Of a DNA stretch of 64,000 nt, positions 1-64,000 are shown in pieces. How positions within the stretch are numbered: position 1 is the first letter of the stretch; each line of letters opens with the position of its first letter. Made by a program: the position numbers and the translations under genes. The notes under the pieces are model-generated. The model searched no databases. It saw nothing but the letters and a program-made list of their open reading frames with translations, and was not told the origin of the DNA. Source of the DNA: Parapedobacter defluvii (lineage in GTDB: Bacteria > Bacteroidota > Bacteroidia > Sphingobacteriales > Sphingobacteriaceae); the NCBI RefSeq assembly GCF_014642075.1, contig NZ_BMIK01000001.1:62001-126000 (forward strand), read 5' to 3'.

Positions 1-2
1 GC

Positions 3-896
3 GTACCGATAAAATTATCGGCAACCAACGATCCGGATGGCGACGGTTTTACGCCACGGAGCACGCGCGATGAAGTGTATGACCTGGTGGAGAGCGAGCT
101 GCAGTTGGCCGAAACGCTTTTGCCGGAAACCATAAACCGGATCAGGGCTACGAAATACACCGTTTGGGCGCTGCAGGCAAGATTGGCGCTGTACCGGGGG
201 CAATGGCCGGAAGCTATTTCCTATTCGACCAAAGTGATTGACCAGACGGGATCGTATAGGCTGGTTACCCCATTCAGGGCCTGGTTCCGGGACAATGCTG
301 TCCAGACGCAGGAATCCATCTTTGAGGTTGCTTTTTCAGCACAGAACCTCAATGGCATGCGGACACGGATGAGCCTGTTGGCCAATGGGGGCGAATACCG
401 CTACAGGCCGGGCGACCCGGTGGTCAGCAAGCTGCGCAATCCGGCTACCGGTGGAGGCCGGGTGGCGTTGCTCGACAGTGCACAGCAGAGCGGGGCTACG
501 CAGTATGCCGGAGCCCTGTATTACCGAAGCCCGGCAACCGACCCTTCGTATGTGCTGCGGATCGCCGAGCAATACTTGATCAGAGCAGAAGCACATGCCC
601 AGCGCCGGGAATTGGCGGAGGCAAAGGCCGATCTTGATCAGGTGCGGGTCCGGGCAGGGTTGACGGCTTCCACTGCAACGACAGCGGAAGAATTACTGGA
701 TGCCATCCTGGAGGAAAACCGGCTTGAGTTTCTGTGGGAAGCCCACCGTTGGTTTGACTTGGCACGGACAGGTAGGTTGAAAGAAAAGATCGAAGAACTG
801 AAGCCCAACCTGACGATCCAGGCGTACCAGCAACTTTTCCCGATTCCGGTAGACGAGGTTACGCTGGGAGGGCTTGAACAAAATCCAGGCTATTAA
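3..896 (+). CDS. SusD/RagB-family outer-membrane lipoprotein, 5' end outside window
   Basis: This is the C-terminal part of a SusD/RagB nutrient-binding lipoprotein. The reading frame is open from base 3 without a stop, so the true start lies upstream; the GTG at 75 is internal. Family hallmarks seen are the VPIKLSATNDPDGDG stretch at the window edge, helical TPR-like segments (QYLIRAEAHAQ, AKADLDQVRVRAGL), the ENRLEFLWEAHRWFDLART motif and the terminal QNPGY. SusD proteins sit on the cell surface over the SusC barrel and deliver ligands; the partner SusC should lie just upstream. The gene for a DoxX-like membrane protein begins 14 bases after the stop, so the two are probably co-transcribed. 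Nothing visible identifies the ligand. Confidence 0.93.
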   Translation, partial: VPIKLSATNDPDGDGFTPRSTRDEVYDLVESELQLAETLLPETINRIRATKYTVWALQARLALYRGQWPEAISYSTKVIDQTGSYRLVTPFRAWFRDNAVQTQESIFEVAFSAQNLNGMRTRMSLLANGGEYRYRPGDPVVSKLRNPATGGGRVALLDSAQQSGATQYAGALYYRSPATDPSYVLRIAEQYLIRAEAHAQRRELAEAKADLDQVRVRAGLTASTATTAEELLDAILEENRLEFLWEAHRWFDLARTGRLKEKIEELKPNLTIQAYQQLFPIPVDEVTLGGLEQNPGY

Positions 897-910
897 TAAA
901 CGATTATACC

Positions 911-2269
911 ATGGAACCCACATTTCAACAAGATGCTCAACACTGGCCCAAATGGAAACTTTATGGCTTCCGGTTTGTGTTTCTGGTTTTACTGTTGTTC
1001 ATCATTCCACTGGACTGGAAATTTTACCAGGAGCTGTTCAGCATTGATTGGGCAGCAGCTCCTTTTTATGACTTGCTGACGCTGACCAAGTACCAACCGC
1101 AGTTTTTTGCGCCTGCACGTCCCTGGGGTCAATACCTTGAATTTGTGAGCTTCTGGAACTGGCTGATTGTGGCCCTGATTGCGTTGGTGGGAGCGGCCAT
1201 CTGGAGTGTGGCCGATAAGCAGCGGCAGTCTTATCCCCAGTTGTATTATTGGTCGCGGGTATTGGTCCGTTACCGGTTGGCTTTGGGGCTTATCGCGTAT
1301 GGGATATATAAGGCGTTTCAATTGCAGCTGCCTTACCCTCCGCTGAGCAACCTGCTGACCAACTATGGGGATTTCTATTCCTGGAAGATCTACTACCAAA
1401 CGACCGGTATATCCCCGAAGTATGAAACGTTTCTGGGGGTGGTAGAAATTCTTGCGGGGTTCCTGTTGCTGTACCGGAGGACCGTAACTTTTGGCGCGGG
1501 GTTGATTATTGGTTTCATGGGAAACATTGTCGCGGTCAACTTCTATTATGGTTTGGGGGAACAGTCCTATAGCTTATTGCTAGTACTTTTTGCCGTATAT
1601 TTGTTTGCACAGGATGTGCCCCGGCTGTATCAGCTGTTGGTCAGCGAAAAACTTGCGGTGGCCGGCAAGGTAATCGGCCCTGTCTTCCGGGGTAACCTGA
1701 AGAGGTTAAAAGTAGCCACGCAGGCCTTAACGCTGATCTTCATCGTGTTTTTAGGAGTCAAAGCTTATGGCGGGCGTCAGCCGGCAGCCTATAAATTGCC
1801 GCGTACGCCGGGGCTTAGCGAGGCAGCCGGCCGGTATCTGGTGACAGAATATATCGTTAACGGTGATACGATTCCCTATTCAAAATCACACCCTTCCCGC
1901 TGGCAGGAAGTGATTTTTGAAGAGTGGGCGACTTTATCGGTCAAGAGCAATAGGCCGGTGATCATTGATAAGTCAAATGGGGAAGGTTATTATGAAGATG
2001 ATATTGATCGCAACTACGAATTAGCGGGCATTGCCGGCCGGCATTTTTACCATTATGATCAAGACACGGTAAATCACCGGCTGCTGCTGCAAAATAAAAA
2101 CAGCCATCATCGGGATGAAGTATTTACGCTGGATTATCAGCGGCCGGCCGATTCGATTATTACCTTGAGTGGTCGTATCTCGCCGACGGATTCGGTACAT
2201 ATCACCTTGCAACGGATGGATAAGAAATACTTGATGAATGAAGGGCGTCGCAGGCCCGTTAAAATTTGA
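911..2269 (+). CDS. DoxX-like multi-pass membrane protein with C-terminal soluble domain (paralogue 1)
   Basis: A 452-residue integral membrane protein. About seven hydrophobic segments are visible (roughly residues 20-40, 75-95, 115-135, 170-190, 195-215, 220-235 and 265-285), followed by a soluble domain of about 165 residues beginning near the GLSEAAGRYLV motif. The membrane half resembles the DoxX/SURF4-like family that Bacteroidota often carry next to SusCD genes; I judge this from general pattern, so the family name is tentative. The C-terminal domain has lipocalin-like alternating strands, with QNKN and DSVHITL motifs shared with the next gene. The next gene follows at once. No enzymatic function can be assigned. 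The ATG at 911 is 14 bases after the SusD stop. Confidence 0.6.
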   Translation: MEPTFQQDAQHWPKWKLYGFRFVFLVLLLFIIPLDWKFYQELFSIDWAAAPFYDLLTLTKYQPQFFAPARPWGQYLEFVSFWNWLIVALIALVGAAIWSVADKQRQSYPQLYYWSRVLVRYRLALGLIAYGIYKAFQLQLPYPPLSNLLTNYGDFYSWKIYYQTTGISPKYETFLGVVEILAGFLLLYRRTVTFGAGLIIGFMGNIVAVNFYYGLGEQSYSLLLVLFAVYLFAQDVPRLYQLLVSEKLAVAGKVIGPVFRGNLKRLKVATQALTLIFIVFLGVKAYGGRQPAAYKLPRTPGLSEAAGRYLVTEYIVNGDTIPYSKSHPSRWQEVIFEEWATLSVKSNRPVIIDKSNGEGYYEDDIDRNYELAGIAGRHFYHYDQDTVNHRLLLQNKNSHHRDEVFTLDYQRPADSIITLSGRISPTDSVHITLQRMDKKYLMNEGRRRPVKI

Positions 2270-2298
2270 TTATTCGGTCATCACTAATCTATAAAGCC

Positions 2299-3807
2299 AT
2301 GTCATTGGAACTTACCGGTAACTCCCCGCAAGCCGCTCATCAGGCCGATGCGGAGAACAAAGAAGAAACAGCAAGGAACAGGCCCTGGACGACCGTCCAG
2401 AAAACGGCCTTCCGTATCGGGTTTGTCTACTTCGTATTGCTGTGTATCCCCGCATATGGAAATTTTTACAGGGATCTCTTTAAGTTGTTTGATTTTTCCA
2501 AATTAACCTACCATGATTTTCAGGCGGTGGTCGCGTTTTGGCCGCCGCAGTTTATTTTGATCGAATCGGAAGAAGGGGTATTTGGTATCTTTAACTATAT
2601 CAATCTCATTCTGCTGCTCGTCCTGGCCATTGTTGTCGGTGTCATCTGGACATTTCTGGACAAGAAATCCATTAATTACAGTAAACTGTACTACTGGGCA
2701 CGGGTATTGGTGCGTTACCGGTTGGCCTATGGAATGGTGGGTTGGGGGCTTAAAAAAGCGTTTCCGATGCAAATGGTTTATCCAACTATCGGGATGCTGA
2801 ATACGCCCTTTGTAGACATGGCCGAAAAGAAGCTATACTGGTCGCATGTTGGTGTGTCTTTTGGGTATACGGTATTCCTGGGGTTTGCCGAAATTATCCC
2901 GGGCTTGCTCTTGCTGCACCGTAAAACCGCTTCGCTGGGCGGAGCGCTTGCAGCGGTTGTTTGCCTCAATATCTGTATTGCAAACCATGCATACGATGCC
3001 GGGGTTGCCGTTCCTGCAGCATACTTTACCTTACTGGGAATTTTTGTGGCCTGGTATGACCTTCCCAAGATATGGGACCTATTGGTCAATCAGAAAAATG
3101 TAGCCCCGTATCGTTATTATCCGGTGCTCAGCGGTCCGCAGCAAACGACACGGACAGTCCTGAAAGTATTTTTCAATACCATTTTTGTTCCCGTTGCCGC
3201 AGCTTTTTGGGCCTATGGGTTCTTTAATGGAAATAACTACAACATCCCCAGCACGGCTGGCCTGAAAGATATCCAGGGGCTGTATCAGGTTAGTGAATTT
3301 AGATTGAATGGAGAAGAACTGCCCTACTCACCGGCGGATTCCATCCGGTGGCACGACGCTATTTTCGAACGCTGGTCGACGTTGAGTTACAGTACAAACC
3401 GCGGTGCGCTGGTTGATCGGATGATCGGATATTCACCGCTGCGAGTAAAAGGAGATACGGGGCAATCCAAATATAACCAGGTAAATACGCAAGACTCCGA
3501 TGAACTATTTAAGAAAAGCCGGAACAGAGATCTTGGCGTGACGCGTTGGGAAGTAGGAGGAATGGCCGGCAACCGCCGTTATTTCTTCTATGAGTTAGAC
3601 AGCGCGAATCAGCTGCTTAAGCTGCAGAATAAGAACAAAAATCACCAGGACGAAACGCAGAGTTTGCGCATTAGCCGCCCCACGGATGATCGGGTGATTC
3701 TTTCGGGGTTAAACGAGTTCAGGGATTCCATTTATGTGGTATTGGACCGTATACATAAAAAGTATCCATTGGTTGAGGGGCGGGATAGTCCGGTGACGGA
3801 GTTTTAA
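2299..3807 (+). CDS. DoxX-like multi-pass membrane protein with C-terminal soluble domain (paralogue 2)
   Basis: A 502-residue paralogue of the preceding gene. Shared landmarks include LYYWARVLVRYRLAYGM (LYYWSRVLVRYRLALGL in paralogue 1), the FLGFAEIIPGLLLLHR segment, the motif around ELPYSPADSIRWHDAIFERW, and the end of the soluble domain (LQNKNKNHQDE, DSIYVVLDRIHKKYPLVEG). The frame is open from a TTG at 2266 that overlaps the previous stop, but the ATG at 2299 gives a normal hydrophilic N-terminus and is preferred. Tandem duplication after a SusD gene suggests both work with the upstream SusCD system, perhaps as inner-membrane partners, but this is inference. A third copy survives only as a fragment at 4763-4972. 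Confidence 0.6.
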   Translation: MSLELTGNSPQAAHQADAENKEETARNRPWTTVQKTAFRIGFVYFVLLCIPAYGNFYRDLFKLFDFSKLTYHDFQAVVAFWPPQFILIESEEGVFGIFNYINLILLLVLAIVVGVIWTFLDKKSINYSKLYYWARVLVRYRLAYGMVGWGLKKAFPMQMVYPTIGMLNTPFVDMAEKKLYWSHVGVSFGYTVFLGFAEIIPGLLLLHRKTASLGGALAAVVCLNICIANHAYDAGVAVPAAYFTLLGIFVAWYDLPKIWDLLVNQKNVAPYRYYPVLSGPQQTTRTVLKVFFNTIFVPVAAAFWAYGFFNGNNYNIPSTAGLKDIQGLYQVSEFRLNGEELPYSPADSIRWHDAIFERWSTLSYSTNRGALVDRMIGYSPLRVKGDTGQSKYNQVNTQDSDELFKKSRNRDLGVTRWEVGGMAGNRRYFFYELDSANQLLKLQNKNKNHQDETQSLRISRPTDDRVILSGLNEFRDSIYVVLDRIHKKYPLVEGRDSPVTEF

Positions 3808-3822
3808 TAGGAATGCATCGGC

Positions 3823-4740
3823 ATGGAGCGGAAAATTGTCATTGCGGGTGGTTCCGGAGCATTGGGCTCACTGCTCATCAATGCCTGGAAGGATGAGGAG
3901 GTGGATCTGGTGGTATTAACCAGGCAGCGGAAGGCTCAGGAAGGGCGGGTGCGCTATGTATGGTGGGATGCCCGTTCTCCGGGACAATGGGAACAGGAAG
4001 TTGAAGGGAGTGCATTGGTGATTAACCTCGTGGGCAAATCCGTAAACTGTAGATACACCGGTAAGAACAAAGCAGAAATCATCCGGTCGAGAGTAGACGC
4101 CACAAGGATATTGGGAGAGGTGATCGGTCGGTTAAAGCGGCCTCCGGAATTGTGGATCAACGCCGGTTCGGCAGCGATCTACGGGAATGCCGGTCTGGTG
4201 GTGAAGACAGAAGATGATATGGCTTTCGGAAAAGGATTCTCACCCGAAGTATGCAAGCAGTGGGAACAAGCTTTTTTTAGTGCGGAAACCCCACAAACCC
4301 GTAAAGTGTTTTTGCGTATTGGCATGGTGCTGCAACATGGCCGTGGCGTGTTGAAACCATTTGTCAATTTAGCCAGGTTTGGATTGGGGGGCACCATCGG
4401 CTCGGGAGAGCAATACATGACATGGTTGCATGAGGTCGATTTTGTGCGTTTGATCGCCTGGATCGTTGAACATCAGCAGGTGCAGGGTGTCATCCATGCA
4501 AGCAGCCCCTATCCGGTTAATAACCGGGATTTTATGAAGGCGATCCGGACCGCATTGGGGGTGCCGTTTGGGTTCCCTCATTATGAATGGTCAACCAAAT
4601 TCGGTGCCTGGCTAATCGGCACAGAGAGTGAATTGGTTTTATCTGGACGGAGAGTGGTATCCAACGTACTTCAGGAAGAAGGATTCGTGTTTCGTTACCC
4701 CGAAATACAGGAGGCGCTACGTCAGTTAAGCATTAAATAA
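3823..4740 (+). CDS. TIGR01777-type NAD(P)-dependent epimerase/SDR protein
   Basis: A 305-residue extended short-chain dehydrogenase of the TIGR01777/SDR39U1 group (E. coli YfcH relatives). The N-terminal nucleotide-binding motif GGSGALG is at residues 8-14. The family marker VRYVWWDA is near residue 47, NLVGKSVNCRY near 68, the RVDATR helix follows, and INAGSAAIYG carries the pseudo-active-site region. The C-terminal part matches the DUF1731 extension (VPFGFPHYEW to the end). The substrate is unknown in the whole family. It begins 15 bases after the paralogue 2 gene. Directly behind its stop is the eroded tail of a third DoxX-like gene, so this gene may have been acquired into that tandem array; that is inference from position only. 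Confidence 0.88.
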   Translation: MERKIVIAGGSGALGSLLINAWKDEEVDLVVLTRQRKAQEGRVRYVWWDARSPGQWEQEVEGSALVINLVGKSVNCRYTGKNKAEIIRSRVDATRILGEVIGRLKRPPELWINAGSAAIYGNAGLVVKTEDDMAFGKGFSPEVCKQWEQAFFSAETPQTRKVFLRIGMVLQHGRGVLKPFVNLARFGLGGTIGSGEQYMTWLHEVDFVRLIAWIVEHQQVQGVIHASSPYPVNNRDFMKAIRTALGVPFGFPHYEWSTKFGAWLIGTESELVLSGRRVVSNVLQEEGFVFRYPEIQEALRQLSIK

Positions 4741-4762
4741 AAGGGGGGTGATTAACTAATAG

Positions 4763-4972
4763 CAACACCCATGGCTTGTACTGGAAAACAACACTGTGGG
4801 GGGATACGCGGAAACCAGCCAGTTCTCCAAGCCGGAATTTGTCTTGCACTACGATCGACCGGGCCATTCCCGGATCATTTTGGATGGCGTGACGGAAAAA
4901 GCCGATTCCATTCATGTTGTGCTGGATAAAGTGGAACGCCGCTATCCTTTGGTAGAGCGTGATGGGTATTGA
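4763..4972 (+). pseudogene. C-terminal remnant of a third DoxX-like paralogue
   Basis: The frame from 4763 to the TGA at 4970-4972 encodes about 69 residues with no plausible start codon and a TAG immediately upstream. Its translation lines up with the ends of the two DoxX-like paralogues: WLVLENN against LLKLQNKN, LHYDRPGHSRIILDG against LRISRPTDDRVILSG, and DSIHVVLDKVERRYPLVE against DSIYVVLDRIHKKYPLVE. The membrane half and most of the soluble domain are missing. It lies 22 bases behind the epimerase stop. I read it as the 3' stump of a gene lost by deletion or displaced by the epimerase gene. Confidence 0.8.
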
Positions 4973-5106
4973 AAGGGGATGCATTAGGCAGAATTGCGGT
5001 TGGTGACACACATGAACTTATGCATAAAATTCGGATAGACAATCACTATATTTGGACGGAATATCAACGGTTATCATAAGTTGGTATTCTTTAACTCGTT
5101 AAGCAT

Positions 5107-6531
5107 GTGGATAAATATGATGCCATTGTAGTCGGTTCAGGCCCGAATGGTTTGGCAGCCGCTATCACATTGCAGCAGCAGGGATTACAGGTGTTGCTGT
5201 TGGAGGCAAAGGATACCGTTGGTGGCGGAATGCGCACAGCGGAGCTGACGTTGCCGGGATTTCATCATGACGTATGTTCGGCTGTTCATCCCATGGGGGC
5301 GGCTTCTCCGTTTCTGCGGTCGCTGTCATTGCATGAATTTGGGTTGGAATACATCCATCCCGAAGTATTGGCCGCCCATCCGTTTGGCGATGGGACGGCA
5401 GCCGCATTATACCAATCATTGGATCTGACGGCATCGGAATTGGGGGCTGATGGGAAAGCGTATCGAGCGTTATTCGAGCCGTTAGTGAAAAGCTGGTCAC
5501 GGATTGATACACACATTCTCGGTCCCATGCTGAAAATTCCCTCAAACCCGATCGCATTAGCCAGATTTGGCTTGAAATCACTTCAATCGGGTAAGCAAAT
5601 TGCAGCTCGCTTCCACACAAAGGAAGCGCGTGGGTTGTGGTCAGGAATGGTTGCTCACAGTATGATTCCATTGGAGGATTTGACATCGTCTGCAATTGGC
5701 TTTGTACTGACCATTGCCGGGCATCAGGGTGGTTGGCCGATACCCAAGGGAGGGTCGCAGCGTATCGCTGATGCATTGGCAGGTTATTTCCGGTCACTGG
5801 GCGGGACGCTACAGAACCATACCCATGTGCGGACGCTAGTTGATTTGCCGGATGCTAAAGCGGTTCTCTTTGATGTCTCACCCAGACATCTCTTACGGAT
5901 ATGTGGGGATAGTTTATCATCATTTTACCGATGGCAACTAAAACGTCACCGCTATGGGATGGGTGTATTCAAAGTAGACTGGGCATTAAGTGAGCCCGTT
6001 CCTTTCAAATCAGCGGTCGCGCGGAAGGCAGGTGTAGTACATCTGGGGGGAACGTTTGACGAGGTGGCCGCCGGCGAGCGGCAGGTTTGGCAGGGAAAAT
6101 ATCCGGATAAACCCTTTGTTCTTTTTGCACAACAAAGTATCTTTGACGACTCGCGTGCCCCTGCAGGAAAACATACCGGTTGGGCCTATTGCCACGTGCC
6201 TAATGGATCTACAAAGGATATGAGGGAAGCGATCACCGATCAGGTGGAGCGTTTTGCACCGGGATTTCGCGATACCATTTTGGCTACGCATACCTTCAAC
6301 ACGGCTGAAATGGAGGTGTATAATCCCAACTATATCGGTGGGGACATCAATGGGGGAGTCGTGAATATTGCCCAGCTGTTCAACAGACCCGTGTTGCGGT
6401 TTTCTCCTTATCGTACTTCGGCGAGGGGCATTTATATTTGCTCGGCTTCCACTCCACCTGGCGGTGGGGTACATGGCATGAGCGGATATTATGCCGCTAA
6501 ACAGGCCTTAAAAGATATTTTTAACGATTAA
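5107..6531 (+). CDS. FAD-dependent phytoene-desaturase-like oxidoreductase (PYROXD2/CrtI type)
   Basis: A 474-residue flavoprotein. The N-terminus carries the dinucleotide-binding motif VVGSGPNGLAAA (residues 8-19), the acidic end of strand 2 (LLEAKDTVGGGMRT) and the family signature HHDVCSAVHPMGAASP. Near the C-terminus GIYICSASTPPGGGVHGMSG is the second FAD contact typical of phytoene-desaturase relatives. Length is normal for NAD(P)/FAD-dependent oxidoreductases of the PYROXD2 group, whose substrates are mostly unknown. The start is a GTG at 5107 that overlaps an out-of-frame ATG at 5105; no better in-frame ATG lies nearby. The exporter gene follows after 17 bases, suggesting co-transcription. 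No carotenoid genes are present. Confidence 0.87.
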   Translation: MDKYDAIVVGSGPNGLAAAITLQQQGLQVLLLEAKDTVGGGMRTAELTLPGFHHDVCSAVHPMGAASPFLRSLSLHEFGLEYIHPEVLAAHPFGDGTAAALYQSLDLTASELGADGKAYRALFEPLVKSWSRIDTHILGPMLKIPSNPIALARFGLKSLQSGKQIAARFHTKEARGLWSGMVAHSMIPLEDLTSSAIGFVLTIAGHQGGWPIPKGGSQRIADALAGYFRSLGGTLQNHTHVRTLVDLPDAKAVLFDVSPRHLLRICGDSLSSFYRWQLKRHRYGMGVFKVDWALSEPVPFKSAVARKAGVVHLGGTFDEVAAGERQVWQGKYPDKPFVLFAQQSIFDDSRAPAGKHTGWAYCHVPNGSTKDMREAITDQVERFAPGFRDTILATHTFNTAEMEVYNPNYIGGDINGGVVNIAQLFNRPVLRFSPYRTSARGIYICSASTPPGGGVHGMSGYYAAKQALKDIFND

Positions 6532-6548
6532 TAATAGGATTATAAACC

Positions 6549-7796
6549 ATGTCAACATCAAAACTAACACTTACAGAAGATTGGGCGGTCGTCGTCTTAG
6601 GGTTTATCATTATATTTTTGGCAGTTTGGGGGCTCTCTATTCCCGTACCGACGTATACATGGGGTGATGCAAGTGGATTTGCAGCCTTGTTTTCTGTCGC
6701 AAATGAGCTAAGTGTATTTTACCAATTTCTGTTTGCTTATGCAATTGTCATTATCGGGGCAACAATTACCGACAAACCTATCAAAGCCCAATTTTTAAGT
6801 TTTCCCGTCGTATTTATATTGACCATTATTGCGCTGTTACTGGCAGGCAATTCGTTTATGACCGATTTAGGGTTGGAAGCCGTTATTTTCAGTTTGTTGG
6901 TGGGTCTATTGATTGGTAATCTGTTTAAGCTGCCGCAATGGTTTCGGGAATCACTGAATGCAGAGCTATTGGTCAAGATAGGTTTGGTCCTGCTGGGTAC
7001 GAATGTTATTTTTTCGGATATATTGAAAGCGGGCTCCCTGGGATTGGTGCAATCGCTCATTGTGGTGTTATCCGTTTGGTATTTTGCATTTTGGTTGTGC
7101 AAAAAGCTAAAGGTTGATGATGAACTGACCATGATGATTTCAAGCGCCGTATCTATTTGCGGGGTTTCAGCCGCCATTGCGACTTCAGGGGCCATCAAAG
7201 GAGATTCCAAGAAACTATCGTATGTAGTATCCATGGTATTGATCACCGCCATACCGATGATGATCGGTATGCCTTACCTTGCCAGGGTGTTTGGATTTTC
7301 TGAGGAAGTAACCGGTGCTTGGCTGGGAGGAAGTATTGATACGACCGGGGCCGTGGTGGCTTCGGGGAGTTTGGTGGGAGAAAAGGCTCTTGAGATCAGT
7401 ACCATCGTCAAATTTTCTCAAAACGTGTTGCTGGGTATTGCGGCGCTAGCCATATCGGTTTACTGGACTTATCGTGGAACACCGGAGGGTGAACATGTAG
7501 AGAAGCCAAGCCTTGGCATCATTTGGGAACGGTTCCCCAAATTTGTATTGGGTTTCATTGCGGCATCGTTGCTATTTTCATTTGTACTGGATGCTACTAC
7601 CATCAGCCAAGTAAAGGGAGGCATTAAGAATATTCAGGGCTTATGGTTTGCGCTGGCATTTACGAGCATCGGGTTAGAAACCAATTTCAAAGAACTGTTG
7701 GGTAATAACAACATTAAGCCATTTTGGGCATTCCTCATCGCCCAAACATTTAATGTAGTAGTTACGTTGGCAGTTGCATGGTGGTTGTTTGGGTAA
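6549..7796 (+). CDS. YeiH/UPF0324-family putative sulfate exporter
   Basis: A 415-residue protein with about ten to eleven hydrophobic segments. The conserved family core is clear: LVKIGLVLLGTNVIFSD, SAVSICGVSAAIATS, AWLGGSIDTTGAVVASG and IGLETNFKEL. The family (YeiH, PSE) is annotated as putative sulfate export transporters; direct transport evidence is limited. It probably shares a transcript with the FAD oxidoreductase 17 bases upstream. The next unit downstream begins with a Cys-rich leader ORF and DUF4395, a family often found with sulfur-transfer proteins, so a role in handling inorganic sulfur anions is a reasonable inference. Confidence 0.88.
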   Translation: MSTSKLTLTEDWAVVVLGFIIIFLAVWGLSIPVPTYTWGDASGFAALFSVANELSVFYQFLFAYAIVIIGATITDKPIKAQFLSFPVVFILTIIALLLAGNSFMTDLGLEAVIFSLLVGLLIGNLFKLPQWFRESLNAELLVKIGLVLLGTNVIFSDILKAGSLGLVQSLIVVLSVWYFAFWLCKKLKVDDELTMMISSAVSICGVSAAIATSGAIKGDSKKLSYVVSMVLITAIPMMIGMPYLARVFGFSEEVTGAWLGGSIDTTGAVVASGSLVGEKALEISTIVKFSQNVLLGIAALAISVYWTYRGTPEGEHVEKPSLGIIWERFPKFVLGFIAASLLFSFVLDATTISQVKGGIKNIQGLWFALAFTSIGLETNFKELLGNNNIKPFWAFLIAQTFNVVVTLAVAWWLFG

Positions 7797-7859
7797 TTTT
7801 ATAAAATAATTAACTGATAATAAGTGATTTATAATTATTTGTTGAAAAAAAATAAAAGA

Positions 7860-7874
7860 CTACTTGTTAAGTAG
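7860..7874. promoter_or_regulatory. Palindrome CTACTTGTTAAGTAG overlapping the -33 region
   Basis: A perfect inverted repeat CTACTT-GTT-AAGTAG. It overlaps the expected -33 box of a promoter whose -7 element TACATTTG is at 7886-7893 (TTG at 7864-7866, 19-base spacer). Nearly the same palindrome occurs upstream of the genes at 30899 and 37902. Overlap with the core promoter fits a repressor or a class II activator; the regulator is not identified. Confidence 0.6.
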
Positions 7875-7893
7875 ATTATTTTAAATACATTTG
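7864..7893 (+). promoter_or_regulatory. Bacteroidota-type promoter for the Cys-rich leader
   Basis: The -7 element TACATTTG (7886-7893) matches the Bacteroidota consensus TAnnTTTG, and TTG at 7864-7866 sits 19 bases upstream in the -33 position. Transcription would begin around 7900, at or just after the leader ATG at 7898, so the leader transcript may be leaderless or nearly so. Confidence 0.5.
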
Positions 7894-7897
7894 TACC

Positions 7898-7972
7898 ATG
7901 AGATCCACTAACATATCAATCATTTCGCTAAATGCGGTCATGTGTTGCATGTATATGTGTGATACGTGTTGA
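7898..7972 (+). CDS. Cysteine-rich 24-residue leader peptide ORF
   Basis: The ORF reads MRSTNISIISLNAV followed by MCCMYMCDTC and a TGA. Four of its last nine residues are cysteine, and the last sense codon is a Cys codon next to the stop. It lies behind a good promoter and ahead of two intrinsic terminators and a DUF4395 gene, the layout expected of a translation-coupled attenuator that senses cysteine supply. No homologue is recalled. Alternatives are a chance ORF in a 5' UTR or a small secreted/metal-binding peptide. The attenuation role is inference. Confidence 0.5.
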   Translation: MRSTNISIISLNAVMCCMYMCDTC

Positions 7973-7988
7973 GGTTGATGATGTTTCC

Positions 7989-8003
7989 ATATCTTAAGGA
8001 TAT
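7989..8003 (+). other. Small inverted repeat ahead of the leader terminator
   Basis: ATATC-TTAAG-GATAT forms a perfect 5-bp stem with a 5-base loop between the leader stop codon and the first terminator. It could take part in an alternative fold of the leader RNA. It is short and AT-rich, so it may be chance. Confidence 0.25.
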
Positions 8004-8006
8004 ATT

Positions 8007-8044
8007 GAGACCTCCTCACAGAAGCTGAAGAGGTCTCTTTTTTT
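8007..8044 (+). terminator. Intrinsic terminator after the leader ORF
   Basis: GAGACCTC (8007-8014) pairs with GAGGTCTC (8030-8037) and is followed directly by seven T residues (8038-8044). It lies 35 bases after the leader stop codon and well before the DUF4395 gene, so it is a leader (attenuation) terminator rather than an end-of-gene one. Confidence 0.8.
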
Positions 8045-8110
8045 AGGTAGAAAAATAATCGTTGTCAAATTGTCTCTTTTCATAATATAGGTTTATAATT
8101 GGTTAGTAAA

Positions 8111-8145
8111 GTAGGGGTGCCTGCCCATCAGGCCCCCACTTTTTT
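8111..8145 (+). terminator. Second intrinsic terminator, upstream of or overlapping the DUF4395 start
   Basis: GGGG-T-GCCTG (8114-8123) pairs with CAGGC-CCCC (8129-8137), leaving one bulged T, with loop CCCAT and a run of six T residues (8140-8145). It is GC-rich and looks strong. Its position inside the 5' part of the longest DUF4395 reading frame argues that the real DUF4395 start is the ATG at 8153, just downstream. Confidence 0.65.
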
Positions 8146-8152
8146 GAATGCT

Positions 8153-8596
8153 ATGGGTGAAAAAAGTAAATATTATGTGAATGAACAAGCAGTAAGGCTA
8201 ATCGCTTTTGTGGTAGTAATCCTTACCGGTGTGCTGTTATACACCCGGTTGGAATGGGTGGGTTTGTTTATGGCCGTCGATTTCTTTCTCAGGGCTTTTA
8301 CAACGATAAAATCGCCACTAGCAATATTGGCCAAGGTTATTTTAGATAAAATTCAGGTAGTTCCCAAGCCCATTTTCGCCCCGCCGAAGCGGTTTGCAGC
8401 GGCGCTGGGGTTTGTCTTTTCAACAGCGATAACAGTATTATTTCATTTTGGCTTATTCACAGCTGCATATGCGGTAGGTGGAATCCTCATTTTTTGTGCC
8501 GTATTGGAATCTGTTTTCAAGGTGTGTCTCGGGTGTTATATCTATAACGGGGTTGTTGCCCCGGTTCTGTTAAAATCTAAGCGGGAAAAACAATGA
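8153..8596 (+). CDS. DUF4395-family membrane protein
   Basis: A 147-residue membrane protein of the DUF4395 family. Seen are VNEQAVRLIAFVVVILTG, the hydrophobic AVDFFLRAFTT stretch, APKRFAAALGFVFS-like sequence, and the C-terminal ESVFKVCLGCYIY motif with two cysteines. There are about four membrane segments. The family often lies next to rhodanese or thioredoxin genes and is suspected to act in sulfur or redox trafficking; the function is not established. The frame extends upstream to a TTG at 8099, but that extension is the DNA of a strong terminator hairpin, so the ATG at 8153 is chosen. The N-terminal Cys-Pro found in many relatives is absent here. Expression is probably controlled by read-through of the two upstream terminators. 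Confidence 0.75.
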   Translation: MGEKSKYYVNEQAVRLIAFVVVILTGVLLYTRLEWVGLFMAVDFFLRAFTTIKSPLAILAKVILDKIQVVPKPIFAPPKRFAAALGFVFSTAITVLFHFGLFTAAYAVGGILIFCAVLESVFKVCLGCYIYNGVVAPVLLKSKREKQ

Positions 8597-8628
8597 GTAT
8601 ATATTATTTGGTACACTTTGATAAATAT

Positions 8629-8748
8629 ATGCTCAAAAGCGCGGGTATTTTGACGGAACCATACAAAACTTCCACAATTGGAATCGGATATGCAGAGTGG
8701 CAGGGACCCTGTCATCATTTTGGAAGCTGTTGTCGAATGCGCAGATAA
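8629..8748 (+). CDS. Possible small ORF with Cys/His cluster
   Basis: A 39-residue ORF ends in a cluster CHHFGSCC followed by basic residues. It lies between DUF4395 and the sigma-factor gene, where no other gene is visible. The Cys/His density would suit a metal-binding micropeptide, but there is no recognisable ribosome site or homologue and chance is quite possible. The rest of 8597-8894 shows nothing convincing. Confidence 0.2.
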   Translation: MLKSAGILTEPYKTSTIGIGYAEWQGPCHHFGSCCRMRR

Positions 8749-8894
8749 CCTATTATAATACGATCTATCCTCAACCTCCAATGTCATTTTTAAAAATTAA
8801 CCTCGCCTTGCTATCATGCAGCCCAATTGCAGTTAGATAGTTGCGATATAAGAGTGTAAAGTGGGCCGAAACATGAAACATGGTTGGATAAAAT

Positions 8895-9482
8895 ATGAAC
8901 AGAAAAATGTATAGACAATTACCCGATACAGAATTGGCCATATTGGTCTCCAAAGGATCAGCGGTCGCCTTTCGTGAGCTATATGAACGTTATTGGGACA
9001 CATTGTTGCAAATGGCCTATCAGCAAATAGGTGATCAATATATAGCAGAAGAAATTGTACAAGATGTGTTTTTGGGGCTGTGGGAACGAAGGCATGAACA
9101 TATCATCCAACAGGTACGCCATTATTTAGCCAAAGCGGTGAAGTTTGCTGTATTCAAGCATATTTTACGTGAAAAAAGAAGAAAGGAACTCCTGTCATCC
9201 AATTTTAGTCCGCATTCTATACAGGATGATGAGGCTTTTTTGGAAGCTCGCTTTTTGGAGGAATTTATAGACCGTGTGGTCGATTCGCTTCCCGAAAAAT
9301 GCCGCGATGTGTTCCAGAAGAGCCGCTACGAAGGGTTGGCTATTCCCGAAATTGCCTGCCAGCTCGGTGTTGCACAGAAAACTGTGGAAGGGCATCTGAC
9401 CAAGGCACTGAAAACCATTCGGTTATCGCTGAAATCACTTCTGCCAAACCTAATGATCGCTGCGATTTACTTCTTTCATTAA
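8895..9482 (+). CDS. FecI-type ECF RNA polymerase sigma factor
   Basis: A 195-residue sigma-70 family protein of the Bacteroidota FecI/RpoE type. Region 2 is visible (FRELYERYWDTLLQMAYQ through AEEIVQDVFLGLWERR, residues 24-70), as is region 4 (LPEKCRDVFQKSRYEGLAIPEIA then the helix-turn-helix AQKTVEGHLTKALKTIR). It directs transcription of the linked SusCD locus when its FecR partner is triggered by the SusC receptor. The anti-sigma gene follows after 88 bases, then SusC and SusD in the same direction. A short hydrophobic tail (LMIAAIYFF) ends the protein, which is common in this subgroup. Confidence 0.95.
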   Translation: MNRKMYRQLPDTELAILVSKGSAVAFRELYERYWDTLLQMAYQQIGDQYIAEEIVQDVFLGLWERRHEHIIQQVRHYLAKAVKFAVFKHILREKRRKELLSSNFSPHSIQDDEAFLEARFLEEFIDRVVDSLPEKCRDVFQKSRYEGLAIPEIACQLGVAQKTVEGHLTKALKTIRLSLKSLLPNLMIAAIYFFH

Positions 9483-9570
9483 TCCACTTTCACCCATTAA
9501 CGTGAATTTTTTTTTTTCGAGCAAGGGTAAATGACGAGCTGTGGTACTATATATATAGTTTAACGGCATC

Positions 9571-10539
9571 ATGGATATCAATGAACTACATGAATTAGTA
9601 GAGCGATATGTGAAGGGAATCGCTACCGATGCTGAGAAGCAAAAGCTTCAGCAATGGTATCAATCAAACTACAAAGAGGAGGTTGGTGAGAATGCCGGTT
9701 GGAATACAAACGGCAAACATCGGATATTCAGGCAGCTGGGTAATCGGATTCCAGAGCTGGTTGAACGGAAACCAAGGTATTGGCTAAGCGGCTGGCAAAT
9801 CGCTGCATCTCTCGTGGTATTAATTGCTGTCGGCCTCTTGTTGTATACCGGTGGTTTTTGGAGAAGGGAGGATGCATCCTTCCGCTTCGTGACGGTGACT
9901 AACCCCGGAGGCGAAGTGAAGCAACTTACGTTACCTGATAACAGCAAGGTATGGCTTAATGCGGGCAGCTCATTGAAATATGCGGATAATTTTACGCAAA
10001 ATCGTATAACTGTACTTGAAGGTGAAGGGTTTTTTGAAGTGGTGCACGATAATAAGCACCCTTTTTCGGTGCATACCGGAAAACTATGCACAAGAGTGTT
10101 AGGTACTGCTTTCAATATCAAAGCTTATCCGGACGAAGGGGAAATTGCAGTGGCGGTAGAACAGGGTAGTGTTGCGGTAACCCGTCAACAACAAGAACTG
10201 GCTACCTTGCATCCGTTAGATCGGGTAGTTTATGAGGTGTCCTCTGACCAAGCTGTGATCGGTAGGGCCGATTTAAAAGATGTGATCGCAATCAAATCGG
10301 GGGAAATCCGCTTCCATGCTATGCGTTTGGATCGGATAGCCAATGAATTGGAAAGGAAATATAATATAACTATCCAATTTAAGAATCCGGATTTAGCCGA
10401 TTGCGTATACACGGCCGCCTTTGGACAAGGCGTGGAACTGGAAGATTTGTTGCTGATGCTTTGTTCTGTAAATAATATAGACTATGCATTCTCGGAAGAT
10501 GGTAAAACAGTATTGTTATCCGGGGTGGGCTGCGGGTAA
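9571..10539 (+). CDS. FecR-family anti-sigma/sigma regulator
   Basis: A 322-residue single-pass inner-membrane protein. A short cytoplasmic N-terminal part (residues 1-70) holds the sigma-binding region, one membrane helix lies near 75-95 (WQIAASLVVLIAVGLLLYTGG), and the periplasmic FecR domain follows (LTLPDNSKVWLNAGSSLKY, EGEGFFEVVHDNKHPFSV, VLGTAFNIKAY). The DUF4974 C-terminal domain (ANELERKYNITIQF) contacts the STN domain of the receptor. It pairs with the sigma factor upstream and with the STN-bearing SusC downstream, which defines a complete cell-surface signalling cascade. Confidence 0.95.
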   Translation: MDINELHELVERYVKGIATDAEKQKLQQWYQSNYKEEVGENAGWNTNGKHRIFRQLGNRIPELVERKPRYWLSGWQIAASLVVLIAVGLLLYTGGFWRREDASFRFVTVTNPGGEVKQLTLPDNSKVWLNAGSSLKYADNFTQNRITVLEGEGFFEVVHDNKHPFSVHTGKLCTRVLGTAFNIKAYPDEGEIAVAVEQGSVAVTRQQQELATLHPLDRVVYEVSSDQAVIGRADLKDVIAIKSGEIRFHAMRLDRIANELERKYNITIQFKNPDLADCVYTAAFGQGVELEDLLLMLCSVNNIDYAFSEDGKTVLLSGVGCG

Positions 10540-10623
10540 TTTTTTTGGACAAAAAGACTACTAAAATGATAGATAAAATAGTGCGAAGAGTGATGCCACC
10601 TTAGAGATTGAACGAAAAGAAAA

Positions 10624-10669
10624 GCCGCCTTACCAATCACTGAATTCGGACCTCAGTTGGTAAAGCGGC
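10624..10669 (+). repeat. Long imperfect hairpin between FecR and SusC genes
   Basis: GCCGCCTTACCAA (10624-10636) and TTGGTAAAGCGGC (10657-10669) pair over 13 positions with one mismatch; an inner CTGA/TCAG extends the fold. No T tract follows, so it is not a standard terminator. It lies in the 5' leader of the SusC gene, just before the preferred ATG at 10711, and may be a regulatory or mRNA-processing element. Confidence 0.55.
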
Positions 10670-10710
10670 CGTGTTGGAATAATCGTAAACAATTAAATCC
10701 TCTCAAATTT

Positions 10711-13700
10711 ATGCATTTTTATTCAAGCCTAAAATGTATAGGCTGTTGTAGTGGATATATTAAGCCCAAAAATATCCATTTCGTTATCCGGGCGTCATTT
10801 CTCGTTACATTTTTATTGTTGTTGCTGGTACCGATCCTGATGGCCAATCATGCCTTTGGGCAGGGTCTGAAGAAGGTGCAGGTAAGCGTCTCTGCCGGAC
10901 GGTTTTCGATAAAAGAGTTATTTGACCTCATCGAAGAACAAACGTCTTATCGGTTTATTTACAATGACCTTGAAATTGCCAACGAAACGCATGTAGAAGT
11001 CAAAAAAAGACGGCCTTTCCTTGCCGTATTGCTTGATGAAATGTTGTTGGGAAAAGGATTTGAATATCAGGCGGTAGGAGACAATATCATCGTTAAGCGT
11101 TCAATCCGGGACAGTGCCGGTCCGGACCGGAGAGAGGCGATTTCTGCTGGATTGCAGCAACGTCAGGTCAATGGAAAGGTGACCGACGAAACAGGGGAAG
11201 TACTACCCGGGGTCAACGTTCGCTGGAAAGGAACGGATAGAACCACCGTAACCGATAACGATGGTAAGTTTCGGCTGTCGGTGTCAGATAAGGAAGCCGT
11301 TTTGTTATTTTCTTATATCGGTTTTACCTCCCGGGAAGTCTTACTAGTGCCGGGGCAATCTGAACTCGTAGTCGTGTTGCAGCCCGAACACAGCGGAATA
11401 GATGAAGTGGTTGTTGTGGGTTATGGTACCCAGCGCAGAAGAGATTTAACCGGTGCGATTGCCTCGGTTTCCAGTAAGCACCTCGAATATAATACTGCAC
11501 CTTCCGTCGATGTATTATTGGGCGGAGCCGTAGCGGGTGTCAGTGTAACGCAGACCTCCGGACAACCGGGAGCCCCGGCCACAATACGCATACGGGGAGG
11601 CAATTCCGTCACTGCGAGCAACAATCCTTTATATGTGATTGATGAATTTCTTTTTTTCAGTGACAATTCCTCAACTAAGGCTGGATTTGGCGGTATTGAA
11701 GGTGAATTCAATCCGCTCAATTTACTTAATCCTTCGGATATCGAATCCATCGAAGTACTGAAAGACGTATCGGCAACTGCTATTTATGGCTCCCGCGGTT
11801 CTAACGGGGTTATTTTGATTACTACAAAACGGGGAAAGAAAGGAAGTGCGTTGGTCGATTATCGGTATTCCTTTGGCGCTGCTAATTCAGCAAAAAAATT
11901 GGATTTACTCAATGCTGCCCAGTGGGCACGCATGCAAAAGGATTATTTCCTGAATAAACCGGGTTACAGTGATGCGGAGATCACACAGTTAGGCACAGGA
12001 TACGATTGGCAAAGCGCTGTATTGCAAACAGGCATTACGCAAAATCACTCTCTTTCCATCAGTGGCGGGGACGAAAAAACGCAGTACTTCCTTTCAGGAG
12101 ACCACCTTTCCCAGGAGGGTGTGGTACGCAACTCGGGGTTCAACCGTTTTGTCGGACGGGCAAACTATGACCGTGAAGTGCTATCGGGCTTGAAGGTTGG
12201 GATCAGCCTGACGGGCAACAAAAGTACACAAAACAGCCTGACAACCTTTGAAGAAGTAAATTACAACAGTTCGCCTTATTCGGCGGGCATAGCCAACTCC
12301 CTGACGTATGCGCTGTATATACCCCCTGTGGTGCCGCTATACAGTGCCAATGGCGGCTATAACTATAACAATCCGTTTGAATATGCTTACCTGCGCCAGG
12401 GCAACACTACCGCCAATCCGATTTCTGACTTGGTGAACAGCACAGCACAAACCATATATACTGGATTACTCGGCAATTTTTATGCCCTGTATAAGCCCGC
12501 ACGGGGCTTTACGGCGAGGGCCAGCGTGGGTAGCAACATAGGGTATGTTACCCAAAATTATTTTTCACCTTCTTACACAGCACTCGGTCTTGAACCCGGA
12601 GGCGTAGGCGGGATTGGCAACAAACGGTCGGAAATCCTGCTTTCCGAATTTACCTTATCGTATGAGAAAGCAGTAAACGAGGTACATGCTTTCGATGTGC
12701 TGGCAGGTTTTACGTTCCAAAATACGAAAACGAATTTCGTATCCACATTGAGTTCAGGCTTTACGAACGAAGACCTGGGAGTAGACAATCTACAGGACGG
12801 CACCCCCTATGGAAGCAGACCTATATTCAGCGGGGCGACGGGAAGCAGCCTCTATTCGTTATTAGGAAGAGTCAACTATGCCTTGTATGGCCGCTATCAC
12901 CTGACGGCCAATTTCCGAAGCGACTATTCGACACGTTTTGCAAAGAATCATAAGTGGGGCCTTTTCCCTTCCCTCGGTCTGGCGTGGAATGTCGATGAAG
13001 AGCCTTTTCTGGAAGATGCAAGGCATCTAAGCAACCTGAAACTCCGCATAAGTGCAGGAAGTGTCGGCAACCAAGAGATCGGGGATTATGAATACCTGCA
13101 GTTTCTGGAAGCGGCGCACTACGGTGGAGAGGTGGCTTACCGTGTAGGCAACAGCGGCAACGAAGACCTGAAATGGGAAACGACTTCGCAATACAATGCC
13201 GGCGTGGATGTAGGCTTCTTCAACAACCGGCTTTCGGCAGCGGCAGATGTGTATTACAAGCAGACGTCTGACTTGCTGTTGCTGATCCCGCCGAAGCTGG
13301 GAGAAGAAAACGAACAGTTGGTCAACGTGGGTAATCTGACCAACCGGGGAGCAGAGCTTTCGTTGAACGCAGTCGTGGTAGACAATCCGCGGTTGCAATG
13401 GTCCATTGCAACCAATGTTGCGTATAACCGAAACCGGATTACCAAATTGTTCAATAACGCCACGGAAAAGCTGCTGGGGGAGGAAATATTGCGGATAGGC
13501 GAGCCGCTGGGCTCGTTTTATGGGTTGGTGTTTGAAGGCGTGGTGCAGAAAAATGAAGACGTTTCAGCACTGCCTACCAGTCCGTCATATACCGCGTTGC
13601 AGCCGGGAGATCCTAAATATAAAGATGCCAACCACGACAATCACATCGATTTGAATGACCGTGTGGTCCTGGGCAGCAACCAGCCGGATCTGACTTACGG

Positions 13701-14157
13701 TTTTTCATCTGCCGTCAATTACCACGGATTCGATCTGTTCGTTTTGTTGCAGGGGACGAAAGGCAACCATGTATACAACCAGTTGCGCCGCTACCTGGAA
13801 AGGCCCAACGACGCATACAATGCGTCGGCAGTACTGTTGGACAGCTGGACAGAAACCCATCCTTCCAACACCGTTCCGCGCATTACCAACACGCCGCTTT
13901 CGTCCGAGCTGGACAGCCGCTACGTCGAAGATGCTTCTTATTTGCGGCTGAAAACCGTTACGCTTGGTTACACGTTGGGAAAAACTTCATCGACTCTGCG
14001 GAATCTGCCGTTAAAGGTACGGGTTTTTGTTACCGGTCAAAACCTGCTTACACTGACGGGCTACAAGGGGTACGATCCGGAAATTTCAAGGGGCGTCGAT
14101 CTGGGGGCCTATCCCATGCCCCGTACCTTCCTGTCGGGAGTTAATGTATCGTTTTAG
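10711..14157 (+). CDS. SusC/RagA TonB-linked outer-membrane receptor with STN domain
   Basis: An 1148-residue TonB-dependent transporter. An N-terminal signal segment (LVTFLLLLLVPILMANHAFGQ) ends near residue 52. A secretin/TonB short N-terminal (STN) signalling domain follows (about residues 55-130, FSIKELFDLIEEQTSYRF), then a carboxypeptidase-regulatory-like domain (VNGKVTDETGEVLPGVNV), the SusC box EVVVVGYGTQRRRDLTGAI and plug, then a 22-strand-type barrel ending MPRTFLSGVNVSF. The frame extends to a TTG at 10657 inside a hairpin; the ATG at 10711 is the better start. The STN domain is what FecR senses. The SusD partner follows after 60 bases. The downstream cargo is not carbohydrate enzymes, so the ligand may not be a glycan. 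Confidence 0.96.
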   Translation: MHFYSSLKCIGCCSGYIKPKNIHFVIRASFLVTFLLLLLVPILMANHAFGQGLKKVQVSVSAGRFSIKELFDLIEEQTSYRFIYNDLEIANETHVEVKKRRPFLAVLLDEMLLGKGFEYQAVGDNIIVKRSIRDSAGPDRREAISAGLQQRQVNGKVTDETGEVLPGVNVRWKGTDRTTVTDNDGKFRLSVSDKEAVLLFSYIGFTSREVLLVPGQSELVVVLQPEHSGIDEVVVVGYGTQRRRDLTGAIASVSSKHLEYNTAPSVDVLLGGAVAGVSVTQTSGQPGAPATIRIRGGNSVTASNNPLYVIDEFLFFSDNSSTKAGFGGIEGEFNPLNLLNPSDIESIEVLKDVSATAIYGSRGSNGVILITTKRGKKGSALVDYRYSFGAANSAKKLDLLNAAQWARMQKDYFLNKPGYSDAEITQLGTGYDWQSAVLQTGITQNHSLSISGGDEKTQYFLSGDHLSQEGVVRNSGFNRFVGRANYDREVLSGLKVGISLTGNKSTQNSLTTFEEVNYNSSPYSAGIANSLTYALYIPPVVPLYSANGGYNYNNPFEYAYLRQGNTTANPISDLVNSTAQTIYTGLLGNFYALYKPARGFTARASVGSNIGYVTQNYFSPSYTALGLEPGGVGGIGNKRSEILLSEFTLSYEKAVNEVHAFDVLAGFTFQNTKTNFVSTLSSGFTNEDLGVDNLQDGTPYGSRPIFSGATGSSLYSLLGRVNYALYGRYHLTANFRSDYSTRFAKNHKWGLFPSLGLAWNVDEEPFLEDARHLSNLKLRISAGSVGNQEIGDYEYLQFLEAAHYGGEVAYRVGNSGNEDLKWETTSQYNAGVDVGFFNNRLSAAADVYYKQTSDLLLLIPPKLGEENEQLVNVGNLTNRGAELSLNAVVVDNPRLQWSIATNVAYNRNRITKLFNNATEKLLGEEILRIGEPLGSFYGLVFEGVVQKNEDVSALPTSPSYTALQPGDPKYKDANHDNHIDLNDRVVLGSNQPDLTYGFSSAVNYHGFDLFVLLQGTKGNHVYNQLRRYLERPNDAYNASAVLLDSWTETHPSNTVPRITNTPLSSELDSRYVEDASYLRLKTVTLGYTLGKTSSTLRNLPLKVRVFVTGQNLLTLTGYKGYDPEISRGVDLGAYPMPRTFLSGVNVSF

Positions 14158-14217
14158 GAAATGCAAACATGTTTAGTAATCATTCATTAATCGTTCACCA
14201 TTTTAAAATTTGATAAG

Positions 14218-15927
14218 ATGACAAAGTACGTTAACCAGTTGGCTGTATTGGCCATCACGGGTTCTTTGGCACTTTACTCGTGCAAAAAGAATGACCCGGA
14301 CAATCCGAATGTGATCACGGGAGACTCCGTATGGAAAACCGACCAGGAAGCACTTGCTACCGCAAACGCCGCATATCCACCCTGGCAGCGGCTCAGTTCG
14401 TCGTATTCGTTCCTGTTGGAGTCTACCAGCGAGCACACCATCAGCTTCGAAGGTACGGATGACGAAGCCGGCCCGTTGGTGAGCCAGTTCAAAACCGACG
14501 TAAACAACTGGTACCCGACCAAAATTTTCAATTACCTCTACGTCAGCATCGGTGAGGCGAACCGGACGATAGGCAAGGCCGACTCCAGTCAGGCAGGAGA
14601 GGGGCTTTCGCAGGAAACGATTGACCTGGCGAGAGCGAGGGCTAAATTCATCCGTGCACTGGGGTACGCTTACCTCACGAATCTTTGGGGTGAAGTGCCA
14701 CTGATCCTGAATACCGTCCCTTCGGAAGCCGAGCAAACCACGCGTAAACCGATTGATGAAGTCTACGCGCAAATCGTAAAGGATCTGACAGAGGCAGAGG
14801 CCGATCTGCCCGCCTTTGACCAGATCCGCTCCAATCCCAGCAAGGGTGCCGCCAATGCCATCCTGGCCCGTGCCTATCTCACCTGGGCCAGCAAACCGCT
14901 TTCCCAAAATGAAGTGGCTGCCGTCGCCGGAGGCAAGGCAGACCCCGCACCGGTAGCATGGGATAACGACAAGCTTCAGAAAGCAATCGAGTATGCCGAC
15001 AAAGTGATTAACAATGGCAATTTCCGATTGGAAGCCGACTTTGAAGACAATTTCGGTGTACCGGCTGAAAACAAGTCTCCGGAACATATCTTTACCATTC
15101 ACCACGACGGCGATGGGCTGGGGGATGCACAGGGCAACCACCAAACACACTGTCCCTTCACGTTCCGTTTCGATCTCTACCAAGACAACCACATCGGGCC
15201 GGCAGATGTTACGCTGATTGATCGCTTTTCAGATGATGACAAGCGTAAGCGGTTTTCGATCACCGACCATCTGTACAACCAGGATGAACCGTTGGTGACC
15301 TCTCCTTCGAAGGCGGCCGATTTCAAGGAATACCACTACGTATTTCCAGTTACTTCGCCACGTATCGGCAAATTTATCCATCGCAACGCTTCCTATCCGG
15401 AAGTAGCTCCGGGATCCGAAGCGGGCCAGCCGAATAACATCAACCGCATTGAAATCCGGTTTGCCGAGGTGTTGCTCATCAAAGCCGAAGCGCTGCTTCA
15501 ACTGGGTAGAGCCGATGAGGCCGCACAGGTGATTAATCCATTGCGCGAACGGGCCGGCTTGGATACGTATACGACGCTTACACAGGCGGATTTGGAACAG
15601 GAATGGTACCTGGAGCTGTTTTTCGAACAACGTCATTGGTCAAATTTGGTGCGCTGGCGCAAATTGGTCAGCACCGTGTTGACAGATGTAGCCAAATTTG
15701 AGTATTACAAGGACGACTACAAATCCGTCGCTTCTCAGGTTGCCAAATTCGGCCCGGAAAAGGACGGTACAGGGGGTAGCGTGAAGACCAATTATCCGTT
15801 CTTTGCGAAGGTGTACAAACACCTCCACTCAAAAACGGATAATGTAAGTGGCAAATTCTACCGTTTTCCGATTCCGAAAGGATTGTCCGGTAATGAGTTG
15901 GGTATCGTTCAAAATCCGGGATATTAA
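14218..15927 (+). CDS. SusD/RagB-family outer-membrane lipoprotein
   Basis: A 569-residue surface lipoprotein that caps the SusC barrel. The signal peptide ends in the lipobox SLALYSC (Cys22). Helical repeat regions typical of SusD are visible (YLYVSIGEANRTIG, ARAKFIRALGYAYLTNLWGEVPLI, ANAILARAYLTWA), followed by the C-terminal SusD domain (RFAEVLLIKAEALLQLG, INPLRERAGL, EWYLELFFEQRHWSNLVRW) and the terminal IVQNPGY. It is immediately downstream of SusC. A terminator-like hairpin lies just past its stop, so the downstream exported redox proteins may be transcribed at a lower level. Confidence 0.96.
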   Translation: MTKYVNQLAVLAITGSLALYSCKKNDPDNPNVITGDSVWKTDQEALATANAAYPPWQRLSSSYSFLLESTSEHTISFEGTDDEAGPLVSQFKTDVNNWYPTKIFNYLYVSIGEANRTIGKADSSQAGEGLSQETIDLARARAKFIRALGYAYLTNLWGEVPLILNTVPSEAEQTTRKPIDEVYAQIVKDLTEAEADLPAFDQIRSNPSKGAANAILARAYLTWASKPLSQNEVAAVAGGKADPAPVAWDNDKLQKAIEYADKVINNGNFRLEADFEDNFGVPAENKSPEHIFTIHHDGDGLGDAQGNHQTHCPFTFRFDLYQDNHIGPADVTLIDRFSDDDKRKRFSITDHLYNQDEPLVTSPSKAADFKEYHYVFPVTSPRIGKFIHRNASYPEVAPGSEAGQPNNINRIEIRFAEVLLIKAEALLQLGRADEAAQVINPLRERAGLDTYTTLTQADLEQEWYLELFFEQRHWSNLVRWRKLVSTVLTDVAKFEYYKDDYKSVASQVAKFGPEKDGTGGSVKTNYPFFAKVYKHLHSKTDNVSGKFYRFPIPKGLSGNELGIVQNPGY

Positions 15928-15935
15928 TGAGCACG

Positions 15936-15966
15936 TTGCCTGTTCAACCGAGGCTGAACAGGCAGC
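15936..15966 (+). terminator. Hairpin between SusD and the DUF4625-like gene
   Basis: GCCTGTTCA (15938-15946) and TGAACAGGC (15955-15963) form a perfect 9-bp stem, extendable outward through a G-T wobble to about 13 bp. Only a weak T stretch (GTTTTG) follows. It may be a partial terminator or a 3' stability element for the SusCD message. Confidence 0.55.
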
Positions 15967-16053
15967 GTTTTGCTGGTAAACCATCGGCAAACGTCGGTTT
16001 AGGACTTATAATTATAAAATAATAATCGGGATTTATCCCAAAAACAGAATAAC

Positions 16054-16524
16054 ATGAATAGAAAAACATTATGGGGCGTATTGATTCTCTTGAACCTAAG
16101 CTGGATAGCCTTGTCATCCTGCAGCAAAGAGGACGATGTAAAACCCGCGGCTCCGAAAATAGAGTTGATTCATTTGGGGACGCACGACTCACCGGATGAC
16201 CGGATCATCTATCGGAATGAAATACACTTTGAAGCCAAGATTACCGCAGAAGCACTCATCCAGAAAATAGACCTGGAAATTATCCAGAAGAGCGGATACG
16301 GAACCTACAGCTTCACCAAAGAGTATACGGGTGATTATACCGGACAAAAAGAGATCGCTGCTTTTCACGATCATCCGACACTGGCTGAGGATGCACCGAT
16401 CGGTGATTACTTATTCCGGCTGACGGTAACCGACCAGCAAGGTCAGGCCGTATCCATTGAAGAAGATGTGACCGTTAAAGTCGGAGAGGGCGGCGGCGAG
16501 CACGAGCACGAACATGAGCATTGA
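16054..16524 (+). CDS. DUF4625-like lipoprotein with His-Glu repeat tail
   Basis: A 156-residue lipoprotein with lipobox ALSSC (Cys23) and a single Ig-like beta domain of the DUF4625 type (IIYRNEIHFEAKITAE, YTGQKEIAAFHDHPTLAEDAPIGDYLFRLTVTD). It ends in alternating Glu-His (EHEHEHEH). Such tails bind divalent metals such as Zn, Cu or Ni in other proteins, so a metal-capturing surface role is plausible but inferred. It is the first gene after SusD, and its stop overlaps the TlpA-like gene start by 11 bases, implying translational coupling. The family assignment is by pattern, not search. Confidence 0.72.
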   Translation: MNRKTLWGVLILLNLSWIALSSCSKEDDVKPAAPKIELIHLGTHDSPDDRIIYRNEIHFEAKITAEALIQKIDLEIIQKSGYGTYSFTKEYTGDYTGQKEIAAFHDHPTLAEDAPIGDYLFRLTVTDQQGQAVSIEEDVTVKVGEGGGEHEHEHEH

Positions 16525-17008
16525 TGTATACCGGCTTGGATGGCTTTGTGTCATTTGGCTGTTTGCCACCATGGTTTCGGCACAGACGCGCCTGCCGGCC
16601 ATCCAGGTAAACAACCTGAAAGGGGAGACGGTTAATGTTGGGTCGCTGTTGGATGACGGCGTGCCTACTGTGATTACTTTCTGGACAACGGTGTGCAAGC
16701 CCTGTTTGCAGGAACTGGACGCATTTTCGGAGCAATGGGAGGACTGGCAGCGGGAAGTCAAATTCAACATCGTGGCGGTCTCGGCCGACGATGCACGGTC
16801 GGCGACGAAAGTGCGCACGTTTGTAGCGGCGAACGAATGGCCATTTACCATCCTGCTGGATCAAAACCAGGATTTTAAACGTGCGCTGAACGTGAGCGTC
16901 ATTCCTCACCTCTTTGTCATTGATACCAAAGGGAGTGTGGTCTATTCGCGCATTGGGTACAACCCGGGCAGCGAAGCGAAGGTGCTGGAAATATTGAAAG
17001 GGCTGTAA
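16514..17008 (+). CDS. TlpA/ResA-like thioredoxin-fold protein
   Basis: A 164-residue exported thioredoxin-fold protein. The signal peptide runs to about residue 23 (MVSA-Q), the active-site motif CKPC is at residues 61-64 preceded by VITFWTTV, the central VVAVSADDARSATKV segment follows, and the cis-proline loop is VIPHLFVID. Members of this family reduce or exchange disulfides in envelope proteins and apo-cytochromes. The ATG at 16514 overlaps the upstream lipoprotein gene by 11 bases, and the outer-membrane barrel gene begins at the base after its stop. This coupling suggests the three products act together in the envelope. Confidence 0.9.
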   Translation: MSIDVYRLGWLCVIWLFATMVSAQTRLPAIQVNNLKGETVNVGSLLDDGVPTVITFWTTVCKPCLQELDAFSEQWEDWQREVKFNIVAVSADDARSATKVRTFVAANEWPFTILLDQNQDFKRALNVSVIPHLFVIDTKGSVVYSRIGYNPGSEAKVLEILKGL

Positions 17009-18592
17009 GTGAGACTGAGACAAGGCGGTATCCAACGTATGTTCTTATTTGCTGTGCTCTCATCGGCATCGCCGTATTTGCTGGCACAGCATCACCTGTC
17101 GGGGGGCTTTGAGTCGAACTCTGTTTATTACCGGGATGACCGGAAAACCGGAGCGGTCGTCCCGGAAAACAATCTGGGATCCAACAATTATTTCAAATTG
17201 GATTATCAATACCATAAATTCAGTGCAGGGATTCAATACGAAGCCTATCTTCCCGTATTGCAGGGGTTGCCTACTGCATTGCATGGCAGCGATCTGGTGC
17301 TGAAGTACGCCTCATTTCAGGACAGCAACTTTAGGGTTACGGCGGGTGATTTTTACGAGCAATTTAGTAACGGGCTGATCTTCCGTGCGTACGAAGAGCG
17401 GGCGTTGGGGCTTAACACGGCCATGGAGGGAATCCGGGCTTCCTATTCGTTTGGAAACGGCATTCGCTTGAAAGCACTCGCGGGACGGCCTCGTGAATTT
17501 ATGGAACGGGCAGAATCAGTAGTGAAAGGGGCCAGTATTCAGGTCGACTGGACGGCGTTGCTGGGGCTTAACCGTTCATCCTTCACTATAGAAGCCAACT
17601 ACATCAACCGATATGTGAGTTACACAGGGCAGGCGGCAATTGATCCGAACGTAAATGCGTATTCGTTTGGCGGTAACTGGGTAGCCGGAGGCTTCACTTT
17701 GGAGAGTGAATATGCCTATAAGACGAACGATCCCGGTGCCTACAACGGCCAGGCGAATAAAGATGGCAGTGCACTGTTGTTACAGGCAGGTTATACCGCA
17801 TCCGGTTTCGGTAGTCTGCTGTCTTTCCGAAGGCTGGAATACATGCAGTTCGGTACGTCCCGCGGGATTGCCGGCATCGGACGCGATCTGAATTACCTGC
17901 CGGCGTTGACACGTCAATACAGTTATTCCCTTGCCAATCTGCAACCCCATAACGCGATGGGAAACAGCGAAATCGGTGGGCAATTGGATCTTCATTATCG
18001 GTTGAAGCGGGGAAGTTGGCTCGGCGGTAGATACGGTGCAAGAGTGGCCCTGAATGCTTCCACGTATTATAACTTAAAGGGAGATGTAGTGGGGGGCTAT
18101 GCGTTTTTGGACAAAGGGGATACGCGTTATTACCAGGATATCAATGTGGATCTGGAAAAGAAAATCAGCCCTTCATTTCAGCTGCTGCTCCTCTATTCCA
18201 ATCAGGTATACAACCCCATCGTCATCGGGAAAGCGAATACGCTGTATTTTTCGCAGGTGGCCGTTGCCGATCTCACCTGGAAAGTTTCGGCTGTGCGGTC
18301 GTTCCGTTTCGAAATGCAGCATCTCTGGAGCAATGATTATCAGAAAAATTGGGCGGCGGGAATGGCCGAATTTGCGATTTCCCCTGCGTGGACCTGTTTC
18401 GTCGGCGATATGTACAATTACGGAGATACGGATGTCCATTATTACAACGGAGGGTGCAGCTATACAATGTCGCGCACGCGCCTGGCGCTCAACTACGGAA
18501 GAAACCGCGAAGGAGTGATCTGCGCGGGTGGCGTCTGTCTGTATATGCCTGCTTACACCGGCTTCAATTTATCCCTTATTTCATCATTTTGA
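17009..18592 (+). CDS. DUF6029-like outer-membrane beta-barrel protein
   Basis: A 527-residue protein with signal sequence (FLFAVLSSASPYLLAQ) and long runs of alternating amphipathic strands ending in aromatic residues, as expected for an outer-membrane barrel. The N-terminal part HHLSGGFESNSVYYRDD and the motif EERALGLNTAMEGIR match my recollection of the DUF6029 family, which commonly lies next to thioredoxin-like and Omp28 genes in Bacteroidota. Two starts are possible: GTG at 17009, abutting the previous stop, or ATG at 17039, which gives the cleaner signal peptide. The molecular function is unknown. Confidence 0.75.
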   Translation: MRLRQGGIQRMFLFAVLSSASPYLLAQHHLSGGFESNSVYYRDDRKTGAVVPENNLGSNNYFKLDYQYHKFSAGIQYEAYLPVLQGLPTALHGSDLVLKYASFQDSNFRVTAGDFYEQFSNGLIFRAYEERALGLNTAMEGIRASYSFGNGIRLKALAGRPREFMERAESVVKGASIQVDWTALLGLNRSSFTIEANYINRYVSYTGQAAIDPNVNAYSFGGNWVAGGFTLESEYAYKTNDPGAYNGQANKDGSALLLQAGYTASGFGSLLSFRRLEYMQFGTSRGIAGIGRDLNYLPALTRQYSYSLANLQPHNAMGNSEIGGQLDLHYRLKRGSWLGGRYGARVALNASTYYNLKGDVVGGYAFLDKGDTRYYQDINVDLEKKISPSFQLLLLYSNQVYNPIVIGKANTLYFSQVAVADLTWKVSAVRSFRFEMQHLWSNDYQKNWAAGMAEFAISPAWTCFVGDMYNYGDTDVHYYNGGCSYTMSRTRLALNYGRNREGVICAGGVCLYMPAYTGFNLSLISSF

Positions 18593-18609
18593 CAAAAACG
18601 TATCCCATC

Positions 18610-19446
18610 ATGAAAAAGATCAGTGTGCTACAGCTCCTTGTTGCACTCGCGCTTATGATCAGCGCCTGTGCCAAAGGGGGCGGAACGATTGAAAACCCGG
18701 ATACAGGCGATCCGGATACATCGCCTTTCACCAAAAATGTACTGATCATGGAATTTGTTTCTTTCGATTGCGTCTACTGTCCGGCTGTTTCGAACGTATT
18801 ACAGGAACTGTCAGAAAAAACGTATCCGGGAAGAATTGATGTCGTCAGTATACATGGGCGGCTCGAAGAAGACGATCCCATGGAATTCAAGGGATATCAG
18901 CAATTCCAGAATTATTTTTACGGAGTTACGGGGTATCCCGCCGTGATCCTGGACCAACGGGACGACCTCATTTCGGTGGGTATGTTCGACGCTTCGAGCG
19001 ATGCTTTTTCAGGGCGTATAAACGTTGCGGCACCTATTGGCATTGCGTTGAGCTCCACGTTGACAACTGATAACAACGTCCGTGTGGAAGTGCAGGTGGC
19101 CAACAAGGGGAAATCGTCTTCGGATTACCGCTTGGCGGTGGCCGTGGTGGAAAATGACATTGCGTACCGGCAGGCAGACCTGGTTAACGGCAGCCAGCAA
19201 TGGATTGACGATTACCGCCACCAGCACGTGTTGCGCGCATTCCTAAGTGAAAATTATTTTGGAGACCCGATAGGCTCACTGGCCGAGGACGGCACCTATT
19301 CGAAGACCTTTGTCTACACGGTTCCCGCAGAATACCAAACGGATAACCTATCGTTTGTCGCTTATGTTGTCGAAGCAAAGGGTTTTTCCAGCCGGGTTTC
19401 CGTGAACAGCCGGACGGTACCCATCGGAAAAGCAATTGATTTTTAA
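18610..19446 (+). CDS. Omp28-like outer-membrane lipoprotein with CxxC motif
   Basis: A 278-residue lipoprotein (lipobox MISAC, Cys20). An N-terminal thioredoxin-like domain carries EFVSFDCVYCPAV with cysteines at residues 54 and 57, followed by a beta-rich C-terminal domain; this is the layout of the Omp28-related family. The open frame reaches far upstream inside the barrel gene, but the ATG at 18610 gives the only credible signal peptide. It begins 17 bases after the barrel gene. Together with the CKPC protein this puts two thiol-redox proteins in the same operon. The family's exact activity is not established. Confidence 0.85.
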   Translation: MKKISVLQLLVALALMISACAKGGGTIENPDTGDPDTSPFTKNVLIMEFVSFDCVYCPAVSNVLQELSEKTYPGRIDVVSIHGRLEEDDPMEFKGYQQFQNYFYGVTGYPAVILDQRDDLISVGMFDASSDAFSGRINVAAPIGIALSSTLTTDNNVRVEVQVANKGKSSSDYRLAVAVVENDIAYRQADLVNGSQQWIDDYRHQHVLRAFLSENYFGDPIGSLAEDGTYSKTFVYTVPAEYQTDNLSFVAYVVEAKGFSSRVSVNSRTVPIGKAIDF

Positions 19447-19447
19447 C

Positions 19448-19849
19448 GTGAACAAAAATATATCCTACCTGCTGCTGGCATTGGTGCTCATTACGGTGGC
19501 CATTGCGTTGTACCTTTGGAACAAACCCCACCGTAGCATCGATGGTCGCCGAACGGAACATGTCACTGCGGCGACGATTACCCAAGCTTTTGAAGACGAT
19601 GAAACAGCTGCCAACCAAAAATACCTCAATAAGGCGTTGACGGTGCAAGGAGTTGTGGAAGAGATCTCCAAAAATGATGCGGGGCAACAGGTGATTTTTA
19701 TAAAAGGGCATCGTGATTTTTCCGGAGTGCAATGCACATTTAAGGCGCCGGAAATCGAAGTCGGCGTCGGAGATACGATAAATGTAAGCGGGTTCTGCAA
19801 TGGATATACCGTAGCCGTCATTTTGGACGACTGTAAACTGCTGGAATAA
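19448..19849 (+). CDS. Membrane-anchored OB-fold (tRNA_anti-like) protein
   Basis: A 133-residue protein with one N-terminal membrane segment (ISYLLLALVLITVAIALYLW) and an OB-fold domain of the tRNA_anti-like type (KALTVQGVVEEISKNDAGQQ, VQCTFKAPEIEVGVGDTINVSGFCNGY). GTG at 19448 is chosen because it follows the Omp28 stop by one base; a TTG at 19436 would overlap that gene. OB-fold proteins of this kind in Bacteroidota are often encoded with cytochrome c and YceI genes, as here. No nucleic-acid role is implied, since the domain is outside the cytoplasm. Function unknown. Confidence 0.75.
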   Translation: MNKNISYLLLALVLITVAIALYLWNKPHRSIDGRRTEHVTAATITQAFEDDETAANQKYLNKALTVQGVVEEISKNDAGQQVIFIKGHRDFSGVQCTFKAPEIEVGVGDTINVSGFCNGYTVAVILDDCKLLE

Positions 19850-19853
19850 AACT

Positions 19854-20219
19854 ATGAAGCGAATAATCATTTTTATCGGTAGCGCGGTTGTCCTGCTATC
19901 TGCATGCTATAAAAACAGCCTGGAGGAGTTGTCCGGTTCAAGCGATTGCAATACGATCAATATGTCGTATGCTGCTGACATCCGACCCATTATCAGCATT
20001 TCGTGTGCAATCAGCGGTTGCCATCATGCAGGTACTGTACTCACTTTTCCACTCACTACGTACGATGAGGTAAAGGCGGAAGCCGACAACGGACTGCTCT
20101 TAAAAAGCATCAACCATGAACCGGGTGTATCCGCGATGCCCAAAGATGCTTCCAAGCTTTCCGATTGTCAGATCGGGAAGATCACTTCCTGGGTAGATGC
20201 CGGTGCCCCCAACAATTAA
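19854..20219 (+). CDS. Cytochrome-c-like lipoprotein with CX4CH motif
   Basis: A 121-residue lipoprotein (lipobox LLSAC, Cys18). After MSYAADIRPIIS it carries CAISGCHHAG, in which Cys51, Cys56 and His57 make a CX4CH heme-attachment-like motif rather than the usual CX2CH. The MPKD methionine near residue 97 could be the distal ligand, and the C-terminal QIGKITSWVDAGAPNN is typical of small cytochrome c domains found with planctomycete-type and Bacteroidota c-heme proteins. Heme attachment is inferred. It is packed between the OB-fold and YceI genes (4 and 22 bases). Confidence 0.72.
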   Translation: MKRIIIFIGSAVVLLSACYKNSLEELSGSSDCNTINMSYAADIRPIISISCAISGCHHAGTVLTFPLTTYDEVKAEADNGLLLKSINHEPGVSAMPKDASKLSDCQIGKITSWVDAGAPNN

Positions 20220-20241
20220 TGTAACCGTAAAAATAGCAAAA

Positions 20242-20796
20242 ATGAAACGATTCTTCTTCCTCGCTTTTTTGTCTTTCTTGCTCATTTCCGGGGTAGCCCG
20301 TGCGCAACAGTACCTTACCCGTACCGGACAGGTAACCTTCCGTTCGGAGGCTCCGGAGGAGCTGATCGAAGCCCAAAACAACGACGTAGCTGCTCAGCTT
20401 ATTGTGAGTGAAGCCAAAGGGCAGTTTATTATCCCGATAAAGTCCTTTAAATTTAAAAAGGCATTGTTGCAGGAGCATTTCAACGAAAATTACATGGAAA
20501 GCGACACGTATCCAAAAGCTACTTATCGGTTTACCATCGAGGATATCCGAAATGTTGACTTCCAAAAGCCCGGTCGCTACCCGGTCCGGACCAATGGGGT
20601 CATCACCCTCAAAAAAACAGCCAAAACGATCCGTGTGCCCGGATATATTGTCGTCAGCAACGGTGATTCCATCAAAGTGGAAGCCTCCTTTTCATTATCC
20701 CCGGCAGATTATGACATCCAAATACCGAAACTGGTAGAAAACAAAATAGCCAAGAACATTGAGATCAACGTACGAAGTACGCTCAGCAAACCCTAA
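20242..20796 (+). CDS. YceI-family periplasmic protein
   Basis: A 184-residue exported lipocalin-like protein. The signal peptide is MKRFFFLAFLSFLLISGVARA. The mature part shows the YceI pattern (TGQVTFRSEAPEELIEAQNND, FKFKKALLQEHFNENYMESDTYPKATYRF, KTIRVPGYI). YceI proteins bind isoprenoid or amide lipids and are often encoded next to cytochromes, which has led to ideas about quinone-like carriers. The ATG at 20242 is preferred over upstream GTG codons because it starts the signal peptide. The next gene starts four bases after the stop. Confidence 0.9.
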   Translation: MKRFFFLAFLSFLLISGVARAQQYLTRTGQVTFRSEAPEELIEAQNNDVAAQLIVSEAKGQFIIPIKSFKFKKALLQEHFNENYMESDTYPKATYRFTIEDIRNVDFQKPGRYPVRTNGVITLKKTAKTIRVPGYIVVSNGDSIKVEASFSLSPADYDIQIPKLVENKIAKNIEINVRSTLSKP

Positions 20797-20800
20797 CTGT

Positions 20801-21679
20801 ATGAAAAGGTATCTCTATTACCTACTAGTTTTTTCAGCTTTATTGCTTACGTTACCTGCTTCCGCTCAGGAGCAGGATACCATCGGATTTGACGAAGACC
20901 TGAGTTACCTGGATGATTTAAACAATCAGGTTACCGCTACTTTTAAAACGACAAGGATAGCCAACGCGCACACCGTTGAACAGTGCAAGGCAGGTGTGCT
21001 GGATCTGCGGATCAATCACCGCTTCGGGCGGCTCAGCGACGGCCTGTATAACTTCCTTGGGCTGGATAATGCCGTCACACGGATCGGTTTCGATTATGGA
21101 ATTACCGATTACCTAATGACTGGGATCGGCAGGAGTACACTCAACAAAGAATATGACGGCTTTGCCAAAATCCGTGTGTTGCGTCAGACGAAAACAGCAG
21201 TACCCGTAACGGTCAATTATTTGGCGGGTGTATACTTGGTAACGGAAAAAAACAGTGTCGAAAACCTCTCTTTTTTTAACAGGGTGACGTATTTGCATCA
21301 GTTGCTAGTTGCCCGGAAGTTTAATGAAAAGTTAAGCCTTCAACTGATGCCTACTTTACTGCATTTCAATATGACAAGTGCTGCTTCAGAAAAGAACACC
21401 TTGGGTGCGCTGGGCTTCGGTGGCAGGTATAAAATAAGTAAAAGGACGGCACTTACCGTGGAATATTACTATGTGCCGGAACCTTTCAAAAGAGAAAAGA
21501 ATGTCGATCCGCTGACGATTGGGTTGGATATTGAAACCGGAGGTCATGTTTTCCAACTCTTTTTCTCCAATGCATCAGGCATCAGCGAGCGCTCCTTGTT
21601 TACGAATACCCTTTCGAAATGGGAAAAAGGGCAATTGCACTTTGGGTTTAATATATCCCGGGTTTTTACGCTCCATTAG
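20801..21679 (+). CDS. DUF5777-like beta-barrel protein
   Basis: A 292-residue exported protein (signal MKRYLYYLLVFSALLLTLPASA) with barrel-like strands. The motif FKTTRIANAHTVEQCKAGVLDLRINHRFG followed by LGLDNAVTRIGFDYGITDYLMTGIG is the hallmark I associate with the DUF5777 family, usually last in cytochrome c/YceI clusters of Bacteroidota. It may form an outer-membrane pore or scaffold for the upstream redox proteins; that is inference. It ends the operon, and a long hairpin follows at 21729. Confidence 0.78.
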   Translation: MKRYLYYLLVFSALLLTLPASAQEQDTIGFDEDLSYLDDLNNQVTATFKTTRIANAHTVEQCKAGVLDLRINHRFGRLSDGLYNFLGLDNAVTRIGFDYGITDYLMTGIGRSTLNKEYDGFAKIRVLRQTKTAVPVTVNYLAGVYLVTEKNSVENLSFFNRVTYLHQLLVARKFNEKLSLQLMPTLLHFNMTSAASEKNTLGALGFGGRYKISKRTALTVEYYYVPEPFKREKNVDPLTIGLDIETGGHVFQLFFSNASGISERSLFTNTLSKWEKGQLHFGFNISRVFTLH

Positions 21680-21728
21680 GACAAAGTTCATCCTTGTTGG
21701 CCGAAACAGAAAATTCCATTTTAGAGAA

Positions 21729-21769
21729 GGTGTCTCCTATGTTTGTTGCAAGCAAATGTAGGAGACACC
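21729..21769. terminator. Bidirectional terminator hairpin between convergent operons
   Basis: GGTGTCTCCTA (21729-21739) and TAGGAGACACC (21759-21769) are perfect inverted repeats, and an inner TTTG/CAAA adds to the stem. It lies between the stop of the DUF5777-like gene (+) and the stop of the surface lipoprotein gene (-), so it can end both transcripts. Confidence 0.75.
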
Positions 21770-21783
21770 CTCAATAGGAATGA

Positions 21784-22848
21784 TTATTTTTTAACAAACC
21801 TCATACCCCTCAGGTTAAATCCAGACTGTTCGGTGTAAAATTTGACCTTATGGGTTCCCTGAGTAAGGTTCACAACAAAGGGCGTATTCGGGAAAAAGCG
21901 CCAATCGGCCCAGGACCCGTTATTTGGCACATCGACTGTACCGGTTACGTTTACCCCATCGATTTCAATTCTGAACTTACCATCACCTGCGGCAGACAAG
22001 GCGACATCTAGCCAGTACTCGCCTGCATCCTGTACGTGTACCGTATACTGCCACCACTCATCCGCATTGATATAGCCGATATTCGTGCCATCTCCTTCGA
22101 TTTCCACCGAGAAACTCTCGGTGTCACCTTTACCACGTCTGTAATCATCGTTGTTTAGCGGATTCGTCGCGTCCGCATCGTGAAAAGCGTATCCTTCCCC
22201 TCCGAAATCAAAATCAGCCGCATATAAATGAAGGGGGCCGGCCACAGAAATGATATGTGGTCCATTAAACGGACGCGTAGTTGAGACAGTTACCGATACC
22301 CGTTTTTCAACCTCTCCTGCACGGAAAATAATGTCGGTTACGCCTTCGCTCATCGCGGTCACTTCTCCATTCTCAGTTACCCTAGCGACGTCCGGATCTT
22401 CAGAAATCCATTGGCGATTGGGTACATCGTTCGCATTCTCCGGAATGAGAGTCACCAAAAGGTTCTTCTGATCTCCGGGTTTTAGTTCGAGCGATGTTTC
22501 GCTTATCGTGGCATCTTCCAGCGGAATACGAACGACCGAAGTAATCGGTACTATGGTTTTTGCGTTACCGCCAGTCACGATGATGTTTGTCGTACCGGCA
22601 CCAACTGTCTGGACCAAGCCGCTGTTACTGACCGTTGCAACGGTAGGATCTTCACTTGTCCATTGATAATTGTATGTGCCGTCGGTTGGACTAGCGGTAA
22701 GTTGCATTTGCTCACCGACAAAAAGGGAAACCGACTCTTTATCCACATATATACTTTTGGGGATTTCCTTTACCTCATACTTGTCGCATCCCATGAAACA
22801 AATGGTAAGCAGATAAGCGAAGCATACATAACTTAGTATCTTATTCAT
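21784..22848 (-). CDS. Surface lipoprotein with two Big2 domains and a C-terminal CBM6-like domain
   Basis: A 354-residue lipoprotein (lipobox ICFMGC, Cys21). Two Ig-like Big2 domains follow (about residues 30-110 and 115-190; note the repeated WTSEDPTVATVSNSGLVQ and WISEDPDVARVTENGEV). The C-terminal region from about 225 looks like a carbohydrate-binding CBM6/CBM35-type jelly roll (DADATNPLNNDDYRRG, INADEWWQYTVHVQDAGEYWLDV, FNLRGMRFVKK). It is the last gene of an enzyme-free SusCD operon and probably presents a glycan-binding module at the cell surface. No catalytic domain is visible. Confidence 0.85.
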   Translation of the reverse strand: MNKILSYVCFAYLLTICFMGCDKYEVKEIPKSIYVDKESVSLFVGEQMQLTASPTDGTYNYQWTSEDPTVATVSNSGLVQTVGAGTTNIIVTGGNAKTIVPITSVVRIPLEDATISETSLELKPGDQKNLLVTLIPENANDVPNRQWISEDPDVARVTENGEVTAMSEGVTDIIFRAGEVEKRVSVTVSTTRPFNGPHIISVAGPLHLYAADFDFGGEGYAFHDADATNPLNNDDYRRGKGDTESFSVEIEGDGTNIGYINADEWWQYTVHVQDAGEYWLDVALSAAGDGKFRIEIDGVNVTGTVDVPNNGSWADWRFFPNTPFVVNLTQGTHKVKFYTEQSGFNLRGMRFVKK

Positions 22849-22875
22849 CTGAAAAACTTTTAATCGTTAAACATG

Positions 22876-23811
22876 CTACAGCTTGACTTCTTCGTCCGGA
22901 TCAAACTCAAGTCTCAGCTCTTCTTTCATTTCGTAGACCGTACCTGACATCCGAAAATAATAATGTAAAAGGAATGTTTTATACGTCTTGAAACCATCAT
23001 CCTCTATTGAGAAAGTGTTTGGATAGTCCTTATCTCCGTCAATCTGTAATATTTCAACGTCTTTGTAAGGTAAGATCGTCACCTTGTTGTCTTCGCCTAT
23101 GCGGAGAATAATCGCCCCACGATTAAATACACCAACTTCGGATGAGTAAGTCTCATTACCTACCATAATACGGACTTCACGCTCGCTGATGGGGTGCATG
23201 ATTTTGGAACCTGGCAGTTGCAATTCGAATGTCGATCCATCCTGCCGAAGTTTAGCCCGCATGCTGTAGATCGTATTTCCATCGGCTTTCGCCCAATAGT
23301 TTTTCGTCCTTACCTGATACAGTAAATAACTCTTCTCGGGATTCACCTCGTAGGAAGAATGCGATTCTACGCGCAGTGGAATGAAATAAGATGAGTCGGG
23401 AGACAGCCCATCGGGACGAATTCGGATGGGCAAACGTCCACTGATTTCGCCCGCCGGAATCGTGAACGAATACGTTTCGATATCGTATTTGCTTGCCGGG
23501 AGCGGGCGACCGTACTTCGAAACATCCACGTCAAAATTAATCTTGTTATACGCATCAATTAACGATGGGTCCTCAATCAGGTTTATTTCGATCGGGTTGG
23601 CCGTAGGGTTAGTCCCTCCAAGCGAAGCCGCGACATACCCTGCGGATTCACCCCCTAGATCATGAAACTTAGAAGCCACGTTACCGCTACCACTTACCAG
23701 TGCAAATACATTTTTATATTGCTCCCGTGTAAAAACTTCATCTCTATCGCATGAGATAGACAGCGCCGCTAATGCCACAATCGCTGTGTATTTTCTAAAT
23801 GAACGTCTCAT
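22876..23811 (-). CDS. DUF1735/DUF4361-like surface lipoprotein
   Basis: A 311-residue lipoprotein (lipobox LSISC, Cys21). The N-terminal half resembles DUF1735 (BT_3987-type), with segments such as NPIEINLIEDPSLIDAYN and YDIETYSFTIPAGEISGRLPIRI, and the C-terminal half resembles DUF4361. Such proteins occupy the SusE/SusF position after SusD and help bind ligand. The frame extends nine codons upstream into the SusD gene; the ATG at 23811 is preferred. The SusD stop lies inside that extension, so spacing is tight. Family names are by pattern. Confidence 0.75.
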   Translation of the reverse strand: MRRSFRKYTAIVALAALSISCDRDEVFTREQYKNVFALVSGSGNVASKFHDLGGESAGYVAASLGGTNPTANPIEINLIEDPSLIDAYNKINFDVDVSKYGRPLPASKYDIETYSFTIPAGEISGRLPIRIRPDGLSPDSSYFIPLRVESHSSYEVNPEKSYLLYQVRTKNYWAKADGNTIYSMRAKLRQDGSTFELQLPGSKIMHPISEREVRIMVGNETYSSEVGVFNRGAIILRIGEDNKVTILPYKDVEILQIDGDKDYPNTFSIEDDGFKTYKTFLLHYYFRMSGTVYEMKEELRLEFDPDEEVKL

Positions 23812-23825
23812 ATTCGTTTTCTTTA

Positions 23826-25829
23826 TCAGTTTTCCCATCCTGGATTTTGATCCAACGAAGGCAATATCCGAACTTCATTAAGGGGTAAGGGCAGTAGGGC
23901 AAGTCGCTTATTCACGATGCGTGCTCCGATACGTGACGTGTTCGGTACCACCTTGGTATAAAATACTTCTTTAGTCCCTTCTACATTCATACCCCGGATG
24001 GGTTCACTTTCTGTCTGCTCATAGATTCCCCACCTACGGACATCGTAATACCGCCGGTTTTCAAATAGGAATTCAATCATACGCTCTTTTTCGATGAGCC
24101 GTTGTACTGTCTCGGCGTCTTCATTGCCCGATAGGCCAGGTAATCCCGCTCGATAGCGTACCGGATTAAAGGCCTTTCTGATTTCTGCCATATCCCGGCT
24201 GAATGTATAGGTTTGTCCATTGACTTCCACCGTATGGCTGGTAGTTAAGTTATTCAGTGCTTCTGCATAGGAAAGCAGGATTTCGGCATATCGGATGATT
24301 GGAAATGCTTTATCCATTCGCCGGGCGTTTGTTCCGCCCCATGCGTCGGAAGGATGGACATATTTTTTAATAACATACCCGGTAATCGGGTAGTCTGTTA
24401 CCGAGCCAACACCACCTTTTCCATTGGGTGAGTCGTAGTAATAGGTAATAGTCTGATTATAAAAACCCGATGATGTGGAGGAGCTCATTGGCCAGTAGCA
24501 TTCACTGAATCCGATGGATGCATAAAAACGCATTTCCCGATTCGCGTACATATTGCTGATTCCCGCATTTAGCCGGTATCCTGAAAATGCTTTTGATGAA
24601 CCGGCGAATCCGACTTCGGTATATGGATATTCCTGACTGGAATTATCAATCGTACGACCGTCAACCATCGAATACGCATCGATTACTTTCTGGGTAACGC
24701 ATAAGCCATTCCATCCGCTCAGCTTTTCTGGAAAAACCATCTGTGTATTATTGGTAATGGCGCCGCTCCTGCGGCCCCATACGAATTCCGGATTGGTAGG
24801 TATCACCGATTCACCGGTAAACATATCCGAATAAGACTTGAAGTGATCGATGCCTGCGGCACCTTCCGGCCAAGTCTTGTAGTAATCCGGATCGGAGGTT
24901 ACACCGGTGGGAAGGGGCGGAGTATCTGAATCGGCACCTACCGTATGCAATCGGTAGGAAGTACCGCCGGACAAGCTTATGTCCATCACACGCTTCGCAG
25001 CCGCAGCCGCCAAAGCCCAACGCCGCTCATCGTACGTCTGTGACACATACTGGGCATTGTCCGTAGACCGACGCCACGTGCCAAAAAAGGAGCGTGCCGC
25101 CAGGCCACCATTGTACAGAGGACTGGCATGGGTAAGCCGGAGTCTAGCTACCAAACCATACGCAGCACCCTTGGTCGGCAGGCCGAAGTCCATCAGAGCC
25201 CCTGATGCAGGAAGTGCAATTGCTGCTTCTTCAAACTCCGAACAGATATATTCGACAGCCTCATCATACGTGCTCCGTGGTCGGTCATAGTCAGTGAGTG
25301 GCGCATTCGACTCAATAATCTCATCTCCTAGTAAAATGGGCGGACCATAGTCCACTAATATGCTATAATATGCATATGCACGGATAAACCGCGTGTAAGC
25401 TAGGATCTCGAATCGCTCGTTCGTTGTCATGTCTTTAGCCTCGTCAATGCGCGCAAAAATGGTGTTGCACTTCCGGATGATTCGGTAATAGGTACCCCAA
25501 GCGGCCGAACCAACGTTAGCTGCGGTTATTTCGCCCAAGACAAACTTCATCCCATTGTAGCCGTGAAGTGTCAGGAACGCTGTGAAGGCTTCATCGGTAG
25601 CCAGCGGGCCCGGCGTAACATTGTTGATGAAAAAATTACCTTCATCCGGAAACATGCTTGCAGCATCCCACATGTAGGCTTCCACGTATCGCTTTTGGGC
25701 AAAAACCGAATCAAGTTTCAATTCTTCGCTGAAATAATTATCTACACTCAGGAAGTCCTTACAGGCAGATCCGGTAAGACACAGACCTGCCGCTATAACG
25801 AACCACCTGCCTAATTTTAATGGATTCAT
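23826..25829 (-). CDS. SusD/RagB-family outer-membrane lipoprotein
   Basis: A 667-residue, rather long SusD homologue. The signal peptide MNPLKLGRWFVIAAGLCL ends in the lipobox TGSAC (Cys23). Typical helical segments are present (YTRFIRAYAYYSILVDYG, YAEILLSYAEALNNL, RYRAGLPGL, EKERMIEFLFENRRYYDVRRWG), and the end is LPSLDQNPGWEN. The open frame continues 33 codons upstream into the SusC gene; the ATG at 25829 is chosen as the signal-peptide start. It partners the SusC encoded 16 bases upstream. Confidence 0.96.
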   Translation of the reverse strand: MNPLKLGRWFVIAAGLCLTGSACKDFLSVDNYFSEELKLDSVFAQKRYVEAYMWDAASMFPDEGNFFINNVTPGPLATDEAFTAFLTLHGYNGMKFVLGEITAANVGSAAWGTYYRIIRKCNTIFARIDEAKDMTTNERFEILAYTRFIRAYAYYSILVDYGPPILLGDEIIESNAPLTDYDRPRSTYDEAVEYICSEFEEAAIALPASGALMDFGLPTKGAAYGLVARLRLTHASPLYNGGLAARSFFGTWRRSTDNAQYVSQTYDERRWALAAAAAKRVMDISLSGGTSYRLHTVGADSDTPPLPTGVTSDPDYYKTWPEGAAGIDHFKSYSDMFTGESVIPTNPEFVWGRRSGAITNNTQMVFPEKLSGWNGLCVTQKVIDAYSMVDGRTIDNSSQEYPYTEVGFAGSSKAFSGYRLNAGISNMYANREMRFYASIGFSECYWPMSSSTSSGFYNQTITYYYDSPNGKGGVGSVTDYPITGYVIKKYVHPSDAWGGTNARRMDKAFPIIRYAEILLSYAEALNNLTTSHTVEVNGQTYTFSRDMAEIRKAFNPVRYRAGLPGLSGNEDAETVQRLIEKERMIEFLFENRRYYDVRRWGIYEQTESEPIRGMNVEGTKEVFYTKVVPNTSRIGARIVNKRLALLPLPLNEVRILPSLDQNPGWEN

Positions 25830-25845
25830 AGTGAGTATTTTTCTT

Positions 25846-28800
25846 TTACAGGTTAATATATAATTGTAAAATAAAGCTCGATGGGATTGGATATACCTCA
25901 CCGTTTCGAACGGCCTGCTCTGGATCAAACAGTTTTACCTTGTCCCAAATTGCCAGGTTGTTGCCGATCAACTGGAAATCAACCGACGTGATCTTCAAAC
26001 GCTGCAAGAAAGGTTTCCTCAGGTTATAGTTAAGCGTTACTTCCTGCAAGCGTAGGTAACGCGCATCACCTTTCCAAAAATCGGAGAGCTGTGAATTGTT
26101 CTCATTATATCCATAAGTTAACCGCGGGAATCGGGCATTGGGATTTTCCGCGAGTGCCGGATCGATGCCGTTGGCAATGGCGTACTCCCGGGGAATCCAA
26201 CGATTGGACGGATCGTTCACCAGTGACAGAACATTGCCGTTAACGCCGTTATAGAATGGGATATAACCCGTGCCATTAATGCCTATATTTGGGATGTTAT
26301 AGCCTACATGGAAAAAGTCTGTTTTACCGGTACCTTTAAAAAGTACACCCAATGTTAGATCTTTATACCTGAACTCACCACCAAACCCGAACATCACCAA
26401 CGGGTAAGTGCTATACGATAGGGGAACTCGGTCGTCCGTATTGATTTGGCCATCGCCATTGATATCCCTGTATTTGATATCTCCGGGCATAACCGTGCCA
26501 AATTGTGACGGACTATTTTCTACATCATCCCAGTCCTTGAATAATCCGATTGACTGATAACCACGTATTGCGCTATAGGGGTAGCCAGAAATCTCTTGAT
26601 AGGGATATTTCGGATTCGCCTCTTCCCAGTTTTGGACGTCATTTTTTGAATAGGTAAAGTTGCCCCGTACCGTGAAGTTCATATCATCACCCAGTTTTTG
26701 GGTGAAACTCGCACTTCCATCGGCGCCGTAACTCCGCATCTTGCCCACATTGCCAAAAGGCATGTTAACAAGACCGGCATAGGACGGAACCTGTACACGC
26801 TGCATAAAGATGCCATTGCGCTGATCATTGAATATGTCAAAGACAAATTGTGCCTTGTGATCAAAAAATGTCCCTTCAATACCTATGTTGGTTTTTATGG
26901 CTTTTTCCCATTCCAGGTTATCCGCCCCTACGATCGATTCTCCAACGGCTTCAACCAAAGCAGAAGTTCCCCACGGATTTGTATAATAGCGATCCACCAA
27001 TGTCAAGTATGGGAAGCGGCGCGAACTAATGCGATCGTTACCTACAGTACCATAAGATCCTCTTATTTTCAGCAAATCAATCCAGGGTAAATGATCTTTA
27101 ACAAACTCGTAATTTGAAGGTACCCATCCCCCTGCAACCGAAGGAAAAAAACCGTATTGCCTGCCGGGTTGGAAGTTTTCAGACCCCGTGTAACCGAAGT
27201 TAAAATCGATCATGTAAGTGTCGCGAAATCCATAGGTCAAACGGCTGGATACCCCTTGGTAACGGATTGGGATCGCGTTTAGGTTGTTTGCGGACCGACC
27301 ATTTTCCCATGCCCATTTCTGATCACTGATATAGTAGTAGATCAGTGCGGATGCGCGATGATCTTCGTTACTCCCGAATATCTTATCGTAGTTCAATGTA
27401 CTTTCAAAATGATATTTCCGGAATTGATTGGTATTATAACCGTACGTGATCGTGCCTGCCGGCACACGCTCAATGGTAATCAGCTCGCCCTGCTGGTCAC
27501 GACCTACTGCCTGATACAGCGCAGGCTCGGTAAGGCGGCTTTCCCAGAATTGGCTGGTGAGGTCATATGCGCCCTGCGCCCTGATCTTCAATCCGTCTAA
27601 AAACATGGACAGATTTTGCTCCAGTTGCAGCGTGAACTTGCCGCGGTATTCTGTATCGGTGCGCCGCCCCATGTGATTTATCATGACATTTGGTGATCTC
27701 AACGATAGCGTACCCGATGTGGCAGGAAACTGTCCATTGGAATAGAGCACGGGAAGAACCAAAGGATTCAGATTTGACTGTGCATACCAGATGTAATCTG
27801 TATTGGCTATACCCGGATTATTTTGGACGGATAGAAAGCCATCTGTACCGAAAAATAACGTTGTGGTGGGTGATAGCTCCAGGTCAATATTCGCGCGGTA
27901 ATTATAGGTTTTGTAGCCGGTATTGGCTGCATAAACGTTATTCTTTTCATAATTATAGGCTGCCTGGTCATTGGTAAACCCGAGGCTTAGGAAATAGCGG
28001 GCGACCTGTGCACCTCCACGGGCACTTACGTAATATCCCTGCCGCAAGGCTTGTTTGCGCAATACTTCGTCCTGCCAGCTGACATCCGGATAGATATCCG
28101 GGTCCAGCCCATCGTGGATAATATCAAGTTCGACGTCTGTATAAATCGGGGTCTCGCCCCGTATAACCCTCGCCTCGTTAGCCAGCTTGGCATAGTCGGA
28201 AGCTCGCAAATATTGAGGAATCCGATTCAAATAAGACAAGGTGGAATTGGCCCGTCCGGTAATGCTTAATCTGCCGGACTGCCCTCTTTTCGTAGTGATT
28301 AACACGACGCCATTCGCACCGCGTACACCATAAACTGCTGTAGCTGATGCGTCTTTCAAGATGGAAAAACTTTCCACATCGGCTGGATCGATGGAATTTA
28401 TATTTCCTTCGAGACCGTCAATTAATACCAGTGCGCTCGCATTGGCGCCAAATGTGCCGATACCGCGCACCCAGAACTCTGAAATGTTCTTACCCGGTTC
28501 GCCGCTGGCTTGCAAGGAAATGACACCCGCTGCGCGGCCACCCAGCAAATTGGCGATGGACGGAGCCGGTGTCTGTAAGTCTTTCGGGTTTACAGATGTG
28601 ATAGCAGCCACAGAAGAAATCTTTCGCTGTTGACTTCCCAGCCCCACTACCACCACCTCGTCTAATGCTTCGGCTTTTTCTGTAAACCGGATTTCGATAT
28701 TTTTTTCTTCATTGGTCACCAGGTATTCCACCTTTTCATATCCGACAAAATTGAAAACAATCATATCCCCGCGGGATGCTCGGATACTGAACCGGCCGTT

Positions 28801-28980
28801 ATCGTCGGTCACCGTACCAATGGTGATCTTGTCCCGGAGATAAATGGACACACCCGTCAACGGCTTTTCATTTTCATCATAAACCACACCCTGCATGGTA
28901 TATGCTGTCCGCTCCTGTGCAGCGGCAATATAGGAGGATACACATAAAAGTATCCACAATAAACACCTTATATATTTCAT
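25846..28980 (-). CDS. SusC/RagA TonB-linked outer-membrane receptor without STN domain
   Basis: A 1044-residue receptor. The signal peptide (LLWILLCVSSYIAAAQ) is followed directly by the carboxypeptidase-regulatory-like domain (MQGVVYDENEKPLTGVSIYL), the SusC box EVVVVGLGSQQRKISSVAA, the plug (VRGIGTFGANASALVLIDG, ILKDASATAVYGVRGANGVVLITTKRG) and the barrel ending IPSSFILQLYINL. There is no STN signalling domain, in agreement with the absence of a FecI/FecR pair beside this locus. It must therefore be regulated by something else, not visible here. Confidence 0.96.
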   Translation of the reverse strand: MKYIRCLLWILLCVSSYIAAAQERTAYTMQGVVYDENEKPLTGVSIYLRDKITIGTVTDDNGRFSIRASRGDMIVFNFVGYEKVEYLVTNEEKNIEIRFTEKAEALDEVVVVGLGSQQRKISSVAAITSVNPKDLQTPAPSIANLLGGRAAGVISLQASGEPGKNISEFWVRGIGTFGANASALVLIDGLEGNINSIDPADVESFSILKDASATAVYGVRGANGVVLITTKRGQSGRLSITGRANSTLSYLNRIPQYLRASDYAKLANEARVIRGETPIYTDVELDIIHDGLDPDIYPDVSWQDEVLRKQALRQGYYVSARGGAQVARYFLSLGFTNDQAAYNYEKNNVYAANTGYKTYNYRANIDLELSPTTTLFFGTDGFLSVQNNPGIANTDYIWYAQSNLNPLVLPVLYSNGQFPATSGTLSLRSPNVMINHMGRRTDTEYRGKFTLQLEQNLSMFLDGLKIRAQGAYDLTSQFWESRLTEPALYQAVGRDQQGELITIERVPAGTITYGYNTNQFRKYHFESTLNYDKIFGSNEDHRASALIYYYISDQKWAWENGRSANNLNAIPIRYQGVSSRLTYGFRDTYMIDFNFGYTGSENFQPGRQYGFFPSVAGGWVPSNYEFVKDHLPWIDLLKIRGSYGTVGNDRISSRRFPYLTLVDRYYTNPWGTSALVEAVGESIVGADNLEWEKAIKTNIGIEGTFFDHKAQFVFDIFNDQRNGIFMQRVQVPSYAGLVNMPFGNVGKMRSYGADGSASFTQKLGDDMNFTVRGNFTYSKNDVQNWEEANPKYPYQEISGYPYSAIRGYQSIGLFKDWDDVENSPSQFGTVMPGDIKYRDINGDGQINTDDRVPLSYSTYPLVMFGFGGEFRYKDLTLGVLFKGTGKTDFFHVGYNIPNIGINGTGYIPFYNGVNGNVLSLVNDPSNRWIPREYAIANGIDPALAENPNARFPRLTYGYNENNSQLSDFWKGDARYLRLQEVTLNYNLRKPFLQRLKITSVDFQLIGNNLAIWDKVKLFDPEQAVRNGEVYPIPSSFILQLYINL

Positions 28981-28998
28981 GTAGTTGCGATTTGATTA

Positions 28999-30321
28999 TT
29001 AGTTTACGGAAAGCTTTCTAACCCGGTTATTATCAAAGTCCGCCACATATACCGAACCATCACTACTGATCCCGATACCGGTAGGGTTATTAAATAGAGC
29101 CTCTTCTTTACCGCCATCTCTCCACCCGGCAGTTCCTGGCATGCCGAGTACGGTCTCCACTAATCCTTCGGGGGTAATTCTGCGGATACAGTGGTTACTT
29201 CGGTCTGCCACATAAATATTGCCATCGGCATCGCAGAAAATCTGCTCTGGATTTCTAAACTGTGCAACTTCCAATCGGCCATCGCGGTGTCCTCCTGATG
29301 TTGATCCGGTTAGTTTTTTAAAGGTATTTTCAGGATCGGTTACGTCGATACTGCAGATGCTGTTGGCGTTGACACCGGCATTGCCGAAAAACGAGATATA
29401 AAGGATGTTGGGCGTCAGCGGGTTAAACGTCAGCCCATAGCTGTCACCCTGTTCGGTCTTGTAGATGGTCTCCACCTCATAGGTCCTCGGATTAATCTTA
29501 ACGATATGGCCGTAGTAATAGCGGGTATAGATAAATCCATCGTCTGGATTAAAAACCATGCAATGTTTCCATCCCGCGTCAGGCCGATCTCCCGTTGCGG
29601 GCCATTTCATTTCGCGGATGCGTGGAGCCCAAAACTCTTGGGGATCCAGCGTATAAAAAGAACCGACGGTGGTTTCAGTTGGAAAACTAATCACTCCCGT
29701 AAGCGGGTCAGCAGCCGGAACATTGGCTACCACATCACGGGCTACGGTAATCAATTCATTGGCCTCCTCATCGATACGGGCAACGTGGTACATATTGACA
29801 TCCCTGTTAATCATAAAGACATTGTCTTCCTTATCCACGCAAAGGTATCGCGGTGCGACAATGGATTGGGTCAAATCTCCATCCCGGTATTCTGCCCGGC
29901 TGCCGTTGCCAGCTATAGTTGTAACGGTCACGGATGTGTGGTATAGGAATTTTTTCTGAAATATAACCGAATCCGAACCGATGGCCACGGATATCACACA
30001 GGTGTCTCCCGGTAATCGAGGTGCGAGCACATACATCCGCTCACCGGTGGAACCAACTACCGCAGCTTTTCGTTGATTAAACCAAACCCGTATTTGCTTT
30101 GGATCACTACCAAAATTTTTCCCAGTCAACATAACTTTCTCCAGATAGATCCCTGAATCAGGGTAGAAGGACGTTAATTCAATCGGGGAATTTGGATCGT
30201 ATGTTCCTCCTTCTTTTTTAAGATCATTGTCCTTACATGACATCATCGTTGTCAGTGCAATGCCTAGCAGTATGTGTATTTTAACAGGACAAAGACCAGT
30301 TCTCTTTACTATCCACTTCAT
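28999..30321 (-). CDS. Lipoprotein with IPT/TIG domain and NHL repeats
   Basis: A 440-residue lipoprotein (lipobox TTMMSC, Cys29). One IPT/TIG immunoglobulin-like domain (about residues 45-125, ELTSFYPDSGIYLEKVMLTGKNFG) is followed by an NHL-type beta-propeller (repeats such as YLCVDKEDNVFMINRD, NPEQIFCDADGNIYVADRSNHCIRRIT and NPTGIGISSDGSVYVADFDNNRVRKL). It is the first gene of the operon, ahead of SusC. Such IPT-NHL lipoproteins occur in SusCD loci and are thought to bind ligand at the surface. No enzyme motif is seen. Confidence 0.88.
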   Translation of the reverse strand: MKWIVKRTGLCPVKIHILLGIALTTMMSCKDNDLKKEGGTYDPNSPIELTSFYPDSGIYLEKVMLTGKNFGSDPKQIRVWFNQRKAAVVGSTGERMYVLAPRLPGDTCVISVAIGSDSVIFQKKFLYHTSVTVTTIAGNGSRAEYRDGDLTQSIVAPRYLCVDKEDNVFMINRDVNMYHVARIDEEANELITVARDVVANVPAADPLTGVISFPTETTVGSFYTLDPQEFWAPRIREMKWPATGDRPDAGWKHCMVFNPDDGFIYTRYYYGHIVKINPRTYEVETIYKTEQGDSYGLTFNPLTPNILYISFFGNAGVNANSICSIDVTDPENTFKKLTGSTSGGHRDGRLEVAQFRNPEQIFCDADGNIYVADRSNHCIRRITPEGLVETVLGMPGTAGWRDGGKEEALFNNPTGIGISSDGSVYVADFDNNRVRKLSVN

Positions 30322-30898
30322 TTAATAAAATTTAAGGTTATTATGGTCCATTCGTTTATCTAATAAAAGACGAACGAAGCGAATTAATATGCATAACAGC
30401 GCGCGATTTGTTCATCACATCACTGATACCGCCATCAAAAAATAGCTATTTCCCGATTTGCTAAGAAATTTCTAATTTGTCTACTATAGGAAGTTGACTT
30501 AGGTTGTGTTGCTTATTGGATAGGCAATGAACCGGAACATTAAAAAGCTTGGAAAAGGCACATGATAAGTAATGTTTTTTCTCATTCTTTAGGAATTTTT
30601 GGTTTATAATGTCCCAAATCTAATCACCACTATTAATTGTAGCAACCTGTACTATCCTGCTTGTATGAGCGATTAAAATAAGCGCAATGGCACTCTAAGC
30701 CTGACTTTCTCCGGGGATCGCTATTCAACTTCTATTGGGAGTTGTCCAAAGCGCATAAGGCTTATGATTTACCTGTATAGATCAAGACAGCTGCTGTTTT
30801 TACGTATAATTTCTTCCTAAATACGCCATTTTTCTACCTTTTAATGTCTACTAATTTAGTATACTTTTGGCGGGATTTAAAATGTAATCTATTATACT
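30322..30898. other. 577-base divergent intergenic region
   Basis: This AT-rich region separates the leftward SusCD operon (start 30321) from the rightward TonB receptor (start 30899). Apart from the palindrome and -7 element at 30848-30869 I see no ORF, RNA gene or strong hairpin. The promoter of the leftward operon must lie here, but I cannot place it confidently. Confidence 0.6.
30848..30869 (+). promoter_or_regulatory. Palindrome CTACTAATTTAGTAT with -7 element
   Basis: CTACTAATTTAGTAT (30848-30862) is one base short of the perfect palindrome found at 37770. It runs directly into TACTTTTG (30862-30869), which matches the -7 consensus TAnnTTTG. An initiation site near 30876 would leave a leader of about 20 bases before the ATG at 30899. 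The operator would thus occupy the spacer of the promoter. Confidence 0.55.
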
Positions 30899-33490
30899 AT
30901 GGTTGGACTACTACGAAGGTTTTCGAATTTATTGCCATCCTTTGTTGCTGGAGGGATGTTAGGAATCTTTTCATTTGCAAACGCCCAGGAAACCACTCCA
31001 TTGATCAATGCAACGTTAGAAGGGGTAGTGCTCGATTCGGTTACACAGGAGCCGTTAACGGGTGCAACTTTGCAGCTGGCGGGCGTGACGCATATCACAA
31101 AGACAGATAAACAAGGGCACTTCCGTTTTGTCACGGGGCAAAAGCTACCTTTGACCATCATTGTATCTTATGTGGGCTATGAAACACGCGAAGTTGTTGT
31201 AACCGAAAGCCCAACCACGATCGAATTGGTTAGGCGCTCAGCGAATTTAGGGGAGGTAGTGGTCACTTCGCGCCGCCGCAGGGAGTTATTACAGAACGTG
31301 CCGATACCAGTCTCTGTAGTGAGCGGCGCATTAGCGGAAGAAAGTGGAGCCTTCAATGTAAACCGGTTGAAAGAAATGGTGCCTACGGTACAATTATATT
31401 CTTCCAATCCCCGCAATACAGGGTTGAGTATCCGCGGTTTGGGTACGACCTTTGGACTAACGAATGATGGTATCGATCCCGGTGTGGGATTCTATGTCGA
31501 CGGAGTATACTATGCGCGCACGGCAGCCACTACCCTTGATTTTATTGATGTTGAGCAAATTGAAGTACTGCGGGGTCCGCAAGGCACGTTGTTTGGGAAA
31601 AACACGGTTGCAGGAGCTTTCAACGTAACCACCCGCAAGCCCACGTTTACTCCCGAAGGGAAGGCAGAACTGAGCTACGGCAACTTTGGCTTCATACAGG
31701 CGAAGGCATCCATCAGCGGACCATTGGCGGACCATTGGGCTGCTAGAATATCTTTCAGTGGTACGCAGCGGGACGGGTTATTGTATAACGTTGCTACCCA
31801 AAAAAGGGTAAATGACCTGAATAACCTCGGTTTTCGGGGACAATTGTTGTATGAACCCTCGGATAATTTGCAGATCCTACTTGCGGGTGATTTAACCCGG
31901 CAACGCCCGGATGGTTATGCCCAAGTATTTGCCGGGGTGGCACCGACACAGCGTGCCCCCTACCAGCAGTTTGAACAGATCATTGCCGATTTGGGCTATG
32001 ACTTACCCAGCAGAAATCCCTTTGACCGCGTCATAGATCACGATACGCCGTGGCGGTCAGGGCAGGACCTGGGAGGAGTCTCCGCCAATGTGGATGTAAA
32101 AGTAGGACCGGGTACACTGACTTCCACCACTGCATGGCGCTTCTGGAATTGGAATCCGTCCAATGATCGGGACTTTACCGGTCTGCAGGGACTCGCCTTG
32201 TCGCAGGCACCCTCGCGCCATGACCAATGGTCCCAGGAAGTGCGGTGGGCGGGTGACCTGTCTTCCAACCTGAGCGCAGTGATCGGCGTATTTGCTTTTG
32301 GCCAGCAACTCAATGCAGACCCGGCGCATACAGAAGAATCCGGTCGCGATCAGTGGCGATTTGCACAGAATTCGCAGAGTGAGCTGTGGCAAACACCGGG
32401 ATTATTCGAGGGTTATGGGATTAAGAGTTATCCGAGCTTGAAGACATTCAGCGGAGCGGTATTTGCACAGGTCGACTGGGCCATTACCTCCCGGTTACGC
32501 ATACTGCCCGGTATCCGTGTGAATTATGACGATAAATCCGTTAATTTCCGTAGGGAAACTTATGGAGGTTTGCAAACCGATGACCCTGACTTATTGGCGC
32601 TGAAAAAAGTGGTTTATTCAGATCAGGCTTTTGAAGCAAACATTGATGATACAAACGTTTCGGGTCAATTGACATTGGCTTTCAAAGCCAGTGATAAAAT
32701 CAATACGTTTGCAACGTTCTCTACAGGTTTTAAGCCTGTAGGACTTAATTTGGGAGGACTCCCCAACTCGAATGGCCAGCCGATGCTGGAACTTGCGGTG
32801 ATCAAGCCTGAAAGTGTCCGGCATTATGAAGTTGGCGTCAAAGCTCAGCCCACACGAAACATTTCCCTGGGCCTGACAGTGTATAATACCGACGTGAAAA
32901 ACTATCAAGCGCAGGTGCAGGCTGCGGATTTATCCGTAAACCGGGGTTATTTGGCCAATGCCGAAAAAGTGCGGGTACGGGGCGTAGAGTTTGACGGTAT
33001 GGTGCGGTTCAGCAGCTTCTTCTCTCTCTATGGGTCGTTAGCGTATACAGACGGTACCTATGTGCGGTTTACCAATGCGCCGCCACCTTTGGAAGAAACG
33101 GGTGGTCCTACGTTCAAGGATATCTCAGGTGGGAAGTTGCCCGGCATTTCCGAGTGGGCGGCATCTTTCGGCGGGGAAGCAGCTACCCGGACCACTTCAT
33201 TGTTTGGACAGGAAGGCGAATTTGTTTTCGCGGTAGATGGATTCTATCGGTCGTCCTTTTCTTCCAACCCTTCCCCTTCTAAATACCTGGTCGTGGATGG
33301 CTATACGTTATTAAACGGGAGGGCTGGCTTCCGGGCAGCGGATGGTGTTTCACTGTATCTTTGGGTGCGCAATGCATTTAATAAAGATTACTTTGAGCAA
33401 TTACTGCCCGGTGCGGGAAATGCAGGGCATTATGCCGGTGTGTTGGGTGATCAGCGGACATATGGCATCACGTTGCGCTACACTTTTTAG
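30899..33490 (+). CDS. TonB-dependent outer-membrane receptor (non-SusC type)
   Basis: An 863-residue receptor of the classical FecA/FhuA-like plan with an N-terminal carboxypeptidase-regulatory-like domain. The signal peptide ends near residue 29 (FSFANA-QE). The regulatory domain follows (LEGVVLDSVTQEPLTGATLQL), then the TonB box/plug (LGEVVVTSRRRRELLQNVPIPVSVV, VEQIEVLRGPQGTLFGKNTVAGAFNV) and the barrel to the terminal TYGITLRYTF. There is no SusD partner, which argues against a large glycan ligand; siderophores, vitamins and organosulfur compounds are typical cargo. The promoter carries the palindrome shared with the Cys-leader and the aminotransferase unit. A strong terminator follows the gene, so it is monocistronic. 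Confidence 0.93.
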   Translation: MVGLLRRFSNLLPSFVAGGMLGIFSFANAQETTPLINATLEGVVLDSVTQEPLTGATLQLAGVTHITKTDKQGHFRFVTGQKLPLTIIVSYVGYETREVVVTESPTTIELVRRSANLGEVVVTSRRRRELLQNVPIPVSVVSGALAEESGAFNVNRLKEMVPTVQLYSSNPRNTGLSIRGLGTTFGLTNDGIDPGVGFYVDGVYYARTAATTLDFIDVEQIEVLRGPQGTLFGKNTVAGAFNVTTRKPTFTPEGKAELSYGNFGFIQAKASISGPLADHWAARISFSGTQRDGLLYNVATQKRVNDLNNLGFRGQLLYEPSDNLQILLAGDLTRQRPDGYAQVFAGVAPTQRAPYQQFEQIIADLGYDLPSRNPFDRVIDHDTPWRSGQDLGGVSANVDVKVGPGTLTSTTAWRFWNWNPSNDRDFTGLQGLALSQAPSRHDQWSQEVRWAGDLSSNLSAVIGVFAFGQQLNADPAHTEESGRDQWRFAQNSQSELWQTPGLFEGYGIKSYPSLKTFSGAVFAQVDWAITSRLRILPGIRVNYDDKSVNFRRETYGGLQTDDPDLLALKKVVYSDQAFEANIDDTNVSGQLTLAFKASDKINTFATFSTGFKPVGLNLGGLPNSNGQPMLELAVIKPESVRHYEVGVKAQPTRNISLGLTVYNTDVKNYQAQVQAADLSVNRGYLANAEKVRVRGVEFDGMVRFSSFFSLYGSLAYTDGTYVRFTNAPPPLEETGGPTFKDISGGKLPGISEWAASFGGEAATRTTSLFGQEGEFVFAVDGFYRSSFSSNPSPSKYLVVDGYTLLNGRAGFRAADGVSLYLWVRNAFNKDYFEQLLPGAGNAGHYAGVLGDQRTYGITLRYTF

Positions 33491-33532
33491 GCGGTTAAAT
33501 TCCATTCAATTCATAAATTATCAGCGCCCGAT

Positions 33533-33559
33533 TACGGGCGCTTTTTTTGTTCATTGTAA
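33533..33559 (+). terminator. Intrinsic terminator after the TonB receptor gene
   Basis: AGCGCCCG (33533-33540) pairs with CGGGCGCT (33545-33552) around the loop ATTA, and a run of T residues follows. It ends the TonB receptor transcript and separates it from the two-component pair. Confidence 0.9.
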
Positions 33560-33626
33560 ATAATGCAGATACTATTTTGTGCTACCCAATCTTTTCTTAA
33601 TTTTTGTAACTGATGATTCAGAAGTA

Positions 33627-34355
33627 ATGATGTTCGATCCGCCGTTTTCATTCATATGGTTTGTATTATTTATACTTTGCGCGGTATGGGCAGTTGTTTT
33701 CTATCGCCGATTGGCTGAATCCAGAAGAGCGCTGCGTAAACTGAACGATAAGATCGACAAAAACAAGACATCCGCTGATATGGTGGCGGATGTCATCAAA
33801 TATAAGTTGGACCCGCATTTGCTTAAAAATGCACTGAATGCGATACAATCTCACGCTTATCAGAGCTATTATGCCTTGGATAAGCTATCGAATATCTTGG
33901 ATTATATCCTCTATGAATCGGATACGAACTTTGTTCGCCTAAAAGAGGAGATTGCTTTTGCGGAGAATCTAATCGAGATTAACCGATTGAAAATAAGTCC
34001 GCTCTTTGACCTCCATGTTCGGAAAAAGATTCCCGAGGGATGCGGTGATTTGCTGATTGCACCGTTTATTTCCATTAATCCAATTGAAAATGCTTTTAAA
34101 CACGCCGATATCCAAAGCGAAAACTCATTTATTTCAGTGATTTTTGAGGTGAAGGATCATCTATTCTTATTGTCGGTTTCGAACAAGATTCAGCCGAAGG
34201 TAATCGGAGGTGAACACCAACGGGGCGGCTTGGGGAACAAGGCTCTCAAAAATCGCCTTGATCGGATTTACGGGGAGCACTACCGGTTGACCACAGAAAC
34301 AGACGGTGATGTATATCAGGTAAGACTTGAGATTAAGCTTCATGCCGAACATTAG
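33627..34355 (+). CDS. LytS-family sensor histidine kinase (minimal, one membrane helix)
   Basis: A 242-residue kinase of the His_kinase (PF06580) group. One N-terminal membrane helix (about residues 8-26) and a short coiled segment precede the phosphoacceptor region LDPHLLKNALNAIQSH (His64). The ATP-binding part shows NPIENAFKHA and GGLGNKALKNRLDRIYG. There is no extracytoplasmic sensor domain. The frame extends to a TTG at 33579, but tandem ATGs at 33627 and 33630 give the natural start. The stop overlaps the response-regulator gene by 14 bases, so the pair is translationally coupled. With so small a sensor, the signal may come from the membrane or a partner protein. Confidence 0.9.
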   Translation: MMFDPPFSFIWFVLFILCAVWAVVFYRRLAESRRALRKLNDKIDKNKTSADMVADVIKYKLDPHLLKNALNAIQSHAYQSYYALDKLSNILDYILYESDTNFVRLKEEIAFAENLIEINRLKISPLFDLHVRKKIPEGCGDLLIAPFISINPIENAFKHADIQSENSFISVIFEVKDHLFLLSVSNKIQPKVIGGEHQRGGLGNKALKNRLDRIYGEHYRLTTETDGDVYQVRLEIKLHAEH

Positions 34356-35055
34356 ATGTGTACTGGTAGATGACGAATTTCCTGCACTGCAATATTTACA
34401 GATGCTTTGCAGTCAGTTATCGGGTATTGAAGTCGTGAAGTCTTTTAATGATCCGGTGAAATTCCTGAATAAGATAGATGGGTTGGATTTTGATGTGTGT
34501 GTATTGGATATTCGTATGCCTGGTATAGATGGGATGCAATTGGCTCGGCGACTGCAAGGCAAGGTGATTATTTTTTCCACTGCCCACAAAGAATATGCTG
34601 CGGAAGCATTCGATCTGGACGCTGTCGATTACTTGCGTAAGCCCTATCAGCTTGATCGCCTGGAGAAAGCCTTCGCAAAAGTCCGGGATTTGTTGGCAGC
34701 GAGAAGGTCAACGGAAAATGCTTTCGAGCTAAATACCAATAGGGGAAAAGTACGGGTAAAGAGTAAGGAAATCGCTTTCGTCGAAGTGGCAGCGAACGAC
34801 CGGCGTGATAAGGAAATCGTTTACCGGGATGGTAGCCGTGTATTGGCAAAGAATATCACCTTTGACCAGCTTCTTCGTTTATTGCCGGAAAAGGAATTCT
34901 GCCGGATTAACCGCAAAACCATCATTGCATCGGATACAATTATGAGTTATACCCAACAATGGGTCTCCTGTTCTTTTACGGAGGGGGGGACCATCTCCCG
35001 GTTTCCGATATCTGCACAATATCGATCGGATTTTAAAAATCTTATGTCAGATTAG
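34342..35055 (+). CDS. LytTR-family response regulator
   Basis: A 237-residue regulator with an N-terminal receiver domain (acidic pair Asp10-Asp11, phosphoacceptor Asp56 in VLDIRMPGIDG, conserved Thr in IFSTAHKEYA and Lys in LRKPYQ) and a C-terminal LytTR DNA-binding domain (KSKEIAFVEVAANDR, FCRINRKTIIA). The ATG at 34342 lies inside the kinase gene's end; the longer frame from 34327 has no good start. It partners the overlapping histidine kinase. Targets are unknown, and the antiporter gene 112 bases downstream is a candidate by position. Confidence 0.93.
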   Translation: MPNIRCVLVDDEFPALQYLQMLCSQLSGIEVVKSFNDPVKFLNKIDGLDFDVCVLDIRMPGIDGMQLARRLQGKVIIFSTAHKEYAAEAFDLDAVDYLRKPYQLDRLEKAFAKVRDLLAARRSTENAFELNTNRGKVRVKSKEIAFVEVAANDRRDKEIVYRDGSRVLAKNITFDQLLRLLPEKEFCRINRKTIIASDTIMSYTQQWVSCSFTEGGTISRFPISAQYRSDFKNLMSD

Positions 35056-35167
35056 TCAGTACAAAAAACGGCTTTTTCGGTACAAAAAGCATGTGGAACG
35101 GTCTATTCTCCGCCGATAAAATAGTATAATTGACGTTCTGAAAATATCAATCATACTACGCGGAATA

Positions 35168-37432
35168 ATGAAACTGAAGAATTGGCTCTTTTATTTATGC
35201 GTAATCGGCGGGTTTTCCGGAGTTGGGTACTGGATCATTTCAAGAGGCCGGCTTCTTGAAAAAGGTGCCGAAATTCCGGCAAATACAGTATCGGGAAGTG
35301 CATGGGGACATTTTCAGGATTCCATACGTGCAAATATCGCTTATCCTTTGGCGATCTTATTGTTGCAGATCATTGCTATTATTTTAGTGGCCCGGGTCTT
35401 CGGGGTGCTTTTTAGAAAAATTGGCCAGCCATCGGTTATCGGGGAGATTGTAGCGGGTATCGTATTGGGGCCATCGGTACTGGGCTACTATTTTCCGGAG
35501 TTTTCCGCCTTTTTGTTTCCGGCTAGTTCATTGCCTAACTTGGGCGTGATGAGTCAGGTCGGCTTGATTCTTTTCATGTTTGTGGTCGGGATGGAGCTTG
35601 ATCTCAAATTGCTGAAAAATCAGGCGCATGAGGCCGTGGTCATCAGCCATGCCAGCATCATTTTTCCATTTGCGTTGGGTATGGGGTTGGCGTATTTTAT
35701 TTATCAGCAAACAGCGCCGCCACAGGTTTCTTTTCTTTCCTATGCATTATTCATCGGAATATCCATGAGTATCACCGCCTTTCCTGTTTTGGCGCGGATT
35801 GTACAGGAACGTGGCATTACCAAAACGAAACTCGGCTCGATTGTGATCACCTGTGCTGCGGCAGACGATATCACGGCGTGGTGTTTATTGGCAGCTGTTA
35901 TTGCGGTTGTAAAAGCAGGATCATTAGCCAGTGCAGGTTTTACCATATTTTTTGCGATTCTTTATGTGATCTTGATGCTGCGGTTCGTGGGGCCTTTCCT
36001 CCAGCGCATCGGAGAGCTTCATTCAACCAAGGAACGGCTGAGTAAGCCGGTGGTCGGGCTTTTTTTCGGTACGCTGCTTTTATCTGCGTGGACAACAGAA
36101 GTGATTGGTATCCATGCCCTATTCGGTGCGTTCATGGCCGGGGTAATTATGCCTGCAAATATCAATTTTAGGAATATTTTTATTGAGAAGGTAGAAGATG
36201 TGGCATTGGTGCTGCTGCTGCCCCTGTTTTTTGTTTTTACCGGGTTGCGAACCCAAATTGGCTTATTGAACGAGCCCGGTCTTTGGCAGCTTTGTTTCAT
36301 CGTTGTCGCTGTCGCGGTTACTGGTAAATTTGTGGGTAGTGCACTTTCCGCACGGTTCGTTGGACAAAGCTGGTATGAAAGTTTGACCATCGGAGCGTTG
36401 ATGAATACCCGTGGCCTGATGGAACTGGTAGCGCTCAACATCGGCTACGATCTTGGCGTACTGACCCCGGAAATGTTTGCCATTTTCGTTTTGATGGCTC
36501 TATTTACGACCTTCATGACTGGCCCTTTGTTGGATCTATTCAACCGGGTTTTTAAACAGCGCGAATCCCAGCGGGCATTATTAACCAAAAAAGATAAGTA
36601 CAACGTTCTTATTTCTTTTGGAAATCCGCATACGGGGAAATTACTGCTTCGTATCGCGCATATGCTTACCCGGAAATCCCGCGAAAACTCAACGGTAACG
36701 GCGCTTCACCTTTCGCTGGGAAATGAGTTGAATCACTTTAATTCCATCGAATACGAGCGCGAGAGCTTCGTGTTGCTGGAGGAGGAAGGAAATCGATTAC
36801 GGCAACCCTTCACGCCTATTTTTAAACCCACAGACGACATCGATGAAGACATTGCTTCGGTTTCTAATACGGAGGATTACGATCTCTTATTGGTTGGCGT
36901 GGGTCAATCTGTATTTGAGGGGACCGTATTGGGTAGAATTTTAGGTTTTACCAGCAAGGTTATTAACCCAGAACGGATTTATGAAACCCTGACAGGAAAG
37001 GATAACTTATTTTTCCCAGGATATTTTGATGAGCGGACAAAAAGTTTAATCAAGGCAGTCCAGATTCCTTTGGGTATTCTGATTGATAAAGGCATGGACG
37101 AGTGCCGTGGCATCATCGTACCGGTATATTCCGTCAGTGATAGCTTTTTGCTGGTATACATTCAGAAATTTATCCAAAATGGAGCAGCCCATGTTACCTT
37201 ATTAGACGTAAACAATGTAATAAAAAATACACTGGAATTTAGGGAGGCAGTCCGTGCAATAGATTATGCAGCTCCCAATCACGTTAATTTGATCGATGAA
37301 CCCGAAATCAGCGCAATCAGGCTGAAATCATTTGATTTATTGCTGGTCAGCCTTTCGACTTGGAAACAACTTGTCGAAGAAAAGGAAGATTGGCTAAAAG
37401 ATATGCCGTCTACCCTCGTGTTAAAACCTTAG
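35168..37432 (+). CDS. CPA2-family cation:proton antiporter with C-terminal cytoplasmic domain
   Basis: A 754-residue membrane protein. After a first helix (WLFYLCVIGGFSGVGYWII) and a periplasmic loop, the Na+/H+ exchanger domain spans about residues 60-460 with a dozen helices. Conserved points are GQPSVIGEIVAGIVLGPSVLG, MSITAFPVLARIV, the paired aspartates in CAAADDITAWCLLA and GIHALFGAFMAGVIMP, as in CHX/KefB-like exchangers. The C-terminal 290 residues resemble universal-stress-type nucleotide-binding domains. It exchanges monovalent cations for protons across the inner membrane. The small HMA-like gene begins 28 bases after its stop. Confidence 0.93.
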   Translation: MKLKNWLFYLCVIGGFSGVGYWIISRGRLLEKGAEIPANTVSGSAWGHFQDSIRANIAYPLAILLLQIIAIILVARVFGVLFRKIGQPSVIGEIVAGIVLGPSVLGYYFPEFSAFLFPASSLPNLGVMSQVGLILFMFVVGMELDLKLLKNQAHEAVVISHASIIFPFALGMGLAYFIYQQTAPPQVSFLSYALFIGISMSITAFPVLARIVQERGITKTKLGSIVITCAAADDITAWCLLAAVIAVVKAGSLASAGFTIFFAILYVILMLRFVGPFLQRIGELHSTKERLSKPVVGLFFGTLLLSAWTTEVIGIHALFGAFMAGVIMPANINFRNIFIEKVEDVALVLLLPLFFVFTGLRTQIGLLNEPGLWQLCFIVVAVAVTGKFVGSALSARFVGQSWYESLTIGALMNTRGLMELVALNIGYDLGVLTPEMFAIFVLMALFTTFMTGPLLDLFNRVFKQRESQRALLTKKDKYNVLISFGNPHTGKLLLRIAHMLTRKSRENSTVTALHLSLGNELNHFNSIEYERESFVLLEEEGNRLRQPFTPIFKPTDDIDEDIASVSNTEDYDLLLVGVGQSVFEGTVLGRILGFTSKVINPERIYETLTGKDNLFFPGYFDERTKSLIKAVQIPLGILIDKGMDECRGIIVPVYSVSDSFLLVYIQKFIQNGAAHVTLLDVNNVIKNTLEFREAVRAIDYAAPNHVNLIDEPEISAIRLKSFDLLLVSLSTWKQLVEEKEDWLKDMPSTLVLKP

Positions 37433-37460
37433 AAATCAATTACAATAAAAAGGAGGAATT

Positions 37461-37676
37461 ATGGAAATCATGAAATTTGAAACTTCGGTAGCAGCCCCAT
37501 CCCATCTGGAGCGGCTCTCTCGAGTCATGGACAACCTACCTAATATCGTAGACTGGTGCGTCGATTATTTTTCGCATCATTTTCTTCTTTCTGTTAAAGG
37601 AAGCATCAAAGCATTGGACGTAATTAACGCGCTTGAGGATCAGGGAATCAACGCGATACAACTGTACGAAGAATAA
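37461..37676 (+). CDS. Small HMA-like (ferredoxin-fold) protein lacking the CxxC motif
   Basis: A 71-residue protein whose predicted pattern (beta-alpha-beta-beta-alpha-beta: MKFETSV, LERLSRVMDNL, IVDWCVDYF, HFLLSVKG, KALDVINALEDQG, AIQLYEE) resembles heavy-metal-associated domains, but the metal-binding CxxC in the first loop is replaced by AAPSH. An AAAGGAGGAAT-like ribosome site precedes the ATG, which is unusually good for Bacteroidota. It probably shares a message with the antiporter and is closed by a terminator. A regulatory or assembly role for the antiporter is possible; function unknown. Confidence 0.7.
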   Translation: MEIMKFETSVAAPSHLERLSRVMDNLPNIVDWCVDYFSHHFLLSVKGSIKALDVINALEDQGINAIQLYEE

Positions 37677-37682
37677 GGCCAA

Positions 37683-37712
37683 AAACGGCGAGTGTTTCCA
37701 CCCGCCGTTTAA
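37683..37712 (+). terminator. Terminator-like hairpin after the HMA-like gene
   Basis: AAACGGCG (37683-37690) pairs with CGCCGTTT (37703-37710), and GTG/CAC extends the stem inward. The following bases are AT-rich but not a clean T tract, so strength is uncertain. Confidence 0.6.
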
Positions 37713-37740
37713 ACTAAACAACAAACAACCTCTTATATAG

Positions 37741-37759
37741 CTGTCGTTTTAGACGACAG
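37741..37759. promoter_or_regulatory. Inverted repeat CTGTCGT-N5-ACGACAG
   Basis: A perfect 7-bp inverted repeat with a 5-base centre lies 10 bases upstream of the palindrome at 37770. It may be a second operator for the XRE unit, possibly for the XRE protein itself, or a small hairpin. The assignment is inference. Confidence 0.45.
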
Positions 37760-37769
37760 AAAAAATAAT

Positions 37770-37811
37770 CTACTAATTTAGTAGTCTTTTTGGTAAAAAA
37801 CTTTACCTTTG
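37770..37811 (+). promoter_or_regulatory. Perfect palindrome CTACTAATTTAGTAG plus promoter of the XRE unit
   Basis: The palindrome occupies 37770-37784 and a -7 element TACCTTTG (TAnnTTTG) is at 37804-37811, with 19 bases between them, so the palindrome covers the -33 position. Near-identical sites are at 7860 and 30848. This is the best-conserved copy. Confidence 0.6.
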
Positions 37812-37830
37812 CTTTTACAACAAAGATAAG

Positions 37831-37899
37831 ATGTTGATACAAGGTAAAGAACGCATAAATCGTACTTATTTTCAGTATAATTTATACCTAAAAAGATAA
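37831..37899 (+). CDS. Possible 22-residue upstream ORF
   Basis: The ORF starts with ATG at 37831 (MLIQGKERINRTYF, then QYNLYLKR) and ends with a TAA at 37897-37899, two bases before the ATG of the XRE gene. It lies within the expected 5' leader. Its position would allow translational coupling. It could equally be a chance ORF; no homologue is recognised. Confidence 0.25.
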   Translation: MLIQGKERINRTYFQYNLYLKR

Positions 37900-37901
37900 C
37901 T

Positions 37902-38252
37902 ATGGCGCAATCGGATATTTTGGCTACTATTAAACGCCTGAGAAAGGAACAAGGGTTGTCTCAAGCAGATATGGCAGAGGCATTGCATATAGCGCTAAAG
38001 ACATACCAGAATATTGAAGGCGGAATAACGCGTATTGACATCGAGCGGTTAGGGCAGATTGCAAGTGTGTTGGAAACCGAGCTTTCCAAGTTATTGGGCA
38101 GTGCGGAAACAAGTGGGCATATTGATCGGTTTATCAACGAAGAAAAAGAGTTATATCATAAAATTATACTAGATAAAGAAGCGTATATTGCACAGCTGGA
38201 AGACAGTGTCCGTTTTTACCGGGAGATACTCCGGGAAAATATTGCAGGTTAA
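37902..38252 (+). CDS. XRE-family helix-turn-helix regulator
   Basis: A 116-residue protein with a HTH_XRE domain at residues 6-62 (IKRLRKEQGLSQADMAEALHI, KTYQNIEGG, IDIERLGQIASVLE) and a C-terminal helical segment (about 75-110) likely to form a coiled coil for dimerization. It is followed after 20 bases by an aminotransferase gene, probably its co-transcribed partner. The promoter carries two inverted repeats, one of which may be autoregulatory. The effector is unknown. Confidence 0.9.
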   Translation: MAQSDILATIKRLRKEQGLSQADMAEALHIALKTYQNIEGGITRIDIERLGQIASVLETELSKLLGSAETSGHIDRFINEEKELYHKIILDKEAYIAQLEDSVRFYREILRENIAG

Positions 38253-38272
38253 CTATCACTTGTCTCTAAAAA

Positions 38273-39427
38273 ATGCATGATTTCGCGTCTAAGTTGCCTA
38301 ATACGGCTACGTCTATTTTTACCTATATGTCGCGGTTGGCACTCCAACACGAAGCGATCAATCTTTCCCAGGGATTTCCCGATTTTGACTGTTCTCCGCG
38401 GCTTATTGCATTGGTAGAACAGTATTTGCATGCAGGGCACAACCAATATGCACCAATGGCAGGTGTGCGTGCGCTTCGTGAACAGATCAGCATGAAAGTA
38501 GCGGCGACTCTCGGTGTGACTTACGATGTGGAAACTGAGATTACGGTTACAGCAGGTGCAACACAAGCGCTTTTTACCGTTATAGCGGCGTTGATCCGTC
38601 CGGGGGATGAGGTAATCCTGTTTGAACCGGCTTATGATGCGTATGCGCCTGCCGTTCAGGTATTTGGTGGTATACCAAAGCCGGTGACACTGTATGCTTC
38701 TGATTTTGAGATTGATTGGGATGCCGTCACCGCATTGCTGACTCCTAGAACCCGGTTGGTTGTGATCAATTCGCCCAATAATCCCACAGCACGCACAATG
38801 ACCGACACCGACTATCGTCAATTAATCCGAATCATCAGGGATACCGATTGTTATGTGTTAAGTGATGAGGTCTATGAACATATCGTTTATGAGGAAGCAA
38901 AACATCACAGTGCCGCACAGTACGAGGCACTCCGTAGGCGTACGTTTGTGGTAGCATCATTCGGTAAGCTCTACCATACGACAGGTTGGAAGGTGGGATA
39001 TTGCCTAGCCCCCATGGAATTAACAAACGAATTCAGGAAAGTTCACCAATTCAATGTATTTAGCGTGAATACCCCCATCCAATATGCCTTGGCAGATTTT
39101 ATGATGGATGCCGAAGAATACCTAAGGTTGAGCCGTTTTTTTCAGAAAAAGCGAGATTTCCTGATAACGGCTCTCCGGGAAACAGGCTTCCGGCCACTGC
39201 CCTGCCACGGCACTTACTTTTTGGTGGCTGATTATTCCGCGATCAGCGATTTGCCTGAGCGGATATTTTGTGAAATACTAACGAAACAATATGGGGTAGC
39301 AACGATTCCCATCGCTGCTTTTTACCATCAAGAAATCAACCAGCACCTTATTCGTATCTGCTTCGCGAAACGGGAGTTGACATTGCAGCAGGCAGCAGCA
39401 CGGTTAAAATCGGTCAGCCCTTTCTGA
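38273..39427 (+). CDS. Class I/II PLP aminotransferase, methionine aminotransferase type (YbdL-like)
   Basis: A 384-residue fold-type I aminotransferase. The N-terminal INLSQGFPDFDC motif, NNP (Asn169-Pro171), the PLP ring-binding aspartate in LSDEVYEH (Asp198) and the Schiff-base lysine in SFGKLYHTTGWKVGY (Lys232) are all present. The overall pattern matches the methionine/kynurenine aminotransferase group (E. coli YbdL, KAT-like), which moves amino groups from methionine and aromatic residues to keto acids, for example in methionine salvage. Its 3' end overlaps the convergent GH109 gene by 14 bases. The upstream palindrome links it to the sulfur-related leader at 7860. Confidence 0.9.
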   Translation: MHDFASKLPNTATSIFTYMSRLALQHEAINLSQGFPDFDCSPRLIALVEQYLHAGHNQYAPMAGVRALREQISMKVAATLGVTYDVETEITVTAGATQALFTVIAALIRPGDEVILFEPAYDAYAPAVQVFGGIPKPVTLYASDFEIDWDAVTALLTPRTRLVVINSPNNPTARTMTDTDYRQLIRIIRDTDCYVLSDEVYEHIVYEEAKHHSAAQYEALRRRTFVVASFGKLYHTTGWKVGYCLAPMELTNEFRKVHQFNVFSVNTPIQYALADFMMDAEEYLRLSRFFQKKRDFLITALRETGFRPLPCHGTYFLVADYSAISDLPERIFCEILTKQYGVATIPIAAFYHQEINQHLIRICFAKRELTLQQAAARLKSVSPF

Positions 39428-40832
39428 CACCGGTGGTTGCTCCACCTTCCAGTGTAAGATTTACCGGTTTGTTGGTTTGCCAGGCACCACGGGTAAAATC
39501 CGGTATATCAAGCGAGCGCGACCGTTTGGCTACAGATTGTTCGCTTAATGGGAAGATGCTGCTCCATAAAACACCGTCATATACATCCTGATCGAGCGGC
39601 AAGCCATTGCGTAGGCAATCGATTAAGCGCCAGTCCATGATAAAGTCCATTCCGCCGTGACCGCCGACTTGCTTAGCTACCTCTCCCACATGTTTGATCA
39701 AGGGTGGAGTGTATTGCGCATAAAGATCCTTTAATTCTTCATCATTCACCCATTCATGACCAAATGCAATGCGCTCGGGTGAAGGCCATTTTGAAGCAAC
39801 TCCTTTGGTGCCACTGATCAGATGGATGCGCGAGTAAGGACGGGGAGATGTTACATCATGTTGTACCATAATGGATTTTCCCTTTGCCGTGCGGATCAGG
39901 GTAGTATTCATGTTTCCCCGGTAAGATTTGCCCACAAAGGGTTGGTAAAAAGCATCTTCTTTTGCTTTTTCCGCAGCCGTATCGGCCATCATAAAGTCAT
40001 TGGTAGACAAGGATACGAGGTAATCCATCTTATCTCCTCTATTGATGTTAAGGCATTGGGCAACCGGACCTAAACCATGTGTAGGATAGAGATTGCCGTT
40101 GTGGGTAGCATTCATGCGTAGCCGCCACATATCCGAGTAGCCATCCTTGTCAAAATTTAACTTCAAAAGGTCATGAATGTAAGCACCCTCCGCATGCATA
40201 ATTTCACCGAACAAGCCATTGCGGGCCATATTGAGGGTTAGCATTTCGAAGAAGTCATAGCAACAGTTCTCAAGCATCATACAATGCTTTTTGGTCCTCT
40301 CAGAGGTTTCAACAAGTTCCCAACATTCATCAAGGGTGATTGCAATGGGCACTTCACTCGCTGCATGTTTGCCATGTTCCATCGCAAAGACTGCCATGGG
40401 CGTATGTAAATCCCACGGTGTACAGATGTAGACGAGATCGAGGTCTTCATTGGCCACCATGTCTTTCCAGCCCTCTTCGCCACTGTATTCCTTGGCCTTA
40501 GAAAGACCTGCTTTCGACAGAATTCCCTGTGCATTTTCCACCCTGCTGGGATCTTTGTCACAGAGGGCTTTAATTTCGACACCATCGATACGTGACATCC
40601 GTTGTACGGCCCCCGGCCCCCGGCTGCCTAACCCGATGAACCCAATGCGTACTTTATCAATTTTGGGAGCCGCATATCCGCTCATATTAAATCTTTGTGA
40701 TTTTGAGGGCTGGTACGTAAGAGATCCGAATGATTCGTTGGATACCGCCTCATGTGCCACAGCTGGCAGTGCTGCCACCGCTCCCGAAAGGAGGGTAGCG
40801 CTCTTTAGAAAATTTCTGCGATTGTATTTCAT
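39414..40832 (-). CDS. Gfo/Idh/MocA-type GH109 family protein (alpha-N-acetylgalactosaminidase-like)
   Basis: A 472-residue exported oxidoreductase-fold protein. The twin-arginine signal NRRNFLKSATLLSGAVAALP lies at residues 4-23. The NAD-binding motif GFIGLGSRGPG follows, then the GH109 landmarks YPTHGLGPVAQCLNINRGDK, GGHGGMDFIMDWRLIDCLRN and GLPLDQDVYDGV. GH109 enzymes cleave N-acetylgalactosaminides with NAD as a bound cofactor, which fits Tat export of a folded holoenzyme. It is transcribed divergently from the NagB-LmbE gene, also an amino-sugar function, across a 347-base region with operator-like repeats. Substrate specificity is inferred from the family. Confidence 0.88.
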   Translation of the reverse strand: MKYNRRNFLKSATLLSGAVAALPAVAHEAVSNESFGSLTYQPSKSQRFNMSGYAAPKIDKVRIGFIGLGSRGPGAVQRMSRIDGVEIKALCDKDPSRVENAQGILSKAGLSKAKEYSGEEGWKDMVANEDLDLVYICTPWDLHTPMAVFAMEHGKHAASEVPIAITLDECWELVETSERTKKHCMMLENCCYDFFEMLTLNMARNGLFGEIMHAEGAYIHDLLKLNFDKDGYSDMWRLRMNATHNGNLYPTHGLGPVAQCLNINRGDKMDYLVSLSTNDFMMADTAAEKAKEDAFYQPFVGKSYRGNMNTTLIRTAKGKSIMVQHDVTSPRPYSRIHLISGTKGVASKWPSPERIAFGHEWVNDEELKDLYAQYTPPLIKHVGEVAKQVGGHGGMDFIMDWRLIDCLRNGLPLDQDVYDGVLWSSIFPLSEQSVAKRSRSLDIPDFTRGAWQTNKPVNLTLEGGATTGVRKG

Positions 40833-41014
40833 TTGGTTATTTATTGTTTTTAATTGTCAGTACTTGTCCACGCTTCACGGGATGGAGTCTTTGATGAAGT
40901 ACGTAATCATCGCCCTTAAGCGCTTAATAATTATGTATTCATGTTAGATTCATAATTGAAAATTAAAGCAGTGCTGAAAGAACGAATACAAGAATAACAA
41001 ACAAGTATAGGATA

Positions 41015-41058
41015 GTTTGTTGAGTTATCAAAGGGTTCAACAAACGCAACCGTTTGTT
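41015..41058. promoter_or_regulatory. nagB: Overlapping operator-like inverted repeats upstream of nagB
   Basis: Two inverted repeats overlap. GTTTGTTGA (41015-41023) matches TCAACAAAC (41037-41045), and AACAAACG-CAAC-CGTTTGTT (41039-41058) is a perfect 8-bp inverted repeat with a 4-base centre. The shared core GTTTGTT/AACAAAC suggests a dimeric repressor with two or three half-sites, for example a LacI- or GntR-type amino-sugar regulator. The protein is not identified here. Confidence 0.55.
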
Positions 41059-41146
41059 TAATATTACGCATACGATTGCATGTTATGTTTTAAAAAAAAA
41101 TCAAAAAAGTATGCTCTCTTTGACTATTTTTTCGGGTAAATATATT

Positions 41147-41154
41147 TATTTTTG
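41147..41154 (+). promoter_or_regulatory. nagB: -7 element (TATTTTTG) of nagB
   Basis: It matches the Bacteroidota TAnnTTTG consensus, 26 bases before the NagB ATG. A TTTG at 41119-41122 lies 24 bases upstream, a wider spacing than usual, so the -33 assignment is uncertain. Confidence 0.4.
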
Positions 41155-41179
41155 CGTCTCACCTTATACGTAATCCTCA

Positions 41180-43108
41180 ATGGCAAGATTAAATTTACTG
41201 GAAGAAACACGCTTCGAGAAGCTACCCGTGAGTGTCTACTCCGATCCTACCGCGGCTTCGCTGGCCGTAGCAAAACGTATTGCCGATTTAATCCGCGGCA
41301 AACAAGAAAAAGGTGAGCAGGCCATCCTTGGCCTTGCTACAGGTGCAACCCCTGTAAAGGTGTACGCAGAACTGGTGCGTCTGCACCGGGAAGAAGGACT
41401 CAGTTTTAAAAATGTGGTTACGTTTAACCTCGATGAGTATTATCCCATGCAGCCCGATTCGGAACAGAGTTATGTTACGTTCATGAACCGTAACCTGTTT
41501 GATCACGTTGACATCGAACCAGCTAACGTACACATCCCCGATGGGACATTGGCGATGGAAGAAATTCACGACTTTTGCTTGGCTTATGAGCAAAAAATCA
41601 CTGCCTTAGGTGGTTTGGATTTGCAGATTTTAGGTATCGGCCGCACAGGCCATATCGGGTTTAATGAACCGGGGTCCGCACCTAATTCGGGAACGAGGCT
41701 GGTTACTTTGGATGACCTGACCCGACGTGATGCGTCGCGCGATTTTGGAGGTAAGGAAAATGTACCTACCAAGGCGATTACGATGGGTATTGGCACCATC
41801 TTTAAAGCCAGGGAAATTATTTTGATGGCTTGGACCCAAAAGAAAGCCGAGATTGTGAAAAAGGCAGTCGAGGGAAAGTTGTCATCCGAAGTGCCTGCTA
41901 CCTATCTCCAGCTGTCAGACAGTGTGGAATTCGTTCTCGACGTGGATGCTGCCTCGCAACTGACCCGTTTTGATACCCCTTGGTTAGTAAAGGATTGCGT
42001 TTGGGATAATAAAACCATAAAAAAAGCAGTGGTATGGCTTTCGCAAACCCTCAAAAAACCTGTGCTGAAACTCACTGAAGACGATTATAACAACAACGGC
42101 ATGGCGCAATTGGCCACCGAAAAGGGTCCGGTATACCATATCAACATCGATATTTTCAACCAATTGCAGCATACGATTACCGGCTGGCCCGGGGGTAAGC
42201 CCAATGCGGATGACAGCCAGCGCCCCGAGCGGCGCGATCCTGCAAAGAAACGATCGATCATCTTTTCACCGCATCCGGATGACGATGTAATCTCCATGGG
42301 AGGTACATTTATTCGCTTGGCGGATCAGGGACATGACGTACACGTCGCTTACCAAACATCAGGCAATACGGCGGTATGGGATGATGATGCACTTCGCTTC
42401 GTTGAATTTGCCACGGATTTTGCCAAATCACAGGGGCTGGATACGGAAAAGTTGGAAGTGTTGTATAAAAATGCGCGTCAGTTTATCGCAGAAAAGAAAC
42501 CCAATCAGATTGATACAGCGGAACTGCTTACCGTGAAAGGACTTATCCGTAAGGGAGAGGCCATTGCCGGTGCCCGTTTCGCAGGTTTGCCCGATAGTAA
42601 TATCCATTTTCAGAACCTTCCTTTTTACGATCGGGGTAAATACAGCAAGGCGTTGGATTACGAAGATGACATCGTGCAGACGATGGAATTGCTTCAGCAG
42701 GTTAAACCACACCAGATTTTCGCTGCGGGTGACTTTGCGGATCCACATGGCACACATAAAGTGTGTTTTGATATCATCCACGAAGCAATGAAACGGTTGC
42801 GGAAAACTGAAGCGTGGACAAAGGATTGCTGGCTATGGCTTTACCGTGGCGCATGGCATGAGTTTGAAATCCACGAAATCGAGATGGCTGTTCCTCTTTC
42901 CCCGCAGGAAGTGTTACGTAAGCGCTACGCAATCTTTAAGCATCAGTCTCAAAAGGATGTGCCTGTGTTTCCGGGGGATGACGCCCGCGAATTTTGGGTA
43001 CGTGCCGAGGAACGTACCCGTGAAACGGCTAAGCTGTATGATGAATTGGGTATGGCTGAATATGAGGCGATTGAAGCTTTTGTGCGTTGGAAATTTGAAG
43101 ACGAATAA
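41180..43108 (+). CDS. nagB: Glucosamine-6-phosphate deaminase fused to LmbE/PIG-L deacetylase domain
   Basis: A 642-residue two-domain protein, common in Bacteroidota. The N-terminal NagB domain (residues 1-270) shows GLATGATPVKVYAEL, FNLDEYYPM and GIGRTGHIGFNEPGS. It converts glucosamine-6-phosphate to fructose-6-phosphate and ammonia. The C-terminal domain (about 350-640) begins FSPHPDDDVISMGGTF, the Zn-binding motif of LmbE/PIG-L N-deacetylases, with a second motif DPHGTHKVCFD. The fusion could couple N-deacetylation and deamination of amino sugars. In the NagB loop GxGxxGH, a Thr stands where E. coli NagB, as I recall it, has an Asp. A terminator follows at 43143. Confidence 0.93.
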   Translation: MARLNLLEETRFEKLPVSVYSDPTAASLAVAKRIADLIRGKQEKGEQAILGLATGATPVKVYAELVRLHREEGLSFKNVVTFNLDEYYPMQPDSEQSYVTFMNRNLFDHVDIEPANVHIPDGTLAMEEIHDFCLAYEQKITALGGLDLQILGIGRTGHIGFNEPGSAPNSGTRLVTLDDLTRRDASRDFGGKENVPTKAITMGIGTIFKAREIILMAWTQKKAEIVKKAVEGKLSSEVPATYLQLSDSVEFVLDVDAASQLTRFDTPWLVKDCVWDNKTIKKAVVWLSQTLKKPVLKLTEDDYNNNGMAQLATEKGPVYHINIDIFNQLQHTITGWPGGKPNADDSQRPERRDPAKKRSIIFSPHPDDDVISMGGTFIRLADQGHDVHVAYQTSGNTAVWDDDALRFVEFATDFAKSQGLDTEKLEVLYKNARQFIAEKKPNQIDTAELLTVKGLIRKGEAIAGARFAGLPDSNIHFQNLPFYDRGKYSKALDYEDDIVQTMELLQQVKPHQIFAAGDFADPHGTHKVCFDIIHEAMKRLRKTEAWTKDCWLWLYRGAWHEFEIHEIEMAVPLSPQEVLRKRYAIFKHQSQKDVPVFPGDDAREFWVRAEERTRETAKLYDELGMAEYEAIEAFVRWKFEDE

Positions 43109-43142
43109 CGGGAATTACCAACGGAGTGAACGAAGTAAAAGC

Positions 43143-43176
43143 AGCTCGTCTTTTTGATTTAAAGACGAGCTTTTTT
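43143..43176 (+). terminator. Intrinsic terminator after nagB
   Basis: AGCTCGTCTTT (43143-43153) pairs perfectly with AAAGACGAGCT (43161-43171), and T residues follow to 43176. This is a strong Rho-independent terminator. Confidence 0.93.
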
Positions 43177-43210
43177 ATTAAAAAATAGTATACTTACGGT
43201 TTATGAATTT

Positions 43211-44104
43211 ATGAAGCAACAGGGGTACCCAATCTATGACATTGCAGGATTAACTACTTTCCGGCCGGATATTGTCGTAAGACCTTTTGCTGCTTATCGC
43301 AAGGAACACCGTAAGCTGCATGTGCCCCATCGGCATCGTTTTTACCATATGGTTTACTTTACCAAAGGGAGCGGCTACCATTCTATTGATTTTGATCGAT
43401 TCCCGGTACAGCCGCATCAGCTCTATGCAATGGCTCCAAGTCAGGTTCATCATTGGAACTTTGAGGGAGATGTGGACGGTTACGTGCTTAATTTTTCGGC
43501 GTCATTTTTTCAATCATTTCTTTTGCGGCCTGATTATATCGACGACTTTCCTTTTTTTCAAGGTATTGCGCAACAATCCGTATTGGATATACCCCGATCC
43601 ATGCAGCCGGCTATAACGGAGCTTTTTGAGGAGATGATCCCGTTGGCAGCTTCCCTGCGTGAGCTTCAATTGGACAAATTGCGCGTATTGATTCTTAAGC
43701 TGTTTTTGGACCTAACTGGCATAAATATGGAAGCAGCAGCAAGATCGCCGCATTTATCGTACAGTGCTACACTTCTCCGCAGTTTTCAGAAATTGGTCGA
43801 TAAACATTTTTCGGAATTGCGGTTGCCTAGGTATTATGCAGCCATGCTTCATATTACACCCAATTATCTGAATACGATTTGTTCAGATTTATTGGGACAG
43901 TCGGCGGGAGCGGTGATACGCAATCGTATTACCTTGGAAGCAAAGCGGTTGCTGGTTAACCCTACGCTTTCCATAGCAACGGTAGCGTATATGCTGAATT
44001 TTGAGGATAATTCGTATTTCACAAAGTTTTTCAAAAAGAACGCTGGGATTACCCCCGAGGCCTTCCGGAAGTCGTTGATGATTACAGGTAATCCAACCGA
44101 ATAG
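43211..44104 (+). CDS. AraC-family transcriptional regulator
   Basis: A 297-residue regulator. The N-terminal cupin-like AraC-binding domain holds the HRHRFYHMVYFTKGSGYHSIDF segment. The C-terminal double HTH (about residues 185-290) shows LRSFQKLVDKHFSELRLPRYYA, HITPNYLNTICSDLLGQSAGAVI, LSIATVAYMLNFEDNSYFTKFFKKNAGITPEAFRKS. It lies between the nagB terminator and the SDR gene. Small-molecule effector and targets are unknown; the SDR 91 bases downstream, with its own promoter, is the nearest candidate. Confidence 0.93.
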   Translation: MKQQGYPIYDIAGLTTFRPDIVVRPFAAYRKEHRKLHVPHRHRFYHMVYFTKGSGYHSIDFDRFPVQPHQLYAMAPSQVHHWNFEGDVDGYVLNFSASFFQSFLLRPDYIDDFPFFQGIAQQSVLDIPRSMQPAITELFEEMIPLAASLRELQLDKLRVLILKLFLDLTGINMEAAARSPHLSYSATLLRSFQKLVDKHFSELRLPRYYAAMLHITPNYLNTICSDLLGQSAGAVIRNRITLEAKRLLVNPTLSIATVAYMLNFEDNSYFTKFFKKNAGITPEAFRKSLMITGNPTE

Positions 44105-44139
44105 GGTAGATGGTCAATTGAGGGAATGACTGATGTCAT

Positions 44140-44169
44140 TTTCGTCCAACCAAAAGGTAACTATCTTTG
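44140..44169 (+). promoter_or_regulatory. Promoter of the SDR gene
   Basis: The -7 element TATCTTTG (44162-44169) matches TAnnTTTG and lies 26 bases before the ATG at 44196. The -33 position holds a degenerate TTTCG-like stretch about 19 bases upstream. Confidence 0.45.
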
Positions 44170-44195
44170 TTATCATAACAAAAATCAACACAATT

Positions 44196-44945
44196 ATGGG
44201 AGCATTAACCGATAAAGTAGCGATTGTCACCGGTGCAGCGTCAGGAATCGGCCGGGCCGTAGCACTTGCCTATGCACGGGAAGGTGCGAAAGTGGTGGTG
44301 TCCGACATCAGTGTGGGTGGCGGTGAAGAAACCGTAAAGCTCATTACAGATGCGGGCGGAACAGCGTATTTTGTGGCGGCTGATACATCGAAAGCGGAAG
44401 ACAGCGATCGCTTGGTCAGACAAACTATGGAGCAATTTGGCGCATTGCATATTGCTTGTAACAACGCAGGAATCGGTGGGCCATCGGCCCCTACGGGTGA
44501 ATATCCGGTTGAAGGATGGGATAAGGTCATCGCGATCAATCTATCCGGAGTGTTCTATGGTTGTCGCTATCAGATACCGGCCATGTTACAAGCGGGAGGC
44601 GGTGTTATTGTAAACATGGCGTCAATTTTGGGTCAGGTGGGATTTGCCAATTCCGTGGCCTACGTAGCTGCGAAGCATGGAGTCGTAGGGATCACTAAAA
44701 ACATTGCACTGGAGTATGCTGCGGGAGGTATCCGCGCCAATGCGGTGGGACCCGCCTTCATTAATACGCCCTTATTGAAAGACATGGATAGCGATACCAT
44801 CAATTGGTTGGTGAGCAAGCATCCAATCGGCAGGTTGGGAGAAGCAAATGAAGTGGCTGAATTGGTATTGTGGCTCAGTACGGATAAGGCCTCTTTTGTA
44901 AATGGAGCGTATTACGCAGTGGATGGTGGCTACCTCGCATCGTGA
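44196..44945 (+). CDS. Short-chain dehydrogenase/reductase
   Basis: A 249-residue classical SDR. TGAASGIG (residues 12-19) binds the cofactor, NNAGIGG follows the fourth strand, the catalytic Ser is in NMASILGQVGF, and Tyr/Lys are in YVAAKHG. C-terminal FVNGAYYAVDGGYLA is typical of the glucose-1-dehydrogenase/3-oxoacyl-ACP reductase-like group. The substrate cannot be told from sequence. The frame extends upstream to an ATG at 44133, but the promoter lies inside that stretch, so the ATG at 44196 is chosen. Confidence 0.92.
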   Translation: MGALTDKVAIVTGAASGIGRAVALAYAREGAKVVVSDISVGGGEETVKLITDAGGTAYFVAADTSKAEDSDRLVRQTMEQFGALHIACNNAGIGGPSAPTGEYPVEGWDKVIAINLSGVFYGCRYQIPAMLQAGGGVIVNMASILGQVGFANSVAYVAAKHGVVGITKNIALEYAAGGIRANAVGPAFINTPLLKDMDSDTINWLVSKHPIGRLGEANEVAELVLWLSTDKASFVNGAYYAVDGGYLAS

Positions 44946-44966
44946 TACTTGAAAAGAAAGATTAGT

Positions 44967-44995
44967 AACCGGCAGGCATCTTCGCCTGCCGGGTT
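44967..44995. terminator. Terminator hairpin between SDR and holin-family genes
   Basis: CCGGCAGGC (44969-44977) pairs perfectly with GCCTGCCGG (44984-44992) around ATCTTC. It lies between convergent genes and can serve both strands, though T tracts are poor. Confidence 0.7.
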
Positions 44996-45004
44996 AAAGT
45001 GCCG

Positions 45005-45364
45005 TCAGTCGCGATTCTTGGATTTGAAAAGACTATCCAAAAGCATTTGAATCAAGGCAACAACCAGCGCAAATACTGCTGCCCACCAAAAATTTGCTAC
45101 ATCAAATTTACTTCCCATGAAATAACTGGTAAGCTGTACCATCAGCACCGTAATGATAAACGATATCAATCCCAATGTAAGGAGATTGAGCGGGAATGTG
45201 AAAAACCGGAGAATCGTTCCGATGGTCGCATTCACGAAAGAGATAATAAGCCCGGCGACAATCGCCCACCCGAATCCGGCGACACTTACCGCAGAATCGG
45301 GAAGGACCAGCGCTGCAAGAAACACAGCCAATCCTGTCAATAGTACATCAATAATAAATCGCAT
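45005..45364 (-). CDS. Phage holin family (PF04020-type) four-helix membrane protein
   Basis: A 119-residue membrane protein with four hydrophobic helices (IDVLLTGLAVFLAALVLP, VAGFGWAIVAGLIISFV, FPLNLLTLGLISFIITVLMV, FWWAAVFALVVALIQMLLD). The FVNATIGTILRFFTFPLNLLTLG segment is the signature of the widespread PF04020/YvlD family, called phage holin family only by name. There is no phage context here. Cellular function unknown. Confidence 0.85.
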   Translation of the reverse strand: MRFIIDVLLTGLAVFLAALVLPDSAVSVAGFGWAIVAGLIISFVNATIGTILRFFTFPLNLLTLGLISFIITVLMVQLTSYFMGSKFDVANFWWAAVFALVVALIQMLLDSLFKSKNRD

Positions 45365-45740
45365 AATCTGTTTGTTTGGTTTGTAATATATTTCATTAGA
45401 AAATAATTATTGATCTATTGTCTGTTTTTAGTGGCATCAATGAATGCTTCGCAGTTTGTTCTTAATGGTCTAATGGAACCCGCATTTTCATTTGCACCAT
45501 TTGTTTTTTAGCGGCAATGAAGCTTGCGATTACGCAGGTTTCATCGCCTTTTGCGTCGGGCGCTGACATGGCTGGTTTCCTCGATCAAAACTTTTCGATG
45601 GCTGCCGAGTAGACTGATAACTTCCTTTGCATGTGCAACGCAATTATATTGCATATTTAACACAACTTATCTAAGTTTGCTAATATAACTTATTTACTTA
45701 ATAAATAACTATCCGGTCAAAATGTTTGACCTTGTCGAAA
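45365..45740. other. 376-base intergenic region before the DisA_N-like gene
   Basis: The region holds a possible broken small gene (45462-45654, - strand, annotated separately). Beside and partly within it are two short palindromes, TTGCA-TG-TGCAA (45627-45638) and GCAAT-TAT-ATTGC (45640-45652), which may be operator sites. The rest is AT-rich, without a recognised feature. Confidence 0.45.
45462..45654 (-). pseudogene. Possible frameshifted small gene of unknown family
   Basis: Two overlapping - strand ORFs have protein-like composition. One runs 45654-45541 (starts MQYNCVAHAKEVISLLGSH, then RKVLIEETSHVSA). The other runs 45569-45462 (MSAPDAKGDETCVIASFIAA, then KKQMVQMKMRVPLDH). The sequences would join into one protein of about 65 residues if a single indel near 45560 were removed. 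I do not recognise the family. It may be a decayed gene or chance. Confidence 0.3.
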
Positions 45741-46850
45741 ATGATTTCAGAGCCCACATACCTCGCTGCAAAATTGGTATCTCATCGCATAGCGGAGCAT
45801 TTTAGGAAACAATTCGACCATCGGGATGTGGACCGAAGGCATATTCCCGATATGGCGGTTGTAGAAATTCTCATCGACACGGCATTTTGGGCAAGTTTAC
45901 GTCGCGAGGAAGGTTATGAGCCGAAAATCTCTTTGGCATTTGTACCTCCGGATTTGGCATCTGATCGCTTGATGTTCCACCATACGCAACGTTTTACACC
46001 TTATAACCTGGTTAAATTGTCTCCCGCAGTTGTGCAGCCTGGAATACATTTGGGTGTGTGGATGGAAGGTGATAATTTTTACTTGTGGGGTACGATACAC
46101 GAAGTTCCCACCCACGCCATGGTGGTAGAAGTTGTTGAGGCGGGTTTGTTGGTAGTGAAACAAAAACACCGGCTTCACGCGCAAAAGTTTGTCAACGTCG
46201 CGGTGTTGAAAGGTAACCAGATCAAAGTCATCGAAGACAACCATTGGGGGTTGACCGACTGTCCGGGTATTCTTTCCGCGTTGTTGGGATTCTCCCATGC
46301 ACAGGACGATCAATCGGAAAATATCTTAGTACAATTGGCGCTTGCCATGCGTCGTCACGGTCGGGGAGCATTGTTGCTGGTTGTGCCTTCCAACAGTACG
46401 GCATGGTTGCATTCCATTGTCAAACCCATTAACTATTTGGTGGAGCCACAAGCCATGGTACCAGCGTCCGAAAAAACCGATCTGGCTACCGATAGGGAAA
46501 TGTTGCATAAAATGATTAACGCAGTAGGCGGGTATTCGGCTATTGATGGCGCCACGGTAATCACAGAAGACCATCGGTTGCTCGCTTTCGGAGCAAAGGT
46601 GGCACGCTCGCCGCATGCCTTGCCTGTGGCACAGCTTATGATGACCGAACCGGTAGCAGGCAGTGTGATGCAGTTGCTTGACGCCACTACCATCGGTGGA
46701 ACCCGGCATTTAGCTGCAGCCCAATTTGTGAACGATCAGCACGACTCGTTAGCCATGGTAGCCTCGCAAGATGGAACATTTACTGTATTTGCGTGGTCGG
46801 AGAAGGAGCAGATGGTGCATGGACACCGAATTGATACCTTACTAATGTAA
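45741..46850 (+). CDS. DisA_N/DACNV-like (diadenylate-cyclase-related) protein
   Basis: A 369-residue soluble protein. Its C-terminal domain (about residues 230-369) carries the two landmark motifs of DisA_N/CdaA diadenylate cyclase domains: GGYSAIDGATVI (Asp269-Gly-Ala) and GGTRHLAAAQFV (Gly320-Thr-Arg-His), the latter with Leu where cyclases usually have Arg in RHR. The N-terminal part (residues 1-225) looks like the DACNV sensor-type arrangement. It may make c-di-AMP, or sense nucleotides if the cyclase is inactive. The frame extends to a TTG at 45726; the ATG at 45741 is preferred. It is monocistronic and convergent with the sulfatase gene. Family names are from memory. Confidence 0.65.
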   Translation: MISEPTYLAAKLVSHRIAEHFRKQFDHRDVDRRHIPDMAVVEILIDTAFWASLRREEGYEPKISLAFVPPDLASDRLMFHHTQRFTPYNLVKLSPAVVQPGIHLGVWMEGDNFYLWGTIHEVPTHAMVVEVVEAGLLVVKQKHRLHAQKFVNVAVLKGNQIKVIEDNHWGLTDCPGILSALLGFSHAQDDQSENILVQLALAMRRHGRGALLLVVPSNSTAWLHSIVKPINYLVEPQAMVPASEKTDLATDREMLHKMINAVGGYSAIDGATVITEDHRLLAFGAKVARSPHALPVAQLMMTEPVAGSVMQLLDATTIGGTRHLAAAQFVNDQHDSLAMVASQDGTFTVFAWSEKEQMVHGHRIDTLLM

Positions 46851-46862
46851 GGCCGCCTGTTC

Positions 46863-48407
46863 TTATTCCAATTTTAATGGTTCAGGTTTGTCAGAATGAC
46901 CCCGGATCGCTTCGTAGCTATCAATCATCTCTTTCAGTTTTTCCGGTTCTGCTTCCGTAAGGTTAATTTGTTGGCCGGCATCGTCTTTTATGTTGTAGAG
47001 CTGGTATTCGTCGGAATTGCCCAGTTCGATATTTACCTGCTCATTGCGTGTAGGCCCATTATAGGGGGGAATCATTACCCAGTCGCCTTTCCGCAATGCC
47101 GTGCGTGAACTTGCTTCCAATATCAGTTCATTTCGCCCCTGGTTGGTGTCACCCAGGAGCACTTGGAGGAGATTTCGGCTGTCGCTGCTTTCTATATCTT
47201 GTGCGGTTAAGTCGGCCAATGAGGCCAGCAGATCCATTTGACAAATAACCGCATCGGATACTCCCGTATTGATCCTTCCTTTCCATTGTACGATAAACGG
47301 CACCCGGGTACCCGCTTCGTATAAACTATATTTGCCGCCCCGCAGTGGCCCCCAGGGCCTGTGGTCACCCAGCTTTTCCACGGCATCATCGTAGTACCCG
47401 TCGTTAACAACCGGGCCGTTGTCGCTGGAGAAGATTACGATCGTGCTTTCCAGCAAGCCTTCATCCTCCAGGGTTTTCATAAACGCCCCGATGCACCAAT
47501 CGGCTTCGACGATCACATCGCCGCGCGGTCCTAAACCCGACGAGCCCGCAAAGCGTGGATTGGGCGTGCGGGGAACGTGCGGCTGGTGCATGGCGTAATA
47601 CAGGAAAAAAGGTTCGCTCTGACGTTCCTTTACAAAGGTACAGGCCTTTGTAAGGAAGGTATCCGCCATGTTCTCATCGATCCATTTTGCCTTTTCGCCG
47701 CCTTTCATAAAACCAATACGAGGAATACCGTTTACGATGCTATTATTGTGGCCATGGTGCCAACGCATCCGTAGGAGTTCGGGATGGTCGAGTCCGGTGG
47801 GTTCACCCTCGAAATTTTGATGGTAGTCGATGTCGATCGGATCATCGGCTTCTGCACCCACCACCTTGCCATTTTCAATAAAAACGGTAGGTACACGATC
47901 TTGGGTAGCCGCCATGATATACGAGTAATCGAATCCCACTTCATTGGGTCCGGGTGTAATACGCTGATTCCAATCTACATGGCCGACCCCTAACCCCAAG
48001 TGCCACTTGCCGACAACCCCTGTACGATAGCCAGCCTGTTTCAGCATTTTTGGAAGTGTCTGTTGCTGGGTGTCGATAAGGAGGGGTGCCGTACCGGGCA
48101 GGATTTTAGCATCCTTGTTTCGCCAGGGGTAAACACCCGTGAGGAGGGCATAACGGCTGGGAGTGCAGGTGGATGAGGTCGCGTAACCGTTGGTAAATCG
48201 TAATCCTTCTGCAGCCAGCCTATCAATATTCGGAGTTTTTATGGCTGTTGCCCCGTAGGCACCTACGTCACCGTAGCCCAGATCATCCATATAGATGATG
48301 ACGATATTGGGGTGGTTTCTGACCTCTTTTCCCTGTTCAGCCATCTGGCAGGCTGAGGTGGAGAGTAACCCCCCAAGCAACAAGTTGAAAATCCTCGATT
48401 GTTTCAT
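46863..48407 (-). CDS. Type I (formylglycine) sulfatase lipoprotein
   Basis: A 514-residue sulfatase with lipobox LLSTSAC (Cys20). The metal site begins IVIIYMDDLGYGD (Asp41-Asp42). The formylglycine motif CTPSR (Cys81) is the C-x-P-x-R form, which needs an anaerobic or FGE-type maturase encoded elsewhere. Further motifs are GVVGKWHLG and IFSSDNGP. It removes sulfate esters from a glycan. It is the last gene of the PUL, 67 bases after the six-hairpin gene, and probably acts on the cell surface or in the periplasm. The substrate cannot be set from sequence. Confidence 0.95.
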   Translation of the reverse strand: MKQSRIFNLLLGGLLSTSACQMAEQGKEVRNHPNIVIIYMDDLGYGDVGAYGATAIKTPNIDRLAAEGLRFTNGYATSSTCTPSRYALLTGVYPWRNKDAKILPGTAPLLIDTQQQTLPKMLKQAGYRTGVVGKWHLGLGVGHVDWNQRITPGPNEVGFDYSYIMAATQDRVPTVFIENGKVVGAEADDPIDIDYHQNFEGEPTGLDHPELLRMRWHHGHNNSIVNGIPRIGFMKGGEKAKWIDENMADTFLTKACTFVKERQSEPFFLYYAMHQPHVPRTPNPRFAGSSGLGPRGDVIVEADWCIGAFMKTLEDEGLLESTIVIFSSDNGPVVNDGYYDDAVEKLGDHRPWGPLRGGKYSLYEAGTRVPFIVQWKGRINTGVSDAVICQMDLLASLADLTAQDIESSDSRNLLQVLLGDTNQGRNELILEASSRTALRKGDWVMIPPYNGPTRNEQVNIELGNSDEYQLYNIKDDAGQQINLTEAEPEKLKEMIDSYEAIRGHSDKPEPLKLE

Positions 48408-48474
48408 AGCGATTTGTTGTTATAATTGCTCACTTTATAACTGTTTATCCCATTTATTTAAACAAAGAAAGGAT

Positions 48475-50514
48475 TTATTTTAGCTCAAAGTTCACCTGAC
48501 GTCGGTTTTTTTGTTTGGTATCTACAACCAAACGGCCGTTGGTAGAAATCTTGACGTTTACCTGGTCGTCACCAATCAATTCCAATGCGATGGAGACGGT
48601 GGTGTGGCCAAGATGGATATTTTTGAGTGTCAGCCTTGGTAATTGCTCGTTCAATTGCGGGGTAATGTTATAGGAACTGAATCCGGTTTGCTCGATGCCC
48701 AGTATGCCTTCCAAGAAAATCCGGCAATAGAGTGCACTTTCTGCGGAAAGATGCCTCATGTTGTTTTCTGGAAAAGCTTCAATGGCATAAGGAACGTGGT
48801 CCCCCAATAGTCGCTTGCGTGAGTATGCTGCAAGCTTCTCCAATGATTTTTCGAAAAATCCGGCTTTGAACGTTCCTCTGAGCGCATATAGCGTTCCGCG
48901 ATCCCAGAAAACTGTGTGTGCTTGCGGCCCGGGTTGGTGTTCCACGAGGACACCGTTTTCCGTCCACATACTGTCAAGTAATGCTGTGGCAGTTGCCTCG
49001 GCTCTGGTATTGATTCCCATAACCAAGGGTAGGCAAATCCAATGTCTCAGTCGGTCGTTCCCCTCAAAATAGCGATACGTATCAAGCCCCTCGATGGCGG
49101 AGCCGAAATGGTTTTCGATATTTTTTTCCAGCTCCCGCTGTTGCCGTTTGTAAGTGTTAGATACGTTTTTATACCCCAGTTCCTGCGCAACGTATGTGGC
49201 ATATTTGAGGCCGCCGTAGTAAAGAGAACTCGTAGCCAGATTGGCATTTCCAGTAGCGATTCTTCCTTCCATTTCATCCGTCTGCGAGCGCACAACACCA
49301 TTTTCATCCAGTTTGCTATGGCAATAGGCGAGGCTCCATTCGATGAGCGGCCAAAGGGATGCAGCCAGCTTTTTGTCGCCCATGCGCAGCAGGTATAAGG
49401 ACGTGCCATAGGCAATCATCGCGGCGTCGCCACGGTCTTTGTTTGAGGATTGGATATCGCCTTCGATCTCAAAAGAGTAGGGAATAGGCTTATCTCCTTT
49501 AGGAATGTGTTTCAAGAACATCCGGTAAGCATTTTCCGCGGCAATAGATCCTTTTGGATAGCCAAGGAAGGGGAAAAAAGGCCCACTGTATTCGACTTGG
49601 TCATTCGCCCAGACGCCGACGTAATAATTGCCACCCCCCGGCGAATGAACAAGGCCCATCTTCGAATTGAAAATACTTTCGGCGGCCCGGATTTTCGAGA
49701 AATAGAACAGTTGGTCGAGTACAGGATTGGTGGTTTCGAGCACGAGGCTTTCCTGCATGGTTTCCAGAAACGCATCCCGCTCGTGTTCCGCGGCTTCATG
49801 GCTGAATCCATCCGTAGGTTCATCGTTAATCGCGGCTACGAAATAGATGCCGAACCGATAGGATTGGCCTGCAGTTAAGCTTATGTGGTCATGGGCATCG
49901 CTATAGACACGATTGTGGTAGGTGCCTTTATATCCCGGTAATGCTGTTGATGCTGTGGTATTGCCTATGTGCAACTTTTTGGCATCTCGACCGATGTTGG
50001 TCAGTGTCCACTGCTCGACAAATAGCCGGTCAGTCATCGAGGGGAATAGTGTGCGAGTCAACACGATATGGTTTACGGGCGTATGGTAGATGATAAGCTT
50101 ACCGGCTATCCGGACCGAGTCGACTTGATCGAAAACGACGGTTTTTAAGCTGTCGGTGATGGTGGGTTCGATCTCGGACGAGTAGGTAAGCCTTCGGTAA
50201 GCCCGATACTGCTGCCAGTTAACACCGTTGGTACGGTCATACGTGCGTAGTTGAGGGAAAATGAGGTCGCGTGTGACAGTAAGTTGTCGCTTTTCATTGA
50301 CAGCATAGTAAATGATGCCGGAGACCTTGCTCCCAGACATTTCGATGTTATCGCCGTGGGGGAGCCACGATTCGCTGCTAACATCCCATACAATGCTGTT
50401 GCTATCCGAAATATGCCAAAATTCCGGATCCGCTGCCTGTTGTGCCATGGCACTTGGCCATATCGCCAGGCATATCAGCAGTAAAAGCATATTTTTGTTA
50501 ACGATCATTACCAA
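48475..50514 (-). CDS. Six-hairpin (alpha/alpha)6-barrel glycosidase-like protein
   Basis: A 679-residue exported protein (signal MLLLLICLAIWPSAMAQ). The first 260 residues form a beta-rich domain. The rest is a helical repeat region with motifs of six-hairpin glycosidases (FFYFSKIRAAES-like LDQLFYFSKIRAAES, YYVGVWANDQVEYSGPFFPF, FEIEGDIQSSNKDRGDAAMIAYG, ENGVVRSQTDEMEGR, AHTVFWDRGTLYALRG). I cannot place it in a numbered GH family. It is likely a glycoside hydrolase or lyase of the PUL. The start overlaps the CE2-like gene stop by about 7 bases, indicating coupling; ATGs at 50514 and 50508 are both possible. Confidence 0.78.
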   Translation of the reverse strand: MVMIVNKNMLLLLICLAIWPSAMAQQAADPEFWHISDSNSIVWDVSSESWLPHGDNIEMSGSKVSGIIYYAVNEKRQLTVTRDLIFPQLRTYDRTNGVNWQQYRAYRRLTYSSEIEPTITDSLKTVVFDQVDSVRIAGKLIIYHTPVNHIVLTRTLFPSMTDRLFVEQWTLTNIGRDAKKLHIGNTTASTALPGYKGTYHNRVYSDAHDHISLTAGQSYRFGIYFVAAINDEPTDGFSHEAAEHERDAFLETMQESLVLETTNPVLDQLFYFSKIRAAESIFNSKMGLVHSPGGGNYYVGVWANDQVEYSGPFFPFLGYPKGSIAAENAYRMFLKHIPKGDKPIPYSFEIEGDIQSSNKDRGDAAMIAYGTSLYLLRMGDKKLAASLWPLIEWSLAYCHSKLDENGVVRSQTDEMEGRIATGNANLATSSLYYGGLKYATYVAQELGYKNVSNTYKRQQRELEKNIENHFGSAIEGLDTYRYFEGNDRLRHWICLPLVMGINTRAEATATALLDSMWTENGVLVEHQPGPQAHTVFWDRGTLYALRGTFKAGFFEKSLEKLAAYSRKRLLGDHVPYAIEAFPENNMRHLSAESALYCRIFLEGILGIEQTGFSSYNITPQLNEQLPRLTLKNIHLGHTTVSIALELIGDDQVNVKISTNGRLVVDTKQKNRRQVNFELK

Positions 50515-51590
50515 TTTTTAAGGTCTTTTATAAACGGAAGCAAGGCGTCTGCCATCTGTTGGTGTTCTTCAAGGTTCGGATGCCAGTCGCTGCCGTTGGC
50601 ATCGATGGTGCCGAAATGGAAATAGTGTATACGTTTATCAATAGCGGCAAACTGCGCATAGACGGCTTGTACATACGTTTGAAAGGTTAACGTGTTATCA
50701 CCGGGTAAGGTAGGCCCCGAAGCACAAATGATATCAGCTTCGGGATACTGGGTACGCAACTTTTTTACAAAATTTACATAGGCATCCACAAATAGGACGC
50801 TGTCCAATGGCTTTACAAGGTCGTTTGCACCAAGTTCGATAACGACCACATCGGGCGGGTTGTCGCGGTAGTTCCACCGTGCCCCACTACCTACTACAAT
50901 TTCGTCATACAACTTGGGTTGTACGAAATCCCGGTCGCCACCGTATGACTGGTACATGCCGATGCCCGAACGGCATATGGCCACATAGTTGGCATTGAGC
51001 GCGCGCGCAACGATTGCGCCGTAGGCTAAGTAGCCATTTTCTGTCCGGTACTCGAAATGCGATTTCCGGCTTTCACCCTCATTGCCATACCCGCAGGTAA
51101 GCGAGTTCCCTATGAACTCTAAGGTTCTACTAAGTTTAGGAATGAGGAGTAGCCCTTTCCCTTGGTCAAGGACAAAGCCTGCAAACGAAGTATTGCCTCC
51201 ATGCCATTCCGTGCGACGGGTAATGGAGATGCGGTGTACCGTATCCGGGAGGTGTTCGGCAAGCTGGTAAAAGCCCGAAGAGTCGTTGGATTCGAAGGTG
51301 AAAAGGCTATCGTCTAGGTTGACTGTAAACCAATTCCGCAGGCTGTCATCCATGAGTTTGATTGCTACGGATGTGCCGGTAAAGCCTGCGCTGATGGTAC
51401 AGCCGGAATACATAAAACGGGGCATTTCAGGATTTGTGAAATCAAACCGGCCGACATAGTTGATTGATTGATCCGTAGCTGGGATGAGCCGCCTGGGATG
51501 GTCAGTATGTTGACAACCCGTCAGTGATATGTGCAGGAATATCACAGCGAGGGCATAGATTAGGTGACGACGAAACAACGTTACAAGCAT
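50508..51590 (-). CDS. CE2-like SGNH carbohydrate esterase lipoprotein
   Basis: A 360-residue lipoprotein (lipobox SLTGC, Cys26). An N-terminal beta-sandwich (about residues 45-150) precedes an SGNH hydrolase domain with block I EFIGNSLTCGYGNEG (Ser163), the GANDL block III and the C-terminal DWHPNLEEHQQMA with the catalytic Asp/His. This layout is that of carbohydrate esterase family 2, which removes O-acetyl groups from polysaccharides such as xylan or mannan. It lies between the beta-helix gene and the six-hairpin gene in the PUL. Confidence 0.9.
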   Translation of the reverse strand: MLVTLFRRHLIYALAVIFLHISLTGCQHTDHPRRLIPATDQSINYVGRFDFTNPEMPRFMYSGCTISAGFTGTSVAIKLMDDSLRNWFTVNLDDSLFTFESNDSSGFYQLAEHLPDTVHRISITRRTEWHGGNTSFAGFVLDQGKGLLLIPKLSRTLEFIGNSLTCGYGNEGESRKSHFEYRTENGYLAYGAIVARALNANYVAICRSGIGMYQSYGGDRDFVQPKLYDEIVVGSGARWNYRDNPPDVVVIELGANDLVKPLDSVLFVDAYVNFVKKLRTQYPEADIICASGPTLPGDNTLTFQTYVQAVYAQFAAIDKRIHYFHFGTIDANGSDWHPNLEEHQQMADALLPFIKDLKNW

Positions 51591-51612
51591 TAATGAATAG
51601 AATATCAGTTCG

Positions 51613-53103
51613 TTATTGTGTGTTTGCCTTCCCCCGACCCACCGGCGTTGAAGGCTGGCCGGGCAGGTAGTTTTCGATATCGATCACCGGAGGAAAATTG
51701 CTTTTCCACCAAAAACTCTCTTGCGTTCCCTCAGGAAACGCACCCAGGTTTTTACCGGCTCCGTCTTTTGCTGGGGTGCTCTCCTTCAGTCGAAAGTCGC
51801 CTTCAGCTGGATTTTCAAAGAGTGGATCGGCGAGAATCGCATGTGTACCCGTTATGGAATACACACTGTCCTTGAGCCAGGTATGCAAGTAAATCGGATA
51901 GTCTATTGTATTGATATCTTGGATGAGGTTGCGACTGATATCGATTGCCTGTGAAACGGCCCATCCATCCTTAAACCGCGCTGTGTGTCCGATTTCAAAT
52001 GGAAAATTATGTGCAAAAATGTTATTGCTGATACGGACATCACGCAGATTGGTTGAAAACAGGTAGCAACCTCCGCTCAGCCAATATTGTGGGTCGCCGG
52101 TGAAATCCTTCCCCCATCCATTTCTGTAAAAGGTATTGTTGTAGATTGCTACGTGTTCGCGCATATTATCTATACCCCATCTCGAAAAAAAGATACCCGT
52201 CGCCCGGTTGTTATAAACCAGGTTATGGTGAATTTTGAGGTTTTTCGTATTCGGTCCATCTTCCGAGGATATGGCGATACCCGACTCACAGCCATGTACT
52301 ACGTTGTGGTACATTTCGATATGCGCTAACTGCCCAAACCATGCGTCGATATAAAGTCCCTGTCGATCGCAATCGTGCACATAATTGTGGTGCACCGTAC
52401 CGAAAGAGGCTGTTTCTTTCACATCTATTCCTTCTTTGCGGCAATCATAGACATGGTTCCATGCTACCTCGAAATGGTGAGGACCCGCCATGCTGATGGC
52501 TTCATGTGGGGCCTCGTGTCCCGTATAAGGTGTCCAACTCATCTTCATATCGTTGGCATTAATCACTGTATTGCCTAATACCCGGATATATTCGCAGCGT
52601 TGCCAAGCAGCAATACCGGGCGAAAGGCTATTTTCTGATATACAGTTGACCACATCTATGTGGTGACTTTCCTGAATGTTGATGCCGGCACGTCGTGAGT
52701 TGCGCACGTGGATATTGCGTACACGTACATAAGCAGCACGCTCAATCTGGATCAATCCATTATTTCTTGGGTATATCCCTGAATCAGGGATATTAAAGTT
52801 CAAACCATCCAAAATTACCTTGGCTCCCTCCGCTCCGCGTAGGGTGACCCAGCCATCGACCGTTCCTTTTACCGTAATCGTTATCGGGGCATCCAGGTCA
52901 TAGGTCCCCTCAAGAAGGGTAACCGTTTCTCCCGGACCGAGCCGATCTACCGCCCGTTGAATGGAGCGCAGCGGCTTTTCCTGTGTTCCCGGATTGGCAT
53001 CATTGCCTGTCAGTGAGACAAACAGTTCCCGTGGTTGTGCAACTGTCTGTGCAATGGTTGCCAGTGTGATAAAAAAAAAGAATAAAGAAATATAGCGTGT
53101 CAT
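51613..53103 (-). CDS. Right-handed parallel beta-helix protein (pectate-lyase-like fold)
   Basis: A 496-residue secreted protein (signal YISLFFFFITLATIAQTVAQ). The start, LFVSLTGNDANPGTQEKPLRSIQ, is the DUF1565-type entry of polysaccharide-lyase-like beta-helices. Many short repeats follow (VRVRNIHVRNSRRAGINI, CEYIRVLGNTVINAND, LAHIEMYHNVVHGCESGIAI, VRISNNIFAHN). Proteins of this fold degrade uronic-acid polysaccharides (lyases, polygalacturonases) or bind glycans. I see no diagnostic catalytic set, so the activity is open. It probably works with the CE2-like esterase and sulfatase. Confidence 0.87.
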   Translation of the reverse strand: MTRYISLFFFFITLATIAQTVAQPRELFVSLTGNDANPGTQEKPLRSIQRAVDRLGPGETVTLLEGTYDLDAPITITVKGTVDGWVTLRGAEGAKVILDGLNFNIPDSGIYPRNNGLIQIERAAYVRVRNIHVRNSRRAGINIQESHHIDVVNCISENSLSPGIAAWQRCEYIRVLGNTVINANDMKMSWTPYTGHEAPHEAISMAGPHHFEVAWNHVYDCRKEGIDVKETASFGTVHHNYVHDCDRQGLYIDAWFGQLAHIEMYHNVVHGCESGIAISSEDGPNTKNLKIHHNLVYNNRATGIFFSRWGIDNMREHVAIYNNTFYRNGWGKDFTGDPQYWLSGGCYLFSTNLRDVRISNNIFAHNFPFEIGHTARFKDGWAVSQAIDISRNLIQDINTIDYPIYLHTWLKDSVYSITGTHAILADPLFENPAEGDFRLKESTPAKDGAGKNLGAFPEGTQESFWWKSNFPPVIDIENYLPGQPSTPVGRGKANTQ

Positions 53104-53139
53104 TGTATTTGTATCAGCTTTTCAAGATGTGGATAAATA

Positions 53140-54099
53140 TTAGTTTGCTTGTCGACGTGAGCGGTATTCCGTTACCGTTTCCCAGGCAATTTGCTGTAAT
53201 TTCATGGCGATATTACCCGTAAGCTTTACAAACGGCCTTCCATCAAGGTGATGCAGTTCATCTGTCAGCCCAATGGGACTTCGCTCAAACAGCGTCGCAT
53301 AGTGGATGCATGCCGAGAAATAACGTAAAGTGTCGTTTACGTGGATGTCGTCTGTAAACATTTCCCGGATTGATCCCACTCCGGGTACTTCACCGCGATC
53401 GATGGCGTCCGACAACCGACCTAATCCCTGACCTACCGGGATTAGTTGCAGCGGCTGCTGGGGGTCTTTGCTGTTGAACCGCTCAACGACCGACTCCCAC
53501 ATGGGCAGATCGTCTTTCAAGCGTTCGGGAAACGGACTTGCATCCTTATCGTGTGGACAAGCAGTGGGCTTGCCGCTATTGATGCAATGCCATACCTCGT
53601 AGAGGTAGGGTTTCACGTCCGGGTTAAATTGTCGCGCATAGTTGTAAAAACTGTCGACATAGCGGTAGGTGTCTTCGATATTGCCCCAGCCCTCCCCATA
53701 ATACCTGGGAATGCTCTCAGTCATAACCAAATGTGTATAGTCCCCCGAAGGCAGGCCATCGTGGTCATCAAAGAAATGATATAGATGCGCACCTCTATCA
53801 ACAACTGCAGGATCAAACACTTTCGCCATTTCCCGGTCTGTATGATCCATATAACCTGCATTTGTTTGCCGTAAAAATTGGTTCCACTGGTGCCGCAACG
53901 GAGTGCCATTGATGCGTTGATAACCGTAATCAAACGATATCAAGTCTGTACCTTTCGCGAGCCCCCACACCATTTCCGGTACGCCATCGCTGAGGCTATG
54001 CCCTAGATAAAATGCATTGACTGCCACCTTTTCTTGCGCGGATTGTGAACATGCCGCTGCTATAAGCAGCAAAAATGCGGTTGCAAGCGGATTAATCAT
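53140..54099 (-). CDS. SGNH-like hydrolase lipoprotein of unknown specificity
   Basis: A 319-residue lipoprotein (lipobox IAAAC, Cys17). It shows an SGNH-like block I, NAFYLGHSLSDG, in which Ser35 stands in the nucleophile position but His replaces Asn of the usual G-N/D-S-L, and a C-terminal DDIHVNDTLRY resembling the catalytic DxxH block. This fits distant SGNH families such as DUF4886. It overlaps the SusD stop by 8 bases, the closest linkage in the PUL. An esterase role on the imported glycan is plausible but unproven. Confidence 0.6.
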   Translation of the reverse strand: MINPLATAFLLLIAAACSQSAQEKVAVNAFYLGHSLSDGVPEMVWGLAKGTDLISFDYGYQRINGTPLRHQWNQFLRQTNAGYMDHTDREMAKVFDPAVVDRGAHLYHFFDDHDGLPSGDYTHLVMTESIPRYYGEGWGNIEDTYRYVDSFYNYARQFNPDVKPYLYEVWHCINSGKPTACPHDKDASPFPERLKDDLPMWESVVERFNSKDPQQPLQLIPVGQGLGRLSDAIDRGEVPGVGSIREMFTDDIHVNDTLRYFSACIHYATLFERSPIGLTDELHHLDGRPFVKLTGNIAMKLQQIAWETVTEYRSRRQAN

Positions 54100-55702
54100 A
54101 GCCAGGATTATTACCCGAAGATGCCATCAATGGGTTGGTGTTCATTTCGCGCTGCGGTATGGGATATAATAAATGCTTCGGTGCTTCAAATTCAAAATTC
54201 TGTGCATCGTAATTATATCCGAAGTCTTGTGCCGTCCATGTAGACAGGTTGATAAAACCAGCCATGTGCCAGCTTCGCAAGTCAGTCCACCGGATTCCTT
54301 CCTCAGCGGCCAGTTCAATGAAGCGTTCATGCATAATGGTTGCCATCGATACCGCCGTAAGGTTTGCCGGCGAAGTTGACGGGCTACCATCTTCTGTCGA
54401 TCGCCGCGCCCGTTCACGGATATCGTTGACCTGCTGAAGTGCTGCCGACGTATTTCCCGTTTGCAGGTAAGCCTCAGCGGCCAGCAGTTTCACGTCGCCA
54501 TAACGCAGTAAGCGTGTGTTATTGGTTGAAGAGATTCCCCAAACTTTTTCGAACCAGCAACGACCCGGATAAACGTATTTCATCAGTTGGTAGCCATCAA
54601 ACTTATCCCATGGGGGTGTCGGGATGTTGGTATCTCCATTTACATTGGTGGTAAAGTTGGCAAAGGTATACCCCTTTCTGGGATCATCCGCTTCATAGGC
54701 ATTTATCAGTTTCTTGGTTGGCCCATAGATTCCCGATACATAGTTCCCCCAGTGGCTTGTGCTGTAATGGTACATCGCTCCCATCTGGCCCACACCTCCT
54801 CCAAAATTGTTGTCCAGCCAGGCATTATCCTGGTCGGTCGCGTGACTGGCCTGCAGTTCGAAGAGCGATTCAGCATTATTTTCGTACCGGTAGTCGAAAT
54901 TGTTGGCAAAATGTACCAGTTGCCGGGTAGTAATCTTTTCAAAGGCCGTGATTGCTTTCCCATAATCAGCTGCATTTGCTTGATTATATCGAGCCCGTAG
55001 TGTATAGCATTTTACGAGCATACCGTATGCGCTCTCGTTGAATACCCTGCCCCGTTCCGTTTCCAGTGGCCAGTACGTCTCATCTGGCAACAGTGTAGCC
55101 GCGAGTTCAAGATCTTCAATCGCTTTGTCTAATAGCTGGAATCCCTCTGAAGGAGGTAGCACGGCATCTGCGATTGTCCGTATACGGGTATCCTGCAACG
55201 GCGCTTTACGAAAGAAATCCCACAATCGGTAGAAACACCACGCTCGTACAAACAGTACTTCTCCTTTGTTGATTGCGTTTAGCCCTTCCGTGGTGTACAC
55301 GGCTTTCACGGCCTCTTCCTCAAGCTTTTCGAGCATAAAATTGCAGCGATAGATAATCTGATAAAGCCTTGTCCACAACATATTTACCTCACCGTTTGCA
55401 CTATTGAGACCCGAAAATGCTTCCATCGCCCCGCGACTGGCATCTTGGTGGGTGATATCATCACCTGGCAATAAAAGTATTTGATGAATACCTCCACCAT
55501 CGTTGAGTAGTGGGCCATAGAGATTATGAAGTCCCGCATAACAAGCCCCCACACCTTCTTGTACCCGTAATTCCGACTCGAAATATTCACTCTCCAACTC
55601 AGCGGTTGGCTTTATGTCGAGGTTTTTTTCACACGAAGCAAGCAAGAGCATTGCGCCGATCACGAAGATTAAAAGTCCGCTATAATAGTTAACTCGTATC
55701 AT
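54092..55702 (-). CDS. SusD/RagB-family outer-membrane lipoprotein
   Basis: A 536-residue lipoprotein (lipobox LLLASC, Cys24). SusD features include NLDIKPTAELESEYFESE after the lipid anchor, LFVRAWCFYRLWDFFRKAPL, YGDVKLLAAEAYLQTGN, VNDIRERARRS, HERFIELAAEEGIRWTDLRSW and the terminal SSGNNPGYD. It sits 21 bases downstream of the SusC gene. It binds the PUL glycan at the surface. Confidence 0.96.
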   Translation of the reverse strand: MIRVNYYSGLLIFVIGAMLLLASCEKNLDIKPTAELESEYFESELRVQEGVGACYAGLHNLYGPLLNDGGGIHQILLLPGDDITHQDASRGAMEAFSGLNSANGEVNMLWTRLYQIIYRCNFMLEKLEEEAVKAVYTTEGLNAINKGEVLFVRAWCFYRLWDFFRKAPLQDTRIRTIADAVLPPSEGFQLLDKAIEDLELAATLLPDETYWPLETERGRVFNESAYGMLVKCYTLRARYNQANAADYGKAITAFEKITTRQLVHFANNFDYRYENNAESLFELQASHATDQDNAWLDNNFGGGVGQMGAMYHYSTSHWGNYVSGIYGPTKKLINAYEADDPRKGYTFANFTTNVNGDTNIPTPPWDKFDGYQLMKYVYPGRCWFEKVWGISSTNNTRLLRYGDVKLLAAEAYLQTGNTSAALQQVNDIRERARRSTEDGSPSTSPANLTAVSMATIMHERFIELAAEEGIRWTDLRSWHMAGFINLSTWTAQDFGYNYDAQNFEFEAPKHLLYPIPQREMNTNPLMASSGNNPGYD

Positions 55703-55723
55703 GTTAATTGTTTGGTTAGTTGG

Positions 55724-58700
55724 TTAAAATTTAGCTGTTAATCCAACAAAAATGGTCCTGGGAATCGGGTAAGCATCGTTTTCCGGGTCAAGCCCGGTAT
55801 ACCGGGTTAGGGTAAATGCGTTTGACATCCCGACATAAATCCGTGCATTTTGGAAATATTTCTTATCCAAGCTAGTTGTCCACTGGGGCAATGTGTACCC
55901 CAGTTGCACATTTTGCAGGCGTAGGAATGCAGCGCTTTCAAAGAAAAAATCGGAGTAGCGGAGGTTTTGTACAGGATCACCGAAAACCAAGCGCGGATAG
56001 GTGGTCGACGGGTTCTGCGGTGTCCAGGCCTCATACACGATGCTCGTCACGTTGTCACCTTCGGTGGGCATGAACGTGCCTGCTTTGATCCCGTTGTATT
56101 TCACCACATCGCCAACCCCGGTAAATTGCATATTCAAGTCGAAACCTTTGTACTCGGCATTGAGGTTGAAGCCGTAGAAAAATCCGGGAATAGACTTTCC
56201 GACATAGACCATGTCATACGAATCGATCTTTCCGTCGCCACCTTCTGAGTAAAATTCATTTTCGTTTTTCGGCGCACCCCTCAGGTCTCGGAAGTAGAAG
56301 TCGCCAGCGCCAACCCGCGAGCGCTGGTAGTTTACATCTTCGTATTGAGCTAGCCACTCCTGCGCTTCCTGATCGCTCTGAAAAATCCCGTTTACCTTAT
56401 AGGCTTTGTGGTAAAACATGGAATACCCCTCTTCCACTGTTCCTCCCGAGGTAGGTATTCCTTTATAGGTCTCCAATACACGGTTTGCGGTTGTGGTTAA
56501 GTTCGCGCCAATGCCGTATCGGAAATCACCTAATTGCTGTTGCCAATTGAGATTAAATTCGAACCCTTGGTTCTGTACCTTAGCCACATTAGCTACCGGC
56601 GTTTCGATGATACCCACACTGGAGGGTAGGTCAATCGCCTGCAAGATCCCGTGTGTTTTCTTGTAGTAATATTCCGCGGTAAATCCGAGTCCCTTAAATA
56701 CCTGCGCATCAAACCCGATGTTAAATGTTTCTGTTCGTTCCCAGGTCAGGTCACGGTTGGGTATCCCAAAAATAGTGGCTCCTTCGTAAAACACGCCTGA
56801 TCCGGGCCGGTTATCCTGACTGGCGTTGCCGAATGCGTAGTGGGGGTTTCGGGAGATGGCGGATAGGTACGCCATATCGCGCACTTCCTGGTTGCCAAGC
56901 TGCCCCCAACCCGCGCGTAGCTTCAGCTCATCGATCCAGTTTGCCGATTCCATGAAGGGCTCGCTTTTCAGTCGCCAAGCTGCAGAAAAAGAGGGAAACG
57001 TTCCCCATCGGTTTTCCGGTGCGAAGCGCGCACTGCCATCGCGACGTACCGTAGCATCGAGGTAATACTTGGCAGCATAGTTATAACTTAGTCGAAACAG
57101 GTAGCCCTGTAATGCCCAACGCATTTGTTCGCTGCCAACAGATGTATAAGCCCGCTCACCGCCTAGATTGCGCAGATAGTCCTTTTTTGTGGTCATATAC
57201 TCCGTACTGGCAAACTTATATTTGGCGTCATACTTTTGGTCGGAAAAATTGAACAGAAAGTCCAGGTTATGTTCGCCAAAGGAATTCGAATAGTTGACCA
57301 TTAATTCTTTGACGAGGTTGTTATTCAGCACATCACGTTCCTGATAGGACCCCACCGATTTTCCTCCGCCCAGTGCCCTCGGATCGCCTGCTGTATAGTC
57401 AAATACATTTGCGTCGTAGTCAGCGAATTGGTATCGGCTCGTAATATATCGATCGAGCCCCATTGTACCCTTTACGGTCAATCCCTGCAAGGGAGTCAGT
57501 TCGAGATATATATTGCCCATATTGCGCCAGGAGTCATACGGTGAATCGTTTGAATTCATCCGGCCCACCTCATTGATGCGTGTACCCTGGCCATACAACT
57601 TCTGATTAGAATAGCTCCCGTCCGGCTGTATTCCACCTACCGCATTGGCGTACCCGTTGTAGCTCGGAATACCCGACTCAGCATAGATCGGTTGCCAAGG
57701 TGCGCTCCGGATTACGTCAAAGTAGCTGTATACACCGTCCCGGCCTTTGGCGTTCACCAACCGATAGTTTATTCCTGTTTTTAGCCACTCGTTAATTTTG
57801 GAATTCAACTTAAATGAACCTGAATAGCGTTCTAACTGATTGACCAATATGGTGCCTTCCGTGTTTGTATAACCAACCGAAAAATTGTAGTCAGTGTTAT
57901 CATTACCCCCCGATACCCTAATCGAGTAATCCTGCATCCCCGCATTCTTATTGCGTACTGCGTCTTCCCAATTGTACGTCGGTGAATTACCTAGATAACG
58001 GTCACTTGTTGGATCGAAGCGTCCCACATTATCTTCCATTGGCAGCCGATCAGGGTCTGTTGCAAATATGCCTTGTACAAAAGATGTGTATTGGGGAGTG
58101 GTCAGGAAATCTAGATCCTGTGTTAGGTTCTGTGCACCCAACCGAGTGCTGAAATCGATCGTCATCGTTCCTTTCCGACCCGATTTGGTAGTAATCAACA
58201 CTACGCCATTTGCGGCACGCACACCGTAGATAGCGGCTGCTGAGGCGTCTTTTAGTACAGATATTGACTCGATATCATGAGGATCAATCATCGACATGAT
58301 GTTTAAGGGACCCCGTACGTCAGTAATCCGGTCATTTTCACCCTCTACACCTGCCCCCATTTCGGTTACCGGTATGCCGTCAATCACGAATAGTGGATCG
58401 GAAATTCCCCAGGTATTGGTACCACGGATACGGATCGTGGGTCTCATCATTGGGTTTCCAGAGGTTCCCGACACCTGCACACCGCTCATCGTTCCCTGCA
58501 TAGCCACTTCGGGGCTCATAGCCACCGATTTGGTAATGGTTTCTGTATCGATACTGGAAATGGCTGAGGTGATATCCTTTTTCGAGCGTGATCCGTATCC
58601 GATGACCACCACTTCTTCCAGATCGCTTACGGATGCACTCAGCGTCACATCGACTCTGTCGGATCCACTTACGGGAATTTCCTGTGGTGTGTATCCGAGC

Positions 58701-59296
58701 ATAGTAAAGACCAGGGTAGCGTCAGCTCCCGGTATCACGAGGTGATATTTCCCCGCGTCGTCCGTGGTGGTCGCCAAAGCCGCTCCCTTTACGGAGACAG
58801 ATACACCTGGTAAGGGCTTGGCATTGTCATCAACCACCGTACCGGACACGGTCTGCTGTACTATCTGTGCCATACTTTCTACGGTGCCTTTGGTCTGTAT
58901 TTTTTTGGAGTTCCTTGGCTTGGAGCTTACTAAAATCGTTTTGTCTTCGATTTTATAGGTAAACGGTTGGTCTACAAAGAGACGTTCCAGAAACATTTCC
59001 AACGGCATATTTGTCACAGAAATCTTCACGGAAGCGCTATGTCTTAATTCCTTGTAGTTGTATAGGACAACATAACCACTCTGCTGCTCGATGGTATGGA
59101 AAACCTGTTCGAGTGAAGCACTTTTGGTGTTCATCGTGATGATTTGGGAATAACTGCGGGCCTGCAACTGCAAGCACGAGATTAGCAGTAATACATAACT
59201 GACCTTGATAACCATAAGGGCTTGCCGTAAAATAGATTTCTTGGTATATGGCCCGGGAGGTAGGCAAACGCCTTCCAAGCCTCGCTTTTTATTCAT
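55724..59296 (-). CDS. SusC/RagA TonB-linked outer-membrane receptor with STN domain
   Basis: A 1190-residue receptor. The signal segment near residues 28-50 is followed by an STN domain (about 55-110, ASLEQVFHTIEQQSGYVVLY), a carboxypeptidase-regulatory-like domain (VSGTVVDDNAKPLPGVSVSV), the SusC box EEVVVIGYGSRSKKDITSAIS, the plug (IRGTNTWGISDPLFVIDG, ASAAAIYGVRAANGVVLITTKSG) and the barrel ending PIPRTIFVGLTAKF. The STN domain links it to the FecR/FecI pair encoded just upstream, so ligand binding switches on its own PUL. Confidence 0.97.
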   Translation of the reverse strand: MNKKRGLEGVCLPPGPYTKKSILRQALMVIKVSYVLLLISCLQLQARSYSQIITMNTKSASLEQVFHTIEQQSGYVVLYNYKELRHSASVKISVTNMPLEMFLERLFVDQPFTYKIEDKTILVSSKPRNSKKIQTKGTVESMAQIVQQTVSGTVVDDNAKPLPGVSVSVKGAALATTTDDAGKYHLVIPGADATLVFTMLGYTPQEIPVSGSDRVDVTLSASVSDLEEVVVIGYGSRSKKDITSAISSIDTETITKSVAMSPEVAMQGTMSGVQVSGTSGNPMMRPTIRIRGTNTWGISDPLFVIDGIPVTEMGAGVEGENDRITDVRGPLNIMSMIDPHDIESISVLKDASAAAIYGVRAANGVVLITTKSGRKGTMTIDFSTRLGAQNLTQDLDFLTTPQYTSFVQGIFATDPDRLPMEDNVGRFDPTSDRYLGNSPTYNWEDAVRNKNAGMQDYSIRVSGGNDNTDYNFSVGYTNTEGTILVNQLERYSGSFKLNSKINEWLKTGINYRLVNAKGRDGVYSYFDVIRSAPWQPIYAESGIPSYNGYANAVGGIQPDGSYSNQKLYGQGTRINEVGRMNSNDSPYDSWRNMGNIYLELTPLQGLTVKGTMGLDRYITSRYQFADYDANVFDYTAGDPRALGGGKSVGSYQERDVLNNNLVKELMVNYSNSFGEHNLDFLFNFSDQKYDAKYKFASTEYMTTKKDYLRNLGGERAYTSVGSEQMRWALQGYLFRLSYNYAAKYYLDATVRRDGSARFAPENRWGTFPSFSAAWRLKSEPFMESANWIDELKLRAGWGQLGNQEVRDMAYLSAISRNPHYAFGNASQDNRPGSGVFYEGATIFGIPNRDLTWERTETFNIGFDAQVFKGLGFTAEYYYKKTHGILQAIDLPSSVGIIETPVANVAKVQNQGFEFNLNWQQQLGDFRYGIGANLTTTANRVLETYKGIPTSGGTVEEGYSMFYHKAYKVNGIFQSDQEAQEWLAQYEDVNYQRSRVGAGDFYFRDLRGAPKNENEFYSEGGDGKIDSYDMVYVGKSIPGFFYGFNLNAEYKGFDLNMQFTGVGDVVKYNGIKAGTFMPTEGDNVTSIVYEAWTPQNPSTTYPRLVFGDPVQNLRYSDFFFESAAFLRLQNVQLGYTLPQWTTSLDKKYFQNARIYVGMSNAFTLTRYTGLDPENDAYPIPRTIFVGLTAKF

Positions 59297-59456
59297 AACT
59301 TTGTGATGCTAAGGTGATACTTTGTGAATCGATCCGATATTCGCATGTGAACCGACGGCATATTGGCGGGGTAAGTGGTGTCGACACTTCCCTGCTTTTT
59401 CCATCCTATCCGGTGGTTCTACGTAGGTGTTTTGTGCATAATTTCCCTATTTAAGT

Positions 59457-60701
59457 TTATAAATCAGCATTTCTTGCGGTATTGGTCGCGTACAGTACAA
59501 GTGTGCGGTCTGCTTTCAGCTCGGATCTGATCCCGAAATCCCGTTCTAGAAAATCGAGGAAAGTCGACAATCTTACTCCTCGGCTCATTTTACCGCCCAG
59601 ATATCCAGTCGGTTTCGGCCCTTCATACCGAACACGGATGTCATACCAGCGTTCAATCTGCTTCATCGCCTCATCGATACCTAGTCCATGAAAATTGAAC
59701 AAGCCGTCTTTCCACGCTATGGCGGTGCGGGGATCGATGGAATTCACGGCTAAGTTATTTTCTTGATTACCGATGACACTCTGCTGGTTGGGTGCGAGTA
59801 TCCGGCTTTCGCCTTGTGTTACTCCACCAGCTAGGATATTCACCCGTACCGAACCGGTTACCAGTGTTGTTTTGGTAACCTCATCATTGCTGTACGCACT
59901 GATGTTGAACGATGTACCTAGTACTGCTACCCGTTGCTTCTCTGTGTTGACGACGAATGATCTATTGCGCTCTTTGGTCACTTCAAAATAAGCTTCTCCC
60001 TCAAGTTTTACCTCGCGTATGTCGTCGCCGAATGCCTCTGGATAGACAAGGGAGCTGGCTGCATTCAGCCATACTTTTGTACCATCTGGAAGTGAGAGCT
60101 GGTATTGTCCGCCCTTAGGCGTAGTGAGTGTTAGCAATCGGGTATTGGCAGTCTGTTTTCCCTCATCCGCTGTTAACGCGATCACTTCTGTGCCATCTAG
60201 ATATCGGATTCCGTTTCCGACTGCAATACCCTTCTGTGCAGCGCTCAGGTCAACTGTCCGTCCGTCGGCCAATGTCAATGTTGCACGATCGCTTCCTGGA
60301 ACAATCTGTTCGGCGCTGATCAACGATGTCCTGTTATGGCGATCGGTATCCTGCCAAAAGTAGAAGCCTGCCGCCAGAAACAGGAATATGGTCGCCGCTG
60401 CTACCGATAATTTCCACCCTATCACGCTGCGTCGTGCCGACCTACCAGTCGGAGTTATCGCGACTTGTGGCGTGGCTGAAACTTTTGCCAGCAACTCAGG
60501 GTATAATTGGGCAACGCGCTCGGGAATAAAATCTGACTTGGTAACATCAGCTTGGTTGTCTAAGGCCTGAAGGATAGTTGCCTGAAAATCCTCATCTTCC
60601 AGCTCAGTGAGCGCCGAGAAAAGCCGATCAAATTCCTCGCGGCTTACCTGTTTATTTAAGTAAGCAGTCAATAGACTGAGTATTGCATTGCGGTTTTCCA
60701 A
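59457..60701 (-). CDS. FecR-family anti-sigma/sigma regulator
   Basis: A 414-residue protein. A cytoplasmic N-terminal part of about 105 residues precedes one membrane helix (LSVAAATIFLFLAAGFYFW, residues 115-133). The FecR periplasmic domain holds LSLPDGTKVWLNAASSLVYP, KLEGEAYFEVTKERNRSFVV and VAVLGTSFNISAY, and the DUF4974 C-terminal domain runs from about 320 (AWKDGLFNFHGLGIDEAMKQIERWYDI). It is the partner of the sigma factor 100 bases upstream and the SusC 160 bases downstream. Confidence 0.96.
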   Translation of the reverse strand: MENRNAILSLLTAYLNKQVSREEFDRLFSALTELEDEDFQATILQALDNQADVTKSDFIPERVAQLYPELLAKVSATPQVAITPTGRSARRSVIGWKLSVAAATIFLFLAAGFYFWQDTDRHNRTSLISAEQIVPGSDRATLTLADGRTVDLSAAQKGIAVGNGIRYLDGTEVIALTADEGKQTANTRLLTLTTPKGGQYQLSLPDGTKVWLNAASSLVYPEAFGDDIREVKLEGEAYFEVTKERNRSFVVNTEKQRVAVLGTSFNISAYSNDEVTKTTLVTGSVRVNILAGGVTQGESRILAPNQQSVIGNQENNLAVNSIDPRTAIAWKDGLFNFHGLGIDEAMKQIERWYDIRVRYEGPKPTGYLGGKMSRGVRLSTFLDFLERDFGIRSELKADRTLVLYATNTARNADL

Positions 60702-60800
60702 TGATAATAAGTTTATAATTCGTTTATGGATCTATACGCCCCAACCAGAAAAACACACTATTGGAAAATGAAAGAAAATTGTAAGCTATTGATGTACAGA

Positions 60801-61406
60801 TCAATCAATGTAAAATGAAAGTAGGAGGGAGACGGCAACCACGTGTTCGCCCTGGGCAGATCGGAGTATATAATTTTTGATTTCCTTAATCGCCTTAACC
60901 AGTTGGTTGCTGACGGTGGAAACAGAAATCCCCATCAATTCGGCTACTTCTTGGTAACTTTTGTCTTCCAGTTTGCACAATATCAGAATCTGCTTCCTTT
61001 TTGGAGGTAGCCGTTCTATAGCTGTAGAAATGAGCTGCTGCTGTTCCTTAGCCAGAACTGTTTCCTCGGTATGGAGATAAAAGCTTATGGTGCTGGCCCA
61101 TAGTTCCTGTTGCAATGCTTTATCCCGGCTTATTCTACGGAAGACATCAATGGCTAAATGATCCGCAATGCGGTATAGGTAAGTTGTGAATGCCTGTTCG
61201 GGGTCTATGTGTGCTCGTTTTTCCCAAAGCTTTAAGAAGGTGTCCTGCAGAATTTCTTCTACGGTGTCCGTATCTTTCAATAGGCGTAGCAACCGTCTGT
61301 AAAGTACCGGAGCAAAGGTTGCGTATATTTTTCCAAAGGCCGTAACATTCCCGTCACGCAGCAGGCGTAGTAAGTCGGTATCGACTTTCGGCAATGGATG
61401 TGGCAT
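60801..61406 (-). CDS. FecI-type ECF RNA polymerase sigma factor
   Basis: A 201-residue sigma factor. Region 2 (AFGKIYATFAPVLYRRLLRLL, VEEILQDTFLKLWEKRAHI, YLYRIADHLAIDVFRR) and region 4 (LPPKRKQILILCKLEDKSYQEVAELMGISVSTVSNQLVKA) are clear. The frame extends six codons further upstream; the ATG at 61406 (MPHPLPKVDTDLLR) is preferred. It drives the SusCD PUL downstream. A TATGTTTG -7 element lies at 61422-61429 on the - strand. Confidence 0.95.
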   Translation of the reverse strand: MPHPLPKVDTDLLRLLRDGNVTAFGKIYATFAPVLYRRLLRLLKDTDTVEEILQDTFLKLWEKRAHIDPEQAFTTYLYRIADHLAIDVFRRISRDKALQQELWASTISFYLHTEETVLAKEQQQLISTAIERLPPKRKQILILCKLEDKSYQEVAELMGISVSTVSNQLVKAIKEIKNYILRSAQGEHVVAVSLLLSFYID

Positions 61407-61421
61407 AATTGGAAATTTTAC

Positions 61422-61429
61422 CAAACATA
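61422..61429 (-). promoter_or_regulatory. -7 element TATGTTTG of the sigma-factor gene
   Basis: Read on the - strand this matches TAnnTTTG and lies 15 bases before the ATG at 61406. I see no clear -33 box. Confidence 0.35.
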
Positions 61430-61463
61430 CGTTTTTTTTGGAAAAAGTAATCCGACTGCCTAG

Positions 61464-61908
61464 TTAAAGAACTAATTCCCCGGATTCCTCAGTACCATAT
61501 CCAATGATTTGTTCTTCGCCAATGCCACCATTCCAATCTTTGGCATTTGCGGCATTTTTCGATTTCAGATCCGCCAACTGTTCCAGCGCTAATGCATATT
61601 CTTTTGTGTCAGCGCCATTGCCGAATGTGCTCACGTCATTACCATATAGAAAGATGAGTCTGTAGTTTCATATCCTCCAGATTAATGACGAAGTCTACGT
61701 CTTTCTGGTTAAAGGCATCGACGGCTTCGTGTAATTTGGTTAACGATTTCCGGTAATACCGATTAATATGCGTGTTGCAGTCGCAATATTGTACATCTGC
61801 TATCAATCCAATTGAAAGGATGGGTTGTTGGCCCTCATGTATTGTATCCTGGTTATCGAGCAGAGGCGATAACCAGGATAACAAGAGATTTAGAATAATA
61901 TATTTCAT
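61464..61908 (-). pseudogene. Broken metallophosphoesterase (ADP-ribose/CDP-alcohol diphosphatase-like)
   Basis: The intact start (ATG at 61908) encodes a signal-like N-terminus and then SIGLIADVQYCDCNTHINRYYRKSL, the first metal-binding motif of the Mn-type ADP-ribose/CDP-alcohol diphosphatase group. The frame reaches FVINLEDM, where relatives have NLGD, and stops at 61639. A different frame then resumes family-like sequence: RLIFLYGNDVSTFG near 61660-61620 and NAANAKDWNGGIGEEQ near 61550-61500, ending at 61464. So there is an internal deletion with frameshift and a missing C-terminus. The gene is dead. Confidence 0.78.
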
Positions 61909-61952
61909 TTCAGACTCCCATGCGAATGTAGTGATTTGGGGAGAACTATAGG

Positions 61953-64000
61953 TTACTTTACTCGGTCGGTTCTGAGTGAAACAGGAGAAAGATAATCCTT
62001 TCCGCCCAACAAAAGCACAAAGTCAATTAATTGTGCCATGCCAAAGATTGACGGCCTCACCCCGTCCCCATAAGGTGGGAAACCCGGCACGTATTGTTCC
62101 GCGAAGATTGGTCCTGAACGCACGATGTCTCTTACGCCGCATTCCATCAATTGACGTGCTTGGGCGCGATGCCCCCTGGCCAATAGCCCCCGGGCTGTAA
62201 AAGCCATTTCGGGATATTTGGGCATCGGAAATCCCGCAAAATTTTCCCCCGGATCAAACTGTTCATTGAATAATTTCATCATGCCCGTCAATTGAGGATA
62301 GGTCAACACGTCTATCGCTAGGCCGCTGGTCACCCAGATAGCGTGCCCCGCGGCCCGTCTCTTCGTCTCGGTGTCGTAGAGCTGAACGGGAATGGCATCG
62401 GGTTGTTCCCAAAACCAGCTTAAATAGTGATTGAAAAACTGTTGACGTTTGGCCGTCCACATCGTTTGGTCTGCAGGTAATGCCAGTATGGAAGCGATGG
62501 TATCAAGTGCTTGCAGATCAATAAGGGCAGAAACAACAAAGTCTGCATCTTTTTGTGTTTCGCTAAGCAAACTCACTTCTTTATAAACCCACATGGGGTA
62601 ACGAAGCCGCCAATTCATATACCGCTTTAACGCAGGATAGTTTTGTGCGAGCTTGTCTTTATCGCCGGTCAGACGATACAGCAGCAGCGCGGTTTGTGCT
62701 TTTCGCGAAGGCAGGCTCTCCCCACCCAAAACTCCGGTATCATCGACTAACGACATTAATCCACTGAATGCTGCCCAGGAAACCTCCGGATCGATATAGG
62801 CATACAATTGCATGCCGATAAAGCTCTCCCATGCTGCGGAAAAGGGAGCGTCGGAATGGCCTTCTGCCCAAAGCGACGGTTTACCCGTGACAATTTGCGG
62901 ATAAGGAAAATTAGTCGGATCTGAAGAAAGCACATTCATTGCCAGAAATACCCAGGCTTTATAATACGCCTTTCGAATATCGGCAGGTTCGACGCCTTTA
63001 GATTCCACCTCGTGAATGTCAAAATGGGAAGGATGAGGCACCGATTTCAATAGGTCATCCCAAAATAAACGGCGCTTTTGCAGTTGCTTGCCCACAATAG
63101 AGGGATTGGCAGTTGGTTGTTGTGCCCGTTTAATAAGTGAGTCTGTGGGTAGATAGGGATCTGCAAAAGAATAGGAAATAAGGATATTTGTATCGGGCGA
63201 GGAATCAAAAATGCCCGATACGGACCAATAGCCGGTTTCCGGGGGCGAAATAAGCGGGTTTTGACCAGCAACAAGATCCGTATAATTCCGATAGAACGTT
63301 ATTTCTCCGGCCGACGGAAGCTTGAAGGAAACGACATAGTTATAATGCCCGGATTGGATAAGCAACGTGCTGCGGTTTATTTTTACAAGTGCACCGTTAT
63401 ATTTTCCACTGGTTACGATAGGACTCTTGCCCGGCTTCGTGACCCGAAAGCTTCGAACAAGGGTTTCGTTGTCATAAAGGAAGTCGAAGCCGGCAATGCT
63501 TGTTCCGTCGGCATAGCTTCCTTGAAACGAAAGTTGATGCGGCTCCCATTGCGTATGGAATTCATCTGCCATAAAAAGGCTCTTCTTTTTTATACCGCGG
63601 AGCGACAGATGGCTCATCACCATGTCTGTGCCTCGTCCGATCAGATAGATAGTCAGTTCAAAAGATTGCCGTCCTTTCCATCCCGTTTCGGCAGGAATAT
63701 CGAAACAGTACGTTCCTGTTCCTGTGTTTTCTTGCCTTATCGTCCGATCTGAAGCGTCTCCCACGCGATGGAGTTTGACCGCCCAAAGAGACGAAGCTTG
63801 GGGAATAACAATTTCCAGATAGCGTGAGTCATCCAGGTCAGCGGTAATAGGTTCCTTGAAACGAAGCGATTGAACATCCTGTCGTGTCTGTTTGCTGATA
63901 TGGGCTTCCAAGCCCTGCTCAGATACTTGTACCGATATGCCATCACTGGGCTCCCAGATAGACGGATCTTCAAGAGAAGCCTGCCAGGTTACGAAGGTAT
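61953..64000 (-). CDS. Six-hairpin glycosidase-like protein, 5' end outside window
   Basis: The frame is open from the right edge to the stop at 61953 (over 680 residues); the TTG at 63911 is internal, since in-frame codons continue upstream (WQASLEDPSIWEPSDG). An N-terminal beta-rich region (to about residue 280) is followed by an alpha/alpha-barrel domain with SLWAEGHSDAPFSAAWESFIGMQLYAY, ESLPSRKAQTALLLYRLTGD, KRYMNWRLRYPMWVYKE and AEQYVPGFPPYGDGVRPSIFGMAQLIDFVLLLGG. This is the pattern of six-hairpin glycosidases; I cannot assign a GH family. It is likely part of the same glycan-degrading region as the downstream PUL, although the broken phosphoesterase gene and the FecI promoter separate them. 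Confidence 0.75.
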   Translation of the reverse strand, partial: TFVTWQASLEDPSIWEPSDGISVQVSEQGLEAHISKQTRQDVQSLRFKEPITADLDDSRYLEIVIPQASSLWAVKLHRVGDASDRTIRQENTGTGTYCFDIPAETGWKGRQSFELTIYLIGRGTDMVMSHLSLRGIKKKSLFMADEFHTQWEPHQLSFQGSYADGTSIAGFDFLYDNETLVRSFRVTKPGKSPIVTSGKYNGALVKINRSTLLIQSGHYNYVVSFKLPSAGEITFYRNYTDLVAGQNPLISPPETGYWSVSGIFDSSPDTNILISYSFADPYLPTDSLIKRAQQPTANPSIVGKQLQKRRLFWDDLLKSVPHPSHFDIHEVESKGVEPADIRKAYYKAWVFLAMNVLSSDPTNFPYPQIVTGKPSLWAEGHSDAPFSAAWESFIGMQLYAYIDPEVSWAAFSGLMSLVDDTGVLGGESLPSRKAQTALLLYRLTGDKDKLAQNYPALKRYMNWRLRYPMWVYKEVSLLSETQKDADFVVSALIDLQALDTIASILALPADQTMWTAKRQQFFNHYLSWFWEQPDAIPVQLYDTETKRRAAGHAIWVTSGLAIDVLTYPQLTGMMKLFNEQFDPGENFAGFPMPKYPEMAFTARGLLARGHRAQARQLMECGVRDIVRSGPIFAEQYVPGFPPYGDGVRPSIFGMAQLIDFVLLLGGKDYLSPVSLRTDRVK

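Follow-up and report, generated by a model that had tools for sequence, protein, structure and literature searches.

A SusC-SusD importer gene pair linked to thiol-redox genes in Parapedobacter defluvii and five other genomes

A SusC-SusD importer gene pair is linked, in an order that is kept in six genomes, to genes for a DUF4625 lipoprotein, a TlpA-like thioredoxin, a DUF6029 barrel and an Omp28 lipoprotein. In Parapedobacter defluvii this core belongs to a block of twelve genes (positions 8895-21679 of the window, the whole 64,000-nucleotide stretch of DNA that was analysed). The block is made up of three parts and is not one conserved system: the core, SusC-SusD-DUF4625-TlpA(CKPC)-DUF6029-Omp28(CVYC); a downstream set, OB-cytochrome-YceI-DUF5777, here termed module B; and the FecI and FecR genes together with the STN domain of SusC. 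The features are as follows.

8153-8596, +, inner-membrane protein of the DUF4395 family with the cysteine pair CLGC; its gene opens the surrounding DNA island (Pfam PF14340, E 6e-29)
8895-9482, +, ECF sigma factor, FecI-type (Sig70_bacteroi1, domain search)
9571-10539, +, FecR anti-sigma factor (FecR and FecR_C domains)
10624-10669, +, hairpin between fecR and susC (-20.8 kcal/mol)
10657-14157 (alternative ATG start 10711), +, SusC TonB-dependent transporter with N-terminal STN (TIGR04056, 849 bits)
14218-15927, +, SusD surface lipoprotein (SusD_RagB, E 3e-29)
15082-15159, +, His/Cys-rich segment of SusD, EHIFTIHHDGDGLGDAQGNHQTHCPF, nearly invariant across six relatives
15933-15991, +, hairpins directly 3' of susD (z -4.4)
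16054-16524, +, DUF4625 lipoprotein with the C-terminal end EHEHEHEH (PF15418, E 6e-14)
16514-17008, +, TlpA/ResA-like periplasmic thioredoxin, CKPC (AhpC-TSA domain)
17009-18592, +, DUF6029 outer-membrane barrel (PF19494, E 1e-171)
18610-19446, +, Omp28 lipoprotein, CVYC in its thioredoxin-like N-terminal part (PF11551, E 1e-32)
19436-19849, +, membrane-anchored protein with an OB fold (tRNA_anti-like), from the first gene of module B (PF12869, E 4e-19; module B synteny)
19854-20219, +, c-type cytochrome-like lipoprotein, C-AISG-CH (CX4CH) (phmmer to module B cytochromes)
20242-20796, +, YceI-like periplasmic protein (PF04264, E 9e-12)
20801-21679, +, DUF5777 outer-membrane barrel (PF19089, E 7e-91)
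21729-21769, +, strong hairpin at the end of the unit, 3' of DUF5777 (19-bp stem)

It is apparent that all twelve genes lie on the + strand, and that a strong terminator-like hairpin closes the block (the fold of 21725-21785, around it, has -29.7 kcal/mol). The next locus, at 21784-30321, lies on the opposite strand and holds CBM6 and SusCD genes. A sequence-only reading of this DNA had listed the same genes in the same order and single direction; each gene that it named was found, and the order from SusC to Omp28 is beyond chance, as it recurs in five further genomes. Its statement that gaps are mostly under 25 bases holds for the eight downstream genes (-11, 0, 17, -11, 4, 22 and 4 bases, in order from DUF4625 to DUF5777) and is limited to them, because the gaps in the first part of the block measured 60-171 bases (ECF-FecR, 88; FecR-SusC, 117-171; SusC-SusD, 60; SusD-DUF4625, 126). 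Hairpins with z values of -4 to -9 follow susD in five of the six core loci, but some unrelated susD genes are followed by the same, and they were rejected as a special signature of the core.

The block sits in a DNA island inserted, at a variable locus, between YeiH and a receptor gene, which are adjacent in genus-mates. The product of the island's first gene, DUF4395, is possibly a thiol carrier. This gene was not found after YeiH in the genus-mates; a homologue with CIGC lies downstream of the core in genome G1025. A plasmid origin was rejected, as SusD gave no match in PLSDB.

Five other genomes carry the core with its gene order unchanged, which makes six core-bearing genomes from two families. 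The five were reached as Chitinophagaceae and relatives, and are possibly not independent of one another; the orthologues surfaced only on a search of the family of one relative (L024), and none besides the window's own was found in the order sample (400 genomes) or the class sample (395). Adjacent genes for SusC (TIGR04056) and SusD (PF07980), which identify a SusCD (RagAB) importer, were kept in all six genomes, and the SusC proteins of the relatives, which have a shorter N-terminus, were 69-70% identical to that of the window where aligned. The link between SusCD and the redox genes DUF4625-TlpA-DUF6029-Omp28, put forward in the sequence-only reading, is real, because the core order is kept, SusD is 77-80% identical to the SusD proteins of the five relatives, and the SusCD-linked copies of DUF6029 are monophyletic with a support of 1.0. 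The block had also been described as free of carbohydrate enzymes, and this was borne out: 8895-21679 contains no linked CAZyme or glycan-binding gene by which it could be classed as a polysaccharide utilisation locus, and no carbohydrate-active or glycan-binding gene lies between SusC and Omp28 in the relatives either.

Several independent leads, all of them indirect, point to a metal or thiol ligand. The SusD segment has five His and one Cys in 30 residues, as against three or fewer in nine other SusD-like ORFs; the AlphaFold model of SusD (pLDDT 41.6, on a four-row alignment) was too poor for a view of a metal site. For DUF4625, the predicted model is an Ig-like sandwich with a disordered His-rich C-terminal tail, in which the HxH...H residues H150, H152 and H156 are invariant in six of six genomes. 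The fold itself was rejected as a pointer to copper proteins, its matches being generic Ig, PKD or FnIII sandwiches. TlpA, for which the closest solved structure is 2m72, has CKPC in all six core genomes, as Omp28, which matched 2r2c Omp28 in a profile search, has CVYC.

The neighbours of the core provide further leads. An HMA-domain TonB receptor adjoins it in all five relatives, and the top scores of the HMA domain were against CopZ copper chaperones. Four of the five (L025 is the exception) also have a pair consisting of a receptor and a BNR-type propeller lipoprotein, with invariant CxCCRT and CPHxGP motifs, beside the core. The window cluster is without the HMA receptor and the propeller, homologues of which lie elsewhere in its genome. 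A receptor of the helper locus, TBDT2, was considered as a PQQ transporter and rejected; its closest solved match was YncD/PqqU, but far under the family cut-off. At other loci the neighbours of DUF4625 are TonB receptors scoring with the models for ZnuD and haem receptors and, in many cases, a regulator of the Fur family, partly Zur-like. As to which metal, the leads disagree, with the Zur-type neighbours suggesting zinc and the HMA and CxCC features suggesting copper.

The importer is encoded with thiol-redox proteins and with surface proteins of metal-binding appearance, not with sugar-cutting enzymes, which suggests a metal- or sulfur-bearing cargo. As regards the ligand, the identity of the metal, the path of electrons and sensing, we infer the following, which we hold to be a serious but tentative possibility: SusCD may import a complex of a soft metal, copper or zinc, or of a thiol, and a thiol relay may reduce or release this cargo. 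The cargo would consist of a small organic ligand that bears a soft metal, most likely copper, with zinc as the second choice, or of the metal plus thiols. SusD, by its His/Cys patch, and the His-tailed DUF4625 would hold the metal-bearing ligand at the surface, and SusC, a 'pedal-bin' TonB importer with SusD, would take it in. A relay from the CKPC of TlpA to the CVYC of Omp28, perhaps fed by DUF4395, a CxGC protein, from across the inner membrane, would reduce the cargo or keep the metal reduced, and the cargo would therefore be released or passed on. DUF6029 would be an associated barrel, to which the proposal assigns no role. In the window genome a FecI-FecR-STN circuit would have been added, by which bound cargo would induce the operon; downstream, an envelope module of the ordinary cytochrome/YceI/DUF5777 kind would have been joined on. 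A more specific form of the proposal appears unlikely: the import of a copper-thiol complex, in the form of a chalkophore-like peptide or copper-thiolate, which would be docked by surface His/Cys residues and reduced to free Cu(I) by a dedicated DUF4395-TlpA-Omp28 thiol relay running from the inner to the outer membrane. If true, it would represent a SusCD class driven by metal and redox chemistry, not by carbon.

Alternatively, the system might import a sulfur compound (a disulfide, thiol peptide or other organosulfur nutrient) that TlpA and Omp28 reduce and a flanking Cys/Met PLP enzyme uses, the metal-like residues being incidental. Such an enzyme flanks the core locus in all five relatives although their outer flanks vary, both thiol motifs are invariant, and one relative, L023, comes from a record named scnpilot, which we read as apparently denoting a thiocyanate reactor. 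The enzyme is, however, absent from the window's island, and the HMA receptor, the CxCC propeller, the His tail and the SusD His patch are left unexplained; we regard this explanation as having a rather low probability.

It is also doubtful that a general envelope thiol set is merely co-transcribed with an ordinary glycan or peptide SusCD. The TlpA-DUF6029-Omp28 trio occurs without SusCD in most Bacteroidia, usually as one copy per genome, and its role may therefore be general; the hairpin 3' of susD could, in addition, uncouple the two halves. Against this, six genomes keep the core order despite differing outer flanks, the SusCD-linked trio forms a clade separate from the other copies, and DUF4625, normally outside the trio, always lies between it and SusCD. 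Mention of DUF6029 in the open literature searched was limited to a passing remark; it has been suggested as a polysaccharide exporter (PMC9603273), a role for which the present data hold neither support nor counter-evidence.

Module B is a separate, common gene set of Bacteroidia, joined to the core only in the window genome. Its four genes lie side by side and in order in the window, and OB-cytochrome-YceI-DUF5777 stands as a module of its own in most Bacteroidia, where a second cytochrome, with two haems, often accompanies it; the larger cytochrome is absent from the window copy. DUF5777 was found in 134 of 149 class genomes. The window's cytochrome-like lipoprotein matched Pfam Cytochrome_CBB3 at E 0.05 only, and an MP in it may supply a Met ligand. 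CX4CH was rejected as a sign of unusual haem chemistry, since the motif is ordinary in module B (16 of the 38 haem motifs among its cytochromes). The signalling parts of the window block are an ECF sigma factor, FecR and the transporter's STN domain, the match to STN being weak (E 1e-4, under Pfam's own cut-off). Among the core-bearing loci compared, FecI-FecR and the STN of SusC are special to the window genome, and no ECF or FecR gene adjoins the core in the five relatives.

The sequence-only reading, which had taken the complete set as a single system, is thus partly supported. Separate conservation of the SusCD and redox parts, which it had named as evidence of chance adjacency, was seen for the second half (module B) and not for the first. 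That all twelve genes form one integrated surface redox machine is improbable. The tight gaps, the 11-base overlap of the omp28 and OB genes in the window, and the presence in G100 and G135 of DUF5777 modules after ECF-FecR-TonB receptor genes would favour it, but module B does not adjoin the core in any of the five relatives, and a search of three relative genomes found DUF5777 in only one. The twelve-gene machine was rejected as the default because the core of every relative stands without module B and without FecI/FecR. Uptake of haem or haem-like iron, with Omp28 acting like the thioredoxin-like hemin-binding HBP35 and the cytochrome as haem acceptor, is very improbable: the cytochrome-like lipoprotein downstream, the haem-receptor scores of the DUF4625-adjacent receptors and a weak Omp28 match to HBP35 (5y1a, E 0.007) are in its favour, but that match was not upheld by the profile (E 0.013, mainly the CxxC region aligned), the relatives have no cytochrome module beside the core, and the HMA and CxCC features are unsuited to haem.

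SusCD importers are known for glycans and peptides. To our knowledge DUF4625, DUF6029, Omp28 and DUF4395 are common families without a described function, and the open literature searched yielded no description of DUF4625 or DUF5777. A SusCD that is conserved together with thiol-redox and metal-type surface proteins would widen the range of these importers to metal or sulfur chemistry, and would give a functional handle on these four families. The FecI/FecR polysaccharide utilisation systems share with the window block the SusC transporter and SusD lid, as well as the ECF sigma factor, FecR and STN on SusC that form a usual trans-envelope switch; the block differs in having no glycoside hydrolase and in having thiol-redox and DUF4625 genes and a His/Cys-rich SusD segment. 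The levan importer BT1763-1762 is an example of a SusCD (PMC7782687).

XusABC of Bacteroides, for xenosiderophore uptake, combines a TonB transporter and a lipoprotein lid at the surface with release by reduction (PMC13142918); the transporter and the lid are shared with the window system, for which reductive release is proposed. XusA is not a SusC, XusB is a DUF4374 propeller, and the reductase is the inner-membrane XusC (PMC13142918), whereas a thioredoxin relay is proposed here. Neither a DUF4374 propeller (XusB) nor a PepSY reductase (XusC) was found in the window unit; in four relatives, the pair of propeller and receptor that adjoins the core has the Xus architecture. No description was found of the DUF4625-TonB receptor-Fur/Zur-type loci of Bacteroidia. 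They, too, have a DUF4625 lipoprotein gene beside that of a TonB-dependent transporter, but their transporter belongs to the ZnuD/haem-receptor type and is often accompanied by a regulator of the Fur family, where the window has SusCD and FecI/FecR.

All twelve genes that the sequence-only reading had placed at 8895-21679 were found there, on the + strand. The eight from DUF4625 through DUF5777 are tightly spaced (gaps between -11 and 22 bases), and the upstream part of the unit is less tight (gaps of 88, 117-171, 60 and 126 bases). The neighbouring locus beyond the unit is oriented in the opposite direction. The following hairpins were located:

10624-10669, hairpin between fecR and susC
15933-15991, hairpin 3′ of susD
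21729-21769, 19-bp hairpin that closes the unit

Strong hairpins right after susD, at 15933-15991 in the window and at the susD 3′ ends of four loci from related genomes (L023, L024, L095 and L096), differ in sequence between genomes. Among nine unrelated susD genes, three are followed by such a hairpin as well, so SusCD operons may share it generally.

Part of the unit, the core SusC-SusD-DUF4625-TlpA-DUF6029-Omp28, recurs in identical order in all five relatives (Chitinophagaceae and relatives). Three of these loci came from a scan with the DUF6029 protein; a SusD profile searched against the taxonomic family of L024 yielded two further genomes, for a total of 5 in 396. Identity to the window proteins is 77-80% for SusD, 69-70% for SusC (three relatives compared), 62-66% for Omp28 and 48-53% for DUF4625, and both thiol motifs, CKPC in TlpA and CVYC in Omp28, are invariant. 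A tree of 38 DUF6029 proteins places all six copies linked to SusCD in a single clade (support 1.0). DUF6029 itself was found in 110 of 149 class genomes, almost always in single copy and mostly adjoining TlpA and Omp28 without SusCD; that trio is widespread. It is apparent that the linkage of SusCD to thiol genes is real and conserved, yet rare. In one compared genome (G092:C1:572045-573621), the DUF6029 gene, elsewhere in the class nearly always intact and single-copy, is broken up, giving three separate matches and containing several stop codons.

The proposal that the full set is a single system was not supported; the set is instead a local fusion of three parts. The OB-cytochrome-YceI-DUF5777 module (19436-21679) adjoins the core in none of the five relatives, DUF5777 is missing from two of three relative genomes tested, and the ECF factor, FecR and SusC's STN domain belong together and occur in the window only. 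The relatives' SusC proteins are shorter by about 100 residues or more, and STN was absent from the single one whose N-terminus was scanned. STN, FecR and FecI signal across the envelope, and the window set matches this known switch.

The combination OB-cytochrome-YceI-DUF5777 is common in Bacteroidia: DUF5777 is present in 134 of 149 class genomes, and the sampled loci mostly carry one or two cytochromes and YceI, often with the OB protein. CX4CH is normal among these cytochromes (16 of 38 haem motifs). In two genomes (G100 and G135) the DUF5777 set stands behind ECF-FecR-TonB receptor genes, so such joining occurred elsewhere. These genes lie immediately upstream of OB-DUF5777-cytochrome-YceI in L075 (G100) and L073 (G135), a regulatory capture like the window's with another receptor. 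The window genome (G000) holds a second set at C1:911-913 kb, which lacks the OB protein; this locus (L057:5310-8098; C1:910-913 kb) is preceded by a Lipoprotein_15 repeat protein, and its haem motif is a normal CxxCH.

DUF6029 was found in none of eight genus-mates, and the window-type SusD in none of 400 genomes of the order besides the window's own. In three genus-mates the receptor gene starting at 30899 in the window comes directly behind YeiH or is separated from it by one 299-aa gene; the stretch from 7.8 to 30.9 kb is therefore additional DNA at a site of variable content. These 23 kb span DUF4395, the unit and the next SusCD locus, and horizontal gain would be the simplest reading. 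Between YeiH and the TonB receptor (7797-30898), genus-mates hold different contents or none.

Several features suggest a cargo bearing a soft metal or a thiol. Copper is favoured because, in the relatives, the core has as neighbours an HMA-domain TonB receptor (five of five; CopZ copper chaperones are the best match of its HMA domain, with a score of 30 bits that is under the cut-off) and a TonB receptor with a BNR-propeller lipoprotein bearing invariant CxCCRT and CPHxGP (four of five; L025 has the receptor and lacks the propeller). Zinc is favoured because DUF4625 in class genomes adjoins a non-SusC TonB receptor, often plus a Fur-family regulator; the receptors match ZnuD and haem receptor models and some of the regulators match Zur, with every score far under the cut-off. 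Sulfur is favoured because in all five relatives the locus is flanked by a PLP enzyme of Cys/Met metabolism, whereas the outer flanks vary. DUF4395, with a conserved CxGC pair, adjoins the core both in the window and in one relative (G1025), and could supply TlpA with electrons.

The core DUF4625 has a C-terminal HxH...H invariant in six of six, and its predicted structure is an Ig-like sandwich with a disordered tail. SusD residues 290-312 include at least five His plus one Cys, with almost no variation across the six; in nine other SusD-like ORFs no 30-residue stretch has more than three His/Cys. In an alignment with BT1762, the levan SusD, the segment begins at position 292 of that protein, whose ligand-contacting Cys298-Cys299 (PMC7782687) may lie nearby, provided that the numbering corresponds.

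By the features tested, the unit belongs with the SusCD importers and would work alike. It does not count as a polysaccharide utilisation locus, because the defining enzymes were sought and no carbohydrate enzyme was found within it. SusCD import uses a lid mechanism, and TlpA-type proteins carry out thiol exchange. Beyond the observed parts, order, conservation, motifs and insertion, roles can be proposed: SusD and DUF4625 would dock the cargo, and TlpA and Omp28 would reduce it. XusABC likewise combines a TonB transporter that has a lid with a step of reduction, yet it has no component in common with the unit (PMC13142918). No account of the SusCD and thiol-gene combination was found in the open-access library searched.

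A further, recurring Bacteroidia set, for which no description was found, occurs at L112, L113, L115, L116:9409-13512 (C1:963-967 kb of G000) and L117. Its members are a small protein rich in Cys, which carries CxGKC or CKGSC and ends near HPP, a TonB receptor akin to TBDT2 of the helper locus, and a propeller lipoprotein in which CxCCRT and CPHxGP are invariant; L114 (G071) has receptor and propeller only. The L112-L117 set looks like a soft-metal uptake pair with an architecture like XusAB. The window genome also has a TonB receptor with an HMA domain that stands alone (L082:11451-14012; C2:285-288 kb) and shares 44-49% identity with the core-adjacent one of the relatives, and HMA proteins with GNCxMC occur on its contigs C20 and C6 in apparent copper-handling clusters.
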